In this document: piece after piece, positions 1 through 55,898 of the stretch
Position numbering within the stretch: position 1 is the first letter of the stretch
Layout of the letters: every line of letters starts with the position of its first letter
Virus record (IMG/VR): IMGVR_UViG_3300009160_000053
Coordinates: 1-55,898 of that record
Source: a virus
Length of the DNA: 55,898 nucleotides
Reading direction: 5' to 3' (one strand)
Program-made: the position numbers and the translations under genes
Notes under the pieces: model-generated
What the model was told of the DNA's origin: nothing
The model's database searches: none
Seen by the model: the letters and a program-made list of their open reading frames with translations, nothing else

Positions 1-12
1 GGAGTAACCACA

Positions 13-249
13 ATGATTGCAATATACAGACAGAACAACAAAGACTGGGTTCTCTCCACTGTGTTTGCCGACAATGTCGCAGGCATGATGTGGCGGGAAT
101 GGTTTGAGAAAGGCGGCTATCAAACCATGACCAAGACCGTCAACTCCGTAAGCGAGCTAACTGACGTCCTTTCCCCTGAGGAAGAGCTGATGTCGGAGAT
201 TTTGGCCGGGGAAAGATCCGGTGGGTTCAAAGGAGTCGATGATGAATAA
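13..249 (+). CDS. Hypothetical small phage protein (78 aa)
   Basis: I do not recognise this family. The start is supported by GGAG at the window edge, eight bases before the ATG. The product is mixed in character: a tryptophan-containing N-terminal half (MMWREWFEKGGYQT) that may be a small alpha/beta fold, and an acidic C-terminus (SPEEELMSEIL). No membrane segment or cysteine pair is seen. The last codons overlap the start of the next gene, so the two are probably translationally coupled. It is the first gene of a long co-directional run of small accessory genes. Confidence 0.6.
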   Translation: MIAIYRQNNKDWVLSTVFADNVAGMMWREWFEKGGYQTMTKTVNSVSELTDVLSPEEELMSEILAGERSGGFKGVDDE

Positions 250-427
250 ACCCATTCACAAGATGACCACGCGTGAGCTTAACAAGGAGTATAACTCCCT
301 GCAGTTCCGCATGAAGGAATTGAGCTGGAACGCGAGTGAGGTCCTGCGTTTGTGCCAGATCGAGCGCGAGATGGAAGACCGTGGGCTAATTGCCGTTCCA
401 GACTTCAAGTTCGAGGCCGTTTCTTGA
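242..427 (+). CDS. Hypothetical small helical protein (61 aa)
   Basis: Unknown function. The reading frame is open from a GTG at 221, but an AAGGAG ribosome site at 230-235 sits at proper distance from the ATG at 242 (an ATG at 239 is also possible). The start overlaps the upstream stop by eight bases. The sequence is highly charged and predicted helical (TRELNKEYNSLQFRMKEL, then REMEDRGL), resembling small phage accessory proteins that act by binding a partner. No catalytic motif is visible. The stop codon TGA lies inside a TTGACA sequence that may be a promoter -35 element for the next gene. Confidence 0.55.
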   Translation: MNKPIHKMTTRELNKEYNSLQFRMKELSWNASEVLRLCQIEREMEDRGLIAVPDFKFEAVS

Positions 428-442
428 CAACTTGTTGACAAT

Positions 443-814
443 ATGAATCTTATCAGCAATTACGTCGAAGAGACAGTGTTCGACCCGGACAATGTGGTGC
501 TAGCCGATGGCTTAGACGACGCCTTTGTGGGTGTTGGCAATGCTTTCGGTGGCACCCCTTGTGCCATTTACGACAAAGACAAAGTCATTGGAATCCTTAT
601 GACGCGGGACGTTATGACCTACGAAGAAGCGTGGGAGTTCTTCGAGTTCAACATCGCCGGCGCCTACGTCGGTGAAGCTACGCCCATCTTCATGAGCGTA
701 ATGGAAAGACCAACTGGTCAGTTCAAAGAGACACAGACCAGCAGCAGCTCGGCTGTGCTTACCCAAACAAAACCCAAACCCAAAACAAAACGGAGGAAAG
801 TTAAATCACAATGA
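443..814 (+). CDS. Hypothetical protein with lysine-rich tail (123 aa)
   Basis: Not recognised. The first 90 residues look like a compact alpha/beta domain with an acidic face (DPDNVVLADGLDDAF). The remainder is a low-complexity Ser/Thr stretch followed by a strongly basic tail (KPKPKTKRRKVKSQ) suited to nucleic-acid contact. There is no clear Shine-Dalgarno before the ATG. Instead TTGACA occurs twice just upstream (424-429 and 435-440), so the start may rely on coupling or a local promoter. The stop overlaps the next start as ATGA. Confidence 0.6.
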   Translation: MNLISNYVEETVFDPDNVVLADGLDDAFVGVGNAFGGTPCAIYDKDKVIGILMTRDVMTYEEAWEFFEFNIAGAYVGEATPIFMSVMERPTGQFKETQTSSSSAVLTQTKPKPKTKRRKVKSQ

Positions 815-960
815 AGATTCATAAAATAGATGGAGAGCTGTACGTGGATTGGACATCCCCAACAGCTGTAGTGAAAGAAGTTCTCAAGATAGCCGGTGTT
901 GCAATCTTTGGGATTGTCAGCTTCTACGCCCTGTGGGTGTTGCTGGACCTAATCGCATGA
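811..960 (+). CDS. Small single-pass membrane protein (49 aa)
   Basis: This short gene reads MKIHKIDGELYVDW..., then one hydrophobic segment at about residues 25-47 (IAGVAIFGIVSFYALWVLLD). The ATG overlaps the upstream stop (ATGA) and GGAGG lies at 792-796. A single membrane helix with a short soluble N-terminus is typical of small phage inner-membrane proteins that modify the host envelope or exclude other phages. No specific function can be assigned. Being very short, it is supported by the overlap, ribosome site and clear hydrophobic segment rather than by homology. Confidence 0.5.
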   Translation: MKIHKIDGELYVDWTSPTAVVKEVLKIAGVAIFGIVSFYALWVLLDLIA

Positions 961-990
961 CCATCTCCAAGCAGAAAGGAAGTAATACAC

Positions 991-1119
991 ATGACAGATG
1001 AAAGAGAGCAAGAGATTCGCGAAGAATGTAAGTGGGACGAGATAAGATGTCGTCAGCTTGACCGTGAAGATCGAGAGAACGGGACTGGCGACTACGCTCC
1101 TAGGGAGGACTGGCAATGA
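991..1119 (+). CDS. Very small charged protein (42 aa)
   Basis: A 42-residue product, almost entirely charged (TDEREQEIREECKWDEIRCR...), with two cysteines five residues apart from basic and acidic runs. GGAAG precedes the ATG at good spacing and the stop overlaps the next start (ATGA at 1116). It fits the packing of the surrounding cluster, so it is probably translated. Function unknown. Confidence 0.45.
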   Translation: MTDEREQEIREECKWDEIRCRQLDREDRENGTGDYAPREDWQ

Positions 1120-1382
1120 AAAGTTCGATTCCGAGCAAAACACTTTGTGCCCGTTACTTCTTAGAAGGCAACGCTCCCAAGTGCAAAGGCAAGTATCAAA
1201 AAGTTAAACAAAGTTACCTGATTGCAGGCAAACGGATTCCCAATCTCTTGTTGTACATATGTGACAAGTGCGGGCACACGACTCTCCCTTGGGCATCCGC
1301 ATTACGAGTCGACAAAGCAACCGCTAAACACAGAGCAAAAATCAAAGAAAGGAAACAACATGGAAACAAACCTAAAAGATAA
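1116..1382 (+). CDS. Small basic protein with zinc-finger-like cysteines (88 aa)
   Basis: The ribosome site AGGGAGG at 1102-1107 and the ATGA overlap fix the start. The protein carries C(23)K-like and a CxxCG pair (YICDKCGHTTLPW) followed by a lysine-rich tail (KATAKHRAKIKERK). The CxxCG...hydrophobic pattern resembles the zinc-binding knuckle of MqsA/YgiT-type proteins, but the helix-turn-helix half of MqsA is absent and no toxin partner is adjacent. Together with the genes at 1640 and 2333 it forms a set of small cysteine-pair proteins in this arm. Nucleic-acid binding is a plausible inference only. Confidence 0.5.
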   Translation: MKSSIPSKTLCARYFLEGNAPKCKGKYQKVKQSYLIAGKRIPNLLLYICDKCGHTTLPWASALRVDKATAKHRAKIKERKQHGNKPKR

Positions 1383-1632
1383 GAAGACAAAAGAGCTAGA
1401 GGCCAAATGGCTAAAGCGATGCGAAGAATGGGATTGGAATTCTAGTATTGCTGACATTGCAAGGGATTTGAAAGACGAAGGTATCGAGTACAGGACAGCA
1501 GAGTTCAGCATTGTTGAACGAGTCTTCAATAAATACTTCGGTGGCAAGAATCATATGACGGGAGTGAACAGCGAAGGCATACCCGTCGTCCCCACAATGG
1601 AAGCCATCGGGGAAATCCTCGAGCAAATCTAA
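1360..1632 (+). CDS. Hypothetical helical protein (90 aa)
   Basis: The frame is open from 1222, but the start is set at 1360 by a good AAAGGA ribosome site, with the same AAAGGAAACAACATG context that precedes the gene at 6176. This overlaps the previous gene by 23 bases. The N-terminal part is helical and charged (KELEAKWLKRCEEWDWN), followed by ADIARDLKDEGIEYRTAEF, which has the look of a small winged-helix or helix-turn-helix segment (a rule-of-thumb reading, not a motif match). Function unknown. Confidence 0.5.
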   Translation: METNLKDKKTKELEAKWLKRCEEWDWNSSIADIARDLKDEGIEYRTAEFSIVERVFNKYFGGKNHMTGVNSEGIPVVPTMEAIGEILEQI

Positions 1633-1639
1633 TCGCAAC

Positions 1640-1873
1640 ATGAAACCCCCGCCAGCAGAGATGTGCGTTGACTGCCGAACTGGAATTTACCAGTGGGTCA
1701 CAAAAGATGACTTTATTGCAGGCATCACCATTAAAGATTTGCGGCATCAAGTATGCGACAACTGCGGCGAAGCCGTCTATGGAGCGCCAGCGCTAGAACG
1801 GATTAGCCGCGAAGTAAAAGAACATAAAGAAAGGAAAACGAAATGCCTAAAAAGACAAAGACAAAAGAACTAA
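1640..1873 (+). CDS. Small zinc-ribbon-like protein (77 aa)
   Basis: Two CxxC knuckles are visible: MCVDCRTG at residues 8-13 and VCDNCGEAVYG at about residues 38-47. The spacing of about 25-30 residues fits a single four-cysteine zinc site. The second knuckle with following small residues resembles YgiT/MqsA N-terminal domains. The C-terminus is very basic (KEHKERKTKCLKRQRQK). There is no strong ribosome site before 1640, and M8 is an alternative start. The end overlaps the next gene by 31 bases. Nucleic-acid or protein binding is likely, but no function is known. Confidence 0.5.
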   Translation: MKPPPAEMCVDCRTGIYQWVTKDDFIAGITIKDLRHQVCDNCGEAVYGAPALERISREVKEHKERKTKCLKRQRQKN

Positions 1874-2142
1874 TGATGACGATAGACACAAGCAACAACG
1901 CCCTCAATGGCATCCCAGTTATACAATTCCTGGTAGCCATGCAAGGGCTGGAAGCTCTGGGTCGCGGCATGATGTTAACTCGGACTGCCACTCCTCAGCG
2001 TCTCATGGAGATTATATCGGCCATCAGCGGTGTTAAGTACAAACGAACCGACAGAAAATTGGCGCTCGAGCATGCGTATGTAATTGAGCATGCAATGAAA
2101 GAAAACAGAAGACAGCTGCAAGAGGACGCAGCACTTCGATGA
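1843..2142 (+). CDS. Hypothetical protein (99 aa)
   Basis: AAAGGAAAA lies just before the ATG and the gene overlaps both neighbours, which supports translation. After a basic N-terminus (PKKTKTK) the protein has two likely helices rich in Ala, Leu and Met (VIQFLVAMQGLEALGRGMML; RLMEIISAISGV), then KYKRTDRKLALEHAYVIEHAM. No cysteines, no membrane segment and no known motif. The stop shares bases with the next start (ATGA at 2139). Confidence 0.5.
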   Translation: MPKKTKTKELMMTIDTSNNALNGIPVIQFLVAMQGLEALGRGMMLTRTATPQRLMEIISAISGVKYKRTDRKLALEHAYVIEHAMKENRRQLQEDAALR

Positions 2143-2336
2143 GCAACAACCTACGGGCTTGGTTTGGCGAAGTGAAGAAAGGCGAAGTCCTTGTTGAGAC
2201 TGAAACTGGTAAACAGTTTGTTGTCGTTGGCAAGGGTGCCAGTACAGCGCATCTAAAAGTGAAAGACATAAACAAACGTGTTTATGAGTTTCACAATTGT
2301 TTCTTACACCCCTACTGCGAAGGAGAAACACCATGA
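2139..2336 (+). CDS. Small beta-rich protein (65 aa)
   Basis: The start is set by the ATGA overlap. The sequence alternates hydrophobic and polar residues (GEVLVETETGKQFVVVGKG, AHLKVKDINKRVYEF), consistent with a small beta barrel of SH3 or OB type, a common shape for phage accessory proteins. No catalytic residues are visible. The stop again forms ATGA with the next gene, so genes 1843-2515 are a coupled set. Confidence 0.5.
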   Translation: MSNNLRAWFGEVKKGEVLVETETGKQFVVVGKGASTAHLKVKDINKRVYEFHNCFLHPYCEGETP

Positions 2337-2515
2337 GCTACACCCTGCGCGAGTGTGACTGTGGTTCAGGAAGGAGTTCCGATTGGGAATATGACGGTTA
2401 CGGCCTACCGCTGTGCCGTACCTGCCCTGACTGCCGAGACACAAAGATTGGCAAGTTCCGGTCAGACATCTTCTCGCGGTACCAGTGCGATGAACCAATT
2501 GAAAATGATTACTAG
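2333..2515 (+). CDS. Cysteine-rich small protein (60 aa)
   Basis: The ATG at 2333 follows AAGGAG with correct spacing and overlaps the previous stop. Six cysteines are present: CDCGSG near residues 8-12, CRTCPDC near 29-35 and one near 52. The CxC...CxxCxxC arrangement suggests at least one zinc site (zinc-knuckle or ribbon). No helix-turn-helix or enzyme motif is seen. It is the last gene before the hairpin pair at 2521-2574, so its mRNA 3' end may be set there. Confidence 0.5.
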   Translation: MSYTLRECDCGSGRSSDWEYDGYGLPLCRTCPDCRDTKIGKFRSDIFSRYQCDEPIENDY

Positions 2516-2520
2516 GTGAC

Positions 2521-2574
2521 CAGACCCCGATGGCAGCTCACCCCTGCCATTCGGTCTGTTCACGATGAACAGAC
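2521..2574 (+). promoter_or_regulatory. Two overlapping, mutually exclusive RNA hairpins upstream of the rII genes
   Basis: Hairpin A pairs CAGACC (2521-2526) with GGTCTG (2553-2558) and TGGCAG (2531-2536) with CTGCCA (2544-2549), with a 7-base loop and a small internal bulge. Hairpin B pairs GTCTGTTCA (2554-2562) with TGAACAGAC (2566-2574), nine perfect pairs with a 3-base loop. The two share GTCTG (2554-2558), so only one can form at a time. The pair lies between the stop at 2515 and the strong ribosome site AAAAAGGAGG before 2600. There is no clear U-tract. It could be an attenuator, a processing site or a translational control element. Confidence 0.5.
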
Positions 2575-2599
2575 ATTAACCAATAAAAAGGAGGATACT

Positions 2600-2923
2600 A
2601 TGAGTCACATTATCACCCCGACAGTTGAACAAGTCGACACGTTCGGCGAAGCAACAGATCGGAAAAACAAAGCGGACAAGTTACGTAACGCTGTGTACCC
2701 GCTATTCAAACTAAGTTACGAGCAAAACAACATCGGAACCTTTGTCGGCACACGCTGGCAAGTCAAAGCAGCAGAGACCACACGGTCTTCGTTAGACGTG
2801 TACCTGCTGATTGAAGCCCTTGCGAAGCTTGGCATTGAAGCCCCTGCCCAGTTGGTAGACGGCTGCTACACCAAGAACACTTACCCTTCGTTTCGGGCAA
2901 GCCCTATCCCGGTGTTAATCTAA
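2600..2923 (+). CDS. Hypothetical protein upstream of rIIA (107 aa)
   Basis: The frame is open from 2516, but AAAAAGGAGG and correct spacing select the ATG at 2600, which leaves the hairpin pair untranslated. The product is soluble, with mixed helix and strand (DKLRNAVYPLFKLSYEQNN; SLDVYLLIEALAKLGIEAP), and no recognised motif. Its stop overlaps the rIIA start as TAATG, so it is translationally coupled to rIIA and probably functions with, or tunes, the rII pair. Confidence 0.6.
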   Translation: MSHIITPTVEQVDTFGEATDRKNKADKLRNAVYPLFKLSYEQNNIGTFVGTRWQVKAAETTRSSLDVYLLIEALAKLGIEAPAQLVDGCYTKNTYPSFRASPIPVLI

Positions 2924-5115
2924 TGGTTATTACACAAGATAGACCGTCGCCCGCGTCAACGGGCGTCAAATCAGAAGTTGGTTTCACCATTGACCCACGC
3001 AACCTGGCACACGTTGTCGGATTGTTGCGCGATGCTTACTCAGACCCAATCGCTGCGGTCTTGCGTGAGTATTCCGTCAACGCCTACGACGCACACGTCG
3101 AAGCCGGCATACCCGATAAGCAAGTGCATATCACCCTGCCCGGCCGGTTTGACCCAACACTCAAGATTCGCGACTTCGGTCGTGGCTTGAGCGAAGATCA
3201 GATCGAAGGCTTGTTTTGTAGCTACGGTGCTTCCAGCAAGCGAGAAAGTAACGATTACACCGGTTGCCTCGGCATCGGCTGTAAGTCAGCGTTTGCAATA
3301 ACGGACTCGTTCTCCGTAACTACATACCACGGAGGTCGAGCACGTACTTACTCCTGCTACCTTGATGAGTCGGAGGTTGGCAAAGCGGCATTACTCAGCG
3401 ACGTCGCTTCCAAAGAGACTGGTCTCTTAATTAGCATCCCGATCAAGAAAGATCAGATGAGTGAGGTCGAGTCGACCGCAGTCAAAGTGTTTCGGTTCTT
3501 TAAGGTGCAACCGCACATTGAGAACCCAAGCACAAAGACCACGATCGAATTGACCAGGCCACGCTACGACTACGATGGCGGCGACATCAAAATTGCTAAG
3601 GAATCCGGCGATTCAATGGTCATCATGGGTAACATTGGTTATCCGCTTGAGGCCAGCCAATTGCCCTCTGACAAGCTGCGTGAGATAGTTAACCATCACA
3701 CGATTCACTTGCACATGCCCATCGGGGCGGTGGACATCGCCCCATCTCGCGAAGACTTAAAGTACAATCCTCGCACCAAAGCGGCGCTCGTGGCTGCTTT
3801 GAGCAAGGGCTTCGTAGAGGTGGGTCAGAAGGCTGTAATGGATATCGCGGGAAGCACAAACTTGCTAAACGCTTTAAGTGTTTACGAGGTAGTTTTTAAC
3901 GCGTATCACCTCGGCCCTTATATTCGCAAGCTCGGTCTGACGCCAAAGTACAAAGGCAAAGAGCTCAAAAGCTCTTCGCTGAGCGTAAGTCTGTCTGAGG
4001 AAGAGATAGCCAAACACAGAGTCACTGTAAGGAGGCTAAGTAAGCTTCGTTACAACCGACGTGGTAGGAACTACGAGCTTACTGCTACTGATTCAATAGA
4101 CGTTCGTAGCGGCACGGTTGTGTACCTAGACACAAAGTCATCGGTGCATGACTTCTTCGGCAGAGTCCGCACTTTACTGGAGACGCCGGACTTCGAAATT
4201 GCGTACGTTGTCAAAGCTCGCGGCAACGGCTTTGACTTCTTAAGCAAGAAGCACCCGCTGCTTCAAGAGATACAATTCACGCCAATCGAAGATGTGGCTT
4301 TTACCGAAGCTCCCAAGACAACAGTCAATGGAGTCTCGGCAGGCCCTATCGCTAAGCACGACGAAGAAGTGTTTACACTCGATACGGCAATGATTGGCCG
4401 ATACTCCAACAAGCAGTCAGATTATTGGAAGAGCGCCAAGGTCAACCTCAGTAATCCCAATGGTGGCGTTTACTTAGAGATTGATCGTTTCCTCATCAAT
4501 GGTGTTACGTCACCAAGGAACTTTGAGGATACTTACAATTCGTTTTGTAAGCTCGGCTTTGACGAAAAGGTGTATGGCTTCAAGCCGTCTGTAGTTGAAG
4601 AGATCAAGAAAGGTAATCATCCGCAATGGGTGAGCTTGCATGACAAGCGCATCGAGCTGCTCAACGCTAAGATTGCCAGAGATCCAGACGCTTTCTGGAA
4701 CCACTACTTCTTCGTTCAACATAAGAGTGGCCAAGAAGATCATGTCGATTCGTTCATGTCAGAAGAGCTGGTGTTGCCAGCTGGCTCTGTTGCACATCAG
4801 TACCAGCAAGCTTTGAGAGACTGTTCTAAACATACAGATCTCATAAACCGTTGCCGGTACGAAGTTGAAAATCATGCGGCTTCTATGGCAGCAAACATTA
4901 AGCCAAAGATTGACTGCGATCTGTTGCAACAAGCTTACAACGCTCGGTACCCAATGAACATACATTGGGACTGGGACAACGACTCCTTCCTTAAAGACAA
5001 CACAACTATTAAGGCAAGACGTCAGCGTAACTTCAAACACCTTTCGGATTACATTCAGCTGGTTGACGAATGCAAACCGATCAAAACAACAATCAACCAA
5101 AAGGAGGTTAAGTAA
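2923..5115 (+). CDS. rIIA: rIIA-like protein, GHKL ATPase fold (730 aa)
   Basis: The N-terminus holds a full GHKL (Hsp90/gyrase/MutL type) ATP-binding set: N-box REYSVNAYDAH with E49, N53 and D56; G1 box DFGRG at 84-88; and G2 loop GCLGIGCKSAF at 114-124. Family knowledge: T4 rIIA is a membrane-associated ATPase-like protein of about 725 residues that, with rIIB, delays lysis and protects against the lambda RexAB exclusion system. Length, motif order and the rIIB-like gene directly downstream all agree. The C-terminal 350 residues are not diagnostic. The start TAATG is coupled to the gene before it. The biochemical role of rIIA is still unsettled, so function is by family only. Confidence 0.85.
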   Translation: MVITQDRPSPASTGVKSEVGFTIDPRNLAHVVGLLRDAYSDPIAAVLREYSVNAYDAHVEAGIPDKQVHITLPGRFDPTLKIRDFGRGLSEDQIEGLFCSYGASSKRESNDYTGCLGIGCKSAFAITDSFSVTTYHGGRARTYSCYLDESEVGKAALLSDVASKETGLLISIPIKKDQMSEVESTAVKVFRFFKVQPHIENPSTKTTIELTRPRYDYDGGDIKIAKESGDSMVIMGNIGYPLEASQLPSDKLREIVNHHTIHLHMPIGAVDIAPSREDLKYNPRTKAALVAALSKGFVEVGQKAVMDIAGSTNLLNALSVYEVVFNAYHLGPYIRKLGLTPKYKGKELKSSSLSVSLSEEEIAKHRVTVRRLSKLRYNRRGRNYELTATDSIDVRSGTVVYLDTKSSVHDFFGRVRTLLETPDFEIAYVVKARGNGFDFLSKKHPLLQEIQFTPIEDVAFTEAPKTTVNGVSAGPIAKHDEEVFTLDTAMIGRYSNKQSDYWKSAKVNLSNPNGGVYLEIDRFLINGVTSPRNFEDTYNSFCKLGFDEKVYGFKPSVVEEIKKGNHPQWVSLHDKRIELLNAKIARDPDAFWNHYFFVQHKSGQEDHVDSFMSEELVLPAGSVAHQYQQALRDCSKHTDLINRCRYEVENHAASMAANIKPKIDCDLLQQAYNARYPMNIHWDWDNDSFLKDNTTIKARRQRNFKHLSDYIQLVDECKPIKTTINQKEVK

Positions 5116-5116
5116 T

Positions 5117-5893
5117 ATGGAAGTAGCATCAATCATCAATCGCGATTCCCTCTCCGCCACAATCGGTACGGAATCGTTCAACATCCCCAGTTCTCATCCC
5201 AAGTTTGAGGACATACGGAGGGCGTTGCTAGACGGAACACCCGGCGAAGAGATTCTGCCGATGTTCCAGACTGCTAAAGCTGTAGTCGACTATACTGACG
5301 GAGCTATTGAGATTCGCGGTGGCAAGGTGTTCTTTGCCAACGAGGAAGTTGGTGGCTCGGTGGTAGACCGCATTCTAGAGTTCATGTCGGAAAAGTTGCC
5401 CAACAAGCCACTATTCCGCTTCCTAGAACGCGTCATGCGCAACCCATCCATGCGCAGTCGCGAGCAGTTATACGACTTCTTGGAGCACAAGAACCTGCCA
5501 CTCACGACCGATGGCAAGTTCCTTGCTTACAAGAGCGTTAGCCGTGAATACATGGATCATCACACTGGCAAGATCTCCAACAAGATCGGCAGCGTGATCG
5601 CCATGCCACGGCATCGGATCTCAGACGATCCTAGCCTTGGTTGTCACACCGGCCTTCACGTCGGTGCGCTCCAATACGCAGCAGACTTTGGCGGCTCTGA
5701 CCGCAAGGTAGTCATCTGCGAGATCGATCCTGAGCATGTAGTGTCTGTGCCACTTGACTGTGAGTGCCAGAAAATGCGTGTCTGTCAGTACCGTGTGGTA
5801 GCTGATTACACAGGTCCGATCGAAAGAAGCCTTGTCGATGATTACGACGATGAAGAGTCGTACGACGAAGACGAAGTAACCTCAACCCAATAA
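5117..5893 (+). CDS. rIIB: rIIB-like protein (258 aa)
   Basis: The ATG at 5117 follows AAGGAGG closely, two bases after the rIIA stop. The core carries the rIIB signature: LPLTTDGKFLAYKSV (127-141), YMDHHTGKISNKIG (145-158), MPRHRISDD, then CHTGLHVGALQYAADF (176-191). The C-terminus is very acidic (about residues 238-253). T4 rIIB is 312 residues, so this one is somewhat short at the ends but complete in the core. With rIIA it is expected to act early at the host membrane in exclusion avoidance or lysis timing. A GC-rich hairpin follows immediately, suggesting the operon ends or is attenuated here. Confidence 0.85.
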   Translation: MEVASIINRDSLSATIGTESFNIPSSHPKFEDIRRALLDGTPGEEILPMFQTAKAVVDYTDGAIEIRGGKVFFANEEVGGSVVDRILEFMSEKLPNKPLFRFLERVMRNPSMRSREQLYDFLEHKNLPLTTDGKFLAYKSVSREYMDHHTGKISNKIGSVIAMPRHRISDDPSLGCHTGLHVGALQYAADFGGSDRKVVICEIDPEHVVSVPLDCECQKMRVCQYRVVADYTGPIERSLVDDYDDEESYDEDEVTSTQ

Positions 5894-5903
5894 GGAGATC
5901 GAT

Positions 5904-5930
5904 GGCTCCGGGGGAAATCCCCCCGGGGCC
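5904..5930 (+). terminator. Strong GC hairpin after rIIB
   Basis: GGCTCCGGGGG (5904-5914) pairs with CCCCCGGGGCC (5920-5930), eleven pairs including one G-U, around a 5-base loop. It starts eleven bases after the rIIB stop. No poly-U run follows (GTCACATTATTATG), so it is not a textbook intrinsic terminator. It may be a terminator of another kind, an mRNA 3'-end protector, or a structure controlling the gene at 5942, which has no Shine-Dalgarno. Confidence 0.55.
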
Positions 5931-5941
5931 GTCACATTATT

Positions 5942-6160
5942 ATGAGTCTACTTAACAGAGCGGCAGTCAAACGTTGCGCGTTGGACATGGCCAGCTTCAA
6001 GTTCAAGGAGCGCAACAAGACAAGATTAGAGATGGGCATCGCACCAATGAAAGCTTCTCCATCAAGAGTAAGCAGTCAATTCATGGATACTTTTGAAGCC
6101 AAAGTGATTGGGTTATTAACCTCAATGGTTAACGATCACAAGACTGGCTTAACACTATAA
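5942..6160 (+). CDS. Small basic protein, possibly DNA-binding (72 aa)
   Basis: The N-terminus SLLNRAAVKRCALDMAS followed by a basic segment (KFKERNKTR) and then RVSSQFMDTFEAKVIGLLTSMV resembles small proteins seen repeatedly in phage genomes. The last helix pattern (R-V-S-x-x-F...L) is reminiscent of histone-fold tails, but this is an impression and not a motif match. There is no Shine-Dalgarno; the ATG lies eleven bases after the GC hairpin, so the hairpin could affect initiation. Confidence 0.5.
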   Translation: MSLLNRAAVKRCALDMASFKFKERNKTRLEMGIAPMKASPSRVSSQFMDTFEAKVIGLLTSMVNDHKTGLTL

Positions 6161-6175
6161 ACGAAAGGAAACAAC

Positions 6176-6514
6176 ATGTTACAAAAAATAGCTAACCCTC
6201 CCCTACCCGTCGTATGGGAGTCAGGAAGATTGGCCAAGACCTTCGGTCAGCCAGAAATGAAACGCTGTGCAACCTCTGACTTTCCGGAGGATCATTGCAC
6301 TGTTCGCACTCATGCCGTCCGAGAAGGTTCGAATGCTCACGTCGCCATATACTTCAAGCGCGCCGACCAAAACAGAATGGTCGCTTACATGTACGGTGAA
6401 CAGGGCGATAGGAAAGTTGGATTCAACAGCGGGGGCTGCTCAGTCCTTGATCTACCCCACGTACTAAAGATCATCAACGACATCGAAGGAATGTTGGCTT
6501 CGCTCAAGTCTTGA
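6176..6514 (+). CDS. Hypothetical protein (112 aa)
   Basis: A clear ribosome site (AAAGGAAACAACATG) supports the start. The protein is soluble and probably alpha/beta: a beta-rich middle (HVAIYFKRADQNRMVAYMYGE) and a C-terminal helix (LPHVLKIINDIEGMLASL). Three cysteines are scattered without zinc-site spacing. I do not recognise the family. The TGA stop is embedded in TTGACA (6511-6516) just before the next gene. Confidence 0.55.
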   Translation: MLQKIANPPLPVVWESGRLAKTFGQPEMKRCATSDFPEDHCTVRTHAVREGSNAHVAIYFKRADQNRMVAYMYGEQGDRKVGFNSGGCSVLDLPHVLKIINDIEGMLASLKS

Positions 6515-6520
6515 CATTTT

Positions 6521-7210
6521 ATGATCAATACTACTACGCCAGACGCATTCTTCGATTCACTTACCAAAAAGGAAATTGATGACCAAACCCAGTACTGGAT
6601 AAAGCACACACCTAACTCAATCGACGAAGTCTTTCGACGTTGGTTGTTTGCTTACACCTCCATCCACACAGGTTGGCAAGCCAATGTCATGGGCTATCAG
6701 GCCATCAAGGACTTCATTCACTGGAAGTGGAACAAGTCAGAGTTACGCAAGCGGTTACGCAAAAGCGGTTGCGGTATGCACAACGTGCGCACTAACTACA
6801 TTTGGGAATTCAGCAAGAAGTTTTGGTCCAATACACCTGACTACCTGGCGCAAGCCGGCGAGTCTTGGCGCTCTTACCGCGACAGGCTTGTACAAAACAA
6901 CAAGGGTATCGGCATCGCCAAGGTAAGTTATGTCTTGGAATTAATGTACCCCCTCACCTGCAAGGTGCTGTGTGGTGACATTCATCAGTGTCGCGCCTAC
7001 GGATTCAAAACAAATCTCGGGGACGACGGCACTGACAAGCATAAGTACGAAACAATGGAGTATCACTGGGTTCAAAAGAGTATTGCCTCCGGAACTAGTG
7101 GTCCCGTAGCTCGTCAGATCTTCTGGAATCGCATGAAGAAACAACCCAACAGCCGATTCTGGAGTTGGGTATTCGAAGAAGAAAGCTTCGCTATCACCAA
7201 CCCGTCATGA
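6521..7210 (+). CDS. Putative helix-hairpin-helix DNA glycosylase-like protein (229 aa)
   Basis: The diagnostic stretch is KGIGIAKVSYVLELMYP (128-144) followed by VLCGDIHQCRAYG (149-161). It matches the HhH-GPD layout, in which a glycine hairpin with a lysine (here K134) is followed about 20 residues later by the catalytic Asp (here D153 in GDIH). Members of this superfamily (endonuclease III, OGG1, AGOG) flip out and excise damaged or modified bases. The N-terminal part (FAYTSIHTGWQANVMGYQAIKDF) is helical, as expected. No iron-sulfur cysteine cluster is present. There is no Shine-Dalgarno; TTGACA lies just upstream. Substrate unknown: it could repair, or remove bases from modified DNA. Confidence 0.55.
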   Translation: MINTTTPDAFFDSLTKKEIDDQTQYWIKHTPNSIDEVFRRWLFAYTSIHTGWQANVMGYQAIKDFIHWKWNKSELRKRLRKSGCGMHNVRTNYIWEFSKKFWSNTPDYLAQAGESWRSYRDRLVQNNKGIGIAKVSYVLELMYPLTCKVLCGDIHQCRAYGFKTNLGDDGTDKHKYETMEYHWVQKSIASGTSGPVARQIFWNRMKKQPNSRFWSWVFEEESFAITNPS

Positions 7211-7425
7211 AAGCCCGTTGGTTCATGCATTACAACAAGCCTGAAAGCAGGCGCAAGGGTCATGCCGTTATGACTCTTCACTACAAAGACGTCTGTCACC
7301 TGGTTCGCAACGTCGTGGTTAACACGCCCTGCGAAAGCCATGAACGGACAAATCAACCCCGCTGCGTAATTCGTGGCTGGGCAACTGATGTCGTCATTAA
7401 CGACGGCATCGCAACCATCAACTGA
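7207..7425 (+). CDS. Hypothetical basic protein (72 aa)
   Basis: The frame is open from 7165, but the ATG at 7207 forms an ATGA overlap with the stop of the glycosylase-like gene, the normal arrangement in this arm. The protein is rich in His and Arg (MKARWFMHYNKPESRRKGH), with beta-strand-like stretches afterwards (CVIRGWATDVVINDGIA). Function unknown; coupling suggests co-expression with the gene before it. Confidence 0.45.
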   Translation: MKARWFMHYNKPESRRKGHAVMTLHYKDVCHLVRNVVVNTPCESHERTNQPRCVIRGWATDVVINDGIATIN

Positions 7426-7435
7426 AAGGATACCA

Positions 7436-8233
7436 ATGAAAATACTAACTCTCGATGAAATCAGAAACCAAGCGCCCGCAGCGTTTGCAACTCAACCCAA
7501 CCCGAAAGTCTCAAAGCGCTACGGGTTCATCAGCACAGTAGAAACTCTTAAGGCTTACGAGAACCTTGGTTGGTTCCCCGTCAAAGCCCGTCAGTCCTTC
7601 ACAAGGATCGAAAGCAATCGACCTTACACCCGCCACGAGATCACCTTCGCTCGTCCGGATGAGAAACCGATTGAGAAGCTTGGCGACGTGTCACCTCGCA
7701 TCCGCCTGCTCAACAGTCACGGGACGGAATCCACCTGGAACAACATTGCCGAGCTGTGCCGAATGATTTGTAGCAACGGCTTAGTCGTTTCAATGGGTTC
7801 TGCCTTTGACTTCCGTGTTCGCCACACAATGTCAGCTGTCGAAAATATTACGGAAACCATTGGGAAGATAGGAGAAGCCTTCCCCATGATTCTGTCCAAA
7901 GCAGAAGCTTGGTCACAGTTAAAGCTTGGTGACGGCAAGATTCTCGCTCTTGGCGCAGCTGCTCTGTCTATTCGGTACGGCCAAGATGAGTCCAAATGGC
8001 CAGCCAATCCAATGGCGATCTCGTTAACTACGCGTCGCCAAGACGACGTAGGGAACGATCTGTGGACGGTGTTCAACAGAGTGCAAGAGAACATTACCCG
8101 CAACGGCAACGTACCAACCAACAAAGTTAACAATCGCCGGCGTTCGATTCGGACCATCCGATCAATCGATTCCGACCTAACCATCAACAAGAAATTGTGG
8201 GAAGCCGCCGAGCAACTGGCGCTTTCCGCCTAA
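7436..8233 (+). CDS. DUF932 family protein (265 aa)
   Basis: AAAGGA precedes the ATG at 7436. The sequence fits the DUF932 / phage-plasmid-like family: early FISTVETLKAYENLGWFPVKA, central NIAELCRMICSNGLVVSMG with R and H just after, and the C-terminal signature RSIDSDLTINKKLWEAAEQL. Family members occur widely in phages and plasmids, often near anti-restriction or replication genes, but their biochemical role is not established. The length is typical and the frame intact. It is the most confidently placed family between rIIB and GP88. Confidence 0.8.
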   Translation: MKILTLDEIRNQAPAAFATQPNPKVSKRYGFISTVETLKAYENLGWFPVKARQSFTRIESNRPYTRHEITFARPDEKPIEKLGDVSPRIRLLNSHGTESTWNNIAELCRMICSNGLVVSMGSAFDFRVRHTMSAVENITETIGKIGEAFPMILSKAEAWSQLKLGDGKILALGAAALSIRYGQDESKWPANPMAISLTTRRQDDVGNDLWTVFNRVQENITRNGNVPTNKVNNRRRSIRTIRSIDSDLTINKKLWEAAEQLALSA

Positions 8234-8247
8234 CCCTGAAAGGAACT

Positions 8248-8433
8248 ATGAGAAAAGGAAGACCACGTATCTATTGGGACAAGCTTGTCCAAGGCATTCG
8301 TCGCCGCGGACACTTGTCACAACAACAACTAGCAAACCTGCTCAACACCAGCCAACCAGTCATAAGCAACTGGGAATGGTCGGTGGCCGAGCCTCAGCTC
8401 CGCTTCAAGCGGAAGCTAGAGGTTCTTGCTTGA
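8248..8433 (+). CDS. Small XRE/Cro-type helix-turn-helix regulator (61 aa)
   Basis: AAAGGA sits before the ATG at 8248. The core HLSQQQLANLLNTSQPVISN followed by WE is a classical Cro/C1-type helix-turn-helix (residues about 22-42), with the usual Q at the start of helix 2 and S/N at the recognition helix. It has almost no C-terminal extension, so like Cro it may act as a compact dimer or need a partner. It is probably an internal repressor of this gene cluster or a binder of host operators. No lysogeny genes are seen nearby. The stop overlaps the TTG start of the next gene. Confidence 0.75.
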   Translation: MRKGRPRIYWDKLVQGIRRRGHLSQQQLANLLNTSQPVISNWEWSVAEPQLRFKRKLEVLA

Positions 8434-9185
8434 CCGTATATGCCAAAGACCTACTCAAATTCGGCAACGGTAATGCTAAACTTGAGGAAGGTATTTACCA
8501 CGTCAGCCTGTTGTCAGGCCACACGTGCCCCTATGCCCAGGAATGCCTGGCAAAAGTTAATCTTTCTACTGGAAAGATTATCGACGGTAAGGGAGCGTCA
8601 TTTCGGTGTTACTCCGCGTCCATGGAAGCCATGTACCCTGCCTTGCGTAGGCAACGTGAGCACAACACTAACCTGTTGCGCTACAAGTATCCTACCTTTG
8701 AGGGCATGGTTGGCTTGATTGAGCGGTCTCTGCCGGTGCATGCGCGCTATATTCGCATTCATATTGGCGGTGACTTCTTCAATCAAATCTACTTCGACGC
8801 TTGGGTTGAGACGGCCAAAAGAAATCCTGGAATTATCTTTTACGCCTACACCAAGAGTTTGAACTTCTGGGTAGCTAGGCTCAACGATATCCCGGATAAC
8901 CTCAGGCTGACTGCTAGCCGAGGCGGCTATTGGGACCACCTCATTGATACGCATAACCTACGCTCTGCAGAAGTTGTGTTCAGTGAATCGGAGGCAAACA
9001 TACGTGGACTAGAAATAGACCACGACGACAGCCATGCTTACGGAAACGACCCTAAGTCGTTTGCCCTACTACTTCACGGCACACAGCCAAAAGGCAGCAA
9101 AGCGGCAGAATCGCTATCGTCACTACGAAAAGCTGGGTTCAACGGCTATTCCAACAAAAAGAAAGAGGTACACCTTGGAGTTTAA
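8430..9185 (+). CDS. GP88-family phage protein (251 aa)
   Basis: No usable ATG exists near the conserved N-terminus. A TTG at 8430 forms TTGA with the upstream stop and has GAGG seven bases ahead, so it is the best start. The protein begins with the family signature LLKFGNGNAKL, then SLLSGHTCPYAQECLAK with a CxxxxxC pair, FRCYSASMEAMYPALR, and the barrel-like IRIHIGGDFFNQIYFDAW and YAYTKSLNFW. These are features of the gene product 88 family found in many tailed phages. Function unproven; the cysteine motif suggests metal or cluster binding. The family is confident, the role unknown. Confidence 0.75.
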   Translation: MTVYAKDLLKFGNGNAKLEEGIYHVSLLSGHTCPYAQECLAKVNLSTGKIIDGKGASFRCYSASMEAMYPALRRQREHNTNLLRYKYPTFEGMVGLIERSLPVHARYIRIHIGGDFFNQIYFDAWVETAKRNPGIIFYAYTKSLNFWVARLNDIPDNLRLTASRGGYWDHLIDTHNLRSAEVVFSESEANIRGLEIDHDDSHAYGNDPKSFALLLHGTQPKGSKAAESLSSLRKAGFNGYSNKKKEVHLGV

Positions 9186-9492
9186 TTCAATTCCAGACCC
9201 AGTAAGCACACCAAACAATCTTGATCGTGAGCATGTCCTCCGTAAGTTCTCGGACGTCGGATGGCATGTTAACGGCAAGTTCTATTACACTCCTACAAAG
9301 GGTGTAGGGTTATCGTATCCAGTTGAGTATCAAGCCCTCATTGACCCATGGGGCGCAACACGAGAAGACCAGGTGGTTAACTTCTCAATCGACATACCAA
9401 ATCAGTTGGCAGAAGAACTACTGACTCCAGTTCGAGATGCCGCTAGGCAAGTCATTCATGGCGACCTTAGTAAAGCTGAGTTAGCAGGTTGA
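9175..9492 (+). CDS. Hypothetical protein (105 aa, TTG start)
   Basis: The frame is open from 9034, but a TTG at 9175 with GAGG six bases upstream, overlapping the end of the GP88 gene, is the likely start, the same arrangement as that gene's own start. The product has an aromatic N-terminal half (DVGWHVNGKFYYTPTKGV) and a helical C-terminus (LAEELLTPVRDAARQVIHGDL). No recognised motif. The GC hairpin at 9502-9531 follows ten bases after its stop. Confidence 0.5.
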   Translation: MEFNSIPDPVSTPNNLDREHVLRKFSDVGWHVNGKFYYTPTKGVGLSYPVEYQALIDPWGATREDQVVNFSIDIPNQLAEELLTPVRDAARQVIHGDLSKAELAG

Positions 9493-9501
9493 ATCACACG
9501 C

Positions 9502-9531
9502 TGCCCCGGGGTTCTATCCCCCAGGGTGGCA
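9502..9531 (+). terminator. GC hairpin with GGGTTCTATCCC core
   Basis: TGCC, CC and GGGG (9502-9511) pair with CCCC, GG and GGCA (up to 9531), with two small bulges, around the loop TTCTAT. It lies between the stop at 9492 and the gene at 9549. No U-run follows. The 13-base core GGGTTCTATCCCC also forms the tip of the hairpin at 46292-46316 on the other strand, so the element is reused in this genome. Terminator or mRNA-end element is the likeliest role. Confidence 0.5.
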
Positions 9532-9548
9532 CTTAACAGAAAGGAAAC

Positions 9549-9836
9549 ATGAAACTATTCTTAACATTACTACTCGCAGGCCACACGTTACTTGCACAAG
9601 AGATTGTCATATCAGCTAACCCTGATCTGCTTTATTCAACTGCAAATGATTATGGCCCTTGGGGCGCGCCAGAGTTCCTTAATTCGCCTAACAACGATTA
9701 CGGTCCTCTTGGAAGCCCTGAGTTCATAAGTAGCGTAACGAATGAATATGGCTTTGGTGTAACTGCAACTGAGCTTCAGTTGTTTACCCCAAACTCAATT
9801 ACGCCGCTTGAATTAGATATTCTAAATACGCCCTAG
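9549..9836 (+). CDS. Small exported protein with NDYGP repeats (95 aa)
   Basis: The strong ribosome site AAAGGAAAC precedes the ATG. The N-terminus MKLFLTLLLAGHTLLAQ is a clear Sec signal peptide, with likely cleavage near residue 17 and no lipobox. The mature part, about 78 residues, contains three related units: NDYGPWGAPEF, NDYGPLGSPEF and NEYGFGVT. It contains no cysteine and no membrane segment. It is expected in the periplasm or at the cell surface. Role unknown; export by an infecting phage suggests envelope modification or superinfection blocking. It is preceded by a hairpin and overlaps the opposing gene by 15 bases. Confidence 0.65.
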   Translation: MKLFLTLLLAGHTLLAQEIVISANPDLLYSTANDYGPWGAPEFLNSPNNDYGPLGSPEFISSVTNEYGFGVTATELQLFTPNSITPLELDILNTP

Positions 9837-10184
9837 TTTATTTAGGTTGGCCCTTCGCTGCGCACAAGCACCACATGTTTTGATGCTTGTGCCAGCGATG
9901 CGGTCAATTACTCCCGCTATCGGTTGCGCAATCGCGCTAACCGCATCCCCCAAACCAAACTCTTCACACCACTTGCCCCTCTCACCAGGTAAAATCTTAT
10001 CGCAGATTTGATCTTGTATCAGTTGCCCAAGACTCGACGGCACCTCAAAGCCCTTAGATGCCCTCTTGTTTACTGCTGTGGCAATTAGATTTTGATACGT
10101 GTTTTCTAACATTACTTCTTTTGTAAGAGGATCAGTAAATTCCCAACCGTTTGGCGGTGCTAACGCTAATGTTTTAAGTCTCAT
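9822..10184 (-). CDS. Hypothetical late-strand protein with CxxC motif (120 aa)
   Basis: Read leftwards from an ATG at 10184 (a TTG at 10214 is in frame but less likely). The N-terminus MRLKTLALAPPNGWEFTDP leads to helices (LENTYQNLIATAVNKRASKG). The C-terminus is KTCGACAQRRANLNKL, a CxxC pair followed by basic helix, a tail often found in small proteins of phage structural modules. It is the last gene of the late strand, beyond the giant gene and across a small + strand gene. Function unknown. Its 3' end overlaps the exported-protein gene. Confidence 0.5.
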   Translation of the reverse strand: MRLKTLALAPPNGWEFTDPLTKEVMLENTYQNLIATAVNKRASKGFEVPSSLGQLIQDQICDKILPGERGKWCEEFGLGDAVSAIAQPIAGVIDRIAGTSIKTCGACAQRRANLNKLGRI

Positions 10185-10229
10185 TATGTGGGTATCTTGA
10201 CATGTTTTGTTCAAGACTCAAGCTTGTGT

Positions 10230-10511
10230 ATGGATGATTTTGATGAAGTTGATGAGCTTTTTCGCGATGACGAAGACGATGATGTCGTTCCCGAAAAGAT
10301 TTTGCTCAACGGAGCTACTGATGTTGGAACTCTTCTGCTTCGATATTTCCTAAGCGCAGCCATTGCCGACAATAACGGCGTACTAAACATAAGCCGCAAA
10401 GCACTAGCCGAAATAGCTGCCAAGTGTGATACCCATAAGTCCTTTGAGATCTGGACTTCAGCAGATTTTAACCAAGACGGCGTTGAGTTAAGAGTTAACT
10501 GGGTCGACTAA
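10230..10511 (+). CDS. Hypothetical acidic protein (93 aa)
   Basis: The ATG at 10230 is preferred over an in-frame start at 10188 because the latter would overlap the divergent gene's start. The N-terminus is extremely acidic (MDDFDEVDELFRDDEDDD), followed by a helical middle (GTLLLRYFLSAAIADNN; RKALAEIAAKC) and a beta-like end. Acidic N-termini of this kind occur in phage DNA mimics and chaperone-like proteins, but no family is recognised. No Shine-Dalgarno is seen; TTGACA occurs at 10197-10202. It is a lone + strand gene between late-strand genes, ending two bases before the giant gene's stop. Confidence 0.45.
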   Translation: MDDFDEVDELFRDDEDDDVVPEKILLNGATDVGTLLLRYFLSAAIADNNGVLNISRKALAEIAAKCDTHKSFEIWTSADFNQDGVELRVNWVD

Positions 10512-10513
10512 TC

Positions 10514-13500
10514 TTAATCCACGTTACGAGGGCCAAGCTCTCGAGTCATTTGCTTCCGCTCGCTTGCCTTATCCCAAAGCTCATATTTATTTAAGACAAG
10601 TACGTCTGCAAGCTTGTTCGCTTTGCCAGTAAGCCGAGTGATTTCGTTCTGGACATCACCTGCCCCTCGAGAGGGCAGTTCCTTCACCCATTCCGGATCT
10701 CGAAGTCTTTCTCTTAGAACCCTTGCTCTCTCCATTACCCAATCATCACGTTGCTCGTCGTTAAGCGTAATCCCCCTCACCCTTACAATTCTATCTGGCA
10801 TCGATACCCAAGCGCGTTGCTTGGCTAGCTCAGACCACAAAGGATCTGGATTATCTCGGTACCTCAAAACAATATCCGCATAGTTGAACAAAGCCTGCTT
10901 CGCCCTATCCCAATTATCTTTAGGAACCGAAGCACCGTCTGAGAGCATTGGCTCCCCAAGAACGTTGGTCATTGGCTTGTTAAAGTTCCGCAAGAACGGG
11001 ATGTTTCCAAGAGCCATCGCCATCACGCCGGTCGCACTATGGACATTTCCAAACTTATCAGTCTTCTCAGGGAAGATCTTTCTATCCGCTTCAGTCAACA
11101 AGTTGCCAAAAGCCAAGGAGCTGCCCGTCTTCATCAGGAAGCCAACAGCCTTTCTATCCCATGTTGCGCTCTCCAAGTTACTTAAATCGCTAAGAGTTTT
11201 CACTCCACCAAGGAAGGGAACATCCAAAACGCCGGCACCAAACGATTTGAAGGCGGCCAATGTAAATTGCATCGCCACCTCGCTAGACGCCGCTTGGTCA
11301 GGTTTCTCGTACTTCGAGTAATCGCTCATGTATCCCAAAGCCTTAAAGACAAGGTAGGTTGGCGACCAGTTCGGATTCTTGAACCAAAAGTTACCAATCT
11401 TAATGCTATCCGCTTGCCACTTACCGCTATCAATTAAAGCTTGTTTGTAAGCAAAGTCAGTTGGTCCTCGACCAGAGAAATCAATAAAGTGTTCTTTCTC
11501 CTCTTTGTCGTCGTCACACATTCTCCCAATAATTGCGGCAATACCCGCGGCAAGCGCCACCATCCCAAAGATTCCACTGCCCAGCTCCATTGCTTTCATG
11601 TCGCTCGGTTTTGTCCTTTTGCCCTCCCCGTAAACGGTCACCGTATCGCTCCCACTCTTGAGCAACCCGTAACCCACCCAGTTCAACCAGTTCTGATAGA
11701 CCGACGTTACGATTCCGTAGAAAGGCTGAACTAGCTTTGCTGCAAGGTGTTCGTTTGACCACCCTTCTAACAGCTTCGAAAGCTTCCCAAGAACACCGAT
11801 AGGCTTGTTTGTATTTGCCATCACGGTACCTAGGAAGAACGCGTCTTCTGTAATTGCCCCGACCATTCTATCAATAGCTACCTTCTCTGACTGACTGCCC
11901 TTATTCCATACCCTGTTCCAATAAGAATTATTAACTCCTCTATTCCTTCTCATTCTCAAATACAATTCCTGCCTAAAGTCTAGCGTCCCGGGCTTTAGCC
12001 TTTCACCCCGCTCTTGCCTTGCCTCTGCTTCCAACTCTTGAACAATCCCAGGGCCTTCAAACCCATTAGGCAGGTACTCGTTTCTGCCAGCAATCTGTCG
12101 GCCTAGCTGTAAGACATTCTTTAGATCAGTAGACAATAGCATATCAGCTTTCGGGGCTAATCCTTGATAGTTGTTTTGCAAATCCTTAACCACATCTTCG
12201 GCAGCCAAAGCTGCACATATTTCCGTGTAGAATGTGGTGGTTCCCAAATCCAGAGAGTTATACAACCTGGATATCAGCACTCCCAAGCCTGTCGGGCTAA
12301 CCTGAATAACCGGAGTTGTTTCAGGATAGGCTGGTGCTCGAACTGTGCCAACTCCCGCAACCTTGGCCGCGCCACGCACCAACTTAAATGTCTTATCCCA
12401 TACACCCTTTGAGATCGCAATCTTGGGCCAAATCCCCTTTCGGTTCCATCCAAACCAAAGTTCAGCCATCCCGCTAATCCATCGGCCAAACGATGATTCC
12501 GCGTTAATCCTAACACCCCCTTCAGCCATAATCTCTGGCAAGGGCCTACCCGAAATACGGGAAGCAAGAGTCTTGCCAGGAGCTAAGGCTTTTCCAGCGC
12601 TGTCTCCGGTCGCAAGCAAATCAACAACCTCGACAAAAGCTGTGTTCAAAGCCCTAGGCAAGGCCTTGTAAACTGCTTTCGTTGAGGAAAAGCTTTTCTC
12701 TTTGGCTGCCCTCATCCCAAGGATTGAGACAAGATTAAGAGTATTCCCGATAGGTGAGAGCAAGTTTACGGAAATGGTTTTTACACCCTGAAGAATGTTT
12801 GTATAGAATTGCCCAACAAAAGCCTCAAGCACTGTTACCCCGGAGTCTTTCTTTATCTCGTCGAGAATATCCAACGTCTTGGTAGCTGCGCTCCTTGAGT
12901 TTGGTCCGTTCGGGTCGTTGACAATTTCTTCTGCTAGCTCACGGATTTTCTCTGCCGACTGCTTACTGATCGACCAATCTTCGTTCTGAAGTTTGAGCTT
13001 CTTAGCGATAAACTTGTAAATGTCCTCGTCCGTCAAATTCCCCGTCAGCGCCAGCTTAACAATACTGCCAGCGTTTTCTTTTATCACCCTTGTTGCTTTG
13101 TTATCCGCCTTTCCAAATAGGCGCTGCATCGACTTCTGAAACTCTTCCTTAGCAAGTGTCTCAAGTTCTTCCGACACTTTCGTCAACACACGATTCAGTG
13201 TTTCTGGCTTAACCTCTATTCCGCTAACCCGAAGTTCTTTGGTCAACTCCGCAAGGACTTCAGCTTTTCTGCCAGCAAGCAGATACCGTCTATTAAAGAC
13301 AAAGTCTTTAAAGTTAAACGCTGGTGTCGTCATGAAAGCCCGAATGTCTGATTTTGTAAACGGCTCGTCCATTGCTTCAGACATGGCCTGCATAATCTTT
13401 GGGTAGCTGCCCTCGTCCACCGACTCAGCCAATTGACGATTAACAATGTCGATTGCCTGGCCAAGAGATTCCCACGAGTTCATGGCGTCCCTAAATCGCT

Positions 13501-16500
13501 TGAGGGAGAGAAGCTTCCTTTGCTCTTGGCTGAGTCGGCTTCGTGTAAGGATTAACTGCCCCTCCGCTTTAAGTTGAATTCGTTCTTTAAGAATCCTTCG
13601 TATAATCCCAACAGCAGTTTCGTGAGGCAAAAGCCTTTCCTTGTCTTTATTAGCCAAGGCTTTCTCAAAGTTCTGAACAAACCCGTTTATGACATTATCG
13701 AGGATTGCTCTGCTAGCCCTAGATACAGCTTGCCCAGGCTTAGCGGAACCAACGCCAGCCAAATCGTTCTGGTCATCCAAAAGTTTTGTGTTTCCAAAAC
13801 GTTTCCAAAGATGGTTTCGGTATTCCCCCGTAGTTTTCTCAGACTCTTCGTCTAGAACGTCCTGAGCTTTCTCAATATTCTCCAACATCTTCTCTTTTGA
13901 TACACCAAGTTCACTCGCTGCCTGGTCTAGTGTCCCTGTCCCCTTTTGGAGGAGAGCTGCAGTACCTTCGGCAATTGTTGCGGAGAGCTGCCGTTGTTTT
14001 TCCTGCGTTTCCTCGGCACCCTTGAGCAACGCTATCATTTCCTTGGCAGTCTTTATCTGCTGATCCAAGACAGTTGATAACGTGTTTGTGCTCATCCTCT
14101 GCCACTCGGCCGACGTGGAAGAGATGTATTTGGCCTTAAGCAGCAACTGTGCCCACACTCCGTTGTTTGCGGCCTCGTCGATGAGGCTACCCAGTTTCTG
14201 TACGTCAGGAGAGTCAAACACTTTGCCAAGAGCTTTTTCGATGGCCTCGTCACCAGCCATTTTACCCTTTTGAATATCTGCCGCGAATAACCCAACCTGC
14301 CGAAGCCTTTCCACCTGCTTGGCATTCGTTGCAAACCACATCCACCCAGCCGCACCAATCCTTGTGTAACCACCAAACGCCCTCAAGCCTTGAGCCAAAG
14401 ATGTACCGATATCAGCCTGCTTCTTTGCAATACCAAACTGCAAGGCGCGAAGCTCTTCAGACCTTGTTGGATTTGCTTTCGCAGCTTTTTCCAGCTGCTG
14501 AATCAAGATTGTGTTTAAGATAACGATATTATCAAAGTGAGTAGTTGTACCATCTTTGATGGCCCTGAGATCATCGTCTCGAACCTCAATATCGGGGCTG
14601 AGCAATGCATTTGCCGCAAGCTCCGCACCGCCAACCCTTTGAATGAGTTGAATCATTTCCTCGGCCCTCAACGGCTGGGTGCGAACAGAGTATTTGAAAT
14701 CCCGAAGTGCCGAAGCACTTTTAATCTCTTCGCCAAGTCTTGTATCTGCAGACAGTTGACCCGCAAAGCCCTGGGTTTTGCTTCTGCCTTCTTTCCTGCG
14801 CGCTTCCGACATACCGCTAAGGGCTTGCTCACGCTCTTCACCGCTCCTCACGCTTCCCGACCCGGAGTAAGAGTCATTTCTGTTTTCGACAAGGCGGATA
14901 GTTCCCGAGTCTAAGTCATTTTTAAGCCTAAAAACTAACAACCCAGTCTTCTTATAGACTTGGCCTCTGTAGTTATCACCTCGAGCCACCATCTTTGCTG
15001 CAATACGACTCAAAGCCCCATACCTTGACGTCGATCCGGTTGTGTCCATCAAGATGTTGTCGATATAGAATTTAAAGGTTTTAAAGACTTTCTCTTTTGC
15101 CGACTTTGCGTCTTTCTTGAGCCCCTGCTCATCTCTCCCAGGGTTATCGTAAGATTGAACAGCTTCCCCCTTACCAAGGCGGTTTGTTGCTTTCCCGGTC
15201 TGGCTTATTTCCGTGTACTCAAGTTCCTGATTTCCGCGTTTGGGCAGACTTCCAAGATCAATAGCGTTGGGGAAATAAAATATGGGAACTTTCTTAAACC
15301 CTCCGGGCAACGAGACAACTGGCGGGATTTTAATGGTAATGGTTGTTCCGTTACGAATCCCTGTTTCCGCCCCGTAATCGTTGTTCCTTGTGACCACGGG
15401 GAATTCTTCTTCTTGCTCAGACTGCAAACTCTGGGGCGTACTTTGTACTGTCGTCAAAACACCATTTTTCACAGTCCGTGCGTCGATCTCGCAAAGGGGC
15501 GCCACTAGCGACAAATCTGTTCTGCTTTTTCCATCCTGGAACGACCCAAATACCCAATCTGTAATTTCTCCGTAGCTGTACCCGTGTTCGTCTTGGCTAA
15601 CCGTAACCTTTTGGTTGACCTTATCGATAGTTACTTTGATTTTAGTTTTGTCGCTACCTGCATCCCGGAACTTATAGAAGATTTCGTTGACCGCTTGAAC
15701 CACATCCCACGGAGTAGCCGTCGATACAGCGTTGAAGAGCTCGTCCCTGGCAAGCGCATCGACATTGTAGTTACCCTTGTAAGCGAATAGATCGCCCTCA
15801 AAGCTGACCACGCCAGACCCAACAAATTCACCATCTCTGTCCACAAGCCTTACCCCCTGAGGAGCCCTGTCCTTGAAGACCATCTGGGGGAATGTGACGT
15901 GATCTCTGTTCTTAATGATCTTAAGAGCTAACTCCTCAAGGTTATTTGTTGTGCCAGATCCAGGGAATTTAATGATGTCTCCAGGCTTAGGGACGTAATC
16001 CGCTGGCAGTTTATTGTAAGAAAGCATCTCGGCCTTGGTGATTCCGTTCCTCGACGCAAGCTCAAGGGCGGTAAGTGTCTCGGGCTCCTCAAAGAAGTTC
16101 GGGACTTCTACGCTCTTTGATGTCCCTGGAATAATGAGCGTCGAACCTGCCACCGCCTTACCCATCACCAATGTATTTGCTGCCTTCAGATCCGCTACTG
16201 ATACCCCGTTCTTCGCAGCAATATCCGCTAACACTTCGTCAGAAGTTCTCTGCCTTCCCTCGGGAACAACGTATTCTTTTTCTGCAACCGGTACGTCGAT
16301 AGTTTTAGCTTTTGAAGCTTGGAACAAGAAGTTTTGAGACACGTCTCTCATCGGCCCAGTGGCACTCTGTTTGTTGCCACGGTTGACAACCGACATGCTT
16401 TTCGGAGTAGCCTGTGCCAAGGCAAGCTCTTGAAGTTTCCTTAACCCTTGGTTGTTAACCTTGCCATTGCTGATCGTCCACAACCCGAATTCTTTCGCAA

Positions 16501-19500
16501 TTCGAACGACGTCTGGATCGACTAGGCTAGCTCCGTTCTCAAATTTATATGCTAGGTAAGCTTCTGCTTCGTTACGAACGATATGGTCAAAACCCTTTTG
16601 CGAATCACGCCCACGCTGAATAGCCTGCAACAACAGATCCATCCTTCTGTTGTAAAGGGCCGAGCGAACCTCAGCCTGACTGAAGCTAATTGGATCCTCA
16701 TCTAGCTTCTCCTGCTTCGTCTCTAATACCTTTTCTGTCTTTGTTGGGATGGCCTTTCCGTACCACTTCCCCTTGTAGTAAATGTCTCCGAACTCACCGA
16801 GCCTTCTAATCGCTTCCTGAACAGCCTCATCAGCCGTCCTCGCCCTTACATACACCTTCCGAGACTTTGAATTTGCGTTGGTCAAAGTCCCAGATTTAGT
16901 ACCCCCGTACCGTTTACCCTTATACAACTTCGAAGGTGTTGTCCCCAAACTTTTCGACGTGAAGTCAGGACTCTCGGGGGTTAGCTGGAATTCCCACATA
17001 TACCTGCCCCGCTCATCACGAGCTGGCTCGTTTTTAAAGAGAGCAGAGTTCTTGACTCGCATCCCTGTGATAACAGGTTTTGCTAGTAGTTCTTTCTCTC
17101 GCTCCTCAAGCTTCAGTTCTACCCGCTTAACGAATTCCAGGTCAGGCGCAACCGGTAGAATTGTGCGGATTGATACTCTTTCCCGCCCCTGGAATCGAGT
17201 AATGACAAGCCCGTTTACCTTGTCATAGAAAGCCGAAGCAGCGTACTCGCTGTGAAGGTTCGGGACGCTCGCACCGTTCACAAAGACTGGCAATCTAAAG
17301 TCACCATTCGTATTTTGGTTTGAGTTAAATCTAACAATCATCCCGAGTCCGGGGTTTTCTTGGAACACCACCTGAGCAGATATGACTTTCTCTTCCCGGT
17401 TACCAAGACCGACAAAGTTTGCTGGGAACACCCACTCCACTGTCTTCTCGTACAGGTCAGACGTACCCCGTTGCAACATGCCCCTACGCTTCATTTCAGC
17501 CGTAATGGTCGGAGAGATGTTCTCGACCTGGCTCGGGGTTAGCTTGGTCCTCTCACCTTCTTTGACGGTGATCTTACTGATGTGCTCGGTGTCTACGGCT
17601 CTGTAGAAAATGTCGGACAGCTCATGCTGTTTGGCCAGTTCCCTTTTTCTTGTCTTCTCAAGGTCAGCCAGAACCTTTGTAAGTTTTTTAAGTTCACCCC
17701 TCTTTTCGATCTGCTCCCATGCACCCTGGGTTGCAATTTCCTTTTTCTTATCCGCAACCATCTTGTCCAGGGCTGCGACATTGGCGTTTGAGAGGGCAAG
17801 AGCCGAACGAAGTTGTGCAACTCTCTTTACGTTGGATGGTGTATTAGTTGCGGCAATGATCGCCCGAGTGTCGATTTCTTTGATGGTCTTCCCAATCTTC
17901 TTGCGAAGTTCTGGGTCTAGCGGAGCGGGTGCTTTATTGAGCCTTTCCTTTTTGTCCTCCCACTTGCCAGTAGCCGCGTTCCATTCCGCGTCACTCGATG
18001 TAATGTCTTGGACGGAAACGCTTGTCTGAATGAATTTTTCGTACGCAGCGGAGGCCTGCTTCGCAACGTCCAAAAGCTTTTTAGATTTCTCGTCGTAGCC
18101 GATAGCTTCCAAGAATTCAATTGTCCTCTTGGTTGCAATTTGGACGTCGACCAGCTTACGAATCGCCTCGTCCTCAAAAGATTGTATTGAGTTATTTGTC
18201 TTACGGACTTCGAGAGCCTTAGAAAGAGGTCCAAACAAGATATCGACAACAGGATCTTTTACCTCCGGGATTCTGTATACTGGCTCAATCAATTTGTTTT
18301 CCCCGGAAAGACCCATCCAGAATTTCCTTAGGTCTGCTCTTTCCTTGAGCTTTTCCAACACAGAAGAAAGCCATTCGTCATCTTGAGACAGCTTGTTTAA
18401 AGGATCTTTAATCTTGTAGTACGCCCCCAGCCCAGCCTCTTCGATTGCGGACAGCAGACGGTTATACTCAGCCCGCGAAGCAAAACCCTTATTTAAAGCC
18501 GTGTCATCGTCGTGCGGTGTTTCTTCAAACACAGAAAGGTCTGCAAGATTTCTACCGTGTCTCTCAAGCTTGATATCGTTCAGCTCCATCCGTTCAGGGG
18601 TAACCGCGTTACCAGTCCTTGCAGCAATGAATTCAAAGTTTGAAGCGTATTGCTCAGTCGAACCTTCCTCCTCAGCCGTGTTGACGTCCATGCCTTCGTA
18701 CCATTCCTCATCCCCCATCTCGTTGAACGGATCGTTGTAATCTTTAGCTTGATATTGCGGCTCTTGGTTAAGAACCTCTTCCCCGTCAAGATTGTAAACA
18801 GGCTTTTGAATGCTAGCCCTCGCCTTATCTCTGGCCTGAATGTAATTCTCAATCTCTGCTTTCTTTCTTTCTAGGTTTAGCTTCTGTTTCGTATCGCGAA
18901 TTCGAGCACGAAGCTCTTCCATTTCAGACAAGGGCTGATTTGGTTCCGTGACTTCGCCCGCACTAGAAAACTCGTTGGCTTCAAGCTCTTCGTTCGAGTT
19001 CTTTTCGATATGTCGCAACCTTGTTGTTACAGATTCCATCGCTTTCTGTATTGGCGACAACGCGAACATGTCTGCCGCGTTTCCTTCCCTTGCGTTTTCA
19101 GAAAGGCTCGAAGCCAGCTCATCCAGGATGACGTTAAAGAGTGTTTTTGATTTTGCGGTATACCGAGTCTTGCCGTTTGAGATCTTTGTAGTGGGAGCAA
19201 TCTTTTCAGCAATAAAGGCGACTAGAGCTTTAAAGTCATTATCAGCTTCAACCTCCGGGTAAGCGCTTGGGGCTGCGCCTACTTCGTCTAAAAGATCCCT
19301 CTCCTTGGAAGCCAAGTCTCGGATTGCCACCAAGGCTTGTTCTCCCCTGGCTTTCTGCGAAAGCATTTGATTCATAATCCGGCTGAAGAAAGCTTTGTAC
19401 TTTGCTCCCGCTTCTTCGCCCATTGATTCCGAAGCCGCGGAGGCTTGAGCCATTAGGAGGTAGAGGTTCTTCTCCACGCCTTGATCCATGATTTCGTTGG

Positions 19501-22500
19501 CCATGTTCTGTACCGGACCTTTTAGACCCATGTGTCTTTCAAGGGGTTGCAAGTAAGCAACGAGTGCAAGGTACTGAACGTACTCAGCAGGAGCTGAACC
19601 AGCAGCTGATACAAAGAGTGCGTTTCTTTCGTCGCGATTGATGATCTTGTTATCGGCTAAGTTGCCCAAGAAAGTCTGAGCCGCATCCCGGTTCATGTCC
19701 GCTATGTTCAGAACAAGGTTTCTCAGGCCTCGTTTTCCGGCCGGTGACTCAAGGATCCGAGTGGAGTCCTGCTGAGCCTTCTGCAAGTGCGACATCTCCA
19801 GACCACCCTCAGCGTTCGTCTCAACGATAAGGCGGTTAAGCCTTTCCTTGCCCTCTGGCGTTTTTGTATTTACTCGCTCCTCAAGCACTCGATATAGAAA
19901 CCATTTTCCAGAGTCCAAGTCGTCCGGCACTGGACCGTTTAATCCAGTAGCCAGTCTAGCCGCCAGTTCGAGGGTATACTGTCTACGGCCTTCGTCTTTG
20001 AATACCGAACCCAAGACCTGTTCGCGTCCGTTCCCAGCGACAACCATCCACTCGCCAACTGCTTCGTCAAAGATAAGCAGAGGAAGTCCTTGATTTGACG
20101 CCCCAGCACCCTCGTTAACAATGGTCTCAGGATTAAACTCCGAGCCCTCGATACGCATTATTTTAGCTCTCTCGTCGTTGCTGTATGCGTAGTTTCTTTG
20201 GTTGTCGCCGGTATACTTTTGATTTGAACTAAACTGCTTTGAACTTCCTTCGTGCGATGCTTGAACTTTAGAGCGATCTACCCAGGCAAACCTAAATTTG
20301 TGTAGCCCCTTCGTAGCGTCACGAACTGTCCGGCTATCCCCAAACTCAATAATCGAACCAGTCGGTATTTGTTTGTTGCTTTTGGCCTGGTTAGTTTCTC
20401 TGGCAAGCTCACGCCCAATCTCTTCCAAGTTTGGGGTGTCTGCTCTGACAAGCCCACCCTCTGTAAGACTTACAACGTTTTCAGTCTCAGGCGATACGAG
20501 ACGGATCAGATTCCCAATAACTTGGTTGTTCTGAGGGGGAGCGTTGGGGCCGTACTTCTCAAGTTGATATAGAATGTTGTCCGTGGCATCCAACAAACCG
20601 CCGAAGACTTGGTTCTGTTGAATGGTTAAACCAAGCTTACCGAGTAGATCAAACAAAGCTTGTCGGAGAGTCTTAAACCAGAAAGCTACGTAGCCGTCTT
20701 TAGGAGCACCTTTGAGCATAGCCTTGATTGACTGGACGTCCTCATCTGTTTGTCCGCTGCCCAAGTCTTCGGTTGAATACCCAAGCCGTGCTTTCTGGTG
20801 GACAAAACGGAGGTACTCAATTGTAAGCTTTCGCTCGCTAATATCTCTTCCGTACTTTGCGCGAAGCACTTCTTTCGCAGCTGGGTCTATCTCTTCGTTA
20901 GCTTTATCGAGAACAAATTCCATTGTTTCGACGTAGGCCTCTTGAGCCGTAACCTCACCATTCTGAATCCTGTCTTTATGAATTGTCGTAGCCATTGCGC
21001 GAATTGTTGCAAACAGTGAGTTGTGAAGCATCTCTTCTGAAGCGATCCCAATGAGATAACCCCTTCCAGCTTCGTTCAGTCTGCTTGAGAATTTTCGACC
21101 GACCAAATCCCGGTTTACCCTTAGCTTCTTTGGGTTAATGAATACGGTGTTGAAGTCTGTGTTATTCCACTCTGTCCAAGCACCCATGTCCCCACCGCGG
21201 TTACCGAAAAGAACTTTGACGTTCTTAAATTTTAGATCGGTAAGTGCTTTTGTGAAATCGTCAACTATGTCCTGTTCGTAATACGGTAGACGAGAAAACC
21301 TTTCATCGACCATCTGCCCATTCCGAAGTGTAGAGGCACGCCGTGGTACTCCCGCTTCTGCATCCTCGTTGTACAACGGTTCGTTTTCTACGGTTACCTC
21401 TGCAATCGAGTTCCTATCTACCCTCTTCGAATCTTTAAATGGGAGGCCAATTTGACACGACTCATCTTCTTTAACTACTCCTTGAGTCGCATCTAGCGTC
21501 CCCTGTTTTCGGCTTCTCCTATCTATCCGCGCCCTATCAGTCCAGGTATCAGCTGTTACAAGTTCTTTAATCTCAGGGATTGTTCTGGAGTTCAGCCGGA
21601 ATCCAGCCCTATGGAGCATCTGGTCGTGCTTGTCAGCGGCATCGTTTGGAGTCGCAATATAAACAACTCTTGGGGCTGTCCCAGTTTGGTCGTCCAGCGA
21701 AAGACCAGCACCCGCTTTTGTAGGAGTGGCTAAAGCGATCTTTTTATTGCCAGCTTGAAAGTCGTTAATATCCGAAGTCATCTGGTTGCCGCCTTCGCCG
21801 TAGATAACCGCAGGAGGAATACCTTCTTTGGAGAACATTTCGTTAAGCGTCTCAAGAAGCGACGGGTGCTCCCCAAGGCCAAGCTCGGGGAACGCAACAG
21901 AGTTAACGAACTCGCCGAAAACGATGACTTGTTTACCTTGTTCTAGATCTTGAAGGGCGGAGGTAACGATGTACGGCAGCTTGTTTATCTCGGACCAAGC
22001 CTCCAGCTTGAATCTCATCAACGCCTCAAACTCCTGCTTCTTCTTGCTTTGCTCTTCCGTAAGGAGTGAAGACCCGTCGCCAACTAGTTCTTGTATTTGT
22101 CTAAGGTAGTAGTTTTCAATTTGTTGAAGCTGCTTTTGGATTACGTCTCCGGCCTCAAGCTCAACCACACCAGAATACGGTCTCTGCCCTTCTGGAACTC
22201 TTCTAATATACGCACCAACTGTTGAGGCGCTTTCGGCAAGGTTTGCGATGGTTGTTTCCCGATCCTTGGATGTGTCCAGCATCGTACGAACGGTTTGCTC
22301 GGATTTGCCGAGGATGCCTGGGAGGAAATACATGACACCGTTCGCCCTGTCGGCCGGTGTGGCTGTTGAGAAGATTTTGAAAGCAGATGTCTCTTTGGAC
22401 ATCCTTGTCCGAATTGTTCCGGTATTCTTAAGGTTTTGAGATTCGTCGAATACGATGACATCTGCTGTTTCAATCCCCTTGATCTGACCCTTTGAGAAGG

Positions 22501-25500
22501 CATCGTAAGTATAGAAATACACCCGGTTTCTCGGAATGTTTGCGGCTGCTAACTGAGACTTCAGTCCGTTCCCGGCATCAATCAACTCGTTACTCTCTGT
22601 AATAACGATGATCTTTCCGTTGGTCTCGTTTTTGGCTTTTGCCTTATCGTCAGCAATATACCGAGCCGCACTTAAGAAGGTTCTCCCCTTACCAAGACCG
22701 GCATCGTCAGCTAGCAAAGCAGCGGTTCTTCCCTCCTTGTAAGCGTTTATGATGAGATTTGCTGCCTGCCTTTGGTGAGGCAAAAGATTGTTGTTTGGGC
22801 TAACTAGATTTGGAACAGCTTCGGGATTCCCAGTAGACAAGCTTTTAAGAGTTGGTTCGCTGATCCCGACGCCAGGCTTCTTGCTATTCAGAACCGCTTG
22901 CATTTCTTGAATAGCACGGAAAGCAGCTGCCCTGCGTGGCGAAAAGTCTAGCTTGTCTTGGATGTTTGCGACCTCGATGGATGTAAGAAGCCCAGCTTCT
23001 TCCAGCTCGCTCAGCATGTCTCTTGCCAAGCTTTGTGCTTCCAGATCGTTCTGAGTCAGCTGAACCTGTTTCTGCTCTCCCTGCAGTACCTTGAATATTT
23101 TCTGTGGTCCCTGGACAAGTTCGGGCAACTCACCAGTCTTTTGATATTTTTGGAAATCAAGGTCACGCTTCTCTTTGACGAAGGCAACCATGTCGTCAAC
23201 AAGTTTTGGTAGCGCTTTTGCCAATTCACCTGTTGAGGTCTTGTAACCGCCCTGGTTAAGCACCCCAGCTATTTCAGCCAATCTTGTAGTGTTCTTTGCC
23301 AACTCTTTCGGGTCACCGTTCTTTTTGCTGGCCTCGTCCAACGCGGCTCCCAAAAGAAACTTTTTTGCTGGGTCGCTGTTAAGGGAAGCAAAGTATGCGT
23401 TCTTGGCATTTTTCAATATGTCAGTTCTGACCTCGTTTTCGTCAAGATTTTTGGAAGGACTTCCGATTGTATCCTCAAGCGTGCCTGAGCCGTCGTCATC
23501 GCCTAAAGCAGTTTGAAGACTGATGGCCGCTTCCATCCCAACATTGCCACCAAGCCTACGTCCAAACTTCCTAGAGAAGTCACCAACCACTGAACGGAAG
23601 ATCCGGTCTTTAGAGATTTTCTTTGCGTCTACAGCCTGGAACGCTTCCTCGGCTTCGCCTTCCCCAAGGTTCTCCGTCCTATTTTTACGGAGATCATATT
23701 TCTTCCTGAGGGTTCTCCAGTAACGAAGACGAGCCGCGTTCGCCAGCCTGGTCTCGTCGAAGGACATATTCGGTCTGGATTTCTTTAGGTTCTTAGCCCT
23801 CTTCTGGAAATACTTCTCAGCTTCTCCAAGGTTTTTAGCTTCGTCAGGTGACTCAAGAAGATTGTTTATTTGATCGATGTACTCTGGGTTTTCTTCTGTA
23901 AGCCTAAGCTCACCCGTCACCTTCGAACCTTTTGAGTTTGTACGAGGCTTGCGCTTAATAACTGGCATGCCTTGCTGCAACCTTGAGAACCTTGCATTTA
24001 TGGAGGAGAGAGCCTCATTTACGTTGGTTGGGAGAGTCTCCTCAACCTCAAGCACATCTTTGACTTCTGCTTTTTCCTGAGTTGCATATTCTTTTGGGGC
24101 TTTCCAAGAACTTTGTACCGAGGAGACAAAGCCCCGCATAAAAGCAACTTGCTCTTCTTCTTTCTCGGGCCAAGGAAGGTTAGCCTGCTCAAGGACAGGG
24201 ATAATCTTGTCAGCAATATCGGGTAGAAGAATGTCCTTAGGGAACGCTTCTTGATCACCTTTAATCAGCCCTTGCGCTACGTACTCGTCCCGCAGTTTGG
24301 ATACATAAAAGTCTGTGGCGTAAGAAAGGCTTCTTTCGTACTTACTGTCTGGTTTAACTTCTCCAGCAGCAACACTATCATCAATAGGCGTTATTGAAGG
24401 AGCGACTGCCTCTGAACTTTGTTCAGCAGTCCCTGGCTGCACGTTTTCTTCAATAGGGACTTCTTCGTCGGTTGCGGTTGGGGTTTCTTTTTCTTGTGTC
24501 GTTGGTGCTTGCTGCTCATCAGTTGCCTCCGATTTTGGGGCTAAAGAATCTAAGTCAATAGCTTCATCTGAACCAAATATGTCTTCATTTTCCGGACGCT
24601 CCATTTCGGTCATTGGCTTTAAGCCTTGCGATAGCTCGGTTTCGAGACCGACATCGCTTCCCGCGGCTTCCGAAGTAAGCGGGGCATTTGGAATATCCTG
24701 CTTAGCAGCCGCACTCGATCGCCCTCTAGGGCGGAAACCCAGAGCGTTAATGACAAGACTCGCGATTGTTCCAGCAGCACCGCCAACCTGCGCGGATCTA
24801 TAAACATCCTCCATTACATCTTTTGTTGGATTATAGCCAAGTTTCTCAAAGAGGTTTGATGCGTACTGCTGAAACCATTCTTGTGTGAATTCTTCAACAC
24901 CCTCTTTACCAACCTCAAGAAGATATGCCCGGAGCCCTTTGCCAAATTGCCCACCAGTTGCGTCGTTAAGCTTGTCGATCCACCCGCTCATGGGTATTGC
25001 TTCGCTAATCCCAACAATCGCGTTAAGAGCCGCAAAAGTAGCTACTTGATCGGGATTTGCCCCCTGCTCGAAGGCTTTACGTGCCGAACCACCACCAGAC
25101 AAGGTTGCGCCAGTTGTCGCAGAGTAAGCCGTGGCTCCGACACCAAGTTCTCCAGCAATGCCACCGCCAACCATGATCCCAATGCTTTGCCCAATTCCAC
25201 TGGCTACTTGTCCCGTGAAAGATTCGTCCTGTTCTTTTGTGGTTGGTATTGAGGCGTTAACGTCCCGTTCGTAGTTTCTTGCCAGCTGATAGCCCCAAGT
25301 CGTATCGAGAGGGTAAGGTTTCCCCTGAGTCAGATAGCCCGTCATGCTTGTTACGTATCCAAGGGCATCTGCGGCACCAGTGACGTTAGAGTAAAAACCC
25401 TTCATCATGGAATTTGGAATAGACTTCGCTGCCTCAGTCGCGCCTTCTATTGCACCCTCAGCAAAGTTCTTTAAATACGAAGGCTCTTCTCCTTTTGACT

Positions 25501-25897
25501 GAAGCTTAAACTTTGCGTCTTGTGGCAATATTTCGGCTGAAACCGGCAAGTCATTCTCCTTACCCTGCTCAACTCTATCCAGAAGTTCGTTCAGACTTAT
25601 CTCTGTGTTTAGTTTTGGTGGCGGGGAGAATGGAGGGGGCTCGTTTGAAGAAGCGATTTCAATTGCAGTTGGAGGATTCGAGAACTGGGAAACCTCTCCA
25701 GATGGAGAAAGTGAAAGGGTTTTATTAAATTCCCCGGTGGCAGCTTCTAGCTCGGAAGCTTGAGGCTCAACCTCCATACGATCCAAGAGCTCGTATAGGC
25801 TCCCTGCCTCTGGGGCTTGGGGAACAGCGGGTGTTTCGCTTTCTTCAGTCTCGCCTAGTAACTGGTCGAAACTCTTAGTTGGATCAAATTGACTCAT
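10514..25897 (-). CDS. Giant polyvalent virion protein with helicase, ParB-like and LysM-like domains (5127 aa)
   Basis: Uninterrupted 15.4 kb frame. Order from the N-terminus: acidic linker with repeats (LYELLDRM, LNELLDRV); Gly/Ala-rich hydrophobic region about 150-390; SF2 helicase about 1035-1480 with ADDAGLGKGRT (~1066), FDESQ (~1149), STATP (~1179), ATPTKAGAGLSL (~1392) and QMLHRAGFRL (~1429), nearest in style to strawberry-notch/SNF2; SEEMLHNSL (~1622), perhaps a degenerate zincin; DdrB/ParB-like domain about 1850-1970 ending VVAGNGREQVL; two LysM-like repeats about 3215-3313; possible degenerate GHKL about 3380-3450; a membrane segment near 4780. Such domain chains define polyvalent proteins (DarB type), thought to be injected to protect or remodel the entering genome. 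ATGA overlap with the preceding gene. Confidence 0.85.
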   Translation of the reverse strand: MSQFDPTKSFDQLLGETEESETPAVPQAPEAGSLYELLDRMEVEPQASELEAATGEFNKTLSLSPSGEVSQFSNPPTAIEIASSNEPPPFSPPPKLNTEISLNELLDRVEQGKENDLPVSAEILPQDAKFKLQSKGEEPSYLKNFAEGAIEGATEAAKSIPNSMMKGFYSNVTGAADALGYVTSMTGYLTQGKPYPLDTTWGYQLARNYERDVNASIPTTKEQDESFTGQVASGIGQSIGIMVGGGIAGELGVGATAYSATTGATLSGGGSARKAFEQGANPDQVATFAALNAIVGISEAIPMSGWIDKLNDATGGQFGKGLRAYLLEVGKEGVEEFTQEWFQQYASNLFEKLGYNPTKDVMEDVYRSAQVGGAAGTIASLVINALGFRPRGRSSAAAKQDIPNAPLTSEAAGSDVGLETELSQGLKPMTEMERPENEDIFGSDEAIDLDSLAPKSEATDEQQAPTTQEKETPTATDEEVPIEENVQPGTAEQSSEAVAPSITPIDDSVAAGEVKPDSKYERSLSYATDFYVSKLRDEYVAQGLIKGDQEAFPKDILLPDIADKIIPVLEQANLPWPEKEEEQVAFMRGFVSSVQSSWKAPKEYATQEKAEVKDVLEVEETLPTNVNEALSSINARFSRLQQGMPVIKRKPRTNSKGSKVTGELRLTEENPEYIDQINNLLESPDEAKNLGEAEKYFQKRAKNLKKSRPNMSFDETRLANAARLRYWRTLRKKYDLRKNRTENLGEGEAEEAFQAVDAKKISKDRIFRSVVGDFSRKFGRRLGGNVGMEAAISLQTALGDDDGSGTLEDTIGSPSKNLDENEVRTDILKNAKNAYFASLNSDPAKKFLLGAALDEASKKNGDPKELAKNTTRLAEIAGVLNQGGYKTSTGELAKALPKLVDDMVAFVKEKRDLDFQKYQKTGELPELVQGPQKIFKVLQGEQKQVQLTQNDLEAQSLARDMLSELEEAGLLTSIEVANIQDKLDFSPRRAAAFRAIQEMQAVLNSKKPGVGISEPTLKSLSTGNPEAVPNLVSPNNNLLPHQRQAANLIINAYKEGRTAALLADDAGLGKGRTFLSAARYIADDKAKAKNETNGKIIVITESNELIDAGNGLKSQLAAANIPRNRVYFYTYDAFSKGQIKGIETADVIVFDESQNLKNTGTIRTRMSKETSAFKIFSTATPADRANGVMYFLPGILGKSEQTVRTMLDTSKDRETTIANLAESASTVGAYIRRVPEGQRPYSGVVELEAGDVIQKQLQQIENYYLRQIQELVGDGSSLLTEEQSKKKQEFEALMRFKLEAWSEINKLPYIVTSALQDLEQGKQVIVFGEFVNSVAFPELGLGEHPSLLETLNEMFSKEGIPPAVIYGEGGNQMTSDINDFQAGNKKIALATPTKAGAGLSLDDQTGTAPRVVYIATPNDAADKHDQMLHRAGFRLNSRTIPEIKELVTADTWTDRARIDRRSRKQGTLDATQGVVKEDESCQIGLPFKDSKRVDRNSIAEVTVENEPLYNEDAEAGVPRRASTLRNGQMVDERFSRLPYYEQDIVDDFTKALTDLKFKNVKVLFGNRGGDMGAWTEWNNTDFNTVFINPKKLRVNRDLVGRKFSSRLNEAGRGYLIGIASEEMLHNSLFATIRAMATTIHKDRIQNGEVTAQEAYVETMEFVLDKANEEIDPAAKEVLRAKYGRDISERKLTIEYLRFVHQKARLGYSTEDLGSGQTDEDVQSIKAMLKGAPKDGYVAFWFKTLRQALFDLLGKLGLTIQQNQVFGGLLDATDNILYQLEKYGPNAPPQNNQVIGNLIRLVSPETENVVSLTEGGLVRADTPNLEEIGRELARETNQAKSNKQIPTGSIIEFGDSRTVRDATKGLHKFRFAWVDRSKVQASHEGSSKQFSSNQKYTGDNQRNYAYSNDERAKIMRIEGSEFNPETIVNEGAGASNQGLPLLIFDEAVGEWMVVAGNGREQVLGSVFKDEGRRQYTLELAARLATGLNGPVPDDLDSGKWFLYRVLEERVNTKTPEGKERLNRLIVETNAEGGLEMSHLQKAQQDSTRILESPAGKRGLRNLVLNIADMNRDAAQTFLGNLADNKIINRDERNALFVSAAGSAPAEYVQYLALVAYLQPLERHMGLKGPVQNMANEIMDQGVEKNLYLLMAQASAASESMGEEAGAKYKAFFSRIMNQMLSQKARGEQALVAIRDLASKERDLLDEVGAAPSAYPEVEADNDFKALVAFIAEKIAPTTKISNGKTRYTAKSKTLFNVILDELASSLSENAREGNAADMFALSPIQKAMESVTTRLRHIEKNSNEELEANEFSSAGEVTEPNQPLSEMEELRARIRDTKQKLNLERKKAEIENYIQARDKARASIQKPVYNLDGEEVLNQEPQYQAKDYNDPFNEMGDEEWYEGMDVNTAEEEGSTEQYASNFEFIAARTGNAVTPERMELNDIKLERHGRNLADLSVFEETPHDDDTALNKGFASRAEYNRLLSAIEEAGLGAYYKIKDPLNKLSQDDEWLSSVLEKLKERADLRKFWMGLSGENKLIEPVYRIPEVKDPVVDILFGPLSKALEVRKTNNSIQSFEDEAIRKLVDVQIATKRTIEFLEAIGYDEKSKKLLDVAKQASAAYEKFIQTSVSVQDITSSDAEWNAATGKWEDKKERLNKAPAPLDPELRKKIGKTIKEIDTRAIIAATNTPSNVKRVAQLRSALALSNANVAALDKMVADKKKEIATQGAWEQIEKRGELKKLTKVLADLEKTRKRELAKQHELSDIFYRAVDTEHISKITVKEGERTKLTPSQVENISPTITAEMKRRGMLQRGTSDLYEKTVEWVFPANFVGLGNREEKVISAQVVFQENPGLGMIVRFNSNQNTNGDFRLPVFVNGASVPNLHSEYAASAFYDKVNGLVITRFQGRERVSIRTILPVAPDLEFVKRVELKLEEREKELLAKPVITGMRVKNSALFKNEPARDERGRYMWEFQLTPESPDFTSKSLGTTPSKLYKGKRYGGTKSGTLTNANSKSRKVYVRARTADEAVQEAIRRLGEFGDIYYKGKWYGKAIPTKTEKVLETKQEKLDEDPISFSQAEVRSALYNRRMDLLLQAIQRGRDSQKGFDHIVRNEAEAYLAYKFENGASLVDPDVVRIAKEFGLWTISNGKVNNQGLRKLQELALAQATPKSMSVVNRGNKQSATGPMRDVSQNFLFQASKAKTIDVPVAEKEYVVPEGRQRTSDEVLADIAAKNGVSVADLKAANTLVMGKAVAGSTLIIPGTSKSVEVPNFFEEPETLTALELASRNGITKAEMLSYNKLPADYVPKPGDIIKFPGSGTTNNLEELALKIIKNRDHVTFPQMVFKDRAPQGVRLVDRDGEFVGSGVVSFEGDLFAYKGNYNVDALARDELFNAVSTATPWDVVQAVNEIFYKFRDAGSDKTKIKVTIDKVNQKVTVSQDEHGYSYGEITDWVFGSFQDGKSRTDLSLVAPLCEIDARTVKNGVLTTVQSTPQSLQSEQEEEFPVVTRNNDYGAETGIRNGTTITIKIPPVVSLPGGFKKVPIFYFPNAIDLGSLPKRGNQELEYTEISQTGKATNRLGKGEAVQSYDNPGRDEQGLKKDAKSAKEKVFKTFKFYIDNILMDTTGSTSRYGALSRIAAKMVARGDNYRGQVYKKTGLLVFRLKNDLDSGTIRLVENRNDSYSGSGSVRSGEEREQALSGMSEARRKEGRSKTQGFAGQLSADTRLGEEIKSASALRDFKYSVRTQPLRAEEMIQLIQRVGGAELAANALLSPDIEVRDDDLRAIKDGTTTHFDNIVILNTILIQQLEKAAKANPTRSEELRALQFGIAKKQADIGTSLAQGLRAFGGYTRIGAAGWMWFATNAKQVERLRQVGLFAADIQKGKMAGDEAIEKALGKVFDSPDVQKLGSLIDEAANNGVWAQLLLKAKYISSTSAEWQRMSTNTLSTVLDQQIKTAKEMIALLKGAEETQEKQRQLSATIAEGTAALLQKGTGTLDQAASELGVSKEKMLENIEKAQDVLDEESEKTTGEYRNHLWKRFGNTKLLDDQNDLAGVGSAKPGQAVSRASRAILDNVINGFVQNFEKALANKDKERLLPHETAVGIIRRILKERIQLKAEGQLILTRSRLSQEQRKLLSLKRFRDAMNSWESLGQAIDIVNRQLAESVDEGSYPKIMQAMSEAMDEPFTKSDIRAFMTTPAFNFKDFVFNRRYLLAGRKAEVLAELTKELRVSGIEVKPETLNRVLTKVSEELETLAKEEFQKSMQRLFGKADNKATRVIKENAGSIVKLALTGNLTDEDIYKFIAKKLKLQNEDWSISKQSAEKIRELAEEIVNDPNGPNSRSAATKTLDILDEIKKDSGVTVLEAFVGQFYTNILQGVKTISVNLLSPIGNTLNLVSILGMRAAKEKSFSSTKAVYKALPRALNTAFVEVVDLLATGDSAGKALAPGKTLASRISGRPLPEIMAEGGVRINAESSFGRWISGMAELWFGWNRKGIWPKIAISKGVWDKTFKLVRGAAKVAGVGTVRAPAYPETTPVIQVSPTGLGVLISRLYNSLDLGTTTFYTEICAALAAEDVVKDLQNNYQGLAPKADMLLSTDLKNVLQLGRQIAGRNEYLPNGFEGPGIVQELEAEARQERGERLKPGTLDFRQELYLRMRRNRGVNNSYWNRVWNKGSQSEKVAIDRMVGAITEDAFFLGTVMANTNKPIGVLGKLSKLLEGWSNEHLAAKLVQPFYGIVTSVYQNWLNWVGYGLLKSGSDTVTVYGEGKRTKPSDMKAMELGSGIFGMVALAAGIAAIIGRMCDDDKEEKEHFIDFSGRGPTDFAYKQALIDSGKWQADSIKIGNFWFKNPNWSPTYLVFKALGYMSDYSKYEKPDQAASSEVAMQFTLAAFKSFGAGVLDVPFLGGVKTLSDLSNLESATWDRKAVGFLMKTGSSLAFGNLLTEADRKIFPEKTDKFGNVHSATGVMAMALGNIPFLRNFNKPMTNVLGEPMLSDGASVPKDNWDRAKQALFNYADIVLRYRDNPDPLWSELAKQRAWVSMPDRIVRVRGITLNDEQRDDWVMERARVLRERLRDPEWVKELPSRGAGDVQNEITRLTGKANKLADVLVLNKYELWDKASERKQMTRELGPRNVD

Positions 25898-26937
25898 TGG
25901 CCAGATAGGATTTCATAGTTGATTATGTTCAGCTCTCCCTTTTCTTGGCCGGCCAGTGCTTCTTGGTACTGTTGTTCAGTGACTAGCGGTTTAAACGTTT
26001 TACCGTTTCTAATAACCGTAAGCCGATACTTAGCTTCTTTTGGAAGAATGGTCTTCTCCATCATTCCGACACCTTGATCGTTATTAAATACTCCTCTTTT
26101 TGTTTGACTACCCTTAGCGAGCATTTCAGACAACTTAGTTTCTGCTTCTTGTACTTTTTTTTCTTGGGCTTCCATCGCTTTCGTATTACCGCTGGCAACC
26201 GCTTGCCCGTAAATTGTCTTCTCGGTTCTTAAGTTTTCTTGCGAGTTCTGAATAAGAGTCTTTATATCTTCTCTTTCGTTATCTTGATTCTTGTTTGCGC
26301 TGTTTACCGTAATTTCCATCAGTTTTGACATATACGCAGGATTTCTTTGTAACGCTTGTTTGGCTGCGTATGTTCCGGCATCCCGCAAAGCAGCTGCATG
26401 ACCCTGCGAAAGCTCTGAAATAGGAACTCCAGATTGAAGTAATGTGCGAGCCTCGTCCGCAATCCCACGCGCAACCGGATCCTTCAGAGTGGTGGAGAAG
26501 GTAGTAAGATTGTTAATGTCTTCGAGGCGATGCTTTTGACCTGCGGAAGCAGCGAGAAGGTTTGCCCTGTTTAGGTTGAATGCCTCTCTCTGCTGGTTGT
26601 TAAATATTGCAACTGCTCTTGGCGAAGCCCCCTCAAGCTCAATGGGCTTATACTGCGCTCTTTTCAAACCTTCGAAGTCTTCGACTGAAGCCATATTATA
26701 AAGATCTGTATTTTGACCTTGAACTTGAGATGTTCCAAAGATTGTTGCTTTCTCAAGGTCACGCTTCTGCTCCATTTCCTCCAGCTGATATTTTCGGATT
26801 ACCTGCTCTTGTTCAAAAGCTTTGGCGCGCATGGACTGATCCTCAGACGCACGAGCTTCGCGCATTCCCATAAGGACGTTGCTAAACAGTCCTTGAAAGT
26901 TTGCAGCTGTGTTACGTGCGTAGAGATCCGGGTCCAT
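25894..26937 (-). CDS. Probable internal virion (ejection) protein, coiled coil (347 aa)
   Basis: No conserved enzyme motif. The protein is largely helical with long charged coiled-coil stretches (KAFEQEQVIRKYQLEEMEQKRDL; MEAQEKKVQEAETKLSEML) and a beta-like C-terminus (YRLTVIRNGKTFKPLVTEQQ). Its place between a glycine-zipper protein and the giant polyvalent protein matches the three-gene ejection module of podoviruses (T7 gp14-gp15-gp16 layout), and coiled-coil middle members are typical. The stop overlaps the giant gene's start (ATGA), which fits stoichiometric assembly. Assigned by context, not by sequence similarity. Confidence 0.6.
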   Translation of the reverse strand: MDPDLYARNTAANFQGLFSNVLMGMREARASEDQSMRAKAFEQEQVIRKYQLEEMEQKRDLEKATIFGTSQVQGQNTDLYNMASVEDFEGLKRAQYKPIELEGASPRAVAIFNNQQREAFNLNRANLLAASAGQKHRLEDINNLTTFSTTLKDPVARGIADEARTLLQSGVPISELSQGHAAALRDAGTYAAKQALQRNPAYMSKLMEITVNSANKNQDNEREDIKTLIQNSQENLRTEKTIYGQAVASGNTKAMEAQEKKVQEAETKLSEMLAKGSQTKRGVFNNDQGVGMMEKTILPKEAKYRLTVIRNGKTFKPLVTEQQYQEALAGQEKGELNIINYEILSGQ

Positions 26938-26946
26938 ATATTCCGG

Positions 26947-27858
26947 TTAGGTATCTGAGAGATCCATGAAATCAAAGATTGAACGAGAGTCGACTTTGCC
27001 AAGTTTCGCTGCCGAAAGACCACCAAAGCCAGATACGGTTGAGCCGAGACCACCAAACATCGTCCCTAATTGCCGACCTTGGGCACCTCCGTAATTTCCA
27101 GCAAAAGAACCGCCAACCGACATACCAATTCCACCACCAATCATTGCTCCAGCAACAGTTCCAACTCCAGGGAAAATACTCCCAAGAGCGCCACCTATTG
27201 CCGCCCCACCACCGCCTCCACCCAATCCACCAAGCAACGCACCTAATCCGTTACCGCCATACTTGGAATCGTATTCGTAACTTGCCTGCTGATTCATATT
27301 GTAGGCGTTGGCGTCTGCCTCTGCCTGCTTGTTCGTAATCTGATTGTTGTAATAAGCGAGAGTGTTATCTTCCGAGCGAATCTGCTGCGGGGTAAAGGCA
27401 AGATTCATTGCTTGCAAAGGCATAAGCCCACGACTTTCACCACGAAGTTTGCTCAACATATCGACACCAGAATCCTGCAGTTGGAGCGACGACAACCCGA
27501 GATCCCTCGCCTCTAAAGTACGTGTTGCATTTGAGCCACCACCGCTTGACAGACCAGTGAAAGCGGCAGACCGAGAAACTCTTTGTGCAACATCAGCTGG
27601 CAGCAACCCCTCCGCACGCTGAGCAGCTATCTGGCTAGTTTTATCAAATCCAGCTTTGTATCCAGGCGAAAGTTTTTCAAGAGAGTCTTGATATTTGCTT
27701 GCTGAAGAAAGGATAATATCCTGCAACTCATCAAATTGGATCTCTTGCTTTTTAAACTTATCAAAAGCCGTTGTAAGATCTGACAGCTCGGCTTTTTGAT
27801 AAGTCGGAGCAATGTAATTGGGCTTTTTAGGATCGTTGCCGCCAAATAAAGAACCCAT
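26947..27858 (-). CDS. Probable internal virion protein with glycine-zipper membrane region (303 aa)
   Basis: The N-terminal two thirds are helical (KAELSDLTTAFDKFKKQEI; ANAYNMNQQASYEYDSKYG). Residues about 200-285 form an extended Gly/Ala region (GLGALLGGLGGGGGGAAIGG, then VAGAMIGGGIGMSVGG), a glycine-zipper able to insert in membranes. The same layout is seen in T7 gp14-like ejection proteins, which form the outer-membrane part of the DNA-transfer channel. GGAG precedes the ATG. It is the first gene of the ejection module and has a possible promoter in the 83-base gap upstream. Confidence 0.65.
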   Translation of the reverse strand: MGSLFGGNDPKKPNYIAPTYQKAELSDLTTAFDKFKKQEIQFDELQDIILSSASKYQDSLEKLSPGYKAGFDKTSQIAAQRAEGLLPADVAQRVSRSAAFTGLSSGGGSNATRTLEARDLGLSSLQLQDSGVDMLSKLRGESRGLMPLQAMNLAFTPQQIRSEDNTLAYYNNQITNKQAEADANAYNMNQQASYEYDSKYGGNGLGALLGGLGGGGGGAAIGGALGSIFPGVGTVAGAMIGGGIGMSVGGSFAGNYGGAQGRQLGTMFGGLGSTVSGFGGLSAAKLGKVDSRSIFDFMDLSDT

Positions 27859-27901
27859 TTAAATGTCTCCAAGGAGTTGTAAGGCGCTGCGCATCAGTCT
27901 C

Positions 27902-27932
27902 ACTATGTTCCTGCATGACTGATTTTTGTCAA
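27902..27932 (-). promoter_or_regulatory. Possible sigma70-type promoter before the ejection genes
   Basis: On the minus strand TTGACA (27932-27927) is followed by CATAGT at 27907-27902 (19-base spacer) or AACATA at 27909-27904 (17-base spacer). The -35 is perfect, the -10 weak. It lies in the 83-base gap (27859-27941) between the glycine-rich adhesin and the internal virion genes, one of the few gaps in the late region. A weak inverted repeat TCAGTC/GACTGA is also in this gap. Confidence 0.3.
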
Positions 27933-27941
27933 TATTTGCTC

Positions 27942-29015
27942 TCACATTTGAACCGTCCAGTTAAAGTAACTTCCCCTTTGGTTGATGGCATCGTTCGGGC
28001 CTAGGAAAATATGATAAGTTCGGTTTGTTGCGGCATCGACTTGCATAAAATTTGTTAAAGCATAAGGACCACCAGCATAGGACATTATAACCAGTCCACC
28101 TCCAGCGTTTCCCGATTCGCCACCGTTTGTACAAGCAGCTCCGCAACCAAAACCAGTTGCATGGTGTTGCCCTGAAATTGATTTACCCCCACCCTTTCCC
28201 GGTTCCCCGGCGGCAAAAATGTTGTAAGTGCTTGTAAATCCGCCACCTCCGCTAGCGACCCAAAGCGAGTTATACCCAGACCATCCTAGATTAGCTAAAG
28301 AAGTACCGTCCGTAAAAGCTGATTGAATGGATGAGCTTGTGTAGGGCGCAAGACTTATACCGTCACCACCATTTCCACCGCGAAGTGTGATAAATTGGCT
28401 GTTACCCCCAGCTGTTCCAGCCTCACTGTACCCGCCACCACCACCTGCTCCGTATATGTAATACATTCGTGGATTTACGTAAGATCTCGTCCAAAACCCG
28501 CCACCACCATTTCTACCTTGCGACCCTATCCCGCCAGGAGACCTATATTCATATGGTGGAGAGCCTCCTGCTCCGCCACCACACCCGCCGTCTCCACCGT
28601 TTCTGTTTTCGTTTCTGTCGGTATTTGAGTTTCCAAACCCGCCACCCTTTGCCGTATACACATTTTTTTCGGTACCGTCACTATTGTAAGTTGTAAAGAC
28701 AGTGTCAAAACCATTAGTTACAGTGTTGGCTGAAGGTTGAGTTCGGCCATACACAACAAAATTCATCTTGTTTGCTGGGCTCCTGCCCCCAACCGTTGGA
28801 AAAAAGTTTGTTGCAAGATTGTTTAGGATTACGACACCTCCACCACCACCTCCTCCTCCAGCTGAACCTCCACCCGCTCCAACTAAAAGGACATTTATAT
28901 TGGCTGGCGGAAACCTTCCCCAATATGTGACAGGATCTTCAGGTAGAACTTCAAGTGGCCCGCCGTCACCCGCAAACTCACTGCCTCCTAAAAGTGGATG
29001 CACCGGATACGGCAT
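27942..29015 (-). CDS. Glycine-rich tail adhesin (357 aa)
   Basis: The product is dominated by polyglycine loops (VGAGGGSAGGGGGGGG; KGGGFGNSNTDRNENRNGGD; YIYGAGGGGGYSEAG) separated by short variable segments. This is the composition of phage glycine-rich receptor-binding tips, such as T4-like gp38 adhesins and other glycine-rich tail-tip domains, where polyglycine II helices present variable loops to the host receptor. The N-terminus names a display motif (PVTYWGRFPPANINVLLVGAG) followed directly by the first glycine run. It is the last gene of the fibre set and may sit at the fibre tip. Receptor unknown. Confidence 0.7.
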   Translation of the reverse strand: MPYPVHPLLGGSEFAGDGGPLEVLPEDPVTYWGRFPPANINVLLVGAGGGSAGGGGGGGGVVILNNLATNFFPTVGGRSPANKMNFVVYGRTQPSANTVTNGFDTVFTTYNSDGTEKNVYTAKGGGFGNSNTDRNENRNGGDGGCGGGAGGSPPYEYRSPGGIGSQGRNGGGGFWTRSYVNPRMYYIYGAGGGGGYSEAGTAGGNSQFITLRGGNGGDGISLAPYTSSSIQSAFTDGTSLANLGWSGYNSLWVASGGGGFTSTYNIFAAGEPGKGGGKSISGQHHATGFGCGAACTNGGESGNAGGGLVIMSYAGGPYALTNFMQVDAATNRTYHIFLGPNDAINQRGSYFNWTVQM

Positions 29016-29020
29016 GCTTA

Positions 29021-29512
29021 TTAGTTTGGGTAGTTAAAGTTAGTGGACGCATACATTTTGCTTCCGTCGCATATGAAGCTCATAACAGTAGTAGTATTTG
29101 CCCCAACGCTTACTGACGGAATCACCCCATTTGGAAACCTGAAAGCTGAATCAAAAGCTAATGTTCGGTTTCCAGTTGCATCCTGCTTTATCATCATTAT
29201 AGAAGTTGCTCCGTCTTTAAGTGAGGAAGCGCTTTTTGGCTCGCCTGTTCCAATCAGTAAAGCAAACCCTGTAACTCCGTTTTTGGGGGAAAGCACAATT
29301 CGAGCAACTTGCGCTATACATGGATCCCATATAAATGTTGTGTAATTAGTTCCACCAAGCGCAAGCACTTGAGAGTTTATATCTACAGTTCTAAAACTAT
29401 GCGCAGCAGTAAATTCTTGAACTGAACCCAGCAACGCTACGCCGTTGCTGAACCCAGGCTTTTGACCTAATCGAGTCGAAGCCTGTTCCGACCCAAGGAT
29501 ATACCCGTCCAT
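29021..29512 (-). CDS. Tail fibre tip protein (163 aa)
   Basis: The C-terminal part, GATSIMMIKQDATGNRTLAF then FPNGVIPSVSVGANTT and VMSFICDGSKMYAST, follows a pattern common at the C-termini of phage tail fibres and receptor-binding proteins: beta strands with Q-D-x-T-G-N-R-T and F-I-x-D-G. The N-terminal half looks like a short attachment segment (FSNGVALLGSVQEF). As a separate gene it probably forms a small trimer attached to the long collagen-like fibre encoded just upstream. Confidence 0.65.
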   Translation of the reverse strand: MDGYILGSEQASTRLGQKPGFSNGVALLGSVQEFTAAHSFRTVDINSQVLALGGTNYTTFIWDPCIAQVARIVLSPKNGVTGFALLIGTGEPKSASSLKDGATSIMMIKQDATGNRTLAFDSAFRFPNGVIPSVSVGANTTTVMSFICDGSKMYASTNFNYPN

Positions 29513-29515
29513 AAG

Positions 29516-32500
29516 TTAGGAGAGTCTTGGAACCCAAGGAATTGCCTGAGCAAAATACGTTAAACCCATATGACTTACATAATCCTGCGGGTGGTTTCTA
29601 ATAATAGTGGTTGCTGAGAAAGAAAGTTCAGCCCCCGTTGGCCCTTCAACGTATGCCGTATTGGCAGAAGCGTTATTAGTGTTTGGGGTGACACCCGTTA
29701 AAGTAAATGTTGTGGTAGTCGGTACAGTTGCAACTGCGTAATGCGTCAAAGGATTAGGTATACTAGTACCCACTGCATACGAGGGATAACTAGTAATCTT
29801 TACACGATCCCCGATATTTAAACTGTGGGCAACCGACGTTGTGAACGTTGCATTACTTGTGGCCCAAGTCACAGATCTATCATTCGTTCCTACATTTGTC
29901 GTCCCTGTAGCATATATAAATCCAGTACTATTACGCCAATTAAACAATGAGCTAATACTAGAGGCACTGTAACCAAACCCAAGTGCCGAAACTGCCACGC
30001 TTGCCTGATCCAATACAAAAGGATATTCTCGTTTCGGCTTCCAATAAAAAGTGCCAGCCACACGTTGCGCGTTTGAGGTTATAACTCCAGTAGCATAAGT
30101 AGAAATTGTTTCATATTGAGAAACCCACTCTTGTGCCATATATGTTGGTAGAATCGTTTCGTAGGGTGTCGAGGTTGCGGCTGCTTCCAGCTGTGCGCAT
30201 GTAAAATAAAAATAGTTACCTGTTGTCTCTAAGATATTGCTTAAAGTAACTCCGGAAGTTGTCCCAACTGGGGTTAAAGCCGGTTGCCCTGCAGTCGCGG
30301 TGCTATAAATTGACCAACCGTTATAACTTGTTGTTACTCTATTAAGTACGTTACCGACCCCGGTTGCGGTTGTCCCATCAGGTGCTGTGTCTGTTCCACT
30401 TGCAGCTAAAGTAATCCCAACGGTAAGCCCGAGGCCTAACGGTTGATTCTTTGAAAGTAAAGTGACTGGCGTGTTTGATACTGAAAGGAAGGTTGGCGTT
30501 GACGTCACAACTTCAATTTTTGTCCATGTGTCAGCTGTCGGAACATTAAAGGTAAAGGTGCGACAAAGCCTAGTTGTGTAACCGTTCATACCCGTAAGAG
30601 CTCCAGAAGTGTTAGTTGTATAACCCCCGGTTGGGCTAGCGGTGTTTATAAGACCGCTAGTGGTATTTACCAAATGTGAAGGCATCGCAATCACGCCTGT
30701 ATAATTTCCTGTTTTGTTTGTGTAGACGTAAAAACTTAAGGTTGCAGATTTGGGGCTTGTGTTTGAATGCCAATTTAACGCAGCACATTTTTCAATTGGT
30801 ATTTTTTGGTAGATAGTTAAATGATCTCCAGTCGACAACGATGCAAGTGGTGCAATTACTTTTATACCGATAGGCGCACCCCCAGCAGGTGCTGCTGCCG
30901 GAGGTGTTGGGCAACCGCTGCTACTAGAACTTCCGTACCTGTTCCCGACGGTGGTAGAGACCATTGTAGAGTTTGCGTCGGGACATTGAACGTAAGCGGT
31001 ATTGGCAGAAGCGTTAGCTGTATTTGGCGTAACGCTGGTTAAAGTGAATGTTGTGCTAGCTACAGTTGCAACTTGGTAATAGGCCCAAGGGGAAGGTACT
31101 GCACTGAGTACGTAAGATGAATAGCCCGTAAACCTTACGAGGTTTCCTACTTCTAAACCGTGAGCAGCCGAAGTTGTAAAAGTTGCATTCCCGCTTGCCC
31201 ATGTTACAGATACGAATTTAGCTGTTCTAGACAAACCAGCCCCCATAACTATTCGAGAGCCTGTGTAGCTAGAACCCTCAAGTGCACTATATGTTCCCTT
31301 AAGAGGCACAAATGGGGATATTGCCGAATTAGGATAAACAGCGCCGCCAATTACATTTGGAGTCGCGGACATCAACCACCCGTCGCATATTGGTTGCGTA
31401 TGGTGCGTCAACGGAGTCCCGTCGGGGTTAAAGTTGTTGATTGAGTCTATCTCCCCCGCTCCGTTAAGGAGCATATTTTTAAAGTAGGCATCGGCTCCGT
31501 TAGTTCCATTAGTTCCGTTAGTCCCATTAGTTCCAGGAGCCCCATTAGTTCCATTAGTCCCAGCAGTGCCTTGAATTCCTTGAATTCCTTGAATTCCTTG
31601 AATCCCCTGAGCTCCTGCGGGTATACCAAAAGCAAAAACTTTTGCGGTATCTGGTCCGCTTGCTGTAACCGTTGGGGTAGCACCAGCAGCTAAGGAGGAA
31701 GCAGTCGGTGTGCCAAAACCTGCTGCAGTACCTGGGTTGCCAGCAGCTCCTGCGGGTATACCAAAAGCGAAAACTTTTGCTGTGTCTGCTCCGCTCGCAG
31801 TAACCGTTGGGCTAGCCCCAGCTGCTAGTGCTGAAGCAGTTGGTGTACCAAAACCAGCTGCTGTTCCAGTATTCCCTTGTAGACCTTGAGCTCCTGCGGG
31901 TATACCAAAAGCAAAAACTTTTGCGGCATCTGTTCCAGTTGCTGTAACCGTTGGAGCAGCTCCAGCTGCTAATGCTGAAGCAGTTGGGGTTCCGAAACCA
32001 GCTGCTGTTCCAGCAGCCCCGGCCGCTCCAGCAACCCCTTGAATTCCTTGAATACCCTGAGCTCCGTTACTCCCATTAGTACCGGCGAGGCCAGTCGCCC
32101 CTTGTGGACCCGTCTCTCCTCTTGGGATTGTAAATTTAAAAACAGCAGCATTAGGAGTTCCAGTATTTTCAACTAATGCGTTAGTCCCGGCTAAGCCAGT
32201 TACAGTAACTGGATTAACATTAACAGTCGCCGCCGCTCCCGTATCTCCTCTGGGTATTACAAAACTAAATACTTTTGCTGTATCAGGTCCGCTAGTTGAC
32301 CCACTAGCAGCTGTCCCAGCCGCACCAGTAGTTACATTAACCGTACTGCTAATACCAGCAGCTGGTCCAGTTAAACCAGTCGCACCTTGTGTACCTTGAA
32401 TACCTTGAACACCAGCGGCACCAGTTAAACCTTGTGGACCTCTAATGGTGCCAGCATCTACAAAAGTAGTTCCGTTACTTACCCACAAATTTCCAGTATC

Positions 32501-33229
32501 TTCCACCAAATACGCAGTACCCGCTGCTGGAGCTGGAGAGGGTAAGGCAGTTGAAGTAGAGCGAGAGCCAACAATATTTACGCCTGTTCCGGCTGGCCCA
32601 GTATTTCCAATTGGACCCGCTGGACCTACAGCACCTTGCGTACCTTGAACACCTTGAATGCCTTGAGCTCCAGCAGGACCGGTTGGGCCAGCTGCTCCTG
32701 TCTCTCCTCTTGGAATGGTAAATTTAAAAACAGCAGCATTGAGAGTTCCAGTATTTTCAACTAATGCGTTAGTTCCTGGATTTCCAGTTACAGTAGTTGG
32801 GTCAACCGCAACAGTTGCTGCAGCACCTGTATCTCCTTTTGGAATTGTAAAATTAAAAACTGCAGCAGTGGTAGTGCCTGAATTTGTAACAACGGGCGTA
32901 CTTCCAGGAGCACCAGTAGTGGCACTACCTGGAGTGATTGTCGCAGAAGTACCTGGTGCTCCGGACGGACCCGTAAGCCCAACAGGGCCTTGAATACCTT
33001 GAGATCCTGTCAATCCTCTTTGGCCTTCTGGCCCAACAGGACCGATTGGTCCCTGGATACCCTGGGGGCCTTGAGCACCGGTTGCACCTTGAAGCCCAGT
33101 TGCTCCTTGCGGGCCTGTGGCACCAGCTAAAACGGAAGCCGCCCATTTCGTTCCGTCCCAGGTATAAAGAGAAGAACCAGACTGATACGTCTGCCCGACC
33201 GTTGGGTTGTTTGGAAAATTTAATGCCAT
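29516..33229 (-). CDS. Long collagen-like tail fibre (1237 aa)
   Basis: The N-terminus LNFPNNPTVGQTYQSGSSLY is a common fibre anchor. Residues about 40-600 are Gly-X-Y collagen-like runs (GPQGIQGPIGPVGPEGQRG; GIQGIQGIQGIQG) broken by two repeated beta modules: FKFTIPRGETG units (three related copies) and FGTPTASALAAGA...VFAFGIPAGAQG units (three). The distal part holds two copies of a module beginning VTWA.GNATFTTS (about 673-748 and 1116-1196), and the end (NHPQDYVSHMGLTYFAQAIP) is likely receptor-proximal. A trimeric rod is expected. Repeats are nearly identical in DNA, so length variation by recombination or slippage is likely. Confidence 0.8.
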   Translation of the reverse strand: MALNFPNNPTVGQTYQSGSSLYTWDGTKWAASVLAGATGPQGATGLQGATGAQGPQGIQGPIGPVGPEGQRGLTGSQGIQGPVGLTGPSGAPGTSATITPGSATTGAPGSTPVVTNSGTTTAAVFNFTIPKGDTGAAATVAVDPTTVTGNPGTNALVENTGTLNAAVFKFTIPRGETGAAGPTGPAGAQGIQGVQGTQGAVGPAGPIGNTGPAGTGVNIVGSRSTSTALPSPAPAAGTAYLVEDTGNLWVSNGTTFVDAGTIRGPQGLTGAAGVQGIQGTQGATGLTGPAAGISSTVNVTTGAAGTAASGSTSGPDTAKVFSFVIPRGDTGAAATVNVNPVTVTGLAGTNALVENTGTPNAAVFKFTIPRGETGPQGATGLAGTNGSNGAQGIQGIQGVAGAAGAAGTAAGFGTPTASALAAGAAPTVTATGTDAAKVFAFGIPAGAQGLQGNTGTAAGFGTPTASALAAGASPTVTASGADTAKVFAFGIPAGAAGNPGTAAGFGTPTASSLAAGATPTVTASGPDTAKVFAFGIPAGAQGIQGIQGIQGIQGTAGTNGTNGAPGTNGTNGTNGTNGADAYFKNMLLNGAGEIDSINNFNPDGTPLTHHTQPICDGWLMSATPNVIGGAVYPNSAISPFVPLKGTYSALEGSSYTGSRIVMGAGLSRTAKFVSVTWASGNATFTTSAAHGLEVGNLVRFTGYSSYVLSAVPSPWAYYQVATVASTTFTLTSVTPNTANASANTAYVQCPDANSTMVSTTVGNRYGSSSSSGCPTPPAAAPAGGAPIGIKVIAPLASLSTGDHLTIYQKIPIEKCAALNWHSNTSPKSATLSFYVYTNKTGNYTGVIAMPSHLVNTTSGLINTASPTGGYTTNTSGALTGMNGYTTRLCRTFTFNVPTADTWTKIEVVTSTPTFLSVSNTPVTLLSKNQPLGLGLTVGITLAASGTDTAPDGTTATGVGNVLNRVTTSYNGWSIYSTATAGQPALTPVGTTSGVTLSNILETTGNYFYFTCAQLEAAATSTPYETILPTYMAQEWVSQYETISTYATGVITSNAQRVAGTFYWKPKREYPFVLDQASVAVSALGFGYSASSISSLFNWRNSTGFIYATGTTNVGTNDRSVTWATSNATFTTSVAHSLNIGDRVKITSYPSYAVGTSIPNPLTHYAVATVPTTTTFTLTGVTPNTNNASANTAYVEGPTGAELSFSATTIIRNHPQDYVSHMGLTYFAQAIPWVPRLS
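31497..31604. repeat. 9-bp tandem repeats inside the fibre gene
   Basis: Four copies of CCTTGAATT (last copy CCTTGAATC) run from 31569 to 31604, coding GIQ triplets on the minus strand. Next to them, 31497-31568 is a degenerate series of TTAGTTCC(G/A) units coding TNG/APG triplets. Being multiples of three, gains or losses keep the frame and change only fibre length. Confidence 0.8.
31611..32010. repeat. Three ~125-bp near-identical repeats in the fibre gene
   Basis: GCTCCTGCGGGTATACCAAA begins each copy (about 31611, 31750 and 31890); each is followed by AGC(A/G)AAAACTTTTGC and ends near CCAAAACC or CGAAACC AGCTGC. They encode the FGTPTASALAAGA...FGIPAGAQG unit of the fibre. The close identity at base level suggests recent duplication or gene conversion. 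Confidence 0.7.
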
Positions 33230-33231
33230 AT

Positions 33232-34914
33232 TTATGCCCAGACCTTGACTGATTTATTCCCCGTCCTCGGATAAACAAAACCCGAAGTTTTACGGAACCA
33301 AGAACTTCTTTTTGGGAAAACAGCACCAGTATCTTTACGCTCGTTGACAAATTTCAAATATCTGTTCGGCGCAGTCCGAAGACCGTTGGTAATGGCATAA
33401 TCCGTAACTAACCCGCCTGCTGTAGCTAGTTGATTTTGACCGGCATACGACGTGATATACTTGAGTGCCATATCTTGATTCATTGTAGGGTATAATTGTA
33501 ATGCGCAAGCCAGAACCCCTGTAACCTGGGGCGAGGCCATGCTGGTACCATTCTGTTTTGCGATGCGATAAGAAGAGTTATTTGGATCGGCGGCAAAAGG
33601 CTCCCCCGTATACCAAAAGCCACTAGGAATTGAACTGAGTATATTTGTGCCAGGGGCAAACACATCTATGCGCGATCCAGCGCTACTATAACTAGCTTTC
33701 TGCTCAACTTTTGTGGTATCGACAGCTCCGACCGTAATAACACCAAGAGTTGAGGATGGCGATGATCCACGCATGTAATAAATTGGGTCGGCACTTCCAG
33801 AAACAGTTATGTAGTTGTTGTAATCTGCCTCACCAGGTCTAGCAATTGTTTCGTCGTAGTTCCCCGCTGCCCCAACCACAATAACCCCGTCCGCAATTGC
33901 GTCTGCAATATCTAGGTCTATAGCGGCAACTCTATTACCAAAAGCCGCATACGTCACAAAAACACCGCTACCGGAGAATGTCTCAACCGTTAAACGACCT
34001 TTTAAACCTTTGGAAGTTAATGTAGCGTTAGCTGTTGCACTAGTTACTGCAGTTGAAACCCCTCTTACGTTAATGCTTGTTATCACCGATAAAGAGGCAG
34101 AATAATAAGATCCCCAACTGTTATTGCAGATAGTAGGATTTTTTCGTTTTGTAACTGAGTTAACTGGTTTGTTTTTATGGAATTGTCGGATGTAATCAAA
34201 CAATAAGCTATTACTGACAACCGTGTCATTGTAAGGGTAAATATTATAGATATTTGATTTACGTGCCCAACCCTGTGTAATTCCACAAGCAGTTCCGGCA
34301 ACGTGTGTCCCATGAATATTTTCTGCTGATGCGGCATATGTATATGTATAGTTCCCAGCCACACCGCCAGTAACGTAAGGGTTTAAACTAAACCAATTGT
34401 AGGCTTGGACTCGAGTTGTCCCAGTTCCATCTGAGTTTGTTCGAAACTCTGGATGATCGATAAAATGACCATCGACAATAACTACATCTACGTTTTCCCC
34501 CTCACTCTTTACAGTTATTGTCTGCGTTATTGCGGTAGTCCCATCGCTTCCCCAATTAGTTGTTTGAATTCCGTTACATACTCGAGCTAGACCCCAATTT
34601 TTATGTTCAGAGGTGATTGCAGTCGATTTATCCCAAAGACTTGAAGTTTGAGTAAAACATGGAAGTATTTTTATGTTTGGGTTTTGGGATGGTGGTACTT
34701 CTACGGCCAAGACCCGAGGGTCGTTTTTAAGGATTTCGGCTTCCTCATCGGAAAGATAGAAATGTGTATTACGGCTGATTGGTCGAAGTTGTGCGACCTC
34801 AACTTCACGCTCTGGCACATAATCGGTACCACGTTTTTCAGTAAGATCGTCGTATAGGCTTTCAACGTCTTCCCATTTTTCAGCGGAAACTACGTATTCG
34901 CGAAGGTTATCCAC
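33232..34914 (-). CDS. Subtilisin-like serine protease with propeptide (560 aa)
   Basis: GAGGG five bases before a GTG at 34914 sets the start (a TTG at 34926 has no site). The S8 catalytic triad is complete: Asp148 in VVIVDGHFIDHPEF, His204 in NIHGTHVAGT, Ser458 in NGTSMASPQVTG; the oxyanion Asn352 sits in VGAAGNYDE. Residues about 45-75 (THFYLSDEEAEILKNDPRV) resemble an I9 propeptide, which would need self-cleavage to activate. No signal peptide, so it is likely a virion part, not a secreted toxin. Between a collagen-like protein and the long fibre, it may digest surface protein or S-layer during adsorption, or process fibres. Substrate unknown. Confidence 0.85.
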   Translation of the reverse strand: MDNLREYVVSAEKWEDVESLYDDLTEKRGTDYVPEREVEVAQLRPISRNTHFYLSDEEAEILKNDPRVLAVEVPPSQNPNIKILPCFTQTSSLWDKSTAITSEHKNWGLARVCNGIQTTNWGSDGTTAITQTITVKSEGENVDVVIVDGHFIDHPEFRTNSDGTGTTRVQAYNWFSLNPYVTGGVAGNYTYTYAASAENIHGTHVAGTACGITQGWARKSNIYNIYPYNDTVVSNSLLFDYIRQFHKNKPVNSVTKRKNPTICNNSWGSYYSASLSVITSINVRGVSTAVTSATANATLTSKGLKGRLTVETFSGSGVFVTYAAFGNRVAAIDLDIADAIADGVIVVGAAGNYDETIARPGEADYNNYITVSGSADPIYYMRGSSPSSTLGVITVGAVDTTKVEQKASYSSAGSRIDVFAPGTNILSSIPSGFWYTGEPFAADPNNSSYRIAKQNGTSMASPQVTGVLACALQLYPTMNQDMALKYITSYAGQNQLATAGGLVTDYAITNGLRTAPNRYLKFVNERKDTGAVFPKRSSWFRKTSGFVYPRTGNKSVKVWA

Positions 34915-34915
34915 T

Positions 34916-36016
34916 TTATCCCTCAAGTTTTATAAGGGTAAAAGTAACTGTAACAGTTCTCTGTCCACCGCTATTATTTGTAATGGCTAGTGGTATTTCA
35001 GCAGCGACTGTGGATTCATTATTGAATCCAATTACGGCCGGAGTAAATACAACTGACGTTGCTGTGCCAGCAATAATTTCGGCAACTACTCCAGCACTTG
35101 CGTCGGGGTCAGCAGTACTAACTCTGGAGGCATCAGTTGTACGACTTGCAACGTCCGAATAAGCCCTAACCCAACAAGCTGTATCTGTAGCAACTTTGCA
35201 AATAGCGTAACCTTTATAGGCTGGTAAAGTGACATTAGCTGTCGCGCCATTTGCCAAGCTTGAAGTGGTAATAGCAAACACGCCTCTTGGCTGGAGAGCT
35301 CCCCCAGATATTGCGCTAATCCATTGAGAGCTATCGGTATCTTGATAGTAAATGTAAATGTTGCCGGTATTTGAGTCGTACCATAAATCCCCTTGGGAGA
35401 TCCCAGTTGTAGGAGCTGTATCCTGAACTGTTATTTTGTAAACAGGGCCAGTAAGACCTGTAGGACCTTGAGGCCCGGCAGGACCAGCTGCACCCGTAGC
35501 ACCGGCTACACCTGCGGGACCTTGAGCCCCAGTAGAACCAGTTGCGCCCTGGGGTCCAGTTTGACCTGTGGGACCTTGGATTAAACCAACTGCTAACCAC
35601 GATGTTCCGTTAGAAACATATAGTTTTAGGTCACTTTGAACGATATATCCAGTCCCAACGGAAACAGAAGAAGCAGACGGCAGAGCCCCAACCGTTGCAA
35701 CTGACCCCGCAATATTAATAAGACCTGTTGGGTTTGCATCAAGAACATAGGTATCTGTGCCAATTTTCTTAAGGTATCCAGTTGTGCCTGTCAGATTTGC
35801 TATATTGGTAAGAGCAGTCGGCACTACTCCAGTTACAGAACCTGTAAATTGGGCCGTGCCCGTAACAATAATTCCCGTAGTTCCTATCTTTAAAGCCGAT
35901 AGCGTGCCGTCCCCGTCTGTTATGAATGTTGGTGTGGCGGTAAGACCAGAAGCAGAGCCTATCGTCAATAGCTCTGTATACGAAGAAGATGGAGACCTTC
36001 CTGTAAGGCTGCTCAT
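34916..36016 (-). CDS. Collagen-like tail fibre component (366 aa)
   Basis: The start is ATG at 36016, overlapping the upstream stop (ATGA) and preceded by GGGAG. The N-terminus (ITDGDGTLSALKIGTTGIIV) is a repeated-strand fibre head; a central Gly-X-Y run (GPTGQTGPQGATGSTGAQGP) follows at about residues 155-205; then a globular end (DLWYDSNTGNIYIYYQDTDS; FTLIKLEG). DSNTG/YIYYQD resembles the needle-like segments found after collagen stalks in other phage fibres. It lies between the adaptor-like protein and the protease and probably connects tail and distal fibre. Confidence 0.7.
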   Translation of the reverse strand: MSSLTGRSPSSSYTELLTIGSASGLTATPTFITDGDGTLSALKIGTTGIIVTGTAQFTGSVTGVVPTALTNIANLTGTTGYLKKIGTDTYVLDANPTGLINIAGSVATVGALPSASSVSVGTGYIVQSDLKLYVSNGTSWLAVGLIQGPTGQTGPQGATGSTGAQGPAGVAGATGAAGPAGPQGPTGLTGPVYKITVQDTAPTTGISQGDLWYDSNTGNIYIYYQDTDSSQWISAISGGALQPRGVFAITTSSLANGATANVTLPAYKGYAICKVATDTACWVRAYSDVASRTTDASRVSTADPDASAGVVAEIIAGTATSVVFTPAVIGFNNESTVAAEIPLAITNNSGGQRTVTVTFTLIKLEG

Positions 36017-36225
36017 AATAATGTCTCCCAATTTCCGTTGGCACTCTCCCAATTAGAAAGAAATTCCTCCCAGGAGGGCGCGGCGGAAAAGGAACTATCA
36101 GTAATCAGAAACGAAGAAACGGGCGAGCTGACACTTGAAAAGCTAAGAGTATTAACCGTAGAAGAAGGGATGAAGTTAGTAGATACAGGATCAGTTGTGC
36201 TTACAAATTGTGTAAATGTGGCCAT
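36013..36225 (-). CDS. Small Ser/Thr-rich protein (70 aa)
   Basis: GAGGTG precedes the ATG at 36225 and the stop overlaps the next start (ATGA), supporting translation. The composition is Ser/Thr/Val rich (STTDPVSTNFIPSSTVNTLS), beta-strand prone, ending in a Trp-rich acidic patch (SWEEFLSNWESANGNWETLL). Possibly a small tail or fibre-attachment component by position. Function unknown. Confidence 0.5.
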   Translation of the reverse strand: MATFTQFVSTTDPVSTNFIPSSTVNTLSFSSVSSPVSSFLITDSSFSAAPSWEEFLSNWESANGNWETLL

Positions 36226-36234
36226 GTATACACC

Positions 36235-37956
36235 TCAGATTAAGGCTGTGATTTCACCACAGCCAAAGGCCGGGCTTTGGACTTGAAGGAAAGCCAAGCC
36301 ACCACGCTGTTCTGAGATCTCTTTCTTAAGAATTTCGACTGCTTGCTTTTCAAGCCTTTCTGCGACTTCAAGCTCGGTCGCAAGACTTGATTGAACCATT
36401 GCTCTTAGAGCTGGGTAGTTTCGAATGTCCATTCTGTCGGAATCGTTTGCTTTGATCAGCCAACGTTTTTTCGCGAGAACATTAATTGTCTTAACGTCTA
36501 CTGCTTGGTTTGTACCAGTTGTAATCTGGCTATCATAATCGTGAGAGTTCCTTACAAAATATTTTTTCAGCAACTGCCCATCCTTGTATTCCTCACCACG
36601 ATCGATAAGAAGGTCATACCCCTCGCTTCCGCTTTGATAAGAAGGCCCGTTCATGTGGTAATCGTGGAATCTATTAAACACAGGTTGAGGGATGTCCCCC
36701 ATCGTCGCCGTCAGGATCTGGCCTACAACTGGAGGTAGAAAGATTTCGCCATCCGTTGTCATGGCTATTTTATAACTTTCAATTGTTCCGTACCACTTGC
36801 CCATAGTGAATAGCTTCTCTTCTGCGTTGTTGAGAAGATTTCCAAGTTCTGCCGTGGAAAGCTTTAGCCCATTTGGGATATCGAGAGCGAGTCTAGCTTT
36901 CATATAGCCAAACGTATCTTTTCCAGAAGCTGTTCGGAGGGGTTCGTATGTATTGTGCCTCTTGGTTTCTAGCTCAACTATTAACTGCTCTTCCATTTGC
37001 TTAAAGGCGGCTTCTCGGTAGGCGTTTGCAATTTCAATACTTTTTTCATTATTTGGGTCTACTAGAAGACTCAAAACCCCGCATCGAATCTGATCATAAT
37101 CTGTAATTGCCAGCATACCTGAATCTTGGGATACGTACGTAAATGAAGGGACTACAAGACCATCTTTTACCCCATACCTACCAGCAGCAAGTAAAAGGCC
37201 TTTCTGAACAATCAAAAGATCCTGAGCCTTATTGATCACATCAATAAGCTTTTGATCATCCATCCGTAAGCCTTGATGAATGTCTAAAGCAAGTTTTGAT
37301 CGCACATAACCAAGAGTCCCGTAAGCAAACGAACTTCGCCTTGTCTGATAATTCAACCGTCTTGCGGATTCAAGAGCCATTTCCAGTTTTGTAGTAAGAC
37401 GCTCAACAGCTTTGTTTTCAAGTGTCTGAGCCATATCGAGTTGGTTATTTTCTTCCCGGAAAATGGCAAGAATCATTAATTTAAGGGCATCTACATCGTC
37501 AATAACCAAGAGATCAGTATCTAGCGAAGCTGGCCTGTAGTTAAGTTTTCCGGTCACCTCTACGAAAGCTGGGGCCGTCCCTTCAATTAAATACGTTCTT
37601 AAATCTGAAGAAGTAGGTACAAAGTTTAGGTTTACGACATCACCAGAATCGCAAAGGTAAGCCTGCACAGAGTTTGTAATGAAACCCTGCTGGGCAGTTG
37701 TAGTTGTGACTCGATTAGCGCTTTCCAAACCAAAACCAGCGTAGGTGCTTATTGAAGATAGACTTGGCGGTAATGTGAATTGATTGTTTACGACTGCAAC
37801 TGAAAACCTAGCAAGAACGCCAAGCCATGTTCTTTGGCTGTGTAATCGCCTTTGAGCTTCGTTGATCTTAAGAATAACCCTGGAATCAGAGGAACAGACT
37901 CCATTGTCAACGTAAGGGGCAAGAAGTTCTCGTGCCTCTAATAGAGTTGTTGCCAT
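36235..37956 (-). CDS. Tail adaptor-like virion protein with triplicated module (573 aa)
   Basis: Three copies of one helical unit can be aligned: residues about 1-40 (LLEARELLAPYVDNG...KINEAQRRL), 208-245 (LGYVRSKLALDIHQGL...VINKAQDLL) and 344-382 (FGYMKARLALDIPNGL...LNNAEEKLF). Intervening segments are beta-rich (FTLPPSLSSIS). The INEAQRRL-type helix is a recurring feature of T7 gp11-like tail adaptor proteins, so tail adaptor is the most likely role, but normal adaptors are about 200 residues and not triplicated. It lies upstream of the fibres on the same strand. Confidence in structural role is fair, in exact role low. Confidence 0.55.
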   Translation of the reverse strand: MATTLLEARELLAPYVDNGVCSSDSRVILKINEAQRRLHSQRTWLGVLARFSVAVVNNQFTLPPSLSSISTYAGFGLESANRVTTTTAQQGFITNSVQAYLCDSGDVVNLNFVPTSSDLRTYLIEGTAPAFVEVTGKLNYRPASLDTDLLVIDDVDALKLMILAIFREENNQLDMAQTLENKAVERLTTKLEMALESARRLNYQTRRSSFAYGTLGYVRSKLALDIHQGLRMDDQKLIDVINKAQDLLIVQKGLLLAAGRYGVKDGLVVPSFTYVSQDSGMLAITDYDQIRCGVLSLLVDPNNEKSIEIANAYREAAFKQMEEQLIVELETKRHNTYEPLRTASGKDTFGYMKARLALDIPNGLKLSTAELGNLLNNAEEKLFTMGKWYGTIESYKIAMTTDGEIFLPPVVGQILTATMGDIPQPVFNRFHDYHMNGPSYQSGSEGYDLLIDRGEEYKDGQLLKKYFVRNSHDYDSQITTGTNQAVDVKTINVLAKKRWLIKANDSDRMDIRNYPALRAMVQSSLATELEVAERLEKQAVEILKKEISEQRGGLAFLQVQSPAFGCGEITALI

Positions 37957-37957
37957 A

Positions 37958-38314
37958 TTAGAACTTAAGAACTTTGAACTTAAAGGTTATAGTTGTTAGC
38001 GAAAGTGCTCCGGTTGTCTGAGCTCGTATAGTCACTGTATTTGCGGAAGAGACAGTTCCGGTAAGCCAAACATTTTGAGTTGAAAAAGAACCCTGTGGCG
38101 AAACAGCAACAATATCGCCAACAGAAGCTCCGGCAGCACCGTAAGTTGCATCCAGATACCCACCTGCGGGTATCGACCCCGATATAGAACATGTGGGTGA
38201 ATCAATAATAATATTTTGAGTCGGAGAAGACAGATATTGGGCAAAAAGATCCAGCATTTGCTGCGGAGTCCCGTAACAAGTTTGTGGGGGTAAAGAACCG
38301 GATATTAAGGCCAT
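37958..38314 (-). CDS. Small tail-associated protein (118 aa)
   Basis: A beta-rich protein (SISGSIPAGGYLDATYGAAG; VWLTGTVSSANTVTIRAQTT) with repeated T-V-T pattern, ending in a basic strand (ITFKFKVLKF). The C-terminal half resembles small beta-sandwich decoration or fibre-base domains seen in virion proteins. Only one base separates its stop from the adaptor-like gene, and it follows three collar paralogs, so it probably belongs to the tail. Confidence 0.5.
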   Translation of the reverse strand: MALISGSLPPQTCYGTPQQMLDLFAQYLSSPTQNIIIDSPTCSISGSIPAGGYLDATYGAAGASVGDIVAVSPQGSFSTQNVWLTGTVSSANTVTIRAQTTGALSLTTITFKFKVLKF

Positions 38315-38315
38315 A

Positions 38316-39065
38316 TCAGTATTTTATAGCCCAATAGAAAAAGGCAAGTGGGGGTATGTTGCTGTGCTCAGTAGCAGTGTTTTCTGTGGTACTGTAAGTA
38401 AGATCAAAGCTAAAGTTCACAGCTTCACTACCGTCTAGCCTGCCTCTTGGTTGGTCATCGTTGCCGCTGCACCTATTTCCACCCTCAACCCTGCCATTTA
38501 CAAAACCAGCAGTAATTGAACTTATCGTATGAGTATGCGAAAGCGTTGGAACTTGATCGGTGTTTAAGGCAGTGCATTCCACCCCACCTGTTGTGCCTAA
38601 GAATGGTTGAACATTGCCGGCCACAGAAGCTGTAATACGACCCGAGGCTACTGAACCGCCCATGCTTTCAACTCCTGCAATAACTCTTCCACGTAAGTCG
38701 GGAAGACCAAATGTAAGGCGACCGTCTCCACTACCATATGAAACACCAATTACAGAGAATAGTCTTGAGTATAGATTTCTGCTGATGCTTTGTCCTCGAC
38801 AATATAACCACCCAGCAGGCGGTTGATCTGTTGGGAAGGGAAATATGGCGCCTGGAAAATCAAAGTTAACGCTAGCCGTAGAAGTTGCGTCAGGAGGGTC
38901 AATGTATATGTTTTGTCCTGCAGATATCTGTGAAACTCCAGGTTGAGCTCCAGTGATGTTTAAGTCACCTATCCTGGCCAAAATAGTGGTATTCTGGTAG
39001 ACGAAAGGGATAAACGTATCCGTTTTCTTTGGGCTTACAATTTCGGGTAAATAGCTAATTTTCAT
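38316..39065 (-). CDS. Tail-collar-domain fibre protein 1 (249 aa)
   Basis: It has the phage tail-collar signature: DQPPAGWLYCRGQSISRNLY then YGSGDGRLTFGLPDLRGRVI. Family knowledge: this domain, best known from T4 gp12 short fibre, forms a trimeric collar preceding the receptor-binding end. The N-terminus (KISYLPEIVSPKKTDTFIPF) and the C-terminus (STTENTATEHSNIPPLAFFY) match the other two collar genes. The N-terminal attachment region is less conserved between the three, so each may bind elsewhere. Confidence 0.75.
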   Translation of the reverse strand: MKISYLPEIVSPKKTDTFIPFVYQNTTILARIGDLNITGAQPGVSQISAGQNIYIDPPDATSTASVNFDFPGAIFPFPTDQPPAGWLYCRGQSISRNLYSRLFSVIGVSYGSGDGRLTFGLPDLRGRVIAGVESMGGSVASGRITASVAGNVQPFLGTTGGVECTALNTDQVPTLSHTHTISSITAGFVNGRVEGGNRCSGNDDQPRGRLDGSEAVNFSFDLTYSTTENTATEHSNIPPLAFFYWAIKY

Positions 39066-39895
39066 ATTTTTATAATATACCTCAACAGAATAAATGGAGG
39101 TAAATGAGAATGCTCTGTTGACGAGGTAACACCACTAGCGCCTCCAGAAGGATTTGATATTGTCAAAGGTAGTGTCGTAGAAGCCGTCCTCCCGCCACCA
39201 GATGTTGTTGAAAAATCGTACTCCAAACCAGCTCCTGAGCGTGTTCCACCACTACGACCATTTCGGAAATAACCCTGAGTAAAAGTAGAGCTTAACGTGT
39301 GGTAATGTTTTTTAAGTGGAATTTGTGCTTGAGTAAGTGATACACCTTTAGCGCCAACAGTACCGCCAAGAGTATTCCTGGCACTCCCACACCAGGTTTC
39401 GGTAAGTACGCCAGCCGCTAAAGCATCGACGGTGTCTAGGCCGCAAATAACACGACCGCTCAGGTTTGGGAGATTGAAGGTAGTCCCACCAGCTGTTCCG
39501 CCGTACTTTATGCCGATAGCCGCATACAATGCTGCAGTAGTCCCAGTCTTTGATACTGCTTGCCCGTTGCACTCAAGCCATCCGCTTGGGATTGCCAGAT
39601 TAGCGACACCGTTGACGTGAGTTCCTGCATAAAGACACATTAGACCCGGGGCATTAAAACTTACTGTACCACTTGTCGTAATTGGAAAACTAGAAAGAGT
39701 TGTTCCTATTCCGGCATTTACTGTTTTAACCGTTGAAACGTCAAACAAATCTCGTATTTGGCCAATAGTAATTTGTTTTGTCACAAAGTCAGTTAGCAAT
39801 GTCCCTTCAGTGACCTCCCCTTGAATGCAAGGGATCACAGTTGCCAACGTTGGTAAGTCGGTATTAGTTAAGTCTGTAATTTTAAATGTCGCCAT
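39062..39895 (-). CDS. Tail-collar-domain fibre protein 2 (277 aa)
   Basis: Collar core: LAIPSGWLECNGQAVSKTGT and IKYGGTAGGTTFNLPNLSGR; end: SSTEHSHLPPFILLRYIIKI. It overlaps the next gene by four bases (ATGA). The start of the protein (FKITDLTNTDLPTLATVIPC) fits an attachment segment. It is a paralog of the genes on both sides, which share the SGR/GR, IP and HSHLPP-type positions. Likely a short tail fibre that carries a variable tip loop (GRSGGTRSGAGLEYD). Confidence 0.75.
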   Translation of the reverse strand: MATFKITDLTNTDLPTLATVIPCIQGEVTEGTLLTDFVTKQITIGQIRDLFDVSTVKTVNAGIGTTLSSFPITTSGTVSFNAPGLMCLYAGTHVNGVANLAIPSGWLECNGQAVSKTGTTAALYAAIGIKYGGTAGGTTFNLPNLSGRVICGLDTVDALAAGVLTETWCGSARNTLGGTVGAKGVSLTQAQIPLKKHYHTLSSTFTQGYFRNGRSGGTRSGAGLEYDFSTTSGGGRTASTTLPLTISNPSGGASGVTSSTEHSHLPPFILLRYIIKI

Positions 39896-39896
39896 A

Positions 39897-40709
39897 TTAT
39901 GTCTTTATTAGGTAAGTAAGGAATATGCACGGGGGCATATTGTTGTGGGGTAAAACAGAGGTTAACGGTGCTGTGGGGTAGACTGGGACTGAAGTAGATA
40001 CATTGCTTTTTGAAAGTGGGTAGTCGGTTCCAGGCCCACCAATAGACCCAGGAGCTCCGTAATCACCAAAACTACCTGGAGGGGAACATTCACCATCAAA
40101 ATCTGAGCGGTCCCGATTGCCATAAACAATCATACTCCCAGAGGCAGTATGAGAATGATCACGAATGGGAGCATGAGCTGTGTTCAAGACAGTGTTCTCA
40201 GACCCTCCGGTTGAAGCGACCGTGAGTGAGTTTCCGGAGGCAAATATAGCGCCATTCAAAGGGTTAGAGGTTGTTGCGGAGGTCCCAAAAGGTATGCGAC
40301 CACGAAGATCTGGCACATTAAAAGTTGTTGTGGTGTTTCCAGACCCATATGTTGTACTTACCACTGCAAACAGATTTGCGTATTCAGCGCGACTAACCTC
40401 TTGTCCGTTACAATATAACCAGCCGGCAGGCTGTTCCGCATTCATCACGTACGGAACAATAATGCCTGGAAATGTAAAATTGATAATAACTTTGCGTTGG
40501 TTAAAGGATGGGCTTGATGTTGATATTGATATGTTTTGACCGCCAGTAAGGCCAGTAACAGTTCCGCCACCGCATAGATTTGTGGCGTTTGATACAAATG
40601 TCTTTCTCGTAATACCGTTAACTACAATAGGTAAAACACCAGAAGCTGGTACCTTTGGAAAGTTCCCATCAGGAACAAAAAGTGGTAGATTTCTAATACT
40701 GGTAGGCAT
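39897..40709 (-). CDS. Tail-collar-domain fibre protein 3 (270 aa)
   Basis: Collar core: EQPAGWLYCNGQEVSRAEY, STTYGSGNTTTTFNVPDLRG, ending with SVLPHNNMPPCIFLTYLIK. The variable end contains Gly/Pro-rich loops (GECSPPGSFGDYGAPGSIGG) likely to be the receptor-contacting surface. Together with the two next genes it makes a tandem set from duplication. Only one base separates it from the small Ig-like protein at its 3' side. Confidence 0.75.
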   Translation of the reverse strand: MPTSIRNLPLFVPDGNFPKVPASGVLPIVVNGITRKTFVSNATNLCGGGTVTGLTGGQNISISTSSPSFNQRKVIINFTFPGIIVPYVMNAEQPAGWLYCNGQEVSRAEYANLFAVVSTTYGSGNTTTTFNVPDLRGRIPFGTSATTSNPLNGAIFASGNSLTVASTGGSENTVLNTAHAPIRDHSHTASGSMIVYGNRDRSDFDGECSPPGSFGDYGAPGSIGGPGTDYPLSKSNVSTSVPVYPTAPLTSVLPHNNMPPCIFLTYLIKT

Positions 40710-41165
40710 TTAATTTAACTCCAGAAGATCACCATCTACTTGTAAGAAGCCAGACCCGGTGTAGTTTGAAATTGTCAATGGGTCACCGGTCTCAGTACCA
40801 AGATAGTCGTTTTCAACAGTAACGCCCTGGACTAGTTCTGAAAAATACCCCTGCCCGCAACCACACTCTAGAGCTGGGCATTCGTCATCTACGCTAATTG
40901 TTACATATATCGTAAACGTTCCTTGAGGATTAACTACAGTAAAACTGTATAAAGTCGCTATACTAGTTTGTGTGGGTACCCCAGATAATGTTCCTGACGA
41001 TGCGTTTAAGAGAAGCCCTTGTGGTAAATCGGGTGATACGGAATAACTGAGGGTAACTCCGGTTTGTGGCGGAGCAAGTGTCGGTTGCAAAATGCCAATG
41101 TTTTCCCCAACAGTCAACGTAAGTGTTGAAGCCGTATTATATGTGTATGATGTTATTGCGCTCAT
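40710..41165 (-). CDS. Small protein with Ig-like domain (151 aa)
   Basis: The ATG at 41165 overlaps the upstream stop (ATGA) and follows a run of G as ribosome site; a TTG at 41171 is less likely. Residues about 45-100 (YSVSPDLPQGLLLNASSGTL, SGVPTQ, YSFTVVNPQGTFTIYVTI) match the putative-Ig (He_PIG) pattern found in surface and phage structural proteins. A CxxCxC cluster (ALECGCGQG) follows, then a beta tail. Probably a virion decoration or tail-attached adhesin; Ig-like domains often bind carbohydrates weakly. Confidence 0.65.
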   Translation of the reverse strand: MSAITSYTYNTASTLTLTVGENIGILQPTLAPPQTGVTLSYSVSPDLPQGLLLNASSGTLSGVPTQTSIATLYSFTVVNPQGTFTIYVTISVDDECPALECGCGQGYFSELVQGVTVENDYLGTETGDPLTISNYTGSGFLQVDGDLLELN

Positions 41166-43759
41166 AAACAATTCCCCCCAACAGGCTCAACAAGCTTGGA
41201 AGCGTGGAACATTATTTTGTTAAGGGCAAACTGCCCCTCCCATTCGTACCTAAATTGAAAACTGTGACCAACTCTAGCTAGTGTCCCAGTAGATGTGACG
41301 CAGGAATTGTCAGGAGTTGGGAGACGAAGCTGAGATCTGTATTGGTCTTTGATATTGACTGGCTTGTAGAAGCCACATTCGGAAGCTGAAGGAATTACAA
41401 CAGGTGCTTCAAGAGCAACATAAGAAGTCCCAGTATTAAGGATAGTAACGACACCTGTAGAAGCGTTATAGCTTACATTACCTAGGATAAACTGAACATA
41501 AAAGTCGGTTGGAACTGCTGCATCAACAAGGCCTACTGCAGCATAGAGCCATGGATAAGTGCCTGTTGCGGGTAAAGTAGTGCCGGTCCAAAGAGCAGTA
41601 GTTAATACATCAGCAATGTCTTGCGCAGTGACAGGCCAACTCAGAATTGAAGTATTCCGTTCACTTAAAGTATTAAGATATGAACGCTCAACTGCTGAAG
41701 TTGCTAGATTTCCAACTCGACTACCAGTTGTGTTTGACAAACGAATGTAGAAGTCTTTTTGATCTTTAAAGTTAATGCGCCAGGTATTAGCTCGCTCTAC
41801 TGTTTTACCTGAAGCCTTGACAGTTTCAAACCCTTGAGTTGCACTCACGTTTGCAACAGAGGTGATGCAAGACTCAAGTTCAGAACAAGTATTAAAAGAA
41901 TGCCAAGGGAACCAACATGGATTTTCGTCTGGGCGATAGTACACATTCACTTTAGTATCTCCAGATAGCTCACCTATCCACATGTCGCCGCGCTCAAGTT
42001 TTTTTAAGTTCCAAGGACTATTGAAATCGTAACCTCGAGTTTCAACAGCAGCTTGTATTTTTTTGGCAGACTGCCCAAGAGGATAGTCAAATAGGGCCCA
42101 GGGATAGTTTTCCCAAAGGGTGTTACTATTGGAAATATTATCGTAGGAAAAGATAAAACATCTAGGCAGCCGGTTTGTAATCCCCGTAAGCAGTTGCAAA
42201 ACTTCAAGCCCAGTCCAAACACCGTCAAAAATGGCTGGCTGTTTTTCTCCAGAGGTTCCAAGGCTATTAAAGTCTAAAACACCGATACCTTGAAAGGATA
42301 TTGGACGTGTCTTAATTACCTCAGATTCAATGTTTTCTAAGTTTTCACGAGGGGAAACAGTGTATAATAACCGATTATCATGGTAGACCGCTGACCCTGC
42401 GCTTAAAAGCGACTCCGTATCGTAATCCATGATAATATCCATCTCAGTACTGATTGGCGTAACGTTGTAACCGTCCTGCTGTGCTCTTGCATTTCGGTAA
42501 GTGCGTATCCCGTCGAGGCTACGGAAAAACAAATCATTGTTAATTGCAACAACGGTTCTATCGCTTGTTAGGCCAATTCCAGAAAGAGCTACCCTTTGAA
42601 ATCCAGGTGTAGATTTCCAAAGGTCTCTAGGCACAGAAACTGCAAAAGACGATACCCCGGACTCACCGAAAACAAGCAACTCGCCTTGCCCAGTGGAAGT
42701 ATCTCCGGTTGGCATAAACGAAAGACCACGAATCGAGCCCATCTGAGAAGGTATTTGCAAAAAACCGCCTTCGTTTAGATATTGAGTTTCAGTAAACCGC
42801 AAAAGGTCTGACTCTTGACCTTCTTGAGCCTTCACGACAAAACCGCCAACACCAACATTTGTAATTGGAGTTGATATTGTAAATGTTGTGCCGCTTGCGG
42901 CGACTACACGCCATGTCCCATTGATGTTTGGTGTTGAGCTATGCCCAGATATTGAAACAACATCACCTGCTACAAAGCCATGAGTAGTTGTAGTTGAGAT
43001 TTGGCCATACGGACCCTGAAAAGATTGAACTATTGCTGTTTGGTTAGAAGAACCGCCAAAGACAATATCCCCGGCCTGGAATGAATCTTTTGTAGGGCTT
43101 GCAACAAACAAACGTCCCTGGCCATAGGCCATGTACGTCCCAATCGGCATTGTGTATGACAAAATATTTTCTGCGGTTGGGTCATTCTGATTGCTCCCAA
43201 CACCTGTCTGAAAAAGACTGTCGCCGTTCCAAACCCAAGGCCGGTCAACACCGTTTTGCATAATAAGATATTTTTCAGCCTGGCAAAAATAGACTTTCTT
43301 TGTTGCGTCTACTCGAAAGAGATTGTCTAAGTAAAACGGAGGATTGCTTATCAGCCCAGTGTAGCGAGTTGAACCAGGGTTAAAATTAATGTTAAGCCTA
43401 GATACAAAGCCTTGAACTGGGGAAATCCTAAATACGTACCCGCCAGCTACAGCAATAATACAGCTAAGATCTGGATTACTTTTGTTTACGTAAAAATAAG
43501 CGCCCTGAAAATAGTTACCTGTCTTAACCCCTGAAGAGTTTTTGCCAGAAGAAAACAAGGCTAAAGACCCAGGGTAATCCGGATCATCAGTCAAAAAGAC
43601 TTGTTGAAAGCCAGGACGAGTCTTTGCTCGCCCACCTCGCATGGTGACGTTTATGCCAACACGAACAGTATTCTTATTAGAGTTAAGCGGAGACCTAGAA
43701 GAGTCCATCCCACCACTCCAATCATACTGGCCATCGTTAATGATCAAATTGTCAGCCAT
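41162..43759 (-). CDS. Tail nozzle / stabilisation-like protein (865 aa)
   Basis: A large beta-rich protein. The N-terminus (YDWSGGMDSSRSPLNSNKNT, then MRGGRAKTRPGFQ) follows the layout of P22 gp10-like stabilisation and T7 gp12-like nozzle proteins, which close the tail tube of podoviruses. Repeated strands (FRSLDGIRTYRNARAQQ; IAVAGGYVFRISP) suggest a beta-propeller. Residues about 243-308 hold a module (TTTTHGFVAGDVVSISGHSS, then VVAASGTTFTIS) also found twice in the long fibre. Location between nuclease and collar genes fits. Exact family cannot be fixed by eye. Confidence 0.6.
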   Translation of the reverse strand: MADNLIINDGQYDWSGGMDSSRSPLNSNKNTVRVGINVTMRGGRAKTRPGFQQVFLTDDPDYPGSLALFSSGKNSSGVKTGNYFQGAYFYVNKSNPDLSCIIAVAGGYVFRISPVQGFVSRLNINFNPGSTRYTGLISNPPFYLDNLFRVDATKKVYFCQAEKYLIMQNGVDRPWVWNGDSLFQTGVGSNQNDPTAENILSYTMPIGTYMAYGQGRLFVASPTKDSFQAGDIVFGGSSNQTAIVQSFQGPYGQISTTTTHGFVAGDVVSISGHSSTPNINGTWRVVAASGTTFTISTPITNVGVGGFVVKAQEGQESDLLRFTETQYLNEGGFLQIPSQMGSIRGLSFMPTGDTSTGQGELLVFGESGVSSFAVSVPRDLWKSTPGFQRVALSGIGLTSDRTVVAINNDLFFRSLDGIRTYRNARAQQDGYNVTPISTEMDIIMDYDTESLLSAGSAVYHDNRLLYTVSPRENLENIESEVIKTRPISFQGIGVLDFNSLGTSGEKQPAIFDGVWTGLEVLQLLTGITNRLPRCFIFSYDNISNSNTLWENYPWALFDYPLGQSAKKIQAAVETRGYDFNSPWNLKKLERGDMWIGELSGDTKVNVYYRPDENPCWFPWHSFNTCSELESCITSVANVSATQGFETVKASGKTVERANTWRINFKDQKDFYIRLSNTTGSRVGNLATSAVERSYLNTLSERNTSILSWPVTAQDIADVLTTALWTGTTLPATGTYPWLYAAVGLVDAAVPTDFYVQFILGNVSYNASTGVVTILNTGTSYVALEAPVVIPSASECGFYKPVNIKDQYRSQLRLPTPDNSCVTSTGTLARVGHSFQFRYEWEGQFALNKIMFHASKLVEPVGGNCL

Positions 43760-43808
43760 AACCTTAAGCGGATTTGGACTTTAGAAATATCCGTCTCATT
43801 GTTTGAGT

Positions 43809-44234
43809 TTACCCTCTTTTAAATTTGCGCAATACGCCCCAATTATCTCTCCAGGAAGAGTTGGGGGAAAAATAGATAGACTTAGTTTTTGGAAGTCTAG
43901 TGCTTGGGACAGCGAATACCGCGTCTTGAGGGATATGATAAAAGATAAAGATATCACATACGTTTGGTTTATATTTCATCTTTTCTTTATTGATTTTCAA
44001 ATACGCTCCATACCCATAACCAGCTCCACGAACAGCTAAGAACTTCAGTTTGTTACGGGCGTGGGCATCGGAAGCGCCCATAGTACTCTTGACCTGAACT
44101 CGGCACAGTTTCCCCTTCCAATCAGTAATCAGATCGTACCCATCGTCAATTATAGGTGTGCTAACGAGAAAACCTTGTTCAAGAAGCTTTGCGACTACCT
44201 TCTGGACACCGACGGCACCAATCCGAAGGCTCAC
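43809..44234 (-). CDS. PD-(D/E)XK family nuclease (141 aa)
   Basis: The best start is GTG at 44234, overlapping the endolysin stop (GTGA) with AGGGG six bases upstream; a GTG at 44240 is also in frame. The core GAVGVQKVVAKLLEQGFLV, then IDDGYDLITDWKG and CRVQVKST, has the fold's acidic residues (D30/D31/D34) and the catalytic QxK (Q47, K49). Relatives include Holliday-junction-resolvase and restriction-like endonucleases, and intron-encoded nucleases. An isolated nuclease between lysis and tail genes could be a free-standing homing nuclease, or work in packaging or recombination. No intron is visible. Confidence 0.75.
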   Translation of the reverse strand: MSLRIGAVGVQKVVAKLLEQGFLVSTPIIDDGYDLITDWKGKLCRVQVKSTMGASDAHARNKLKFLAVRGAGYGYGAYLKINKEKMKYKPNVCDIFIFYHIPQDAVFAVPSTRLPKTKSIYFSPNSSWRDNWGVLRKFKRG

Positions 44235-44764
44235 AGCCACCCCCTACCAAGGACATTTGCGGCCAAACGTCTTCTCCTGTAAACGCCATCCCCGTCCCGG
44301 CTACCACCACCATTTGTATTCCCCTCAATTGTCACTAACCAATCCCCCTCGTTTTTCTCCACAAGGCCAACGTGCGCCACCCTGCCCATCGAATGGAACC
44401 AGATTCCAAAGACGTCTGCGGGTTTGAGCGGGGTTCCCTTCCTTTGTCGATCCCAGGTGGGTTTTGCAAGAAATGTCGGGCTCCAAGCCGACCTAGGGTA
44501 GGGATTAAATAGCGTTGCCCCAAAAGCCTTGTCGCCAACCCAAACAATAAATGCTGCGCACCAAGGTGATTTAGTGCCTTCAAGATTTACCGATGAAAGG
44601 ATCTCGTCCACCAAGGCCCCGTCGTTCCGTCCCGACAGTTCCCGAATTCCGATGCTTTTACGGGCCTGTTCGACGATGAGAACCCTCTGCGCCTCAGTTC
44701 CTGGGCCAGCCAGAGAGTCGGAAACAAACGCAAAAAGAATCGCAGCATATATTATTACTTGCAT
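44231..44764 (-). CDS. Exported CHAP-domain endolysin (177 aa)
   Basis: The start is ATG at 44764 (frame open from 44845 but without a site). The N-terminus MQVIIYAAILFAFVSDSLA is a hydrophobic signal, so the enzyme may leave the cytoplasm by the Sec route, or be held as a signal-anchor form. The CHAP catalytic residues are Cys69 in KSPWCAAFIVW and His131 in RVAHVGLVE, with the GNTN pair near 148-151. CHAP enzymes cleave peptidoglycan as amidases or endopeptidases. The gene overlaps the holin by ten bases. With the holin and u-spanin it completes a lysis set. Confidence 0.8.
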   Translation of the reverse strand: MQVIIYAAILFAFVSDSLAGPGTEAQRVLIVEQARKSIGIRELSGRNDGALVDEILSSVNLEGTKSPWCAAFIVWVGDKAFGATLFNPYPRSAWSPTFLAKPTWDRQRKGTPLKPADVFGIWFHSMGRVAHVGLVEKNEGDWLVTIEGNTNGGGSRDGDGVYRRRRLAANVLGRGWL

Positions 44765-45096
44765 GAAAGAATTGCTGCGATAAGAAGAACACCAAAAACA
44801 AACGAGAAGATTGCAAGTCTTGTCTTTGGGCAAGCCTCCTTCCAATCATCTTTTAAAACACCTTTGTCAACGTACTGGTCGAGAATCTTCCAATCCATTT
44901 GAAGCACCGACCAAGCTAGAAATGTGCAAAACAAAAACCGGACGGCTCCGAATGCAAGAACATGCAAGGAACCAAGATCAACAACGCCAGCTGTGCTGTC
45001 GAAACCCTGAAGAATAGGGCCTAGAAAAAAGAAAATGATGATAGCGACACTCAGAGCAACTAAGCCCTGAAAGCTATTTCGGATCCACCGAATCAC
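44755..45096 (-). CDS. Putative holin, three membrane segments (113 aa)
   Basis: GTG start, overlapping the u-spanin stop (GTGA) with GGGGA upstream. Hydrophobic segments at about 11-29 (GLVALSVAIIIFFFLGPIL), 44-65 (LHVLAFGAVRFLFCTFLAW) and 94-112 (LAIFSFVFGVLLIAAILSC). Three segments and a short soluble middle (KILDQYVDKGVLKDDWK) fit a class I holin, directly before the exported endolysin. If the endolysin is Sec-exported, this protein may act mainly as a timed membrane depolariser (pinholin). Function is by context and topology. Confidence 0.65.
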   Translation of the reverse strand: MIRWIRNSFQGLVALSVAIIIFFFLGPILQGFDSTAGVVDLGSLHVLAFGAVRFLFCTFLAWSVLQMDWKILDQYVDKGVLKDDWKEACPKTRLAIFSFVFGVLLIAAILSCK

Positions 45097-45506
45097 CAGG
45101 GTATCCCCACAAATTTACGAGCTATAGCCATAACCCCGCTAAATAAGAACCCACGGAAGACCCAAAGCACCAAAGCAATAATTGCGCCACGATAGATCCA
45201 CAATTCTTTAAGGGCTTTACGTTGTTTCTCTTTCCAGACGACTGCGTTCTTAACGGCTTCGTTCTTTTCTTTAATCGCCTGCTCTAAAGCCTCTGTATTG
45301 GCGTAACACGCCTCTTTAGCGGACTTTAATTGCTCTTTAGCGGCCTCTATATGCTTTTTAGCCTCTGGGTTCGCGACGGCAGAGGCAGCATCAAGCCTAG
45401 CCTCTGTGGTAGTGAAATTAGGTAGACCCCTGCTTGAAACTGTCGTACAACCCGAAAGAAAGAGACAAGCTAGTATCAAAAGCACGCTCATGGCTGATTT
45501 TGACAT
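45093..45506 (-). CDS. Unimolecular spanin (u-spanin) (137 aa)
   Basis: Start chosen at ATG 45506 (a TTG at 45524 is in frame). The N-terminus MSKSAMSVLLILACLFLSGC is a lipoprotein signal with lipobox LSGC (Cys20). A charged helical periplasmic part follows (EAAKEQLKSAKEACYANTE; EQAIKEKNEAVKN), and the C-terminus holds a membrane segment (YRGAIIALVLWVFRGFLF). Lipid anchor at one end and membrane helix at the other is the u-spanin architecture first described for phage T1 gp11 (131 aa), which fuses inner and outer membrane in the last step of lysis. Implies a Gram-negative host. Confidence 0.75.
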   Translation of the reverse strand: MSKSAMSVLLILACLFLSGCTTVSSRGLPNFTTTEARLDAASAVANPEAKKHIEAAKEQLKSAKEACYANTEALEQAIKEKNEAVKNAVVWKEKQRKALKELWIYRGAIIALVLWVFRGFLFSGVMAIARKFVGIPW

Positions 45507-45530
45507 ACTTTTGTCTAGACGCAACAGAGG

Positions 45531-45761
45531 TTATTTTACTCCAAGTTTTTCGGCTACCCACGTTCCAACAAAAGAAAATAGGAGACCAATTGCCCCTGCC
45601 CACCCTACAACAAGATTGATATGTTTCTCCGCGTGATGCAAACGGTCTGAGTGACCAGAAAGCATCTCATCGTGCCGGCGAATTAAATCAACAACCGAGT
45701 CAAGCTTAGCATCAATTCCGGCAAGTTTTACGCAGATTTCGTTTACGTCTTTGCGGGGCAT
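45531..45761 (-). CDS. XhlA-like small membrane protein (76 aa)
   Basis: TGGAGAAA precedes the ATG. An amphipathic coiled-coil N-terminus (DAKLDSVVDLIRRHDEML; SDRLHHAEKHI) is followed by one membrane segment at about 49-68 (VVGWAGAIGLLFSFVGTWV). This is the shape of XhlA-type holin-assisting or antiholin proteins. It overlaps the upstream gene by 50 bases and stands at the head of the lysis cassette, so it may set the timing of the holin at 44755. Confidence 0.6.
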   Translation of the reverse strand: MPRKDVNEICVKLAGIDAKLDSVVDLIRRHDEMLSGHSDRLHHAEKHINLVVGWAGAIGLLFSFVGTWVAEKLGVK

Positions 45762-45996
45762 GTGTTTTCTCCAGTCGTTCTAACTTTTTATTTAAACGGT
45801 CTCGCACCGCTTCAGCATTAAGCGAAAATCCACAAATCCTAAAAAGAGGTTCAGTGATCTGAAAGAACTCTCTGAAATGTTCAGGAGTAAAAGCCCAATC
45901 AGGCTTTCTTTTGGTCCGACACGGTAAAGCGGCGAGATCAAGATCAGCTACAGCTTGCTCGACAATCGCTGCCGTAAGATCAAGCCATCCTCGCAT
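45712..45996 (-). CDS. Hypothetical protein at head-lysis boundary (94 aa)
   Basis: The frame is open from 46113, but the ATG at 45996 fits the normal small overlap (17 bases) with the gene before it; ATG at 46023 is an alternative. It begins with helices (LDLTAAIVEQAVADLDLAA), continues with an aromatic segment (FTPEHFREFFQITEPLFRIC) and ends with a basic helix (LERLEKTHAPQRRKRNLR). The FF.....F..C pattern is found in small conserved proteins next to lysis genes of other phages, role unknown. Confidence 0.5.
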   Translation of the reverse strand: MRGWLDLTAAIVEQAVADLDLAALPCRTKRKPDWAFTPEHFREFFQITEPLFRICGFSLNAEAVRDRLNKKLERLEKTHAPQRRKRNLRKTCRN

Positions 45997-46276
45997 TAGC
46001 GTCCAACTTTCTCTCAACTGCATTCTCAAAAGAAATTGGTTCTTGGGGCTCAGCACCAACCGTATCAAGCCTAACTTCGTGGCCTTCGATTGCTTCAAGA
46101 ACCATCTTCCCATTTGTGAACTGAACTCGAGCTATTGCTTCAAACGATTCCCCGGGTTGGACTCCTTGCGGGGGTACAAAACCACTTGGAATCGGGAATA
46201 CAACTAGATCGGCAGCTAAAGAAGCCGTCTCTGCGACGTTTTCTGTCTGCTTAGCGGTAACTTGATTGGCTAACAT
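45980..46276 (-). CDS. Hypothetical small protein (98 aa)
   Basis: An Ala/Val-rich N-terminus (QVTAKQTENVAETASLAADL), a Pro/Gly turn section (FPIPSGFVPPQGVQPGES) and a short beta part (AIARVQFTNGKMVLEAIEG). It has the features of a small head or head-tail joining protein, but no family match can be seen. It follows directly after the hairpin at 46292-46316 and overlaps the next gene by 17 bases. Confidence 0.5.
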   Translation of the reverse strand: MLANQVTAKQTENVAETASLAADLVVFPIPSGFVPPQGVQPGESFEAIARVQFTNGKMVLEAIEGHEVRLDTVGAEPQEPISFENAVERKLDANARMA

Positions 46277-46291
46277 AAGAATAGGTGAAGA

Positions 46292-46316
46292 CTCCTAGGG
46301 GATAGAACCCTAGGAG
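46292..46316 (-). terminator. GC hairpin between capsid and lysis genes
   Basis: CTCCTAGGG (46292-46300) pairs perfectly with CCCTAGGAG (46308-46316), loop 7. In the minus-strand RNA it reads ...CCTAGGG TTCTAT CCCCTAGG..., sharing the 13-base core GGGTTCTATCCCC with the hairpin at 9502-9531. There is no long U-run. It follows the capsid and the 80-aa gene and probably reduces transcription into the lysis genes. Confidence 0.6.
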
Positions 46317-46330
46317 CCTCCATTAATTAC

Positions 46331-46573
46331 TTAAGCGTTGACTCGGTTAACGAGAACAATGAGCTCGTTAATTTTGTCAGCCAGAACCTTGAAGTTATTA
46401 TTCACAAGGGTCTGGGTAGGGGTCGCAGTCACATCACTAACAGTGTTACCCGTAGTGCCTGTAGCGGCAGTAAGAGAAACGACGTTAGTCCACGCACCAC
46501 CATTGGCCAGGACATTGCGGACTCCAGCCGCAAAGACCTGATCTTGTGTTTGAATAGAGAGAGGAAGAGCCAT
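46331..46573 (-). CDS. Small head-associated protein (80 aa)
   Basis: The strong ribosome site GGAGA before the ATG, just after the major capsid gene, implies high expression. The sequence (ALPLSIQTQDQVFAAGVRNV; TAATGTTGNTVSDVTATPTQ) and a C-terminal coiled-coil-like helix (NNNFKVLADKINELIVLVNR) resemble small capsid fibre or decoration proteins that trimerise by the C-terminal helix. Exact role unknown; assignment is by position and shape. Confidence 0.55.
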   Translation of the reverse strand: MALPLSIQTQDQVFAAGVRNVLANGGAWTNVVSLTAATGTTGNTVSDVTATPTQTLVNNNFKVLADKINELIVLVNRVNA

Positions 46574-46595
46574 ATATATGTTCTCCTTTCTCTAT

Positions 46596-47906
46596 TTAGC
46601 TGATGGTGTTGCGCAAGTGACGGATTACGTAACCCATGTGCGGGAAGATGGGTTTAGCGCCATTTGAGAAAATGGCCCTAAAATATCCCAAAGTTCCGTC
46701 TGGGTTATTTACGCGATCCGGGATGTTCCTCCAGGTGAACTCGCCACGATAGTTTTGAGCGTTGAACTCCATTCCACCACCAATGCTCAAGGGCTTGGGG
46801 ACCAAGCTCGTGAACACTTCCGGAACAAAGATAATAGTATCTTCGTACGCGGCAGTGAGGTAGTTGGAATTAAGTTCATACTTAAATCCCTGGGTTTTAT
46901 TGCCAGATGACGAACTATTGTTGGAGGAACGAACAAACGGGTAAACCCGAGTGAACGTAGTGCCACTGAGGGAGTAACGAGGCGCAAACGCATCTACCAA
47001 GTGATGGAAGTTGCGGTAGCTGCGCTGTACACCCAAGGGGGCGAGCAATTCGTTAACCCGTTCGCTCCAGCGGAAATCCTGACGGATATCCGCGTTAGCC
47101 CGGATCAAGGAATCACTGGTTTCGGGCGACATAATCGCCAAGAACACAGGGGCTCCGTTAGACCGATCGTAGGCGTTTGCACCTGCTCCATTGCGGAGAA
47201 GATCCATATACACCCGATCAAGGATGGTCTGGGTCAACTGCGTAGCGGCGGCGGTTGCTGTCGTGGCGCTGGGGAAACCACTTACACGAGTGTCAACACC
47301 AGTTGACAATTTTCGGATGGTCCCACCAATACCAACGTCCTCACCTGAGGCAACAACGGTAGAGGTAGTCGCCAGAAGCTTATTTTCGGCTTGGTCGACG
47401 TACTGGTCACGATACCGCTGAATCCAGACTTCAGTCGTGGATTCGGTCATGATTTGCATGATGTTGGAGAGCTGCTCTTTCCGTTTCATGGGGAAGCGCA
47501 GGTCATTCAACGAGACGTTAGGGGATTCAAGCGCAGCGTGCTGCAGCCCGTAGGTCCGAAGCGTCTGACCGAAGTCCAACACTTTACCAACGCTGCTAGG
47601 GAAAGAATTAGCATTCCCCGAAGCACCTGAGTCAGCGCCAGTTCCGTCATACGACAATGTGCCACCGTAAGAACCGCCGTTTTGCGAAACGTTGTTCCAA
47701 GAGATCTTGGGACCACTACCGTCATAAGGTAGCGAACGCTCGTAAACCAGAACGGAAACGGTGTCACCCATCTCATCCGGCCAAGCATCTTGTTTAACCA
47801 ATTTGAGCCAGGGGCTCGTATCAACTGTTTTACGATAAATATCGTCACCGATACGGTTGCTCTCAGAGATAAGCAACTGCTCGATTGCTGTGTATTCAGT
47901 AGCCAT
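46596..47906 (-). CDS. Major capsid protein (436 aa)
   Basis: Length, position (after scaffold and decoration genes) and composition suit a HK97-fold capsid. Visible features: N-terminal TEYTAIEQLLISESNRIGDD, a central WIQRYRDQYVDQAENKLLA, and the C-terminal domain-like segment VFLAIMSPETSDSLIRANA and FAPRYSLSGTTFTRVYPFV. AAAGGA lies at good spacing upstream of the ATG, and a 226-base gap with a promoter-like element precedes it, as expected for the most abundant virion protein. No delta-domain fusion is seen; the scaffold is separate. Confidence 0.8.
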   Translation of the reverse strand: MATEYTAIEQLLISESNRIGDDIYRKTVDTSPWLKLVKQDAWPDEMGDTVSVLVYERSLPYDGSGPKISWNNVSQNGGSYGGTLSYDGTGADSGASGNANSFPSSVGKVLDFGQTLRTYGLQHAALESPNVSLNDLRFPMKRKEQLSNIMQIMTESTTEVWIQRYRDQYVDQAENKLLATTSTVVASGEDVGIGGTIRKLSTGVDTRVSGFPSATTATAAATQLTQTILDRVYMDLLRNGAGANAYDRSNGAPVFLAIMSPETSDSLIRANADIRQDFRWSERVNELLAPLGVQRSYRNFHHLVDAFAPRYSLSGTTFTRVYPFVRSSNNSSSSGNKTQGFKYELNSNYLTAAYEDTIIFVPEVFTSLVPKPLSIGGGMEFNAQNYRGEFTWRNIPDRVNNPDGTLGYFRAIFSNGAKPIFPHMGYVIRHLRNTIS

Positions 47907-48132
47907 AGTATTTAGTGTCCTTTCAAAAGTAAATTTAGAAACTGTAAGTCCATTGCCGAAGGTAATGGCAGTTCCTGTGTTTGTTTCCCTGGCGGCATCC
48001 CAGAGCTTTTATTGCCCGTAAGCTATTCGTCCTCGACTAACGCGGTGGCGGCCCGCGGATACGCCCATGTCAATTTCTAACAGCTAATGTAGATCGTAAT
48101 GCTTTTTAAAACTTGTCAAGTGGGGCTGGGAA
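47907..48132 (-). promoter_or_regulatory. Intergenic region upstream of the capsid gene with promoter-like and GC-rich element
   Basis: The longest gap in the late region. Read on the minus strand it contains TTGACA (48119-48114) with TACGAT (48098-48093), spacer 15; a second TTGACA (48073-48068) without a good -10; a GC stem CGCGG/CCGCG near 48036-48052; a near-perfect stem at 47950-47968; then the capsid ribosome site AAAGGA. The two stems suggest a structured 5' leader, which would stabilise the capsid mRNA. Promoter assignment is tentative. Confidence 0.4.
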
Positions 48133-49581
48133 TTAGTCAATGGTAACAGCGCTGAAAGACATAATAGAGTCAGGTCCCTGGCCTATGGTGTGCACGTCTG
48201 GAAATACGGCGGGTGACACTTTCCAGAAGTTGAACTTGAAAATAAAATTCGGAGCGCAATCGAGCTCAAAAACAACTAGCTTAGGTATTCCATTTTTTGG
48301 TAGTTTTTCCGAGAAGGTGTTAGCTTGCACACCATTTAAGCTGTCTACAGTTGTGACGACACTAATGTAGTCTGGGCAATACTGGGGGTCGCCAACAGTA
48401 TCAATCAAAACACCAATCCTTACTTTCAGAAAGTACCAATTCTGAATATTAACGATATTAAAAGGGCTTGTTGTCAAAAGATCCTCCTTCCCCCCAACAG
48501 CGAAAGTAAAGGCCTCCGCATAAAAACCATTACCTTGGCTATCGGGAGTATCGTAAGAAAAGTAAGACGTCCTTACGTTTTTTGCACCCAATCGATACTT
48601 ATTGGAAGCGTTAAAACTAGCTTCCCACCACTCTGAGTAACCGGGGTAATTAACATAAGTCGTGGGAACGCCAAATCCTGGTACAGTTGCTATACAGCTG
48701 TCTGGATTGTAAGTGGACACCAATAATCCTATGTTGTTAAAATAGGGTCTCTTAACAAAGGTTGGGTAGCTGCTGAATTCAGCCCCAAGCTCATCACAGA
48801 GTAAATTAGCGTTTGTGTTTGCTGGCGGTGGATCATTAATTATAACTGTCGAGGGGTTTATCGCTGGGTCTGAAAGAACAAAATCTGAAGAAGGTGGTAC
48901 TCTACCAAAGATTTTTACTGGTACTGGACGAATTAGGTAGCTCCCAACGTTGCCGTAAACGTTTCCCAGAATTGAAGTACTCCCAAACTTACTAAACTTT
49001 TTTGGAAACCTAGATAAATTAAACTGAAGCGCTGCATCACCCTGTTCAAAGCCGCAATAATAAATATTTGGAATCAGGTTTTCTAAAAGGAGGGTAATTT
49101 GATGGGTGTAGTTTGAGGGGTTTGCCTGAGAATACCCAGGTATGGCTACCCGTATTCGATACTTGTCAGAACCTTTTACAATTATGTTTTTGCCAGCTCC
49201 CCGAACAATATCGTAAGACTTTGAATAATTGTGGGAGACGTGAAGGTTAAAGAATTCTCCAGTTGCTGCGTTTTGAAGCCCCATAGTTGCGTCAGAAGCA
49301 TTTTTAGTGCCTTGCCCCGGAGATAAGACTGAGACTGTAGAAATAATCCCAACAACTCTTACCGCGGCTGGGAAATAAAAAAACCTATCGGCTCCCGTCT
49401 CATTTGCCTCTTGCGCGGGGGAAACCCCAAAATATACAACTTTGTCGGCTGTTCCAGAATTTGCGGTTACAGCATGCGAAAGAGACAAAGTAAAGAAACC
49501 AGTCTTCTCCCGCAACGTGCTGACTAGGGTTGGAACCTCGGTCAGTAGCGTTTCTGTATCGGGTGATCCTGAGAGGAACAT
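48133..49581 (-). CDS. Virion-associated protein, unknown (482 aa)
   Basis: A soluble beta-rich protein (VVRVVGIISTVSVLSPGQ-like strands; GYSQANPSNYTHQITLLLEN; IGLLVSTYNPDSCIATVPG) without a conserved enzyme motif. Its place between the scaffold/decoration genes and the major capsid gene suggests a head component, such as a large decoration or head-fibre protein. Its size and the YSEWWEASFNASNKYRLGAK segment suggest carbohydrate-binding-like folding, but that is speculative. ATG start with no strong ribosome site; coupled to the gene before it. Confidence 0.55.
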   Translation of the reverse strand: MFLSGSPDTETLLTEVPTLVSTLREKTGFFTLSLSHAVTANSGTADKVVYFGVSPAQEANETGADRFFYFPAAVRVVGIISTVSVLSPGQGTKNASDATMGLQNAATGEFFNLHVSHNYSKSYDIVRGAGKNIIVKGSDKYRIRVAIPGYSQANPSNYTHQITLLLENLIPNIYYCGFEQGDAALQFNLSRFPKKFSKFGSTSILGNVYGNVGSYLIRPVPVKIFGRVPPSSDFVLSDPAINPSTVIINDPPPANTNANLLCDELGAEFSSYPTFVKRPYFNNIGLLVSTYNPDSCIATVPGFGVPTTYVNYPGYSEWWEASFNASNKYRLGAKNVRTSYFSYDTPDSQGNGFYAEAFTFAVGGKEDLLTTSPFNIVNIQNWYFLKVRIGVLIDTVGDPQYCPDYISVVTTVDSLNGVQANTFSEKLPKNGIPKLVVFELDCAPNFIFKFNFWKVSPAVFPDVHTIGQGPDSIMSFSAVTID

Positions 49582-49584
49582 TTT

Positions 49585-50094
49585 TTAAGCCTCAATAGCG
49601 ATCCACATTGCGTATGGCGTACTAGTTGCTTGATTCACTTCTGCCTTCAGATAAATTGCAGCAGTAGGAATATAAGATCCTTCAAAAATGATACCGCCAC
49701 CTTTTTTTGGTAAAAGGATACCGTTGCCGCTGTTGCCGCTAGTCGAAGGTATATTTAAAGGAGTTGGATTTTCGGGAGCGTACCCAATGCCAAGATACAT
49801 ATCAGCAGATGCTGAAAGGTTCTGGACTAATAAATACTTCCGTGCTGGGTTTTGTTCAAAAATTTTATCGGTCCCGGATTGAAGCAGTCCTTGTCTTACC
49901 GACTTTGAAGTGGCTCCGCTTCTGGGAACAGTCGTTATTGTGCCACTTACTGGAATCGGATTACCTATGCTGTTTGTTACCTCTACCTCGTTATTAGTGG
50001 TGGAGCCAGTCTTAGCCTCAATCTTATTGAGGAGACTAACTGTCTTTCGCAGGGACGTATCCGCCCCATCGTTGGCGAAGGGCGTATCGTCCAC
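49585..50094 (-). CDS. Putative head decoration / accessory protein (169 aa)
   Basis: GTG start with AAAGG some distance upstream. The central NPARKYLLVQNLSASADMYLGIG is a pattern repeatedly found in small phage virion accessory proteins with beta-sandwich fold, followed by PLNIPSTSGNSGNGILLP and a GG loop. The N-terminus (LRKTVSLLNKIEAKTGS) is helical and may contact the shell. It lies between scaffold and the 482-aa protein. Decoration or stabilising role by analogy. Confidence 0.55.
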   Translation of the reverse strand: MDDTPFANDGADTSLRKTVSLLNKIEAKTGSTTNNEVEVTNSIGNPIPVSGTITTVPRSGATSKSVRQGLLQSGTDKIFEQNPARKYLLVQNLSASADMYLGIGYAPENPTPLNIPSTSGNSGNGILLPKKGGGIIFEGSYIPTAAIYLKAEVNQATSTPYAMWIAIEA

Positions 50095-50097
50095 GGA

Positions 50098-51405
50098 TTA
50101 CAAACCTTTTTCGAGGGCTTCTAAGAAGCTAAGACCTTTATCGAGTTTTTCCGACTTGGCTGAAGCCGTACCAGAACCAGCGCCAGGAGTTGCTTTTCGG
50201 TACTCGGCCAGATTCGTTTTAAGGCTGGCCATTTCTTGATTGGTTTTGGCTATGTACTCCTTAAACACTTGCATCACCAAAGGAAGCGAAACTGCTTGGT
50301 ACGTGAGGGCCGCTCTGGCGCGATGGTCAAGGGGCTCGGTATCTAATTTTTCGGCTTCCGTACGTATATTATCAATAGTTTTGTTCCATTGGTCGTTGCC
50401 ATCGACTTTCTTAAGTAAAGGCATGTCCTCCTGGTATTTGTCCCATACTTCAGAAAACGCCTTCTTGGCTTCCGAATCATACGTAGCTCGATTGGCGCGT
50501 TCAGCTTCTTCCTGACGTTTTGTGAGTTGGAGCAAGGCTTCCTTGCTGTTTTTCAAAAGGTCTTCTTTTTTAGAGTTAAGCTGGGCAAGCTCTTCAACTT
50601 TATTACGAACGGCAAGAGCATCAACTGGGTCGATTTCACTGGTTAGAGACTTAACCAACTGCCTACGTTTTGCGGCATCTGGTTCAGAAGCAGCTTCTAA
50701 AACATTTCCAGCCTTAAGCTCGTAAGAAGAGAAAATATCCGAGATTTCTTTTGAAGCCTTTGCAATAGGCTCAGAAATACTTGTTTTAAACTCTTTAGTT
50801 GCCTCAAGTTTAAAGACTCGAAGCTCCCCTTCTAGCTCGTCACGTTCTTTCTTAAACTGCTCAAGACGCTCGTTGTACTCGGCAAGCTGCGTATCATCTT
50901 CGGCCTTATTACCGCTTTCTTCAACCACTTCGGTGCGATTGGCGACCTTGCTCTCAAATTCTTTAAGTTTTGACTTAGCCTCACGCAATTCTTTGGTGAG
51001 CTTAGCAAACGCTGTCTGTGCGGCTGGAGAGGCAGTAGAAGGAGTTTCCTCGGAAACAGCTTCGAGTTCTGGTTTTGATTCAGTAGTTTCTTCAGGAAGA
51101 CCAAGCTTTCCAAGCTGATCCAAAACAGAGCCTGGGGTCTTAGCGGTAGCTGTTTCTACCGGAGTCTCAGCTTTGGGCGCAACAGCCTCGGCAGGCTTAC
51201 TCTCCGCAACCTTTTCTTTTTTTGCAACTGCAACTGGCTCTTTTGGGGTAGCCGCTTTGTTTAACGGCACTGGGCCGTCAGTTCCAAGCGCAGCATCTAA
51301 GGCTTCGGCAAGAGTAAAAGGAGTTTTTGGTGCAACTACCTCAGGGGCGCTGCTAACAGATTCTACTGCTGGTTCAACTTGAGGCTCGGCTGTGGCTGTT
51401 GACAT
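50098..51405 (-). CDS. Scaffolding protein (435 aa)
   Basis: The N-terminal third is a Pro/Ala/Glu-rich disordered arm (EPAVESVSSAPEVVAPKT; KAETPVETATAKTP). The middle is a long coiled coil (KLTKELREAKSKLKEFESKV; LEQFKKERDELEGELRVFKL). The C-terminal end (KSEKLDKGLSFLEALEKGL) is a short basic helix of the type that binds the capsid protein. Charge, helicity and location between portal and capsid genes define a podovirus-type scaffold. GGGGAG precedes the ATG. No fused protease is seen and no capsid maturation protease occurs nearby. Confidence 0.8.
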   Translation of the reverse strand: MSTATAEPQVEPAVESVSSAPEVVAPKTPFTLAEALDAALGTDGPVPLNKAATPKEPVAVAKKEKVAESKPAEAVAPKAETPVETATAKTPGSVLDQLGKLGLPEETTESKPELEAVSEETPSTASPAAQTAFAKLTKELREAKSKLKEFESKVANRTEVVEESGNKAEDDTQLAEYNERLEQFKKERDELEGELRVFKLEATKEFKTSISEPIAKASKEISDIFSSYELKAGNVLEAASEPDAAKRRQLVKSLTSEIDPVDALAVRNKVEELAQLNSKKEDLLKNSKEALLQLTKRQEEAERANRATYDSEAKKAFSEVWDKYQEDMPLLKKVDGNDQWNKTIDNIRTEAEKLDTEPLDHRARAALTYQAVSLPLVMQVFKEYIAKTNQEMASLKTNLAEYRKATPGAGSGTASAKSEKLDKGLSFLEALEKGL

Positions 51406-51407
51406 TA

Positions 51408-51698
51408 TTATTCACTCCCCTTATTCGTTTCGCTCCAAGGCTCAGGCAAAGGCTCTGAAGGTTGTTTCAACTCTTTAAGAACTTCGATATTGCGAAGGGC
51501 ATCATAATACCCCTCACGTTTGGAATTAATAAGAGCATTAAACTGAATTGCGTCCATTCCGGTAGGAACTTTCACTTCAGCAGGTAAAGCTACTTCCATG
51601 AGTACAGATAAACCTGCTTTGAGTGCAGGATTTTCTTCCCAAGCTTTTTTCCATTGTAGTTGTAGATCGTCTCTTTTGGCCCACTCGTGTAGTTTCAT
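51408..51698 (-). CDS. Small conserved protein between portal and scaffold (96 aa)
   Basis: Begins MKLHEWAKRDDLQLQWKKAW, then LKAGLSVLMEVALPA and a helical segment (NSKREGYYDALRNIEVLKEL). Proteins with this opening are often found between portal and scaffold genes of podoviruses, with unknown role. Two bases separate its stop from the scaffold start. Possibly a head-assembly cofactor. Confidence 0.55.
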   Translation of the reverse strand: MKLHEWAKRDDLQLQWKKAWEENPALKAGLSVLMEVALPAEVKVPTGMDAIQFNALINSKREGYYDALRNIEVLKELKQPSEPLPEPWSETNKGSE

Positions 51699-51728
51699 TG
51701 TGTCTCGACACTATCTGGTCAATACGTT

Positions 51729-53933
51729 TTAAGCAAGTTTATTCTTCTTTATCTTTTGAGCTGTTTCCGCGTCGCGCAAAGCGAGTTTCTGCTGATGGTC
51801 AGTAGCCTTAATTTGTTGGTCAAGTTGAGCATTTGATAGTTTAATTTGTGAATCTATTTTTGCTTTTTGAAGACTCATTAATGTCTTGGGGTCTGCATTC
51901 TGATTTTGCTGCCTAGCTCGCATCTCCTGTTGTTTCCTGGCCTCAGCTTCAAGCTCTTTCGAAATGTTCTCAACCGCTTCACGCATTTGATTAAGTGCTT
52001 CTTTAGCTGCCTTAACTTCAGGCTGGCGTTGCTCGTCGGACAACATTGGCTGGAGATGAGAAAGCGCGTGCGGGTAGAGAAGCTGAAAGTAATTCCCAAC
52101 AACTTGCTTGTTTACTTGGTTCTGTTGGAGCGCCTGCAGGAATCGCATTGCGTCCTCAAGATGTACTTTAAGATGCACAGCGTGGTTCTCGCCTTGTTGA
52201 ACGCTGACGCCCCGTCCGTTTTGCATCGTTCCGTTTTCAAGCTCTGCAATTTTGGCGTCAACTGGCATACGATCGACATCTGCCTTCGGAACATATCTGT
52301 CGACCTGGTCGTAACCAACCCTAGCAGCAACACGGTCACGAATAAGATTCTGCTGCCCAACCTCGTCAAATCTCGGCAAGATTTGCATGAACTCATTGAA
52401 CGCAAGCATACGAGCCCCAGGGCTCCCTGCCCCAACAGCGCGCACAGCCTGTACTCGATACACGCTTTGAACGGCTTTCCACGGAACTCCCCTAGCCTCT
52501 ACTCGTTTCTTAAAATCAAGGGCCTCTTGGCCACCTGGTTCGTCTTTCCTATACGAAACGTTAGCAAGCCTTCGGAACTGCTCGCTAAGCAGTTTCTGAA
52601 AAGGAATGTAATAAAGATTCATAGCCTGCGTGGAGAGAACTGATTGTTGCGCAAGCTGAGCTTGAACTTCGGTGGCTGTCCGAGCGTCGCCATCAGGCAT
52701 CACCTGACGTTGATTATAAGTACCAGTGTTATTTTGCCGAACTGTCTCCAGGTCGCGAACGATTGGGAGAACATTTGCGGCAAGATTCGGCATGGAGCGT
52801 TCCACTACATTGATGCCAGGAGGTAAAATACTTAATGGCCCATTGTACATCAAAGTAAGATTGGTTACGTCCTCTCCGGTAGAAGGCTGAACCATCATCG
52901 CTGAGGACAACATGGCTCCGTCAACAACCGCATTACGCAGACGATTGGACAGCTGAATAAATGGGAACAGTTTATAGCCTAGACCACGAACGCTATGCAG
53001 GAGGCCATTGGTACCAATCCCGTAAGAAAACAAAACGTACGCTTCGTTGGCGTGAGAAAATCGACTTACTTTGGTGAAGAGAAACTGCTCAGAATCGCCG
53101 GAGCGCAAACCAATGTGATGTGAAATTGATCCGTCAAACTCTTTAACAAAATAATGAACGCACCGAATCGTCTGGGATCGTGCGTGAGAATACATCAGAT
53201 CGTTGTTCTTAAGCTCTTCCTGAAGCTTTTCCCAGTCACGGGTTGTTGCTCTACCTGTTTCAGTCGACAACATAATGGCTCGTCGGGTCTCTTCAACATT
53301 CCATCCTAGCTCGGAAGCCACCTTTTCATTTTCAATAAACTGATAAAGCTCACCAACCAAATAGGCTCGTTCGATAATGGCGACCTCAATCTTCGTGTCG
53401 CAAGCGGGGGTTCCACGGGGAACTTTAAAATCCTTTAATCCGGAGACATCCCATTTCCAATTTCGATTATCTTCGAAATAAGCTACGCCCACTCCCTGAG
53501 CAATAAACTGATGAGCCAGCATTTGCTGCTTGTAAAAGAACTCATCCCAATCAGTCAGAGTTCTGTGGAACTCTTCTGCAATAATGTTTTCCCACTCTAC
53601 ACGCTGAACGTCGTCCCCTTCAGACGTTTTAACGGAAGCCAATCTATCTACGGAGTTAACCAGGTCGGAATAAGCGGACATAGCCGTTTCGAGGGCTGCA
53701 GCGGACTCACCAAAGTTTAAGTTGGCTCGGTAACCCTGCCCGAGGGCTTTTAATTTTTGAGGACTGTAGGGTGGCTCACCATCCATCATCGATTGAATCT
53801 TGCTTCGATCAATGGAGGAAGCGTCATCCGCATTACGAATCGCCGTGTAAATAGCGTGTGCGCTTTTAGCGTCCTTAATACGCGTTCTGGGTGCTTTCCC
53901 AGATTCGGAAATATTTTCTAGTTCAATCGACAC
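51729..53933 (-). CDS. Portal protein (734 aa)
   Basis: The start codon is GTG at 53933; no ATG exists until residue 50. The N-terminal part holds GQGYRANLNFGESAAALE, a stretch typical of podovirus portals (which form the 12-mer ring at the head vertex), followed by a beta wing (FEDNRNWKWDVSGLKDFKVP) and a mainly helical C-terminus (RQPEVKAAKEALNQMREAVE; AQLDQQIKATDHQQKLALRD) consistent with a barrel extension inside the head. At 734 residues it is larger than T7 portal (536), which fits portals with a long barrel. Directly after terminase. Confidence 0.8.
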   Translation of the reverse strand: MSIELENISESGKAPRTRIKDAKSAHAIYTAIRNADDASSIDRSKIQSMMDGEPPYSPQKLKALGQGYRANLNFGESAAALETAMSAYSDLVNSVDRLASVKTSEGDDVQRVEWENIIAEEFHRTLTDWDEFFYKQQMLAHQFIAQGVGVAYFEDNRNWKWDVSGLKDFKVPRGTPACDTKIEVAIIERAYLVGELYQFIENEKVASELGWNVEETRRAIMLSTETGRATTRDWEKLQEELKNNDLMYSHARSQTIRCVHYFVKEFDGSISHHIGLRSGDSEQFLFTKVSRFSHANEAYVLFSYGIGTNGLLHSVRGLGYKLFPFIQLSNRLRNAVVDGAMLSSAMMVQPSTGEDVTNLTLMYNGPLSILPPGINVVERSMPNLAANVLPIVRDLETVRQNNTGTYNQRQVMPDGDARTATEVQAQLAQQSVLSTQAMNLYYIPFQKLLSEQFRRLANVSYRKDEPGGQEALDFKKRVEARGVPWKAVQSVYRVQAVRAVGAGSPGARMLAFNEFMQILPRFDEVGQQNLIRDRVAARVGYDQVDRYVPKADVDRMPVDAKIAELENGTMQNGRGVSVQQGENHAVHLKVHLEDAMRFLQALQQNQVNKQVVGNYFQLLYPHALSHLQPMLSDEQRQPEVKAAKEALNQMREAVENISKELEAEARKQQEMRARQQNQNADPKTLMSLQKAKIDSQIKLSNAQLDQQIKATDHQQKLALRDAETAQKIKKNKLA

Positions 53934-53935
53934 GT

Positions 53936-53973
53936 CCCCTTGAGTCTAACATTCAATAAATTTCGTCAAGGGG
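53936..53973 (-). promoter_or_regulatory. Inverted repeat covering the portal ribosome site
   Basis: In the minus-strand RNA, CCCCTTGA (53973-53966) can pair with TCAAGGGG (53943-53936), eight perfect pairs, loop 22 bases. The right arm contains AAGGGG, the only Shine-Dalgarno-like sequence near the portal GTG start, two bases away. If formed, the stem would hide the ribosome site. It lies between the terminase stop and the portal start, so portal yield could be held below that of the capsid. Confidence 0.45.
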
Positions 53974-53974
53974 G

Positions 53975-55702
53975 CTATCCGGCGTTAAGCAACTGCCTGT
54001 CTTCGTAAGAACTTACGTCCATCTTTACGGCTTGTTTAAGCCACCCCTCACCGCGGGACACAACAAGTTTACCTCCAGCATAAGCGCCAAGCCGATGGCG
54101 ACAGATATCTAAAAGCATAAAAGCTGCGTCCGCCAAATCGGGTGACTTTCCCATTCTAGCCTTCATGTCTTTTTTGGGTTCAACCACAAGTTTACCTCCG
54201 GACATGGTGCTGTATTTTCGTGCCGTAAGCTCTCTAGCTAGATCCGGGGTAATTCCTTTGAGCTGGCCAGACCTCAAAAACTCCACACCAACATACCAAA
54301 GCTCTGTAACGCGATTTGAGAACTTCTCGTTTGCCCGTACAGGGCTTATGCCACTTGTCGGTAGCATTGTTGGTTTTTCTCCAAACTTGACCCGAAAGAC
54401 CCGGGACGACCACATTTCGCTTAGGATGTCACAAAACGGGTCCCCTGCGCCCGTAGCGTCGACCGCAAGGTGTTCCGGCCGTACCCCCTCTCTTTCGCAG
54501 ATCTCGCGCACCTGGCGGGCAATTTGAAAGTTTCTCGGTTCATTAGCCCTAGTTGAGTCTTCCCGCAAAAGATAGGGCTTCCCAAAGGATACCGCAGGTA
54601 CCCCTACATTTGTTTTACCATAAGCTCCAATATACAGGACGCTTCGATCTCCCCCATTGGTGAAGGCTGGGTCGAACCCAGCTACTTTTGTGGGAGCCCC
54701 ATCCCAAACAGGCTGCGCCTCCCCTTCGTACCGACGAATATCCGCTTCCGAATAAATGTTCTGCTCAGCACCGATGGGCGAGGGAAAAGAACGGATGAAC
54801 CGCCAATACGAAAGGGAGTTTTCACCTTGGTACTCCCTGGCCTCACGAAGTTGCTTGGTTGTGAGTAGGAATGGCCACTCATCGTCTGAATCAATATTGG
54901 GTGTTCGCTCACCGTCGAGATGGATGCATTTGCCCCGGCTAGTATCCCACTCATCCATTTCGGCATTCACGCTGTTCCAGGTGTTGACTGGCGCTATGAA
55001 CTGACCGAAAGGATCGTATGCAGAGGCAAAGTTACCAAGAGCGATACATTGGAAATAGGGGTTGGAGTCGAGATTGTGGATGGCTTCGAAGATGGCTGGG
55101 GAAACGTCCGTGGCTTCGTCGACAAGGAGGAACACTCTCTTATTTTTAAGCCCAATCAATTTCTCGGTAGCTTCTTTCTCTTTATCCTTAGCCGAGGGGA
55201 TCAGGGTAATAGACGACCGATCGCTGCCGGCTTCTTCCATAATTAATTTGCCCATTGAATCGACGATCTTCCCCGGAAGGCCTTGAACTTGGATATGCCT
55301 CTCCCGTATCACTCCCCACATCCGTTTCCTCGCTTCACGAACAGAGGTAGTCGTGACAAGAACCAAGGTATTGAAGGGATCAGCAAGCCAATTCACTAAA
55401 CCCCAAATTCCAATACAGTGAGTTTTACTCGAGGATTTAGGACCTGAAATTCCAAGATAATTGTGCTGACACGCGGCTTCAAAAATTCTTTCGGCCCACG
55501 GATTCCACTGAAATCCGCCTTTGTTTTTCTTTTTATCATACGGCCAAAGTAGCTCTACAACTCTCCGAAAATGCGCATATTTTCCCAAACCTCCGCTTTC
55601 TGCAGAAAAATTTTCGCGGAAACCAATAAGTTCAATTGTTAATTCAGTAGTTCCGGAAGGCCAAGTTCGCCCATATCGCTCAAAAGACTCACTCACATCC
55701 AT
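53975..55702 (-). CDS. terL: Terminase large subunit (575 aa)
   Basis: Starting from ATG 55702. ATPase: Walker A-like GPKSSSKT (88-94; Lys93, lacking the usual GK spacing), Walker B VFLLVDEATD (190-199, Asp195-Glu196), coupling motif ALGN (221-224). RNase H-like nuclease: Asp344 in GFDPAFTNGG, Asp415 in LAVDATGAGD, Asp525 in PDLADAAF. All motifs needed for DNA translocation and cutting are present. No small-terminase gene is recognisable beside it. The start lies at the expected transcription start of a promoter-like element (leaderless). Confidence 0.85.
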   Translation of the reverse strand: MDVSESFERYGRTWPSGTTELTIELIGFRENFSAESGGLGKYAHFRRVVELLWPYDKKKNKGGFQWNPWAERIFEAACQHNYLGISGPKSSSKTHCIGIWGLVNWLADPFNTLVLVTTTSVREARKRMWGVIRERHIQVQGLPGKIVDSMGKLIMEEAGSDRSSITLIPSAKDKEKEATEKLIGLKNKRVFLLVDEATDVSPAIFEAIHNLDSNPYFQCIALGNFASAYDPFGQFIAPVNTWNSVNAEMDEWDTSRGKCIHLDGERTPNIDSDDEWPFLLTTKQLREAREYQGENSLSYWRFIRSFPSPIGAEQNIYSEADIRRYEGEAQPVWDGAPTKVAGFDPAFTNGGDRSVLYIGAYGKTNVGVPAVSFGKPYLLREDSTRANEPRNFQIARQVREICEREGVRPEHLAVDATGAGDPFCDILSEMWSSRVFRVKFGEKPTMLPTSGISPVRANEKFSNRVTELWYVGVEFLRSGQLKGITPDLARELTARKYSTMSGGKLVVEPKKDMKARMGKSPDLADAAFMLLDICRHRLGAYAGGKLVVSRGEGWLKQAVKMDVSSYEDRQLLNAG

Positions 55703-55707
55703 TTGCA

Positions 55708-55736
55708 ATGTTAAAAGTGGTCAAGAATCCGTCAAG
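55708..55736 (-). promoter_or_regulatory. Promoter-like element before terL, possible leaderless mRNA
   Basis: Minus strand: TTGACG (55735-55730), spacer 16, TAACAT (55713-55708). TCTTGAC occurs twice with 11-base spacing (starting 55737 and 55726). A transcript would start near 55702, the terL ATG, leaving no 5' leader and no Shine-Dalgarno. A TTG at 55708 is an alternative start. Confidence 0.5.
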
Positions 55737-55775
55737 ATTTTTTAGCCGATTTCTGTAATTACCTAACCTACATGC

Positions 55776-55886
55776 TTTTCCGATCTTTTCCAATTGGGCT
55801 ATGACCCCGCTTATGTAAGTTACTTATTTCCAACTATTTCCGATAAGCCCTTCATAAAAAGGAAAATACATAGGAAAGCTCGGAAA
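55776..55886. repeat. Helically phased TTTCC boxes with inverted GGAAA boxes
   Basis: Four 10-bp units lie in two adjacent pairs: TTTTCCGATC, TTTTCCAATT (55776-55795) and ATTTCCAACT, ATTTCCGATA (55826-55845). All four start in 10-bp register (0, 10, 50, 60). Three inverted GGAAA boxes follow at 55861, 55873 and 55882. Such phased boxes are typical of sites bound cooperatively by a small protein: terminase pac/R-sites, replication iterons or operators. It lies in the 195-base non-coding right end upstream of terL; nothing else is seen there. Confidence 0.6.
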
Positions 55887-55898
55887 CGCAATCGGCAA

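Follow-up and report, generated by a model that had tools for sequence, protein, structure and literature searches.

A conserved leader with two mutually exclusive predicted folds at the 5′ border of a phage rII module

Introduction

Does the widest gap between the early genes of a phage harbour an RNA element that controls the adjacent rII genes, and by which mechanism could it act? To our knowledge, little is known about the control of rII homologues outside T4. The window, i.e., the whole stretch of DNA analysed here, is a 55,898-base IMG/VR virus record in which the early genes are located on the + strand and nearly abut. Among the 18 gene junctions in the window between positions 13 and 8233, only two gaps exceed 30 nt, namely 84 nt (2516-2599) and 48 nt (5894-5941), the sizes of neighbouring gaps in this list being approximate. 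The 84-nt gap is the widest in the run of early genes, and both gaps together flank the rII module, which comprises a 107-aa ORF followed by rIIA and then rIIB. The original prediction, made from the letters of the DNA, had placed two overlapping hairpins ahead of the rII genes; this position holds, although the 107-aa ORF intervenes before rIIA and rIIB. The features of the locus are as follows:

2333-2515, + strand: 60-aa ORF upstream of the leader, the TAG stop of which (2513-2515) directly abuts arm 1
2516-2526, + strand: arm 1 (GTGACCAGACC), the outer 5′ strand of hairpin A, unchanged in both relatives (G001 and G002, see below)
2529-2551, + strand: inner stem-loop of hairpin A with 8 pairs and a 7-nt loop, present in both folds
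2553-2563, + strand: arm 2 (GGTCTGTTCAC), partner of either arm 1 or arm 3
2554-2574, + strand: hairpin B with 9 pairs and the loop CGA, its 3′ strand being arm 3 (2566-2574)
2575-2599, + strand: A-rich spacer, then the strong ribosome site AAAAAGGAGG, with virtually no pairing in either fold
2600-2923, + strand: 107-aa ORF, first gene of the rII module, without family match
2923-5115, + strand: rIIA homologue (phrog_612, E 4e-96)
5117-5893, + strand: rIIB homologue (phrog_609, E 2e-72)
5901-5933, + strand: GC-rich hairpin in the second structured gap, at the 3′ border of the rII module

Results

The leader is predicted to adopt two exclusive folds

Hairpin A comprises 18 pairs between 2516 and 2563 in blocks of 4, 6, and 8 (2516-2519/2560-2563, 2521-2526/2553-2558, and 2529-2536/2544-2551), and is therefore larger than the hairpin of about 12 pairs in two blocks from 2521 that had been proposed. 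Hairpin B, in which the strands GTCTGTTCA and TGAACAGAC enclose the loop CGA, was recovered exactly as described before, with 9 perfect pairs at 2554-2574. The segment common to both hairpins does include GTCTG at 2554-2558, as first noticed, but the full overlap spans 2553-2563, i.e., arm 2. Pairing of arm 2 with arm 1 yields a long form (hairpin A), whereas pairing with arm 3 yields a short form, in which hairpin B stands beside the inner stem-loop. The predicted pair probabilities amount to ~0.67 for arm 2:arm 1 and ~0.33 for arm 2:arm 3, and with one partner blocked the ensemble energies are -27.61 vs -26.25 kcal/mol (a difference of ~1.4). In line with the proposed mutual exclusion, the folding model shows two exclusive leader folds of near-equal predicted energy. 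Hairpin B ends 10 bases upstream of AAAAAGGAGG, rather than the 11 originally counted, and 26 nt upstream of the AUG.

The region 2480-2620 is predicted to be more stable than its dinucleotide shuffles (z -2.92), and the value decreases to -3.70 for 2513-2602 and -4.65 for 2514-2565. The folding energy alone is not extreme, since ~0.7% of the 70-nt windows on the + strand of the contig are equally stable. Comparing the strands, z is -3.70 in the window and -4.52 in the relative G001 on the + strand vs -2.25 and -2.85 on the - strand.

The pairing segments are conserved in a diverged relative

By pattern and protein scans, the leader was traced to two further contigs of IMG/VR, namely IMGVR_UViG_3300042197_003319 (G001) and IMGVR_UViG_3300027971_000120 (G002), and searches for further relatives with the 107-aa protein and rIIB returned only these two. 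G002 shows 94% identity in this region and 96% amino-acid identity in the 107-aa ORF; between 2515 and 2584 its leader carries no change, and a 2-nt indel in the A-run comes next. The window, G001, and G002 thus provide only two distinct leader sequences. G001 is more diverged, with an amino-acid identity to the window of 50% for rIIA and 70% for the 107-aa ORF and an identity at four-fold sites of 36% (rIIA, 157 sites) and 49% (107-aa ORF, 35 sites).

In the leader of G001, 44 of the 46 paired bases are unchanged, as opposed to changes in 5 of the 15 unpaired columns (Fisher p 0.008, the gaps of the alignment having been set manually within the loops). When sites are treated as independent, the chance of at least 44/46 unchanged bases is ~7e-12 at the four-fold identity of 0.49 and 2e-5 at an identity of 0.70. 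The single change in arm 2 (2563 C to T) converts a G-C into a G-U pair and thus keeps the pairing. In arm 3, the 8 bases GAACAGAC are intact despite changes on either side (probability 0.003 at identity 0.49 and 0.06 at 0.70); consequently, hairpin B of G001 comprises 8 pairs with the loop ATTA, the end pair at 2566 being lost. The arms of the inner stem-loop are unchanged and its loop is changed. Moreover, the two folds are again balanced in G001 (-30.49 vs -30.54; z -4.52).

Judged by this comparison, all three arms are under selective constraint. Arm 3 is constrained like arm 1, suggesting that the conservation is not accounted for by either hairpin on its own. Arm 2 would be expected to be frozen because it has to pair with two partners; a protein-binding site would be frozen too. 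The original prediction had pointed to relatives for both conservation and covariation, and only the former was found: the two distinct leader sequences show no compensatory double changes and, as no pair is altered on both sides, the signal is one of conservation and not of covariation. Recent transfer as the source of the arm identity is disfavoured, because loops and spacer have diverged and the stems have not. Taken together, the leader is very likely a real conserved element and, since the diverged relative keeps the pairing segments nearly letter for letter, probably an RNA control element. The data further suggest that the alternative pairings have been maintained by selection across a divergence that leaves four-fold sites close to saturated.

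The arrangement is rare

Searching the window for the pattern of hairpin B with as many as 3 mismatches gave a single occurrence, against an expectation of 0.03, and a three-arm scan revealed no second copy of the arrangement there. The same scan, the criterion of which was written after the element was known, was applied to both strands of 80 other loci (1.69 Mb), leaving out 15 duplicate loci of the same family. It gave 9 matches, 5 of which represent the element in the two relatives and 4 lie elsewhere, compared with 1 match in block-shuffled sequence. A three-arm pattern search returned 3 viral stretches (the two known relatives and L089, a chance match) and 6 genome stretches; the 7 extra matches lack, by eye, both the inner stem-loop and the symmetry of hairpin B and look like chance. 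Combining hairpin B with a ribosome site retrieved 23 viral stretches, only one of which (L020) is the leader element, the other 22 being without arm 1 by eye. Two of the 4 viral stretches found with the inner-stem pattern are the known relatives. We also observed a CTGTTCA/TGAACAG palindrome shortly before AGGAG in three of these 22 pattern-selected stretches (L035 1077-1114, L028 7904-7941, and L026 6913-6947), in the contigs of which neither rIIA nor the 107-aa protein has a match.

A search with rIIA yielded distant loci at 26-41% identity. Upstream DNA (700 nt) was folded for 44 of 45 such loci, L005 being dropped for too little upstream sequence, and 28/44 had a best window with z < -2.8. 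This is unremarkable given that each locus contributed 32 windows and that z fell below -3 in 3.8% of the 1408 control windows. Among these loci, the three-arm scan matched only L019, L069, and L084, at other sequences. The leader DNA has no real match among phages, and the 107-aa protein none in genome contigs or the phage collection and none to a Pfam or PHROG family; its structure model is too poor for use (mean pLDDT 48).

The upstream gene differs at the foot of hairpin A

In G001, the homologue of the 60-aa ORF (L022 3441-3623) is separated from the leader by a 61-aa ORF (L022 3627-3812), which has a counterpart in G002 and is absent from the window. This difference stops exactly at the 5′ foot of hairpin A (2515/2516). 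The gene immediately upstream differs, and the distance from its stop codon to arm 1 is 0 nt in the window and 7 nt in G001 and G002.

Attenuation, masking, and coding function are not supported

The original prediction had likened the hairpins to an attenuator. The trp and pyr attenuators work by alternative folds, and here, too, arm 2 pairs upstream or downstream and a ribosome could choose; in contrast to these systems, the leader has no U-tract, no conserved leader peptide, and no masked ribosome site. Because no U-tract follows hairpin A or B, an intrinsic terminator was rejected, and the terminator scan gave no + strand site at the leader (in window positions 1-10000 it found 11 terminator-like sites with 10.6 expected, i.e., chance level). 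A translational switch that masks the ribosome site was likewise dismissed, as this site is free in both predicted folds. An attenuator-type read-out, as classically understood, is therefore unsupported, and so is the idea that a metabolite selects the fold, for which we found no evidence, including no Rfam family match to the leader at the gathering score.

The leader does not behave as a coding sequence either, as none of its reading frames persists in all three contigs: the frame starting at GTG2516 is broken by the 2-nt indel in G002 and by a TAA in G001, and the frame starting at ATG2530 comprises 12 codons in the window and 61 in G001. For want of a conserved short frame, a leader-peptide attenuator was rejected.

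Other features of the window

The 48-nt gap at the opposite border of the module shows the order AAGGAG (~5892-5897), the GC-rich hairpin with its 14 pairs (5901-5933), and the start codon ATG (5942) of the following ORF. This hairpin would draw the AAGGAG ribosome site close to the start codon, which can be compared with the split ribosome site of T4 gene 25 described in the excerpted text of PMC3014915. It is kept in G001 with altered letters, and it is also terminator-like. On either strand, the most stable fold in the window is located at 9841-9920, between the early (+) and late (-) blocks, and is perhaps a two-way terminator. On the - strand, a 5127-aa ORF (10514-25897) has, by eye, a helicase-like part and LysM-like repeats, and perhaps encodes a polyvalent virion protein; the piece that was family-scanned (18265-25894) has no significant PHROG match. 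A subtilase-family protein (PF00082; 33232-34926, - strand) is found among the late genes, adjoining a collagen-like protein.

Discussion

The reading that we tentatively favour, at a probability of about 38%, is that the leader represents a cis-acting, non-coding intercistronic element of the early mRNA that borders the rII module on its 5′ side, comparable to the processing or stability hairpins of T7. The early mRNA of T7 contains five RNase III cut sites according to the excerpted text of PMC4858673. The leader resembles R1.1 and R1.3 in that an irregular hairpin is placed between co-transcribed early genes, from which a short A-rich spacer leads to a strong ribosome site, and the hairpin indeed lies between co-directed, closely spaced genes. 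For comparison, we folded from the T7 record the region that we take to be R1.3 and obtained a long hairpin with interruptions, followed by a short spacer rich in A and then a ribosome site. The leader differs from R1.1 and R1.3 by its conserved competing second hairpin, and RNase III cleavage would be putative here. As a separate observation, the spacer segment TTAACCAATA (2576-2585) is identical, letter by letter, to ten bases that follow the hairpin of T7 R1.3 (L096 811-876), perhaps by chance. A T7-like RNA polymerase (PF00940) found no match in the three contigs, in a search that had no working positive control.

On this T7-like reading, the leader would act in cis on the polycistronic early mRNA. 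The long form with its 18 interrupted pairs would serve like the irregular hairpins that T7 presents to RNase III before early genes, and hairpin A would either be cut or act as a stable end, so that the rII message would acquire its own 5′ end and a decay independent of the upstream genes. Formation of the short form, consisting of the inner stem-loop and hairpin B, would disrupt the long duplex and thereby set the amount processed, and a ribosome halted at the upstream stop codon would cover arm 1 and favour the short form. Two points weigh against processing: 18 interrupted pairs may be short for RNase III, and a pure processing hairpin would not need arm 3. Moreover, the near-invariant arm sequence could equally mean that a sequence-specific protein binds.

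Alternatively, though with a clearly smaller likelihood, translation itself might set the switch, as the original prediction had considered with another read-out: a terminating ribosome on arm 1 would allow hairpin B to form and shorten the single-stranded landing stretch upstream of the ribosome site, whereas without a ribosome on arm 1 the long form would prevail and 2564-2599 would stay open. The near-equal energies retained in G001 and the conservation of all three arms are consistent with such a role. A stop codon that precedes arm 1 by 0 or 7 nt in 3/3 contigs, despite the differing upstream gene, could permit a terminating ribosome to choose the fold. However, a nearby stop codon is expected in any compact string of genes, the arms do not covary, and hairpin B ends well before an AUG whose ribosome site is open in both folds. 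The broader version, a bistable switch thrown by the ribosome on completing translation of the upstream gene, with the fold deciding either the cutting of the rII message or the loading of ribosomes, seems about as doubtful.

Somewhat less probable still is an operator acting as DNA, in which a phage HTH protein would be the putative binder of three half-sites (TGAMCAGAC at 2517 and 2566, and its complement at 2554). These half-sites are conserved, the exact forms tested are absent elsewhere in the window and from L054 and L055, and both relatives encode a homologue of a small HTH_3-like ORF (8248-8433), at 83.6% identity in G002 and 54.1% in G001. Its HTH_3 score of 22.3 falls below the Pfam cut-off of 23 (E-value 0.00013), though, and in G001 the spacing of both dyads differs by one base (loop A +1; the B palindrome 20 instead of 21 bp), so that the fixed half-site spacing of a dimeric HTH protein is not kept, as judged on two distinct sequences. 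Furthermore, the inner stem of hairpin A, which lies outside any half-site, is equally conserved, and the site scan revealed no + strand promoter-like site at the leader.

That the 107-aa protein binds its own leader RNA is unlikely. Conservation of the arm sequence, not of pairing alone, would agree with autogenous control, for which T4 gene 43 offers a precedent (excerpted text of PMC3014915); there, too, a conserved hairpin lies tens of bases upstream of an early gene start. The T4 operator is recognised through its loop, and its binding site overlaps that of the ribosome (PMC3014915), whereas the loops of the leader vary between the relatives; in addition, the candidate binder has neither a family match nor a usable structure model.

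We consider it improbable that the stem-loop is a cassette for recombination or termination, comparable to the PeSLs found in T4-type phages (excerpted text of PMC4503421), and marks a place of gene gain and loss. As in PeSLs, it is located just after a stop codon at a border of gene gain and loss, with the 61-aa ORF of G001 and G002 missing up to the foot of hairpin A. In contrast to PeSLs, it lacks an early promoter consensus and a U-rich terminator tail and is present in one copy per stretch searched, and its conserved stems and diverged loops argue against recent transfer.

Finally, a promoter of the N4 type, i.e., a short-stem hairpin with a 3-nt loop that is read by a virion RNA polymerase and just after which the message would start, is very improbable: hairpin B has such a loop with a central purine, but that of G001 has 4 nt, and hairpin A would be unexplained. 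Neither the catalytic region of the N4 polymerase (with domain bounds that we assumed) nor PF00940 found a match in the three contigs, which is a weak negative, as these are possibly fragments and no positive control gave a signal.

By its layout of two adjacent stem-loops, the short form may also be likened to the put RNA of HK022. In the literature on rIIA/rIIB leaders, riboswitches, and alternative structures in phage operons, we found no such element by title or start of the abstract; with subscription journals mostly uncovered, this is weak evidence of novelty.

The leader thus provides a compact and testable RNA where an rII module begins, in a group of phages that has been little characterised. 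If it were only a processing hairpin, it would represent ordinary phage biology in a new place. If it were a bistable switch, the rII genes would be coupled to the translation of the early operon.

Follow-up and report, generated by a model that had tools for sequence, protein, structure and literature searches.

Phage polyvalent proteins are encoded next to virion genes, and DarB, a SWI2/SNF2 polyvalent protein in the head of phage P1, protects injected DNA in cis; a polyvalent protein of 12,242 aa is cited by Iyer et al. in the same survey (PMC5512222). The N4-type vRNAP gp50 is ejected, its N-terminal domain being membrane-associated and presumed to contribute to the ejectosome at the inner membrane (PMC12633501), and some vRNAPs bear an ART domain (PMC5512222). 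A tape-measure/RNAP fusion of 5,002 aa is encoded by Thermus phage P23-45 (PMC10770324). Giant polyvalent proteins that bear helicases have been described already, as have N4-like giants with an ART domain.

Here we analysed a viral DNA stretch of 55,898 bases (the window), in which a giant gene belongs with those of polyvalent proteins, since its product joins functionally unrelated domains in a single chain and late virion genes lie nearby. Its size, called unusual when the sequence alone was read, is less so than claimed, given the 12,242-aa and 5,002-aa proteins.

The giant gene and its genomic setting

The window carries a terminase gene at 53975-55708, rIIA/rIIB, fibre genes and the giant gene. 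The latter is a single frame of 5,127 aa, free of Ns, that spans positions 10514-25897 exactly on the minus strand, to which all window coordinates below refer (aa 1 lies at 25897). Its homologue in the relative G010 is full-length at 5,241 aa and 54% identical over most of its length, and that of G001 counts at least 4,368 aa, ending at the contig edge. Against G010, identity at the three codon positions is 64/75/35% over 5,051 aligned codons, and by this measure each 500-residue block of the giant is under purifying selection. The full-length homologue and the constraint across the whole length argue that the frame did not arise by chance, and the 15.4-kb, 5127-residue open frame of the sequence-only reading is thereby substantiated.

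The genome of G010 (75,237 bases) has the same gene order, and its ends overlap by 127 bases, which indicates that it is probably a complete circular assembly. Since it holds additional genes, namely an integrase, a DNA polymerase, an exonuclease and a stand-alone helicase, the window is probably a genome fragment. The integrase gene (G010 L051:18093-19394) adjoins the terminase, suggesting a temperate lineage. The stand-alone helicase (G010 L052:730-1998) is a 422-aa DarB-like protein with canonical GTGKT and GRIHRAG motifs, and such a DarB-like helicase occurs also in genomes with class A giants (see below). Relatives were obtained from terminase searches, which gave 26 loci and later 47. 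Both halves of the giant had no tblastn match in 50,697 phage records, a first scan of viral contigs with the helicase region recovered nothing, one TerL scan of bacterial genomes gave no match, and a C-terminal scan with alignment A6 recovered G010 only.

The giant is the last gene of a leftward late operon, to which the tail fibre genes also belong, and it follows these genes behind two small conserved proteins. This place is the vRNAP slot of the N4-like Roseovarius Plymouth podovirus 1. Directly upstream lies the gene of a 347-aa protein (25894-26937), preceded by that of a 303-aa protein (26947-27858) with a Gly-rich hydrophobic C-terminal part and 37-64% identity to the window copy in an alignment of six relatives. 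These are the two ejection-type proteins of the sequence-only reading, and both indeed accompany the giant as conserved neighbours in related phages, but neither matched known ejection proteins in profile searches. The 347-aa protein is therefore a candidate ejection protein by position, and the 303-aa protein a candidate ejection or pore protein by position and composition. That the phage is a podovirus is tentative, as profile searches linked none of the lineage's virion proteins to those of N4-like phages or of 45A6; this result, together with an empty portal tblastn search, led us to reject an N4-like lineage by virion genes.

Other genes of this strand include a subtilase-family (S8) protease gene amid the fibre genes (33232-34926; Pfam 4.8e-25), which has a homologue in G010, and three paralogous tail-collar-type fibre genes side by side (38316-40709). 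A PD-(D/E)XK endonuclease gene (43809-44240; Pfam PDDEXK_5 8.2e-13) and the gene of a conserved 204-aa protein (44231-44845), which is 65-89% identical in relatives and has a CHAP match of 2.1e-4, under the cut-off, were also seen.

Ends and middle of the giant protein

The N-terminal region (aa ~175-410; 24668-25375) contains a Gly/Ala-rich stretch at aa ~234-293, in agreement with the glycine-rich hydrophobic N-region noticed before. It matches PHROG 2206 (1.8e-7) and PHROG 10691 (5.7e-9), and hhalign relates it to the giant of Ruegeria phage 45A6 (6e-10) and, weakly, to the N-terminal domains of ten N4-type vRNAPs (1e-4); 45A6 against the vRNAP set gave 7e-6, and the reversed control 0.28. 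By tblastn, mostly vRNAPs were matched, the best match being 45A6. No RNA polymerase domain was detected: in the window giant the N-region holds the sole PHROG 2206 match, and the scanned class A giants have none. Similarity of the N-region to class A or H2 giants was not significant by hhalign.

The C-terminal region of ~1,000 aa (aa ~4060-5127; 10517-13720) is present in all cargo classes, which it unites with hhalign values of 9.8e-25 (against class A), 6.5e-15 (against class H2) and 3.7e-23. Within it, the membrane segment proposed near the C-terminus was recovered as a hydrophobic, probably membrane stretch at aa 4768-4795 (11513-11596; Kyte-Doolittle 2.16), and most homologues have such a segment at a comparable distance from the C-terminus. 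A C-terminal LPD38 domain was considered and rejected, PF18857 being unmatched in the window and hhalign to the 45A6 C-terminus giving 0.18-0.54.

Between these ends the giants differ. Class H1 comprises the giants of the window, G010 and G001; class H2 those of G015, G016 and G017, with 3,863-4,177 aa and a helicase; and class A those of eight records, seven of 3,480-4,344 aa and the partial G005. The ADP-ribosyltransferase domain ART-PolyVal (Pfam) was found in both class A giants scanned, slightly above the cut-off in G008 (2.8e-7) and slightly below it in G002 (2.5e-6), and the other members were assigned to class A by homology to these two. A P-loop motif was absent from all four class A giants searched. 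The middles of H1 and class A are not alignable as a whole (0.25), and their sole link, via class H2, is a zincin-like domain (aa ~1540-1745; 20663-21280), with hhalign values of 1.4e-5 between window and class H2 and of 3.3e-5 between class H2 and class A. Its motif is EExxH in the window (aa 1621), G010 and G001, whereas the canonical HExxH is retained in G015 and the class A giants G002, G004 and G009. An active MPTase-PolyVal peptidase was rejected for the window on account of this replacement and of PF18818 being unmatched.

H1 does not form a single clade in the portal tree: G001 groups with the class A phages G002, G004 and G009 (98/96), and the H1 label must change twice on branches that are well supported. 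The terminase tree, which is poorly resolved within the group, forces one change only. Cargo class does not follow the portal tree, and it is from this tree and few genomes that exchange is deduced. Since sister phages retain the end of the protein while its middle differs, the giant gene resembles a vehicle for delivery whose cargo can be exchanged.

Further domains were recognised in the middle of the window giant. The DdrB/ParB-like domain of the sequence-only reading (aa 1867-1986; 19940-20299) has a PF18763 match of 9.1e-5, yet its 18.1 bits lie under the curated cut-off of 27.6, and we regard it as weak. Two LysM-like repeats had been seen as well, and Pfam LysM matches two stretches (1.5e-9), the first at aa 3221-3257 (16127-16237), conserved in G010 and G001, and the second at aa ~3276-3312 (15962-16072) as placed from the alignment. 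The GHKL fold and the zincin-like domain had both been overlooked. The former, GyrB/Hsp90-like and located at aa 3381-3578 (15164-15757), is assigned by profiles and by predicted structure. The AlphaFold models had a mean pLDDT of 47.9 and 46.5, and owing to this low confidence fold matches were used only where they agreed with each other and concerned a single domain; for the GHKL domain these comprise a match to GyrB (Z 14.3, rmsd 3.2, 167 aligned; low-confidence model overall) and 319 Foldseek matches below 1e-3. In addition, PF13589 reaches its cut-off in the G010 domain, and the weak PDB profile matches of the region are GHKL proteins without exception. The window copy thus has a GHKL (Bergerat) fold that is degenerate at the ATP-binding residues, for in an alignment read by eye it lacks the N-box Asn and has Gln at the place of the ATP-binding Asp, which G010 and G001 retain, which makes ATP binding by this copy doubtful.

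The helicase module and the incoming genome

The module at aa ~1037-1482 (21452-22789) is a SWI2/SNF2-type, Strawberry-notch-like ATPase, as judged from Pfam (ResIII 3e-6, AAA_34 1.8e-4, SNF2 6.5e-4), PHROG 62 (1.7e-18), its motifs and the top structural match of a low-confidence model, the Sulfolobus SWI2/SNF2 core 1z6a (Z 9.9). In the distant giant G016, AAA_34 scores above its cut-off, and the C-terminal domain of Strawberry-notch is matched less strongly. The SF2 motifs GLGKG (K at aa ~1070), DESQ (~1151), STATP (~1178) and QMLHRAGFRL (~1426) lie where they had been read from the sequence and are kept in six giants including that of the window, three close and three distant, from two deep lineages. 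SWI2/SNF2 ATPases are thought to track along dsDNA without separating its strands (PMC5512222), and therefore dsDNA translocation is more likely than the unwinding that had been suggested, the ATPase activity being presumed from the domain.

Its place at the late-operon end, its vRNAP- and 45A6-like N-region and the exchange of its middle in relatives suggest that the giant is delivered along with the DNA, and on these grounds a polyvalent protein, as the sequence-only reading had it, is the best interpretation, apart from unwinding. Because the virion proteins are unmatched and N-region similarity is not significant in the other classes, delivery is argued here by analogy and position. We propose, with a probability of about 0.6, that the giant is a packaged and injected polyvalent protein that guards or clears the incoming DNA by means of a SWI2/SNF2-type translocase held at the envelope. 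It would be packaged in the virion and enter the host along with the DNA, through a channel formed with help from the two small upstream proteins, and its Gly/Ala-rich N-region and C-terminal hydrophobic segment would anchor it at the cell envelope, comparable to the N-terminal domain of N4 gp50. The ATPase might then track along the incoming dsDNA and strip or block proteins of the host, for instance its restriction and defence complexes, while the ParB-like, LysM and GHKL domains could represent further cargo or tethering modules.

Alternatively, a membrane-anchored SNF2-type translocase might pull the genome into the cell, as host RNA polymerase does for T7 DNA. Hydrophobic segments at both ends, a dsDNA translocase-type motor and a gene in the slot of an ejectosome-associated enzyme would all suit such a role; however, the class A relatives, with no P-loop in the four genes checked, must enter cells without a motor, and we consider DNA import unlikely. 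A broader scheme, in which a lineage of ~70-kb phages ejects a membrane-anchored chassis with swappable cargo and the SNF2-type motor of the window group both reels in and clears the genome, seems doubtful as well.

It could also be that the helicase has decayed in the phage of the window and that the protein is mainly a structural ejection protein. Alignment for broken motifs found all of them present, with Walker A reading GLGKG in the window copy alone and GxGKT in the five other giants compared, and this GKG instead of GKT, the degenerate GHKL motifs and the EExxH of the zincin-like domain would fit decay. Strawberry-notch ATPases, to which the AAA_34 match points, generally use GKG in Walker A, and the region ranks with the best conserved parts of the protein, the 100-residue blocks of aa 1001-1500 being 58-74% identical to those of G010, which makes decay rather improbable.

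If the virus were long-tailed, the giant might be a tape-measure protein to which enzymes are fused. Such a role would account for its size and late-operon gene; the podovirus type of the lineage is tentative, and the P23-45 fusion provides a precedent (PMC10770324). That protein resembles the giant in bearing an enzyme and in its similar size, although the virion place of the giant is deduced; it differs in that it serves as tape measure for a tail of great length and in that its enzyme is an RNA polymerase with cellular homologues. The lengths of close relatives range from 3,480 to 5,241 aa, the gene sits past the fibre genes at the operon end, and the N-region is like that of ejected vRNAPs, all of which renders a tape measure quite improbable. 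A non-virion protein with an intracellular replication or transcription role, e.g. RapA-like recycling of host RNA polymerase, is very improbable, for although the replication genes of phages often include helicases related to this one, these phages already have a stand-alone helicase in their replication arm, the giant is placed in the late operon, and swapping with a helicase-less form ill suits a core replication function.

Relation to known phage giants

Within the reach of our searches, three things are new: the lineage itself, a middle that is exchanged against a constant C-terminal region, and the occurrence of GHKL and LysM domains in a protein of this type. Three known themes, namely the polymerase that N4 ejects, polyvalent proteins and protective ATPases of the SNF2 type, meet in one gene slot, where close relatives swap the middle while retaining the C-terminal part. 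If confirmed, this would offer a natural chassis-and-cargo system for the study of how phages inject very large proteins, and the polyvalent repertoire of Iyer et al. would gain GHKL and LysM domains; the words LysM, GHKL, Hsp90, gyrase and histidine kinase are absent from their survey (PMC5512222).

P1 DarB and the SWI2/SNF2 polyvalent proteins share with the window giant a SWI2/SNF2-type ATPase in a phage protein encoded near virion genes, and the SWI2/SNF2 polyvalent proteins also a ParB-like domain as partner. Where polyvalent proteins have a methylase, it is almost invariably joined to a helicase of this type. The ATPase part of this DarB-type dyad is matched by the window giant, whereas the fused adenine methylase was not found: the motif [DNS]PP[YFW] is absent from it and from the other lineage giants tested, and the window giant has no Pfam methylase match. 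DarB-like protection by methylation is thus not applicable here.

The 45A6 giant (ANH49087.1; 3,912 aa) is likewise a single giant frame behind structural genes, with a similar N-region, a SF2/Strawberry-notch-like helicase in mid-protein and a hydrophobic segment near the C-terminus. It differs in its extra methyltransferase, GNAT and LPD38 domains, in a C-terminal region that is not alignable and in showing no LysM or GHKL match, and the virion proteins of its phage are unrelated to those of the window lineage. The N4-type vRNAP (gp50, Schitoviridae) is, like the giant, very large and encoded by the last gene of a late operon with small virion proteins ahead; its N-region is weakly similar, and an ART domain is common to some vRNAPs and the class A sister giants. 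Where the N4 protein has an RNA polymerase domain, the window giant carries helicase cargo instead.
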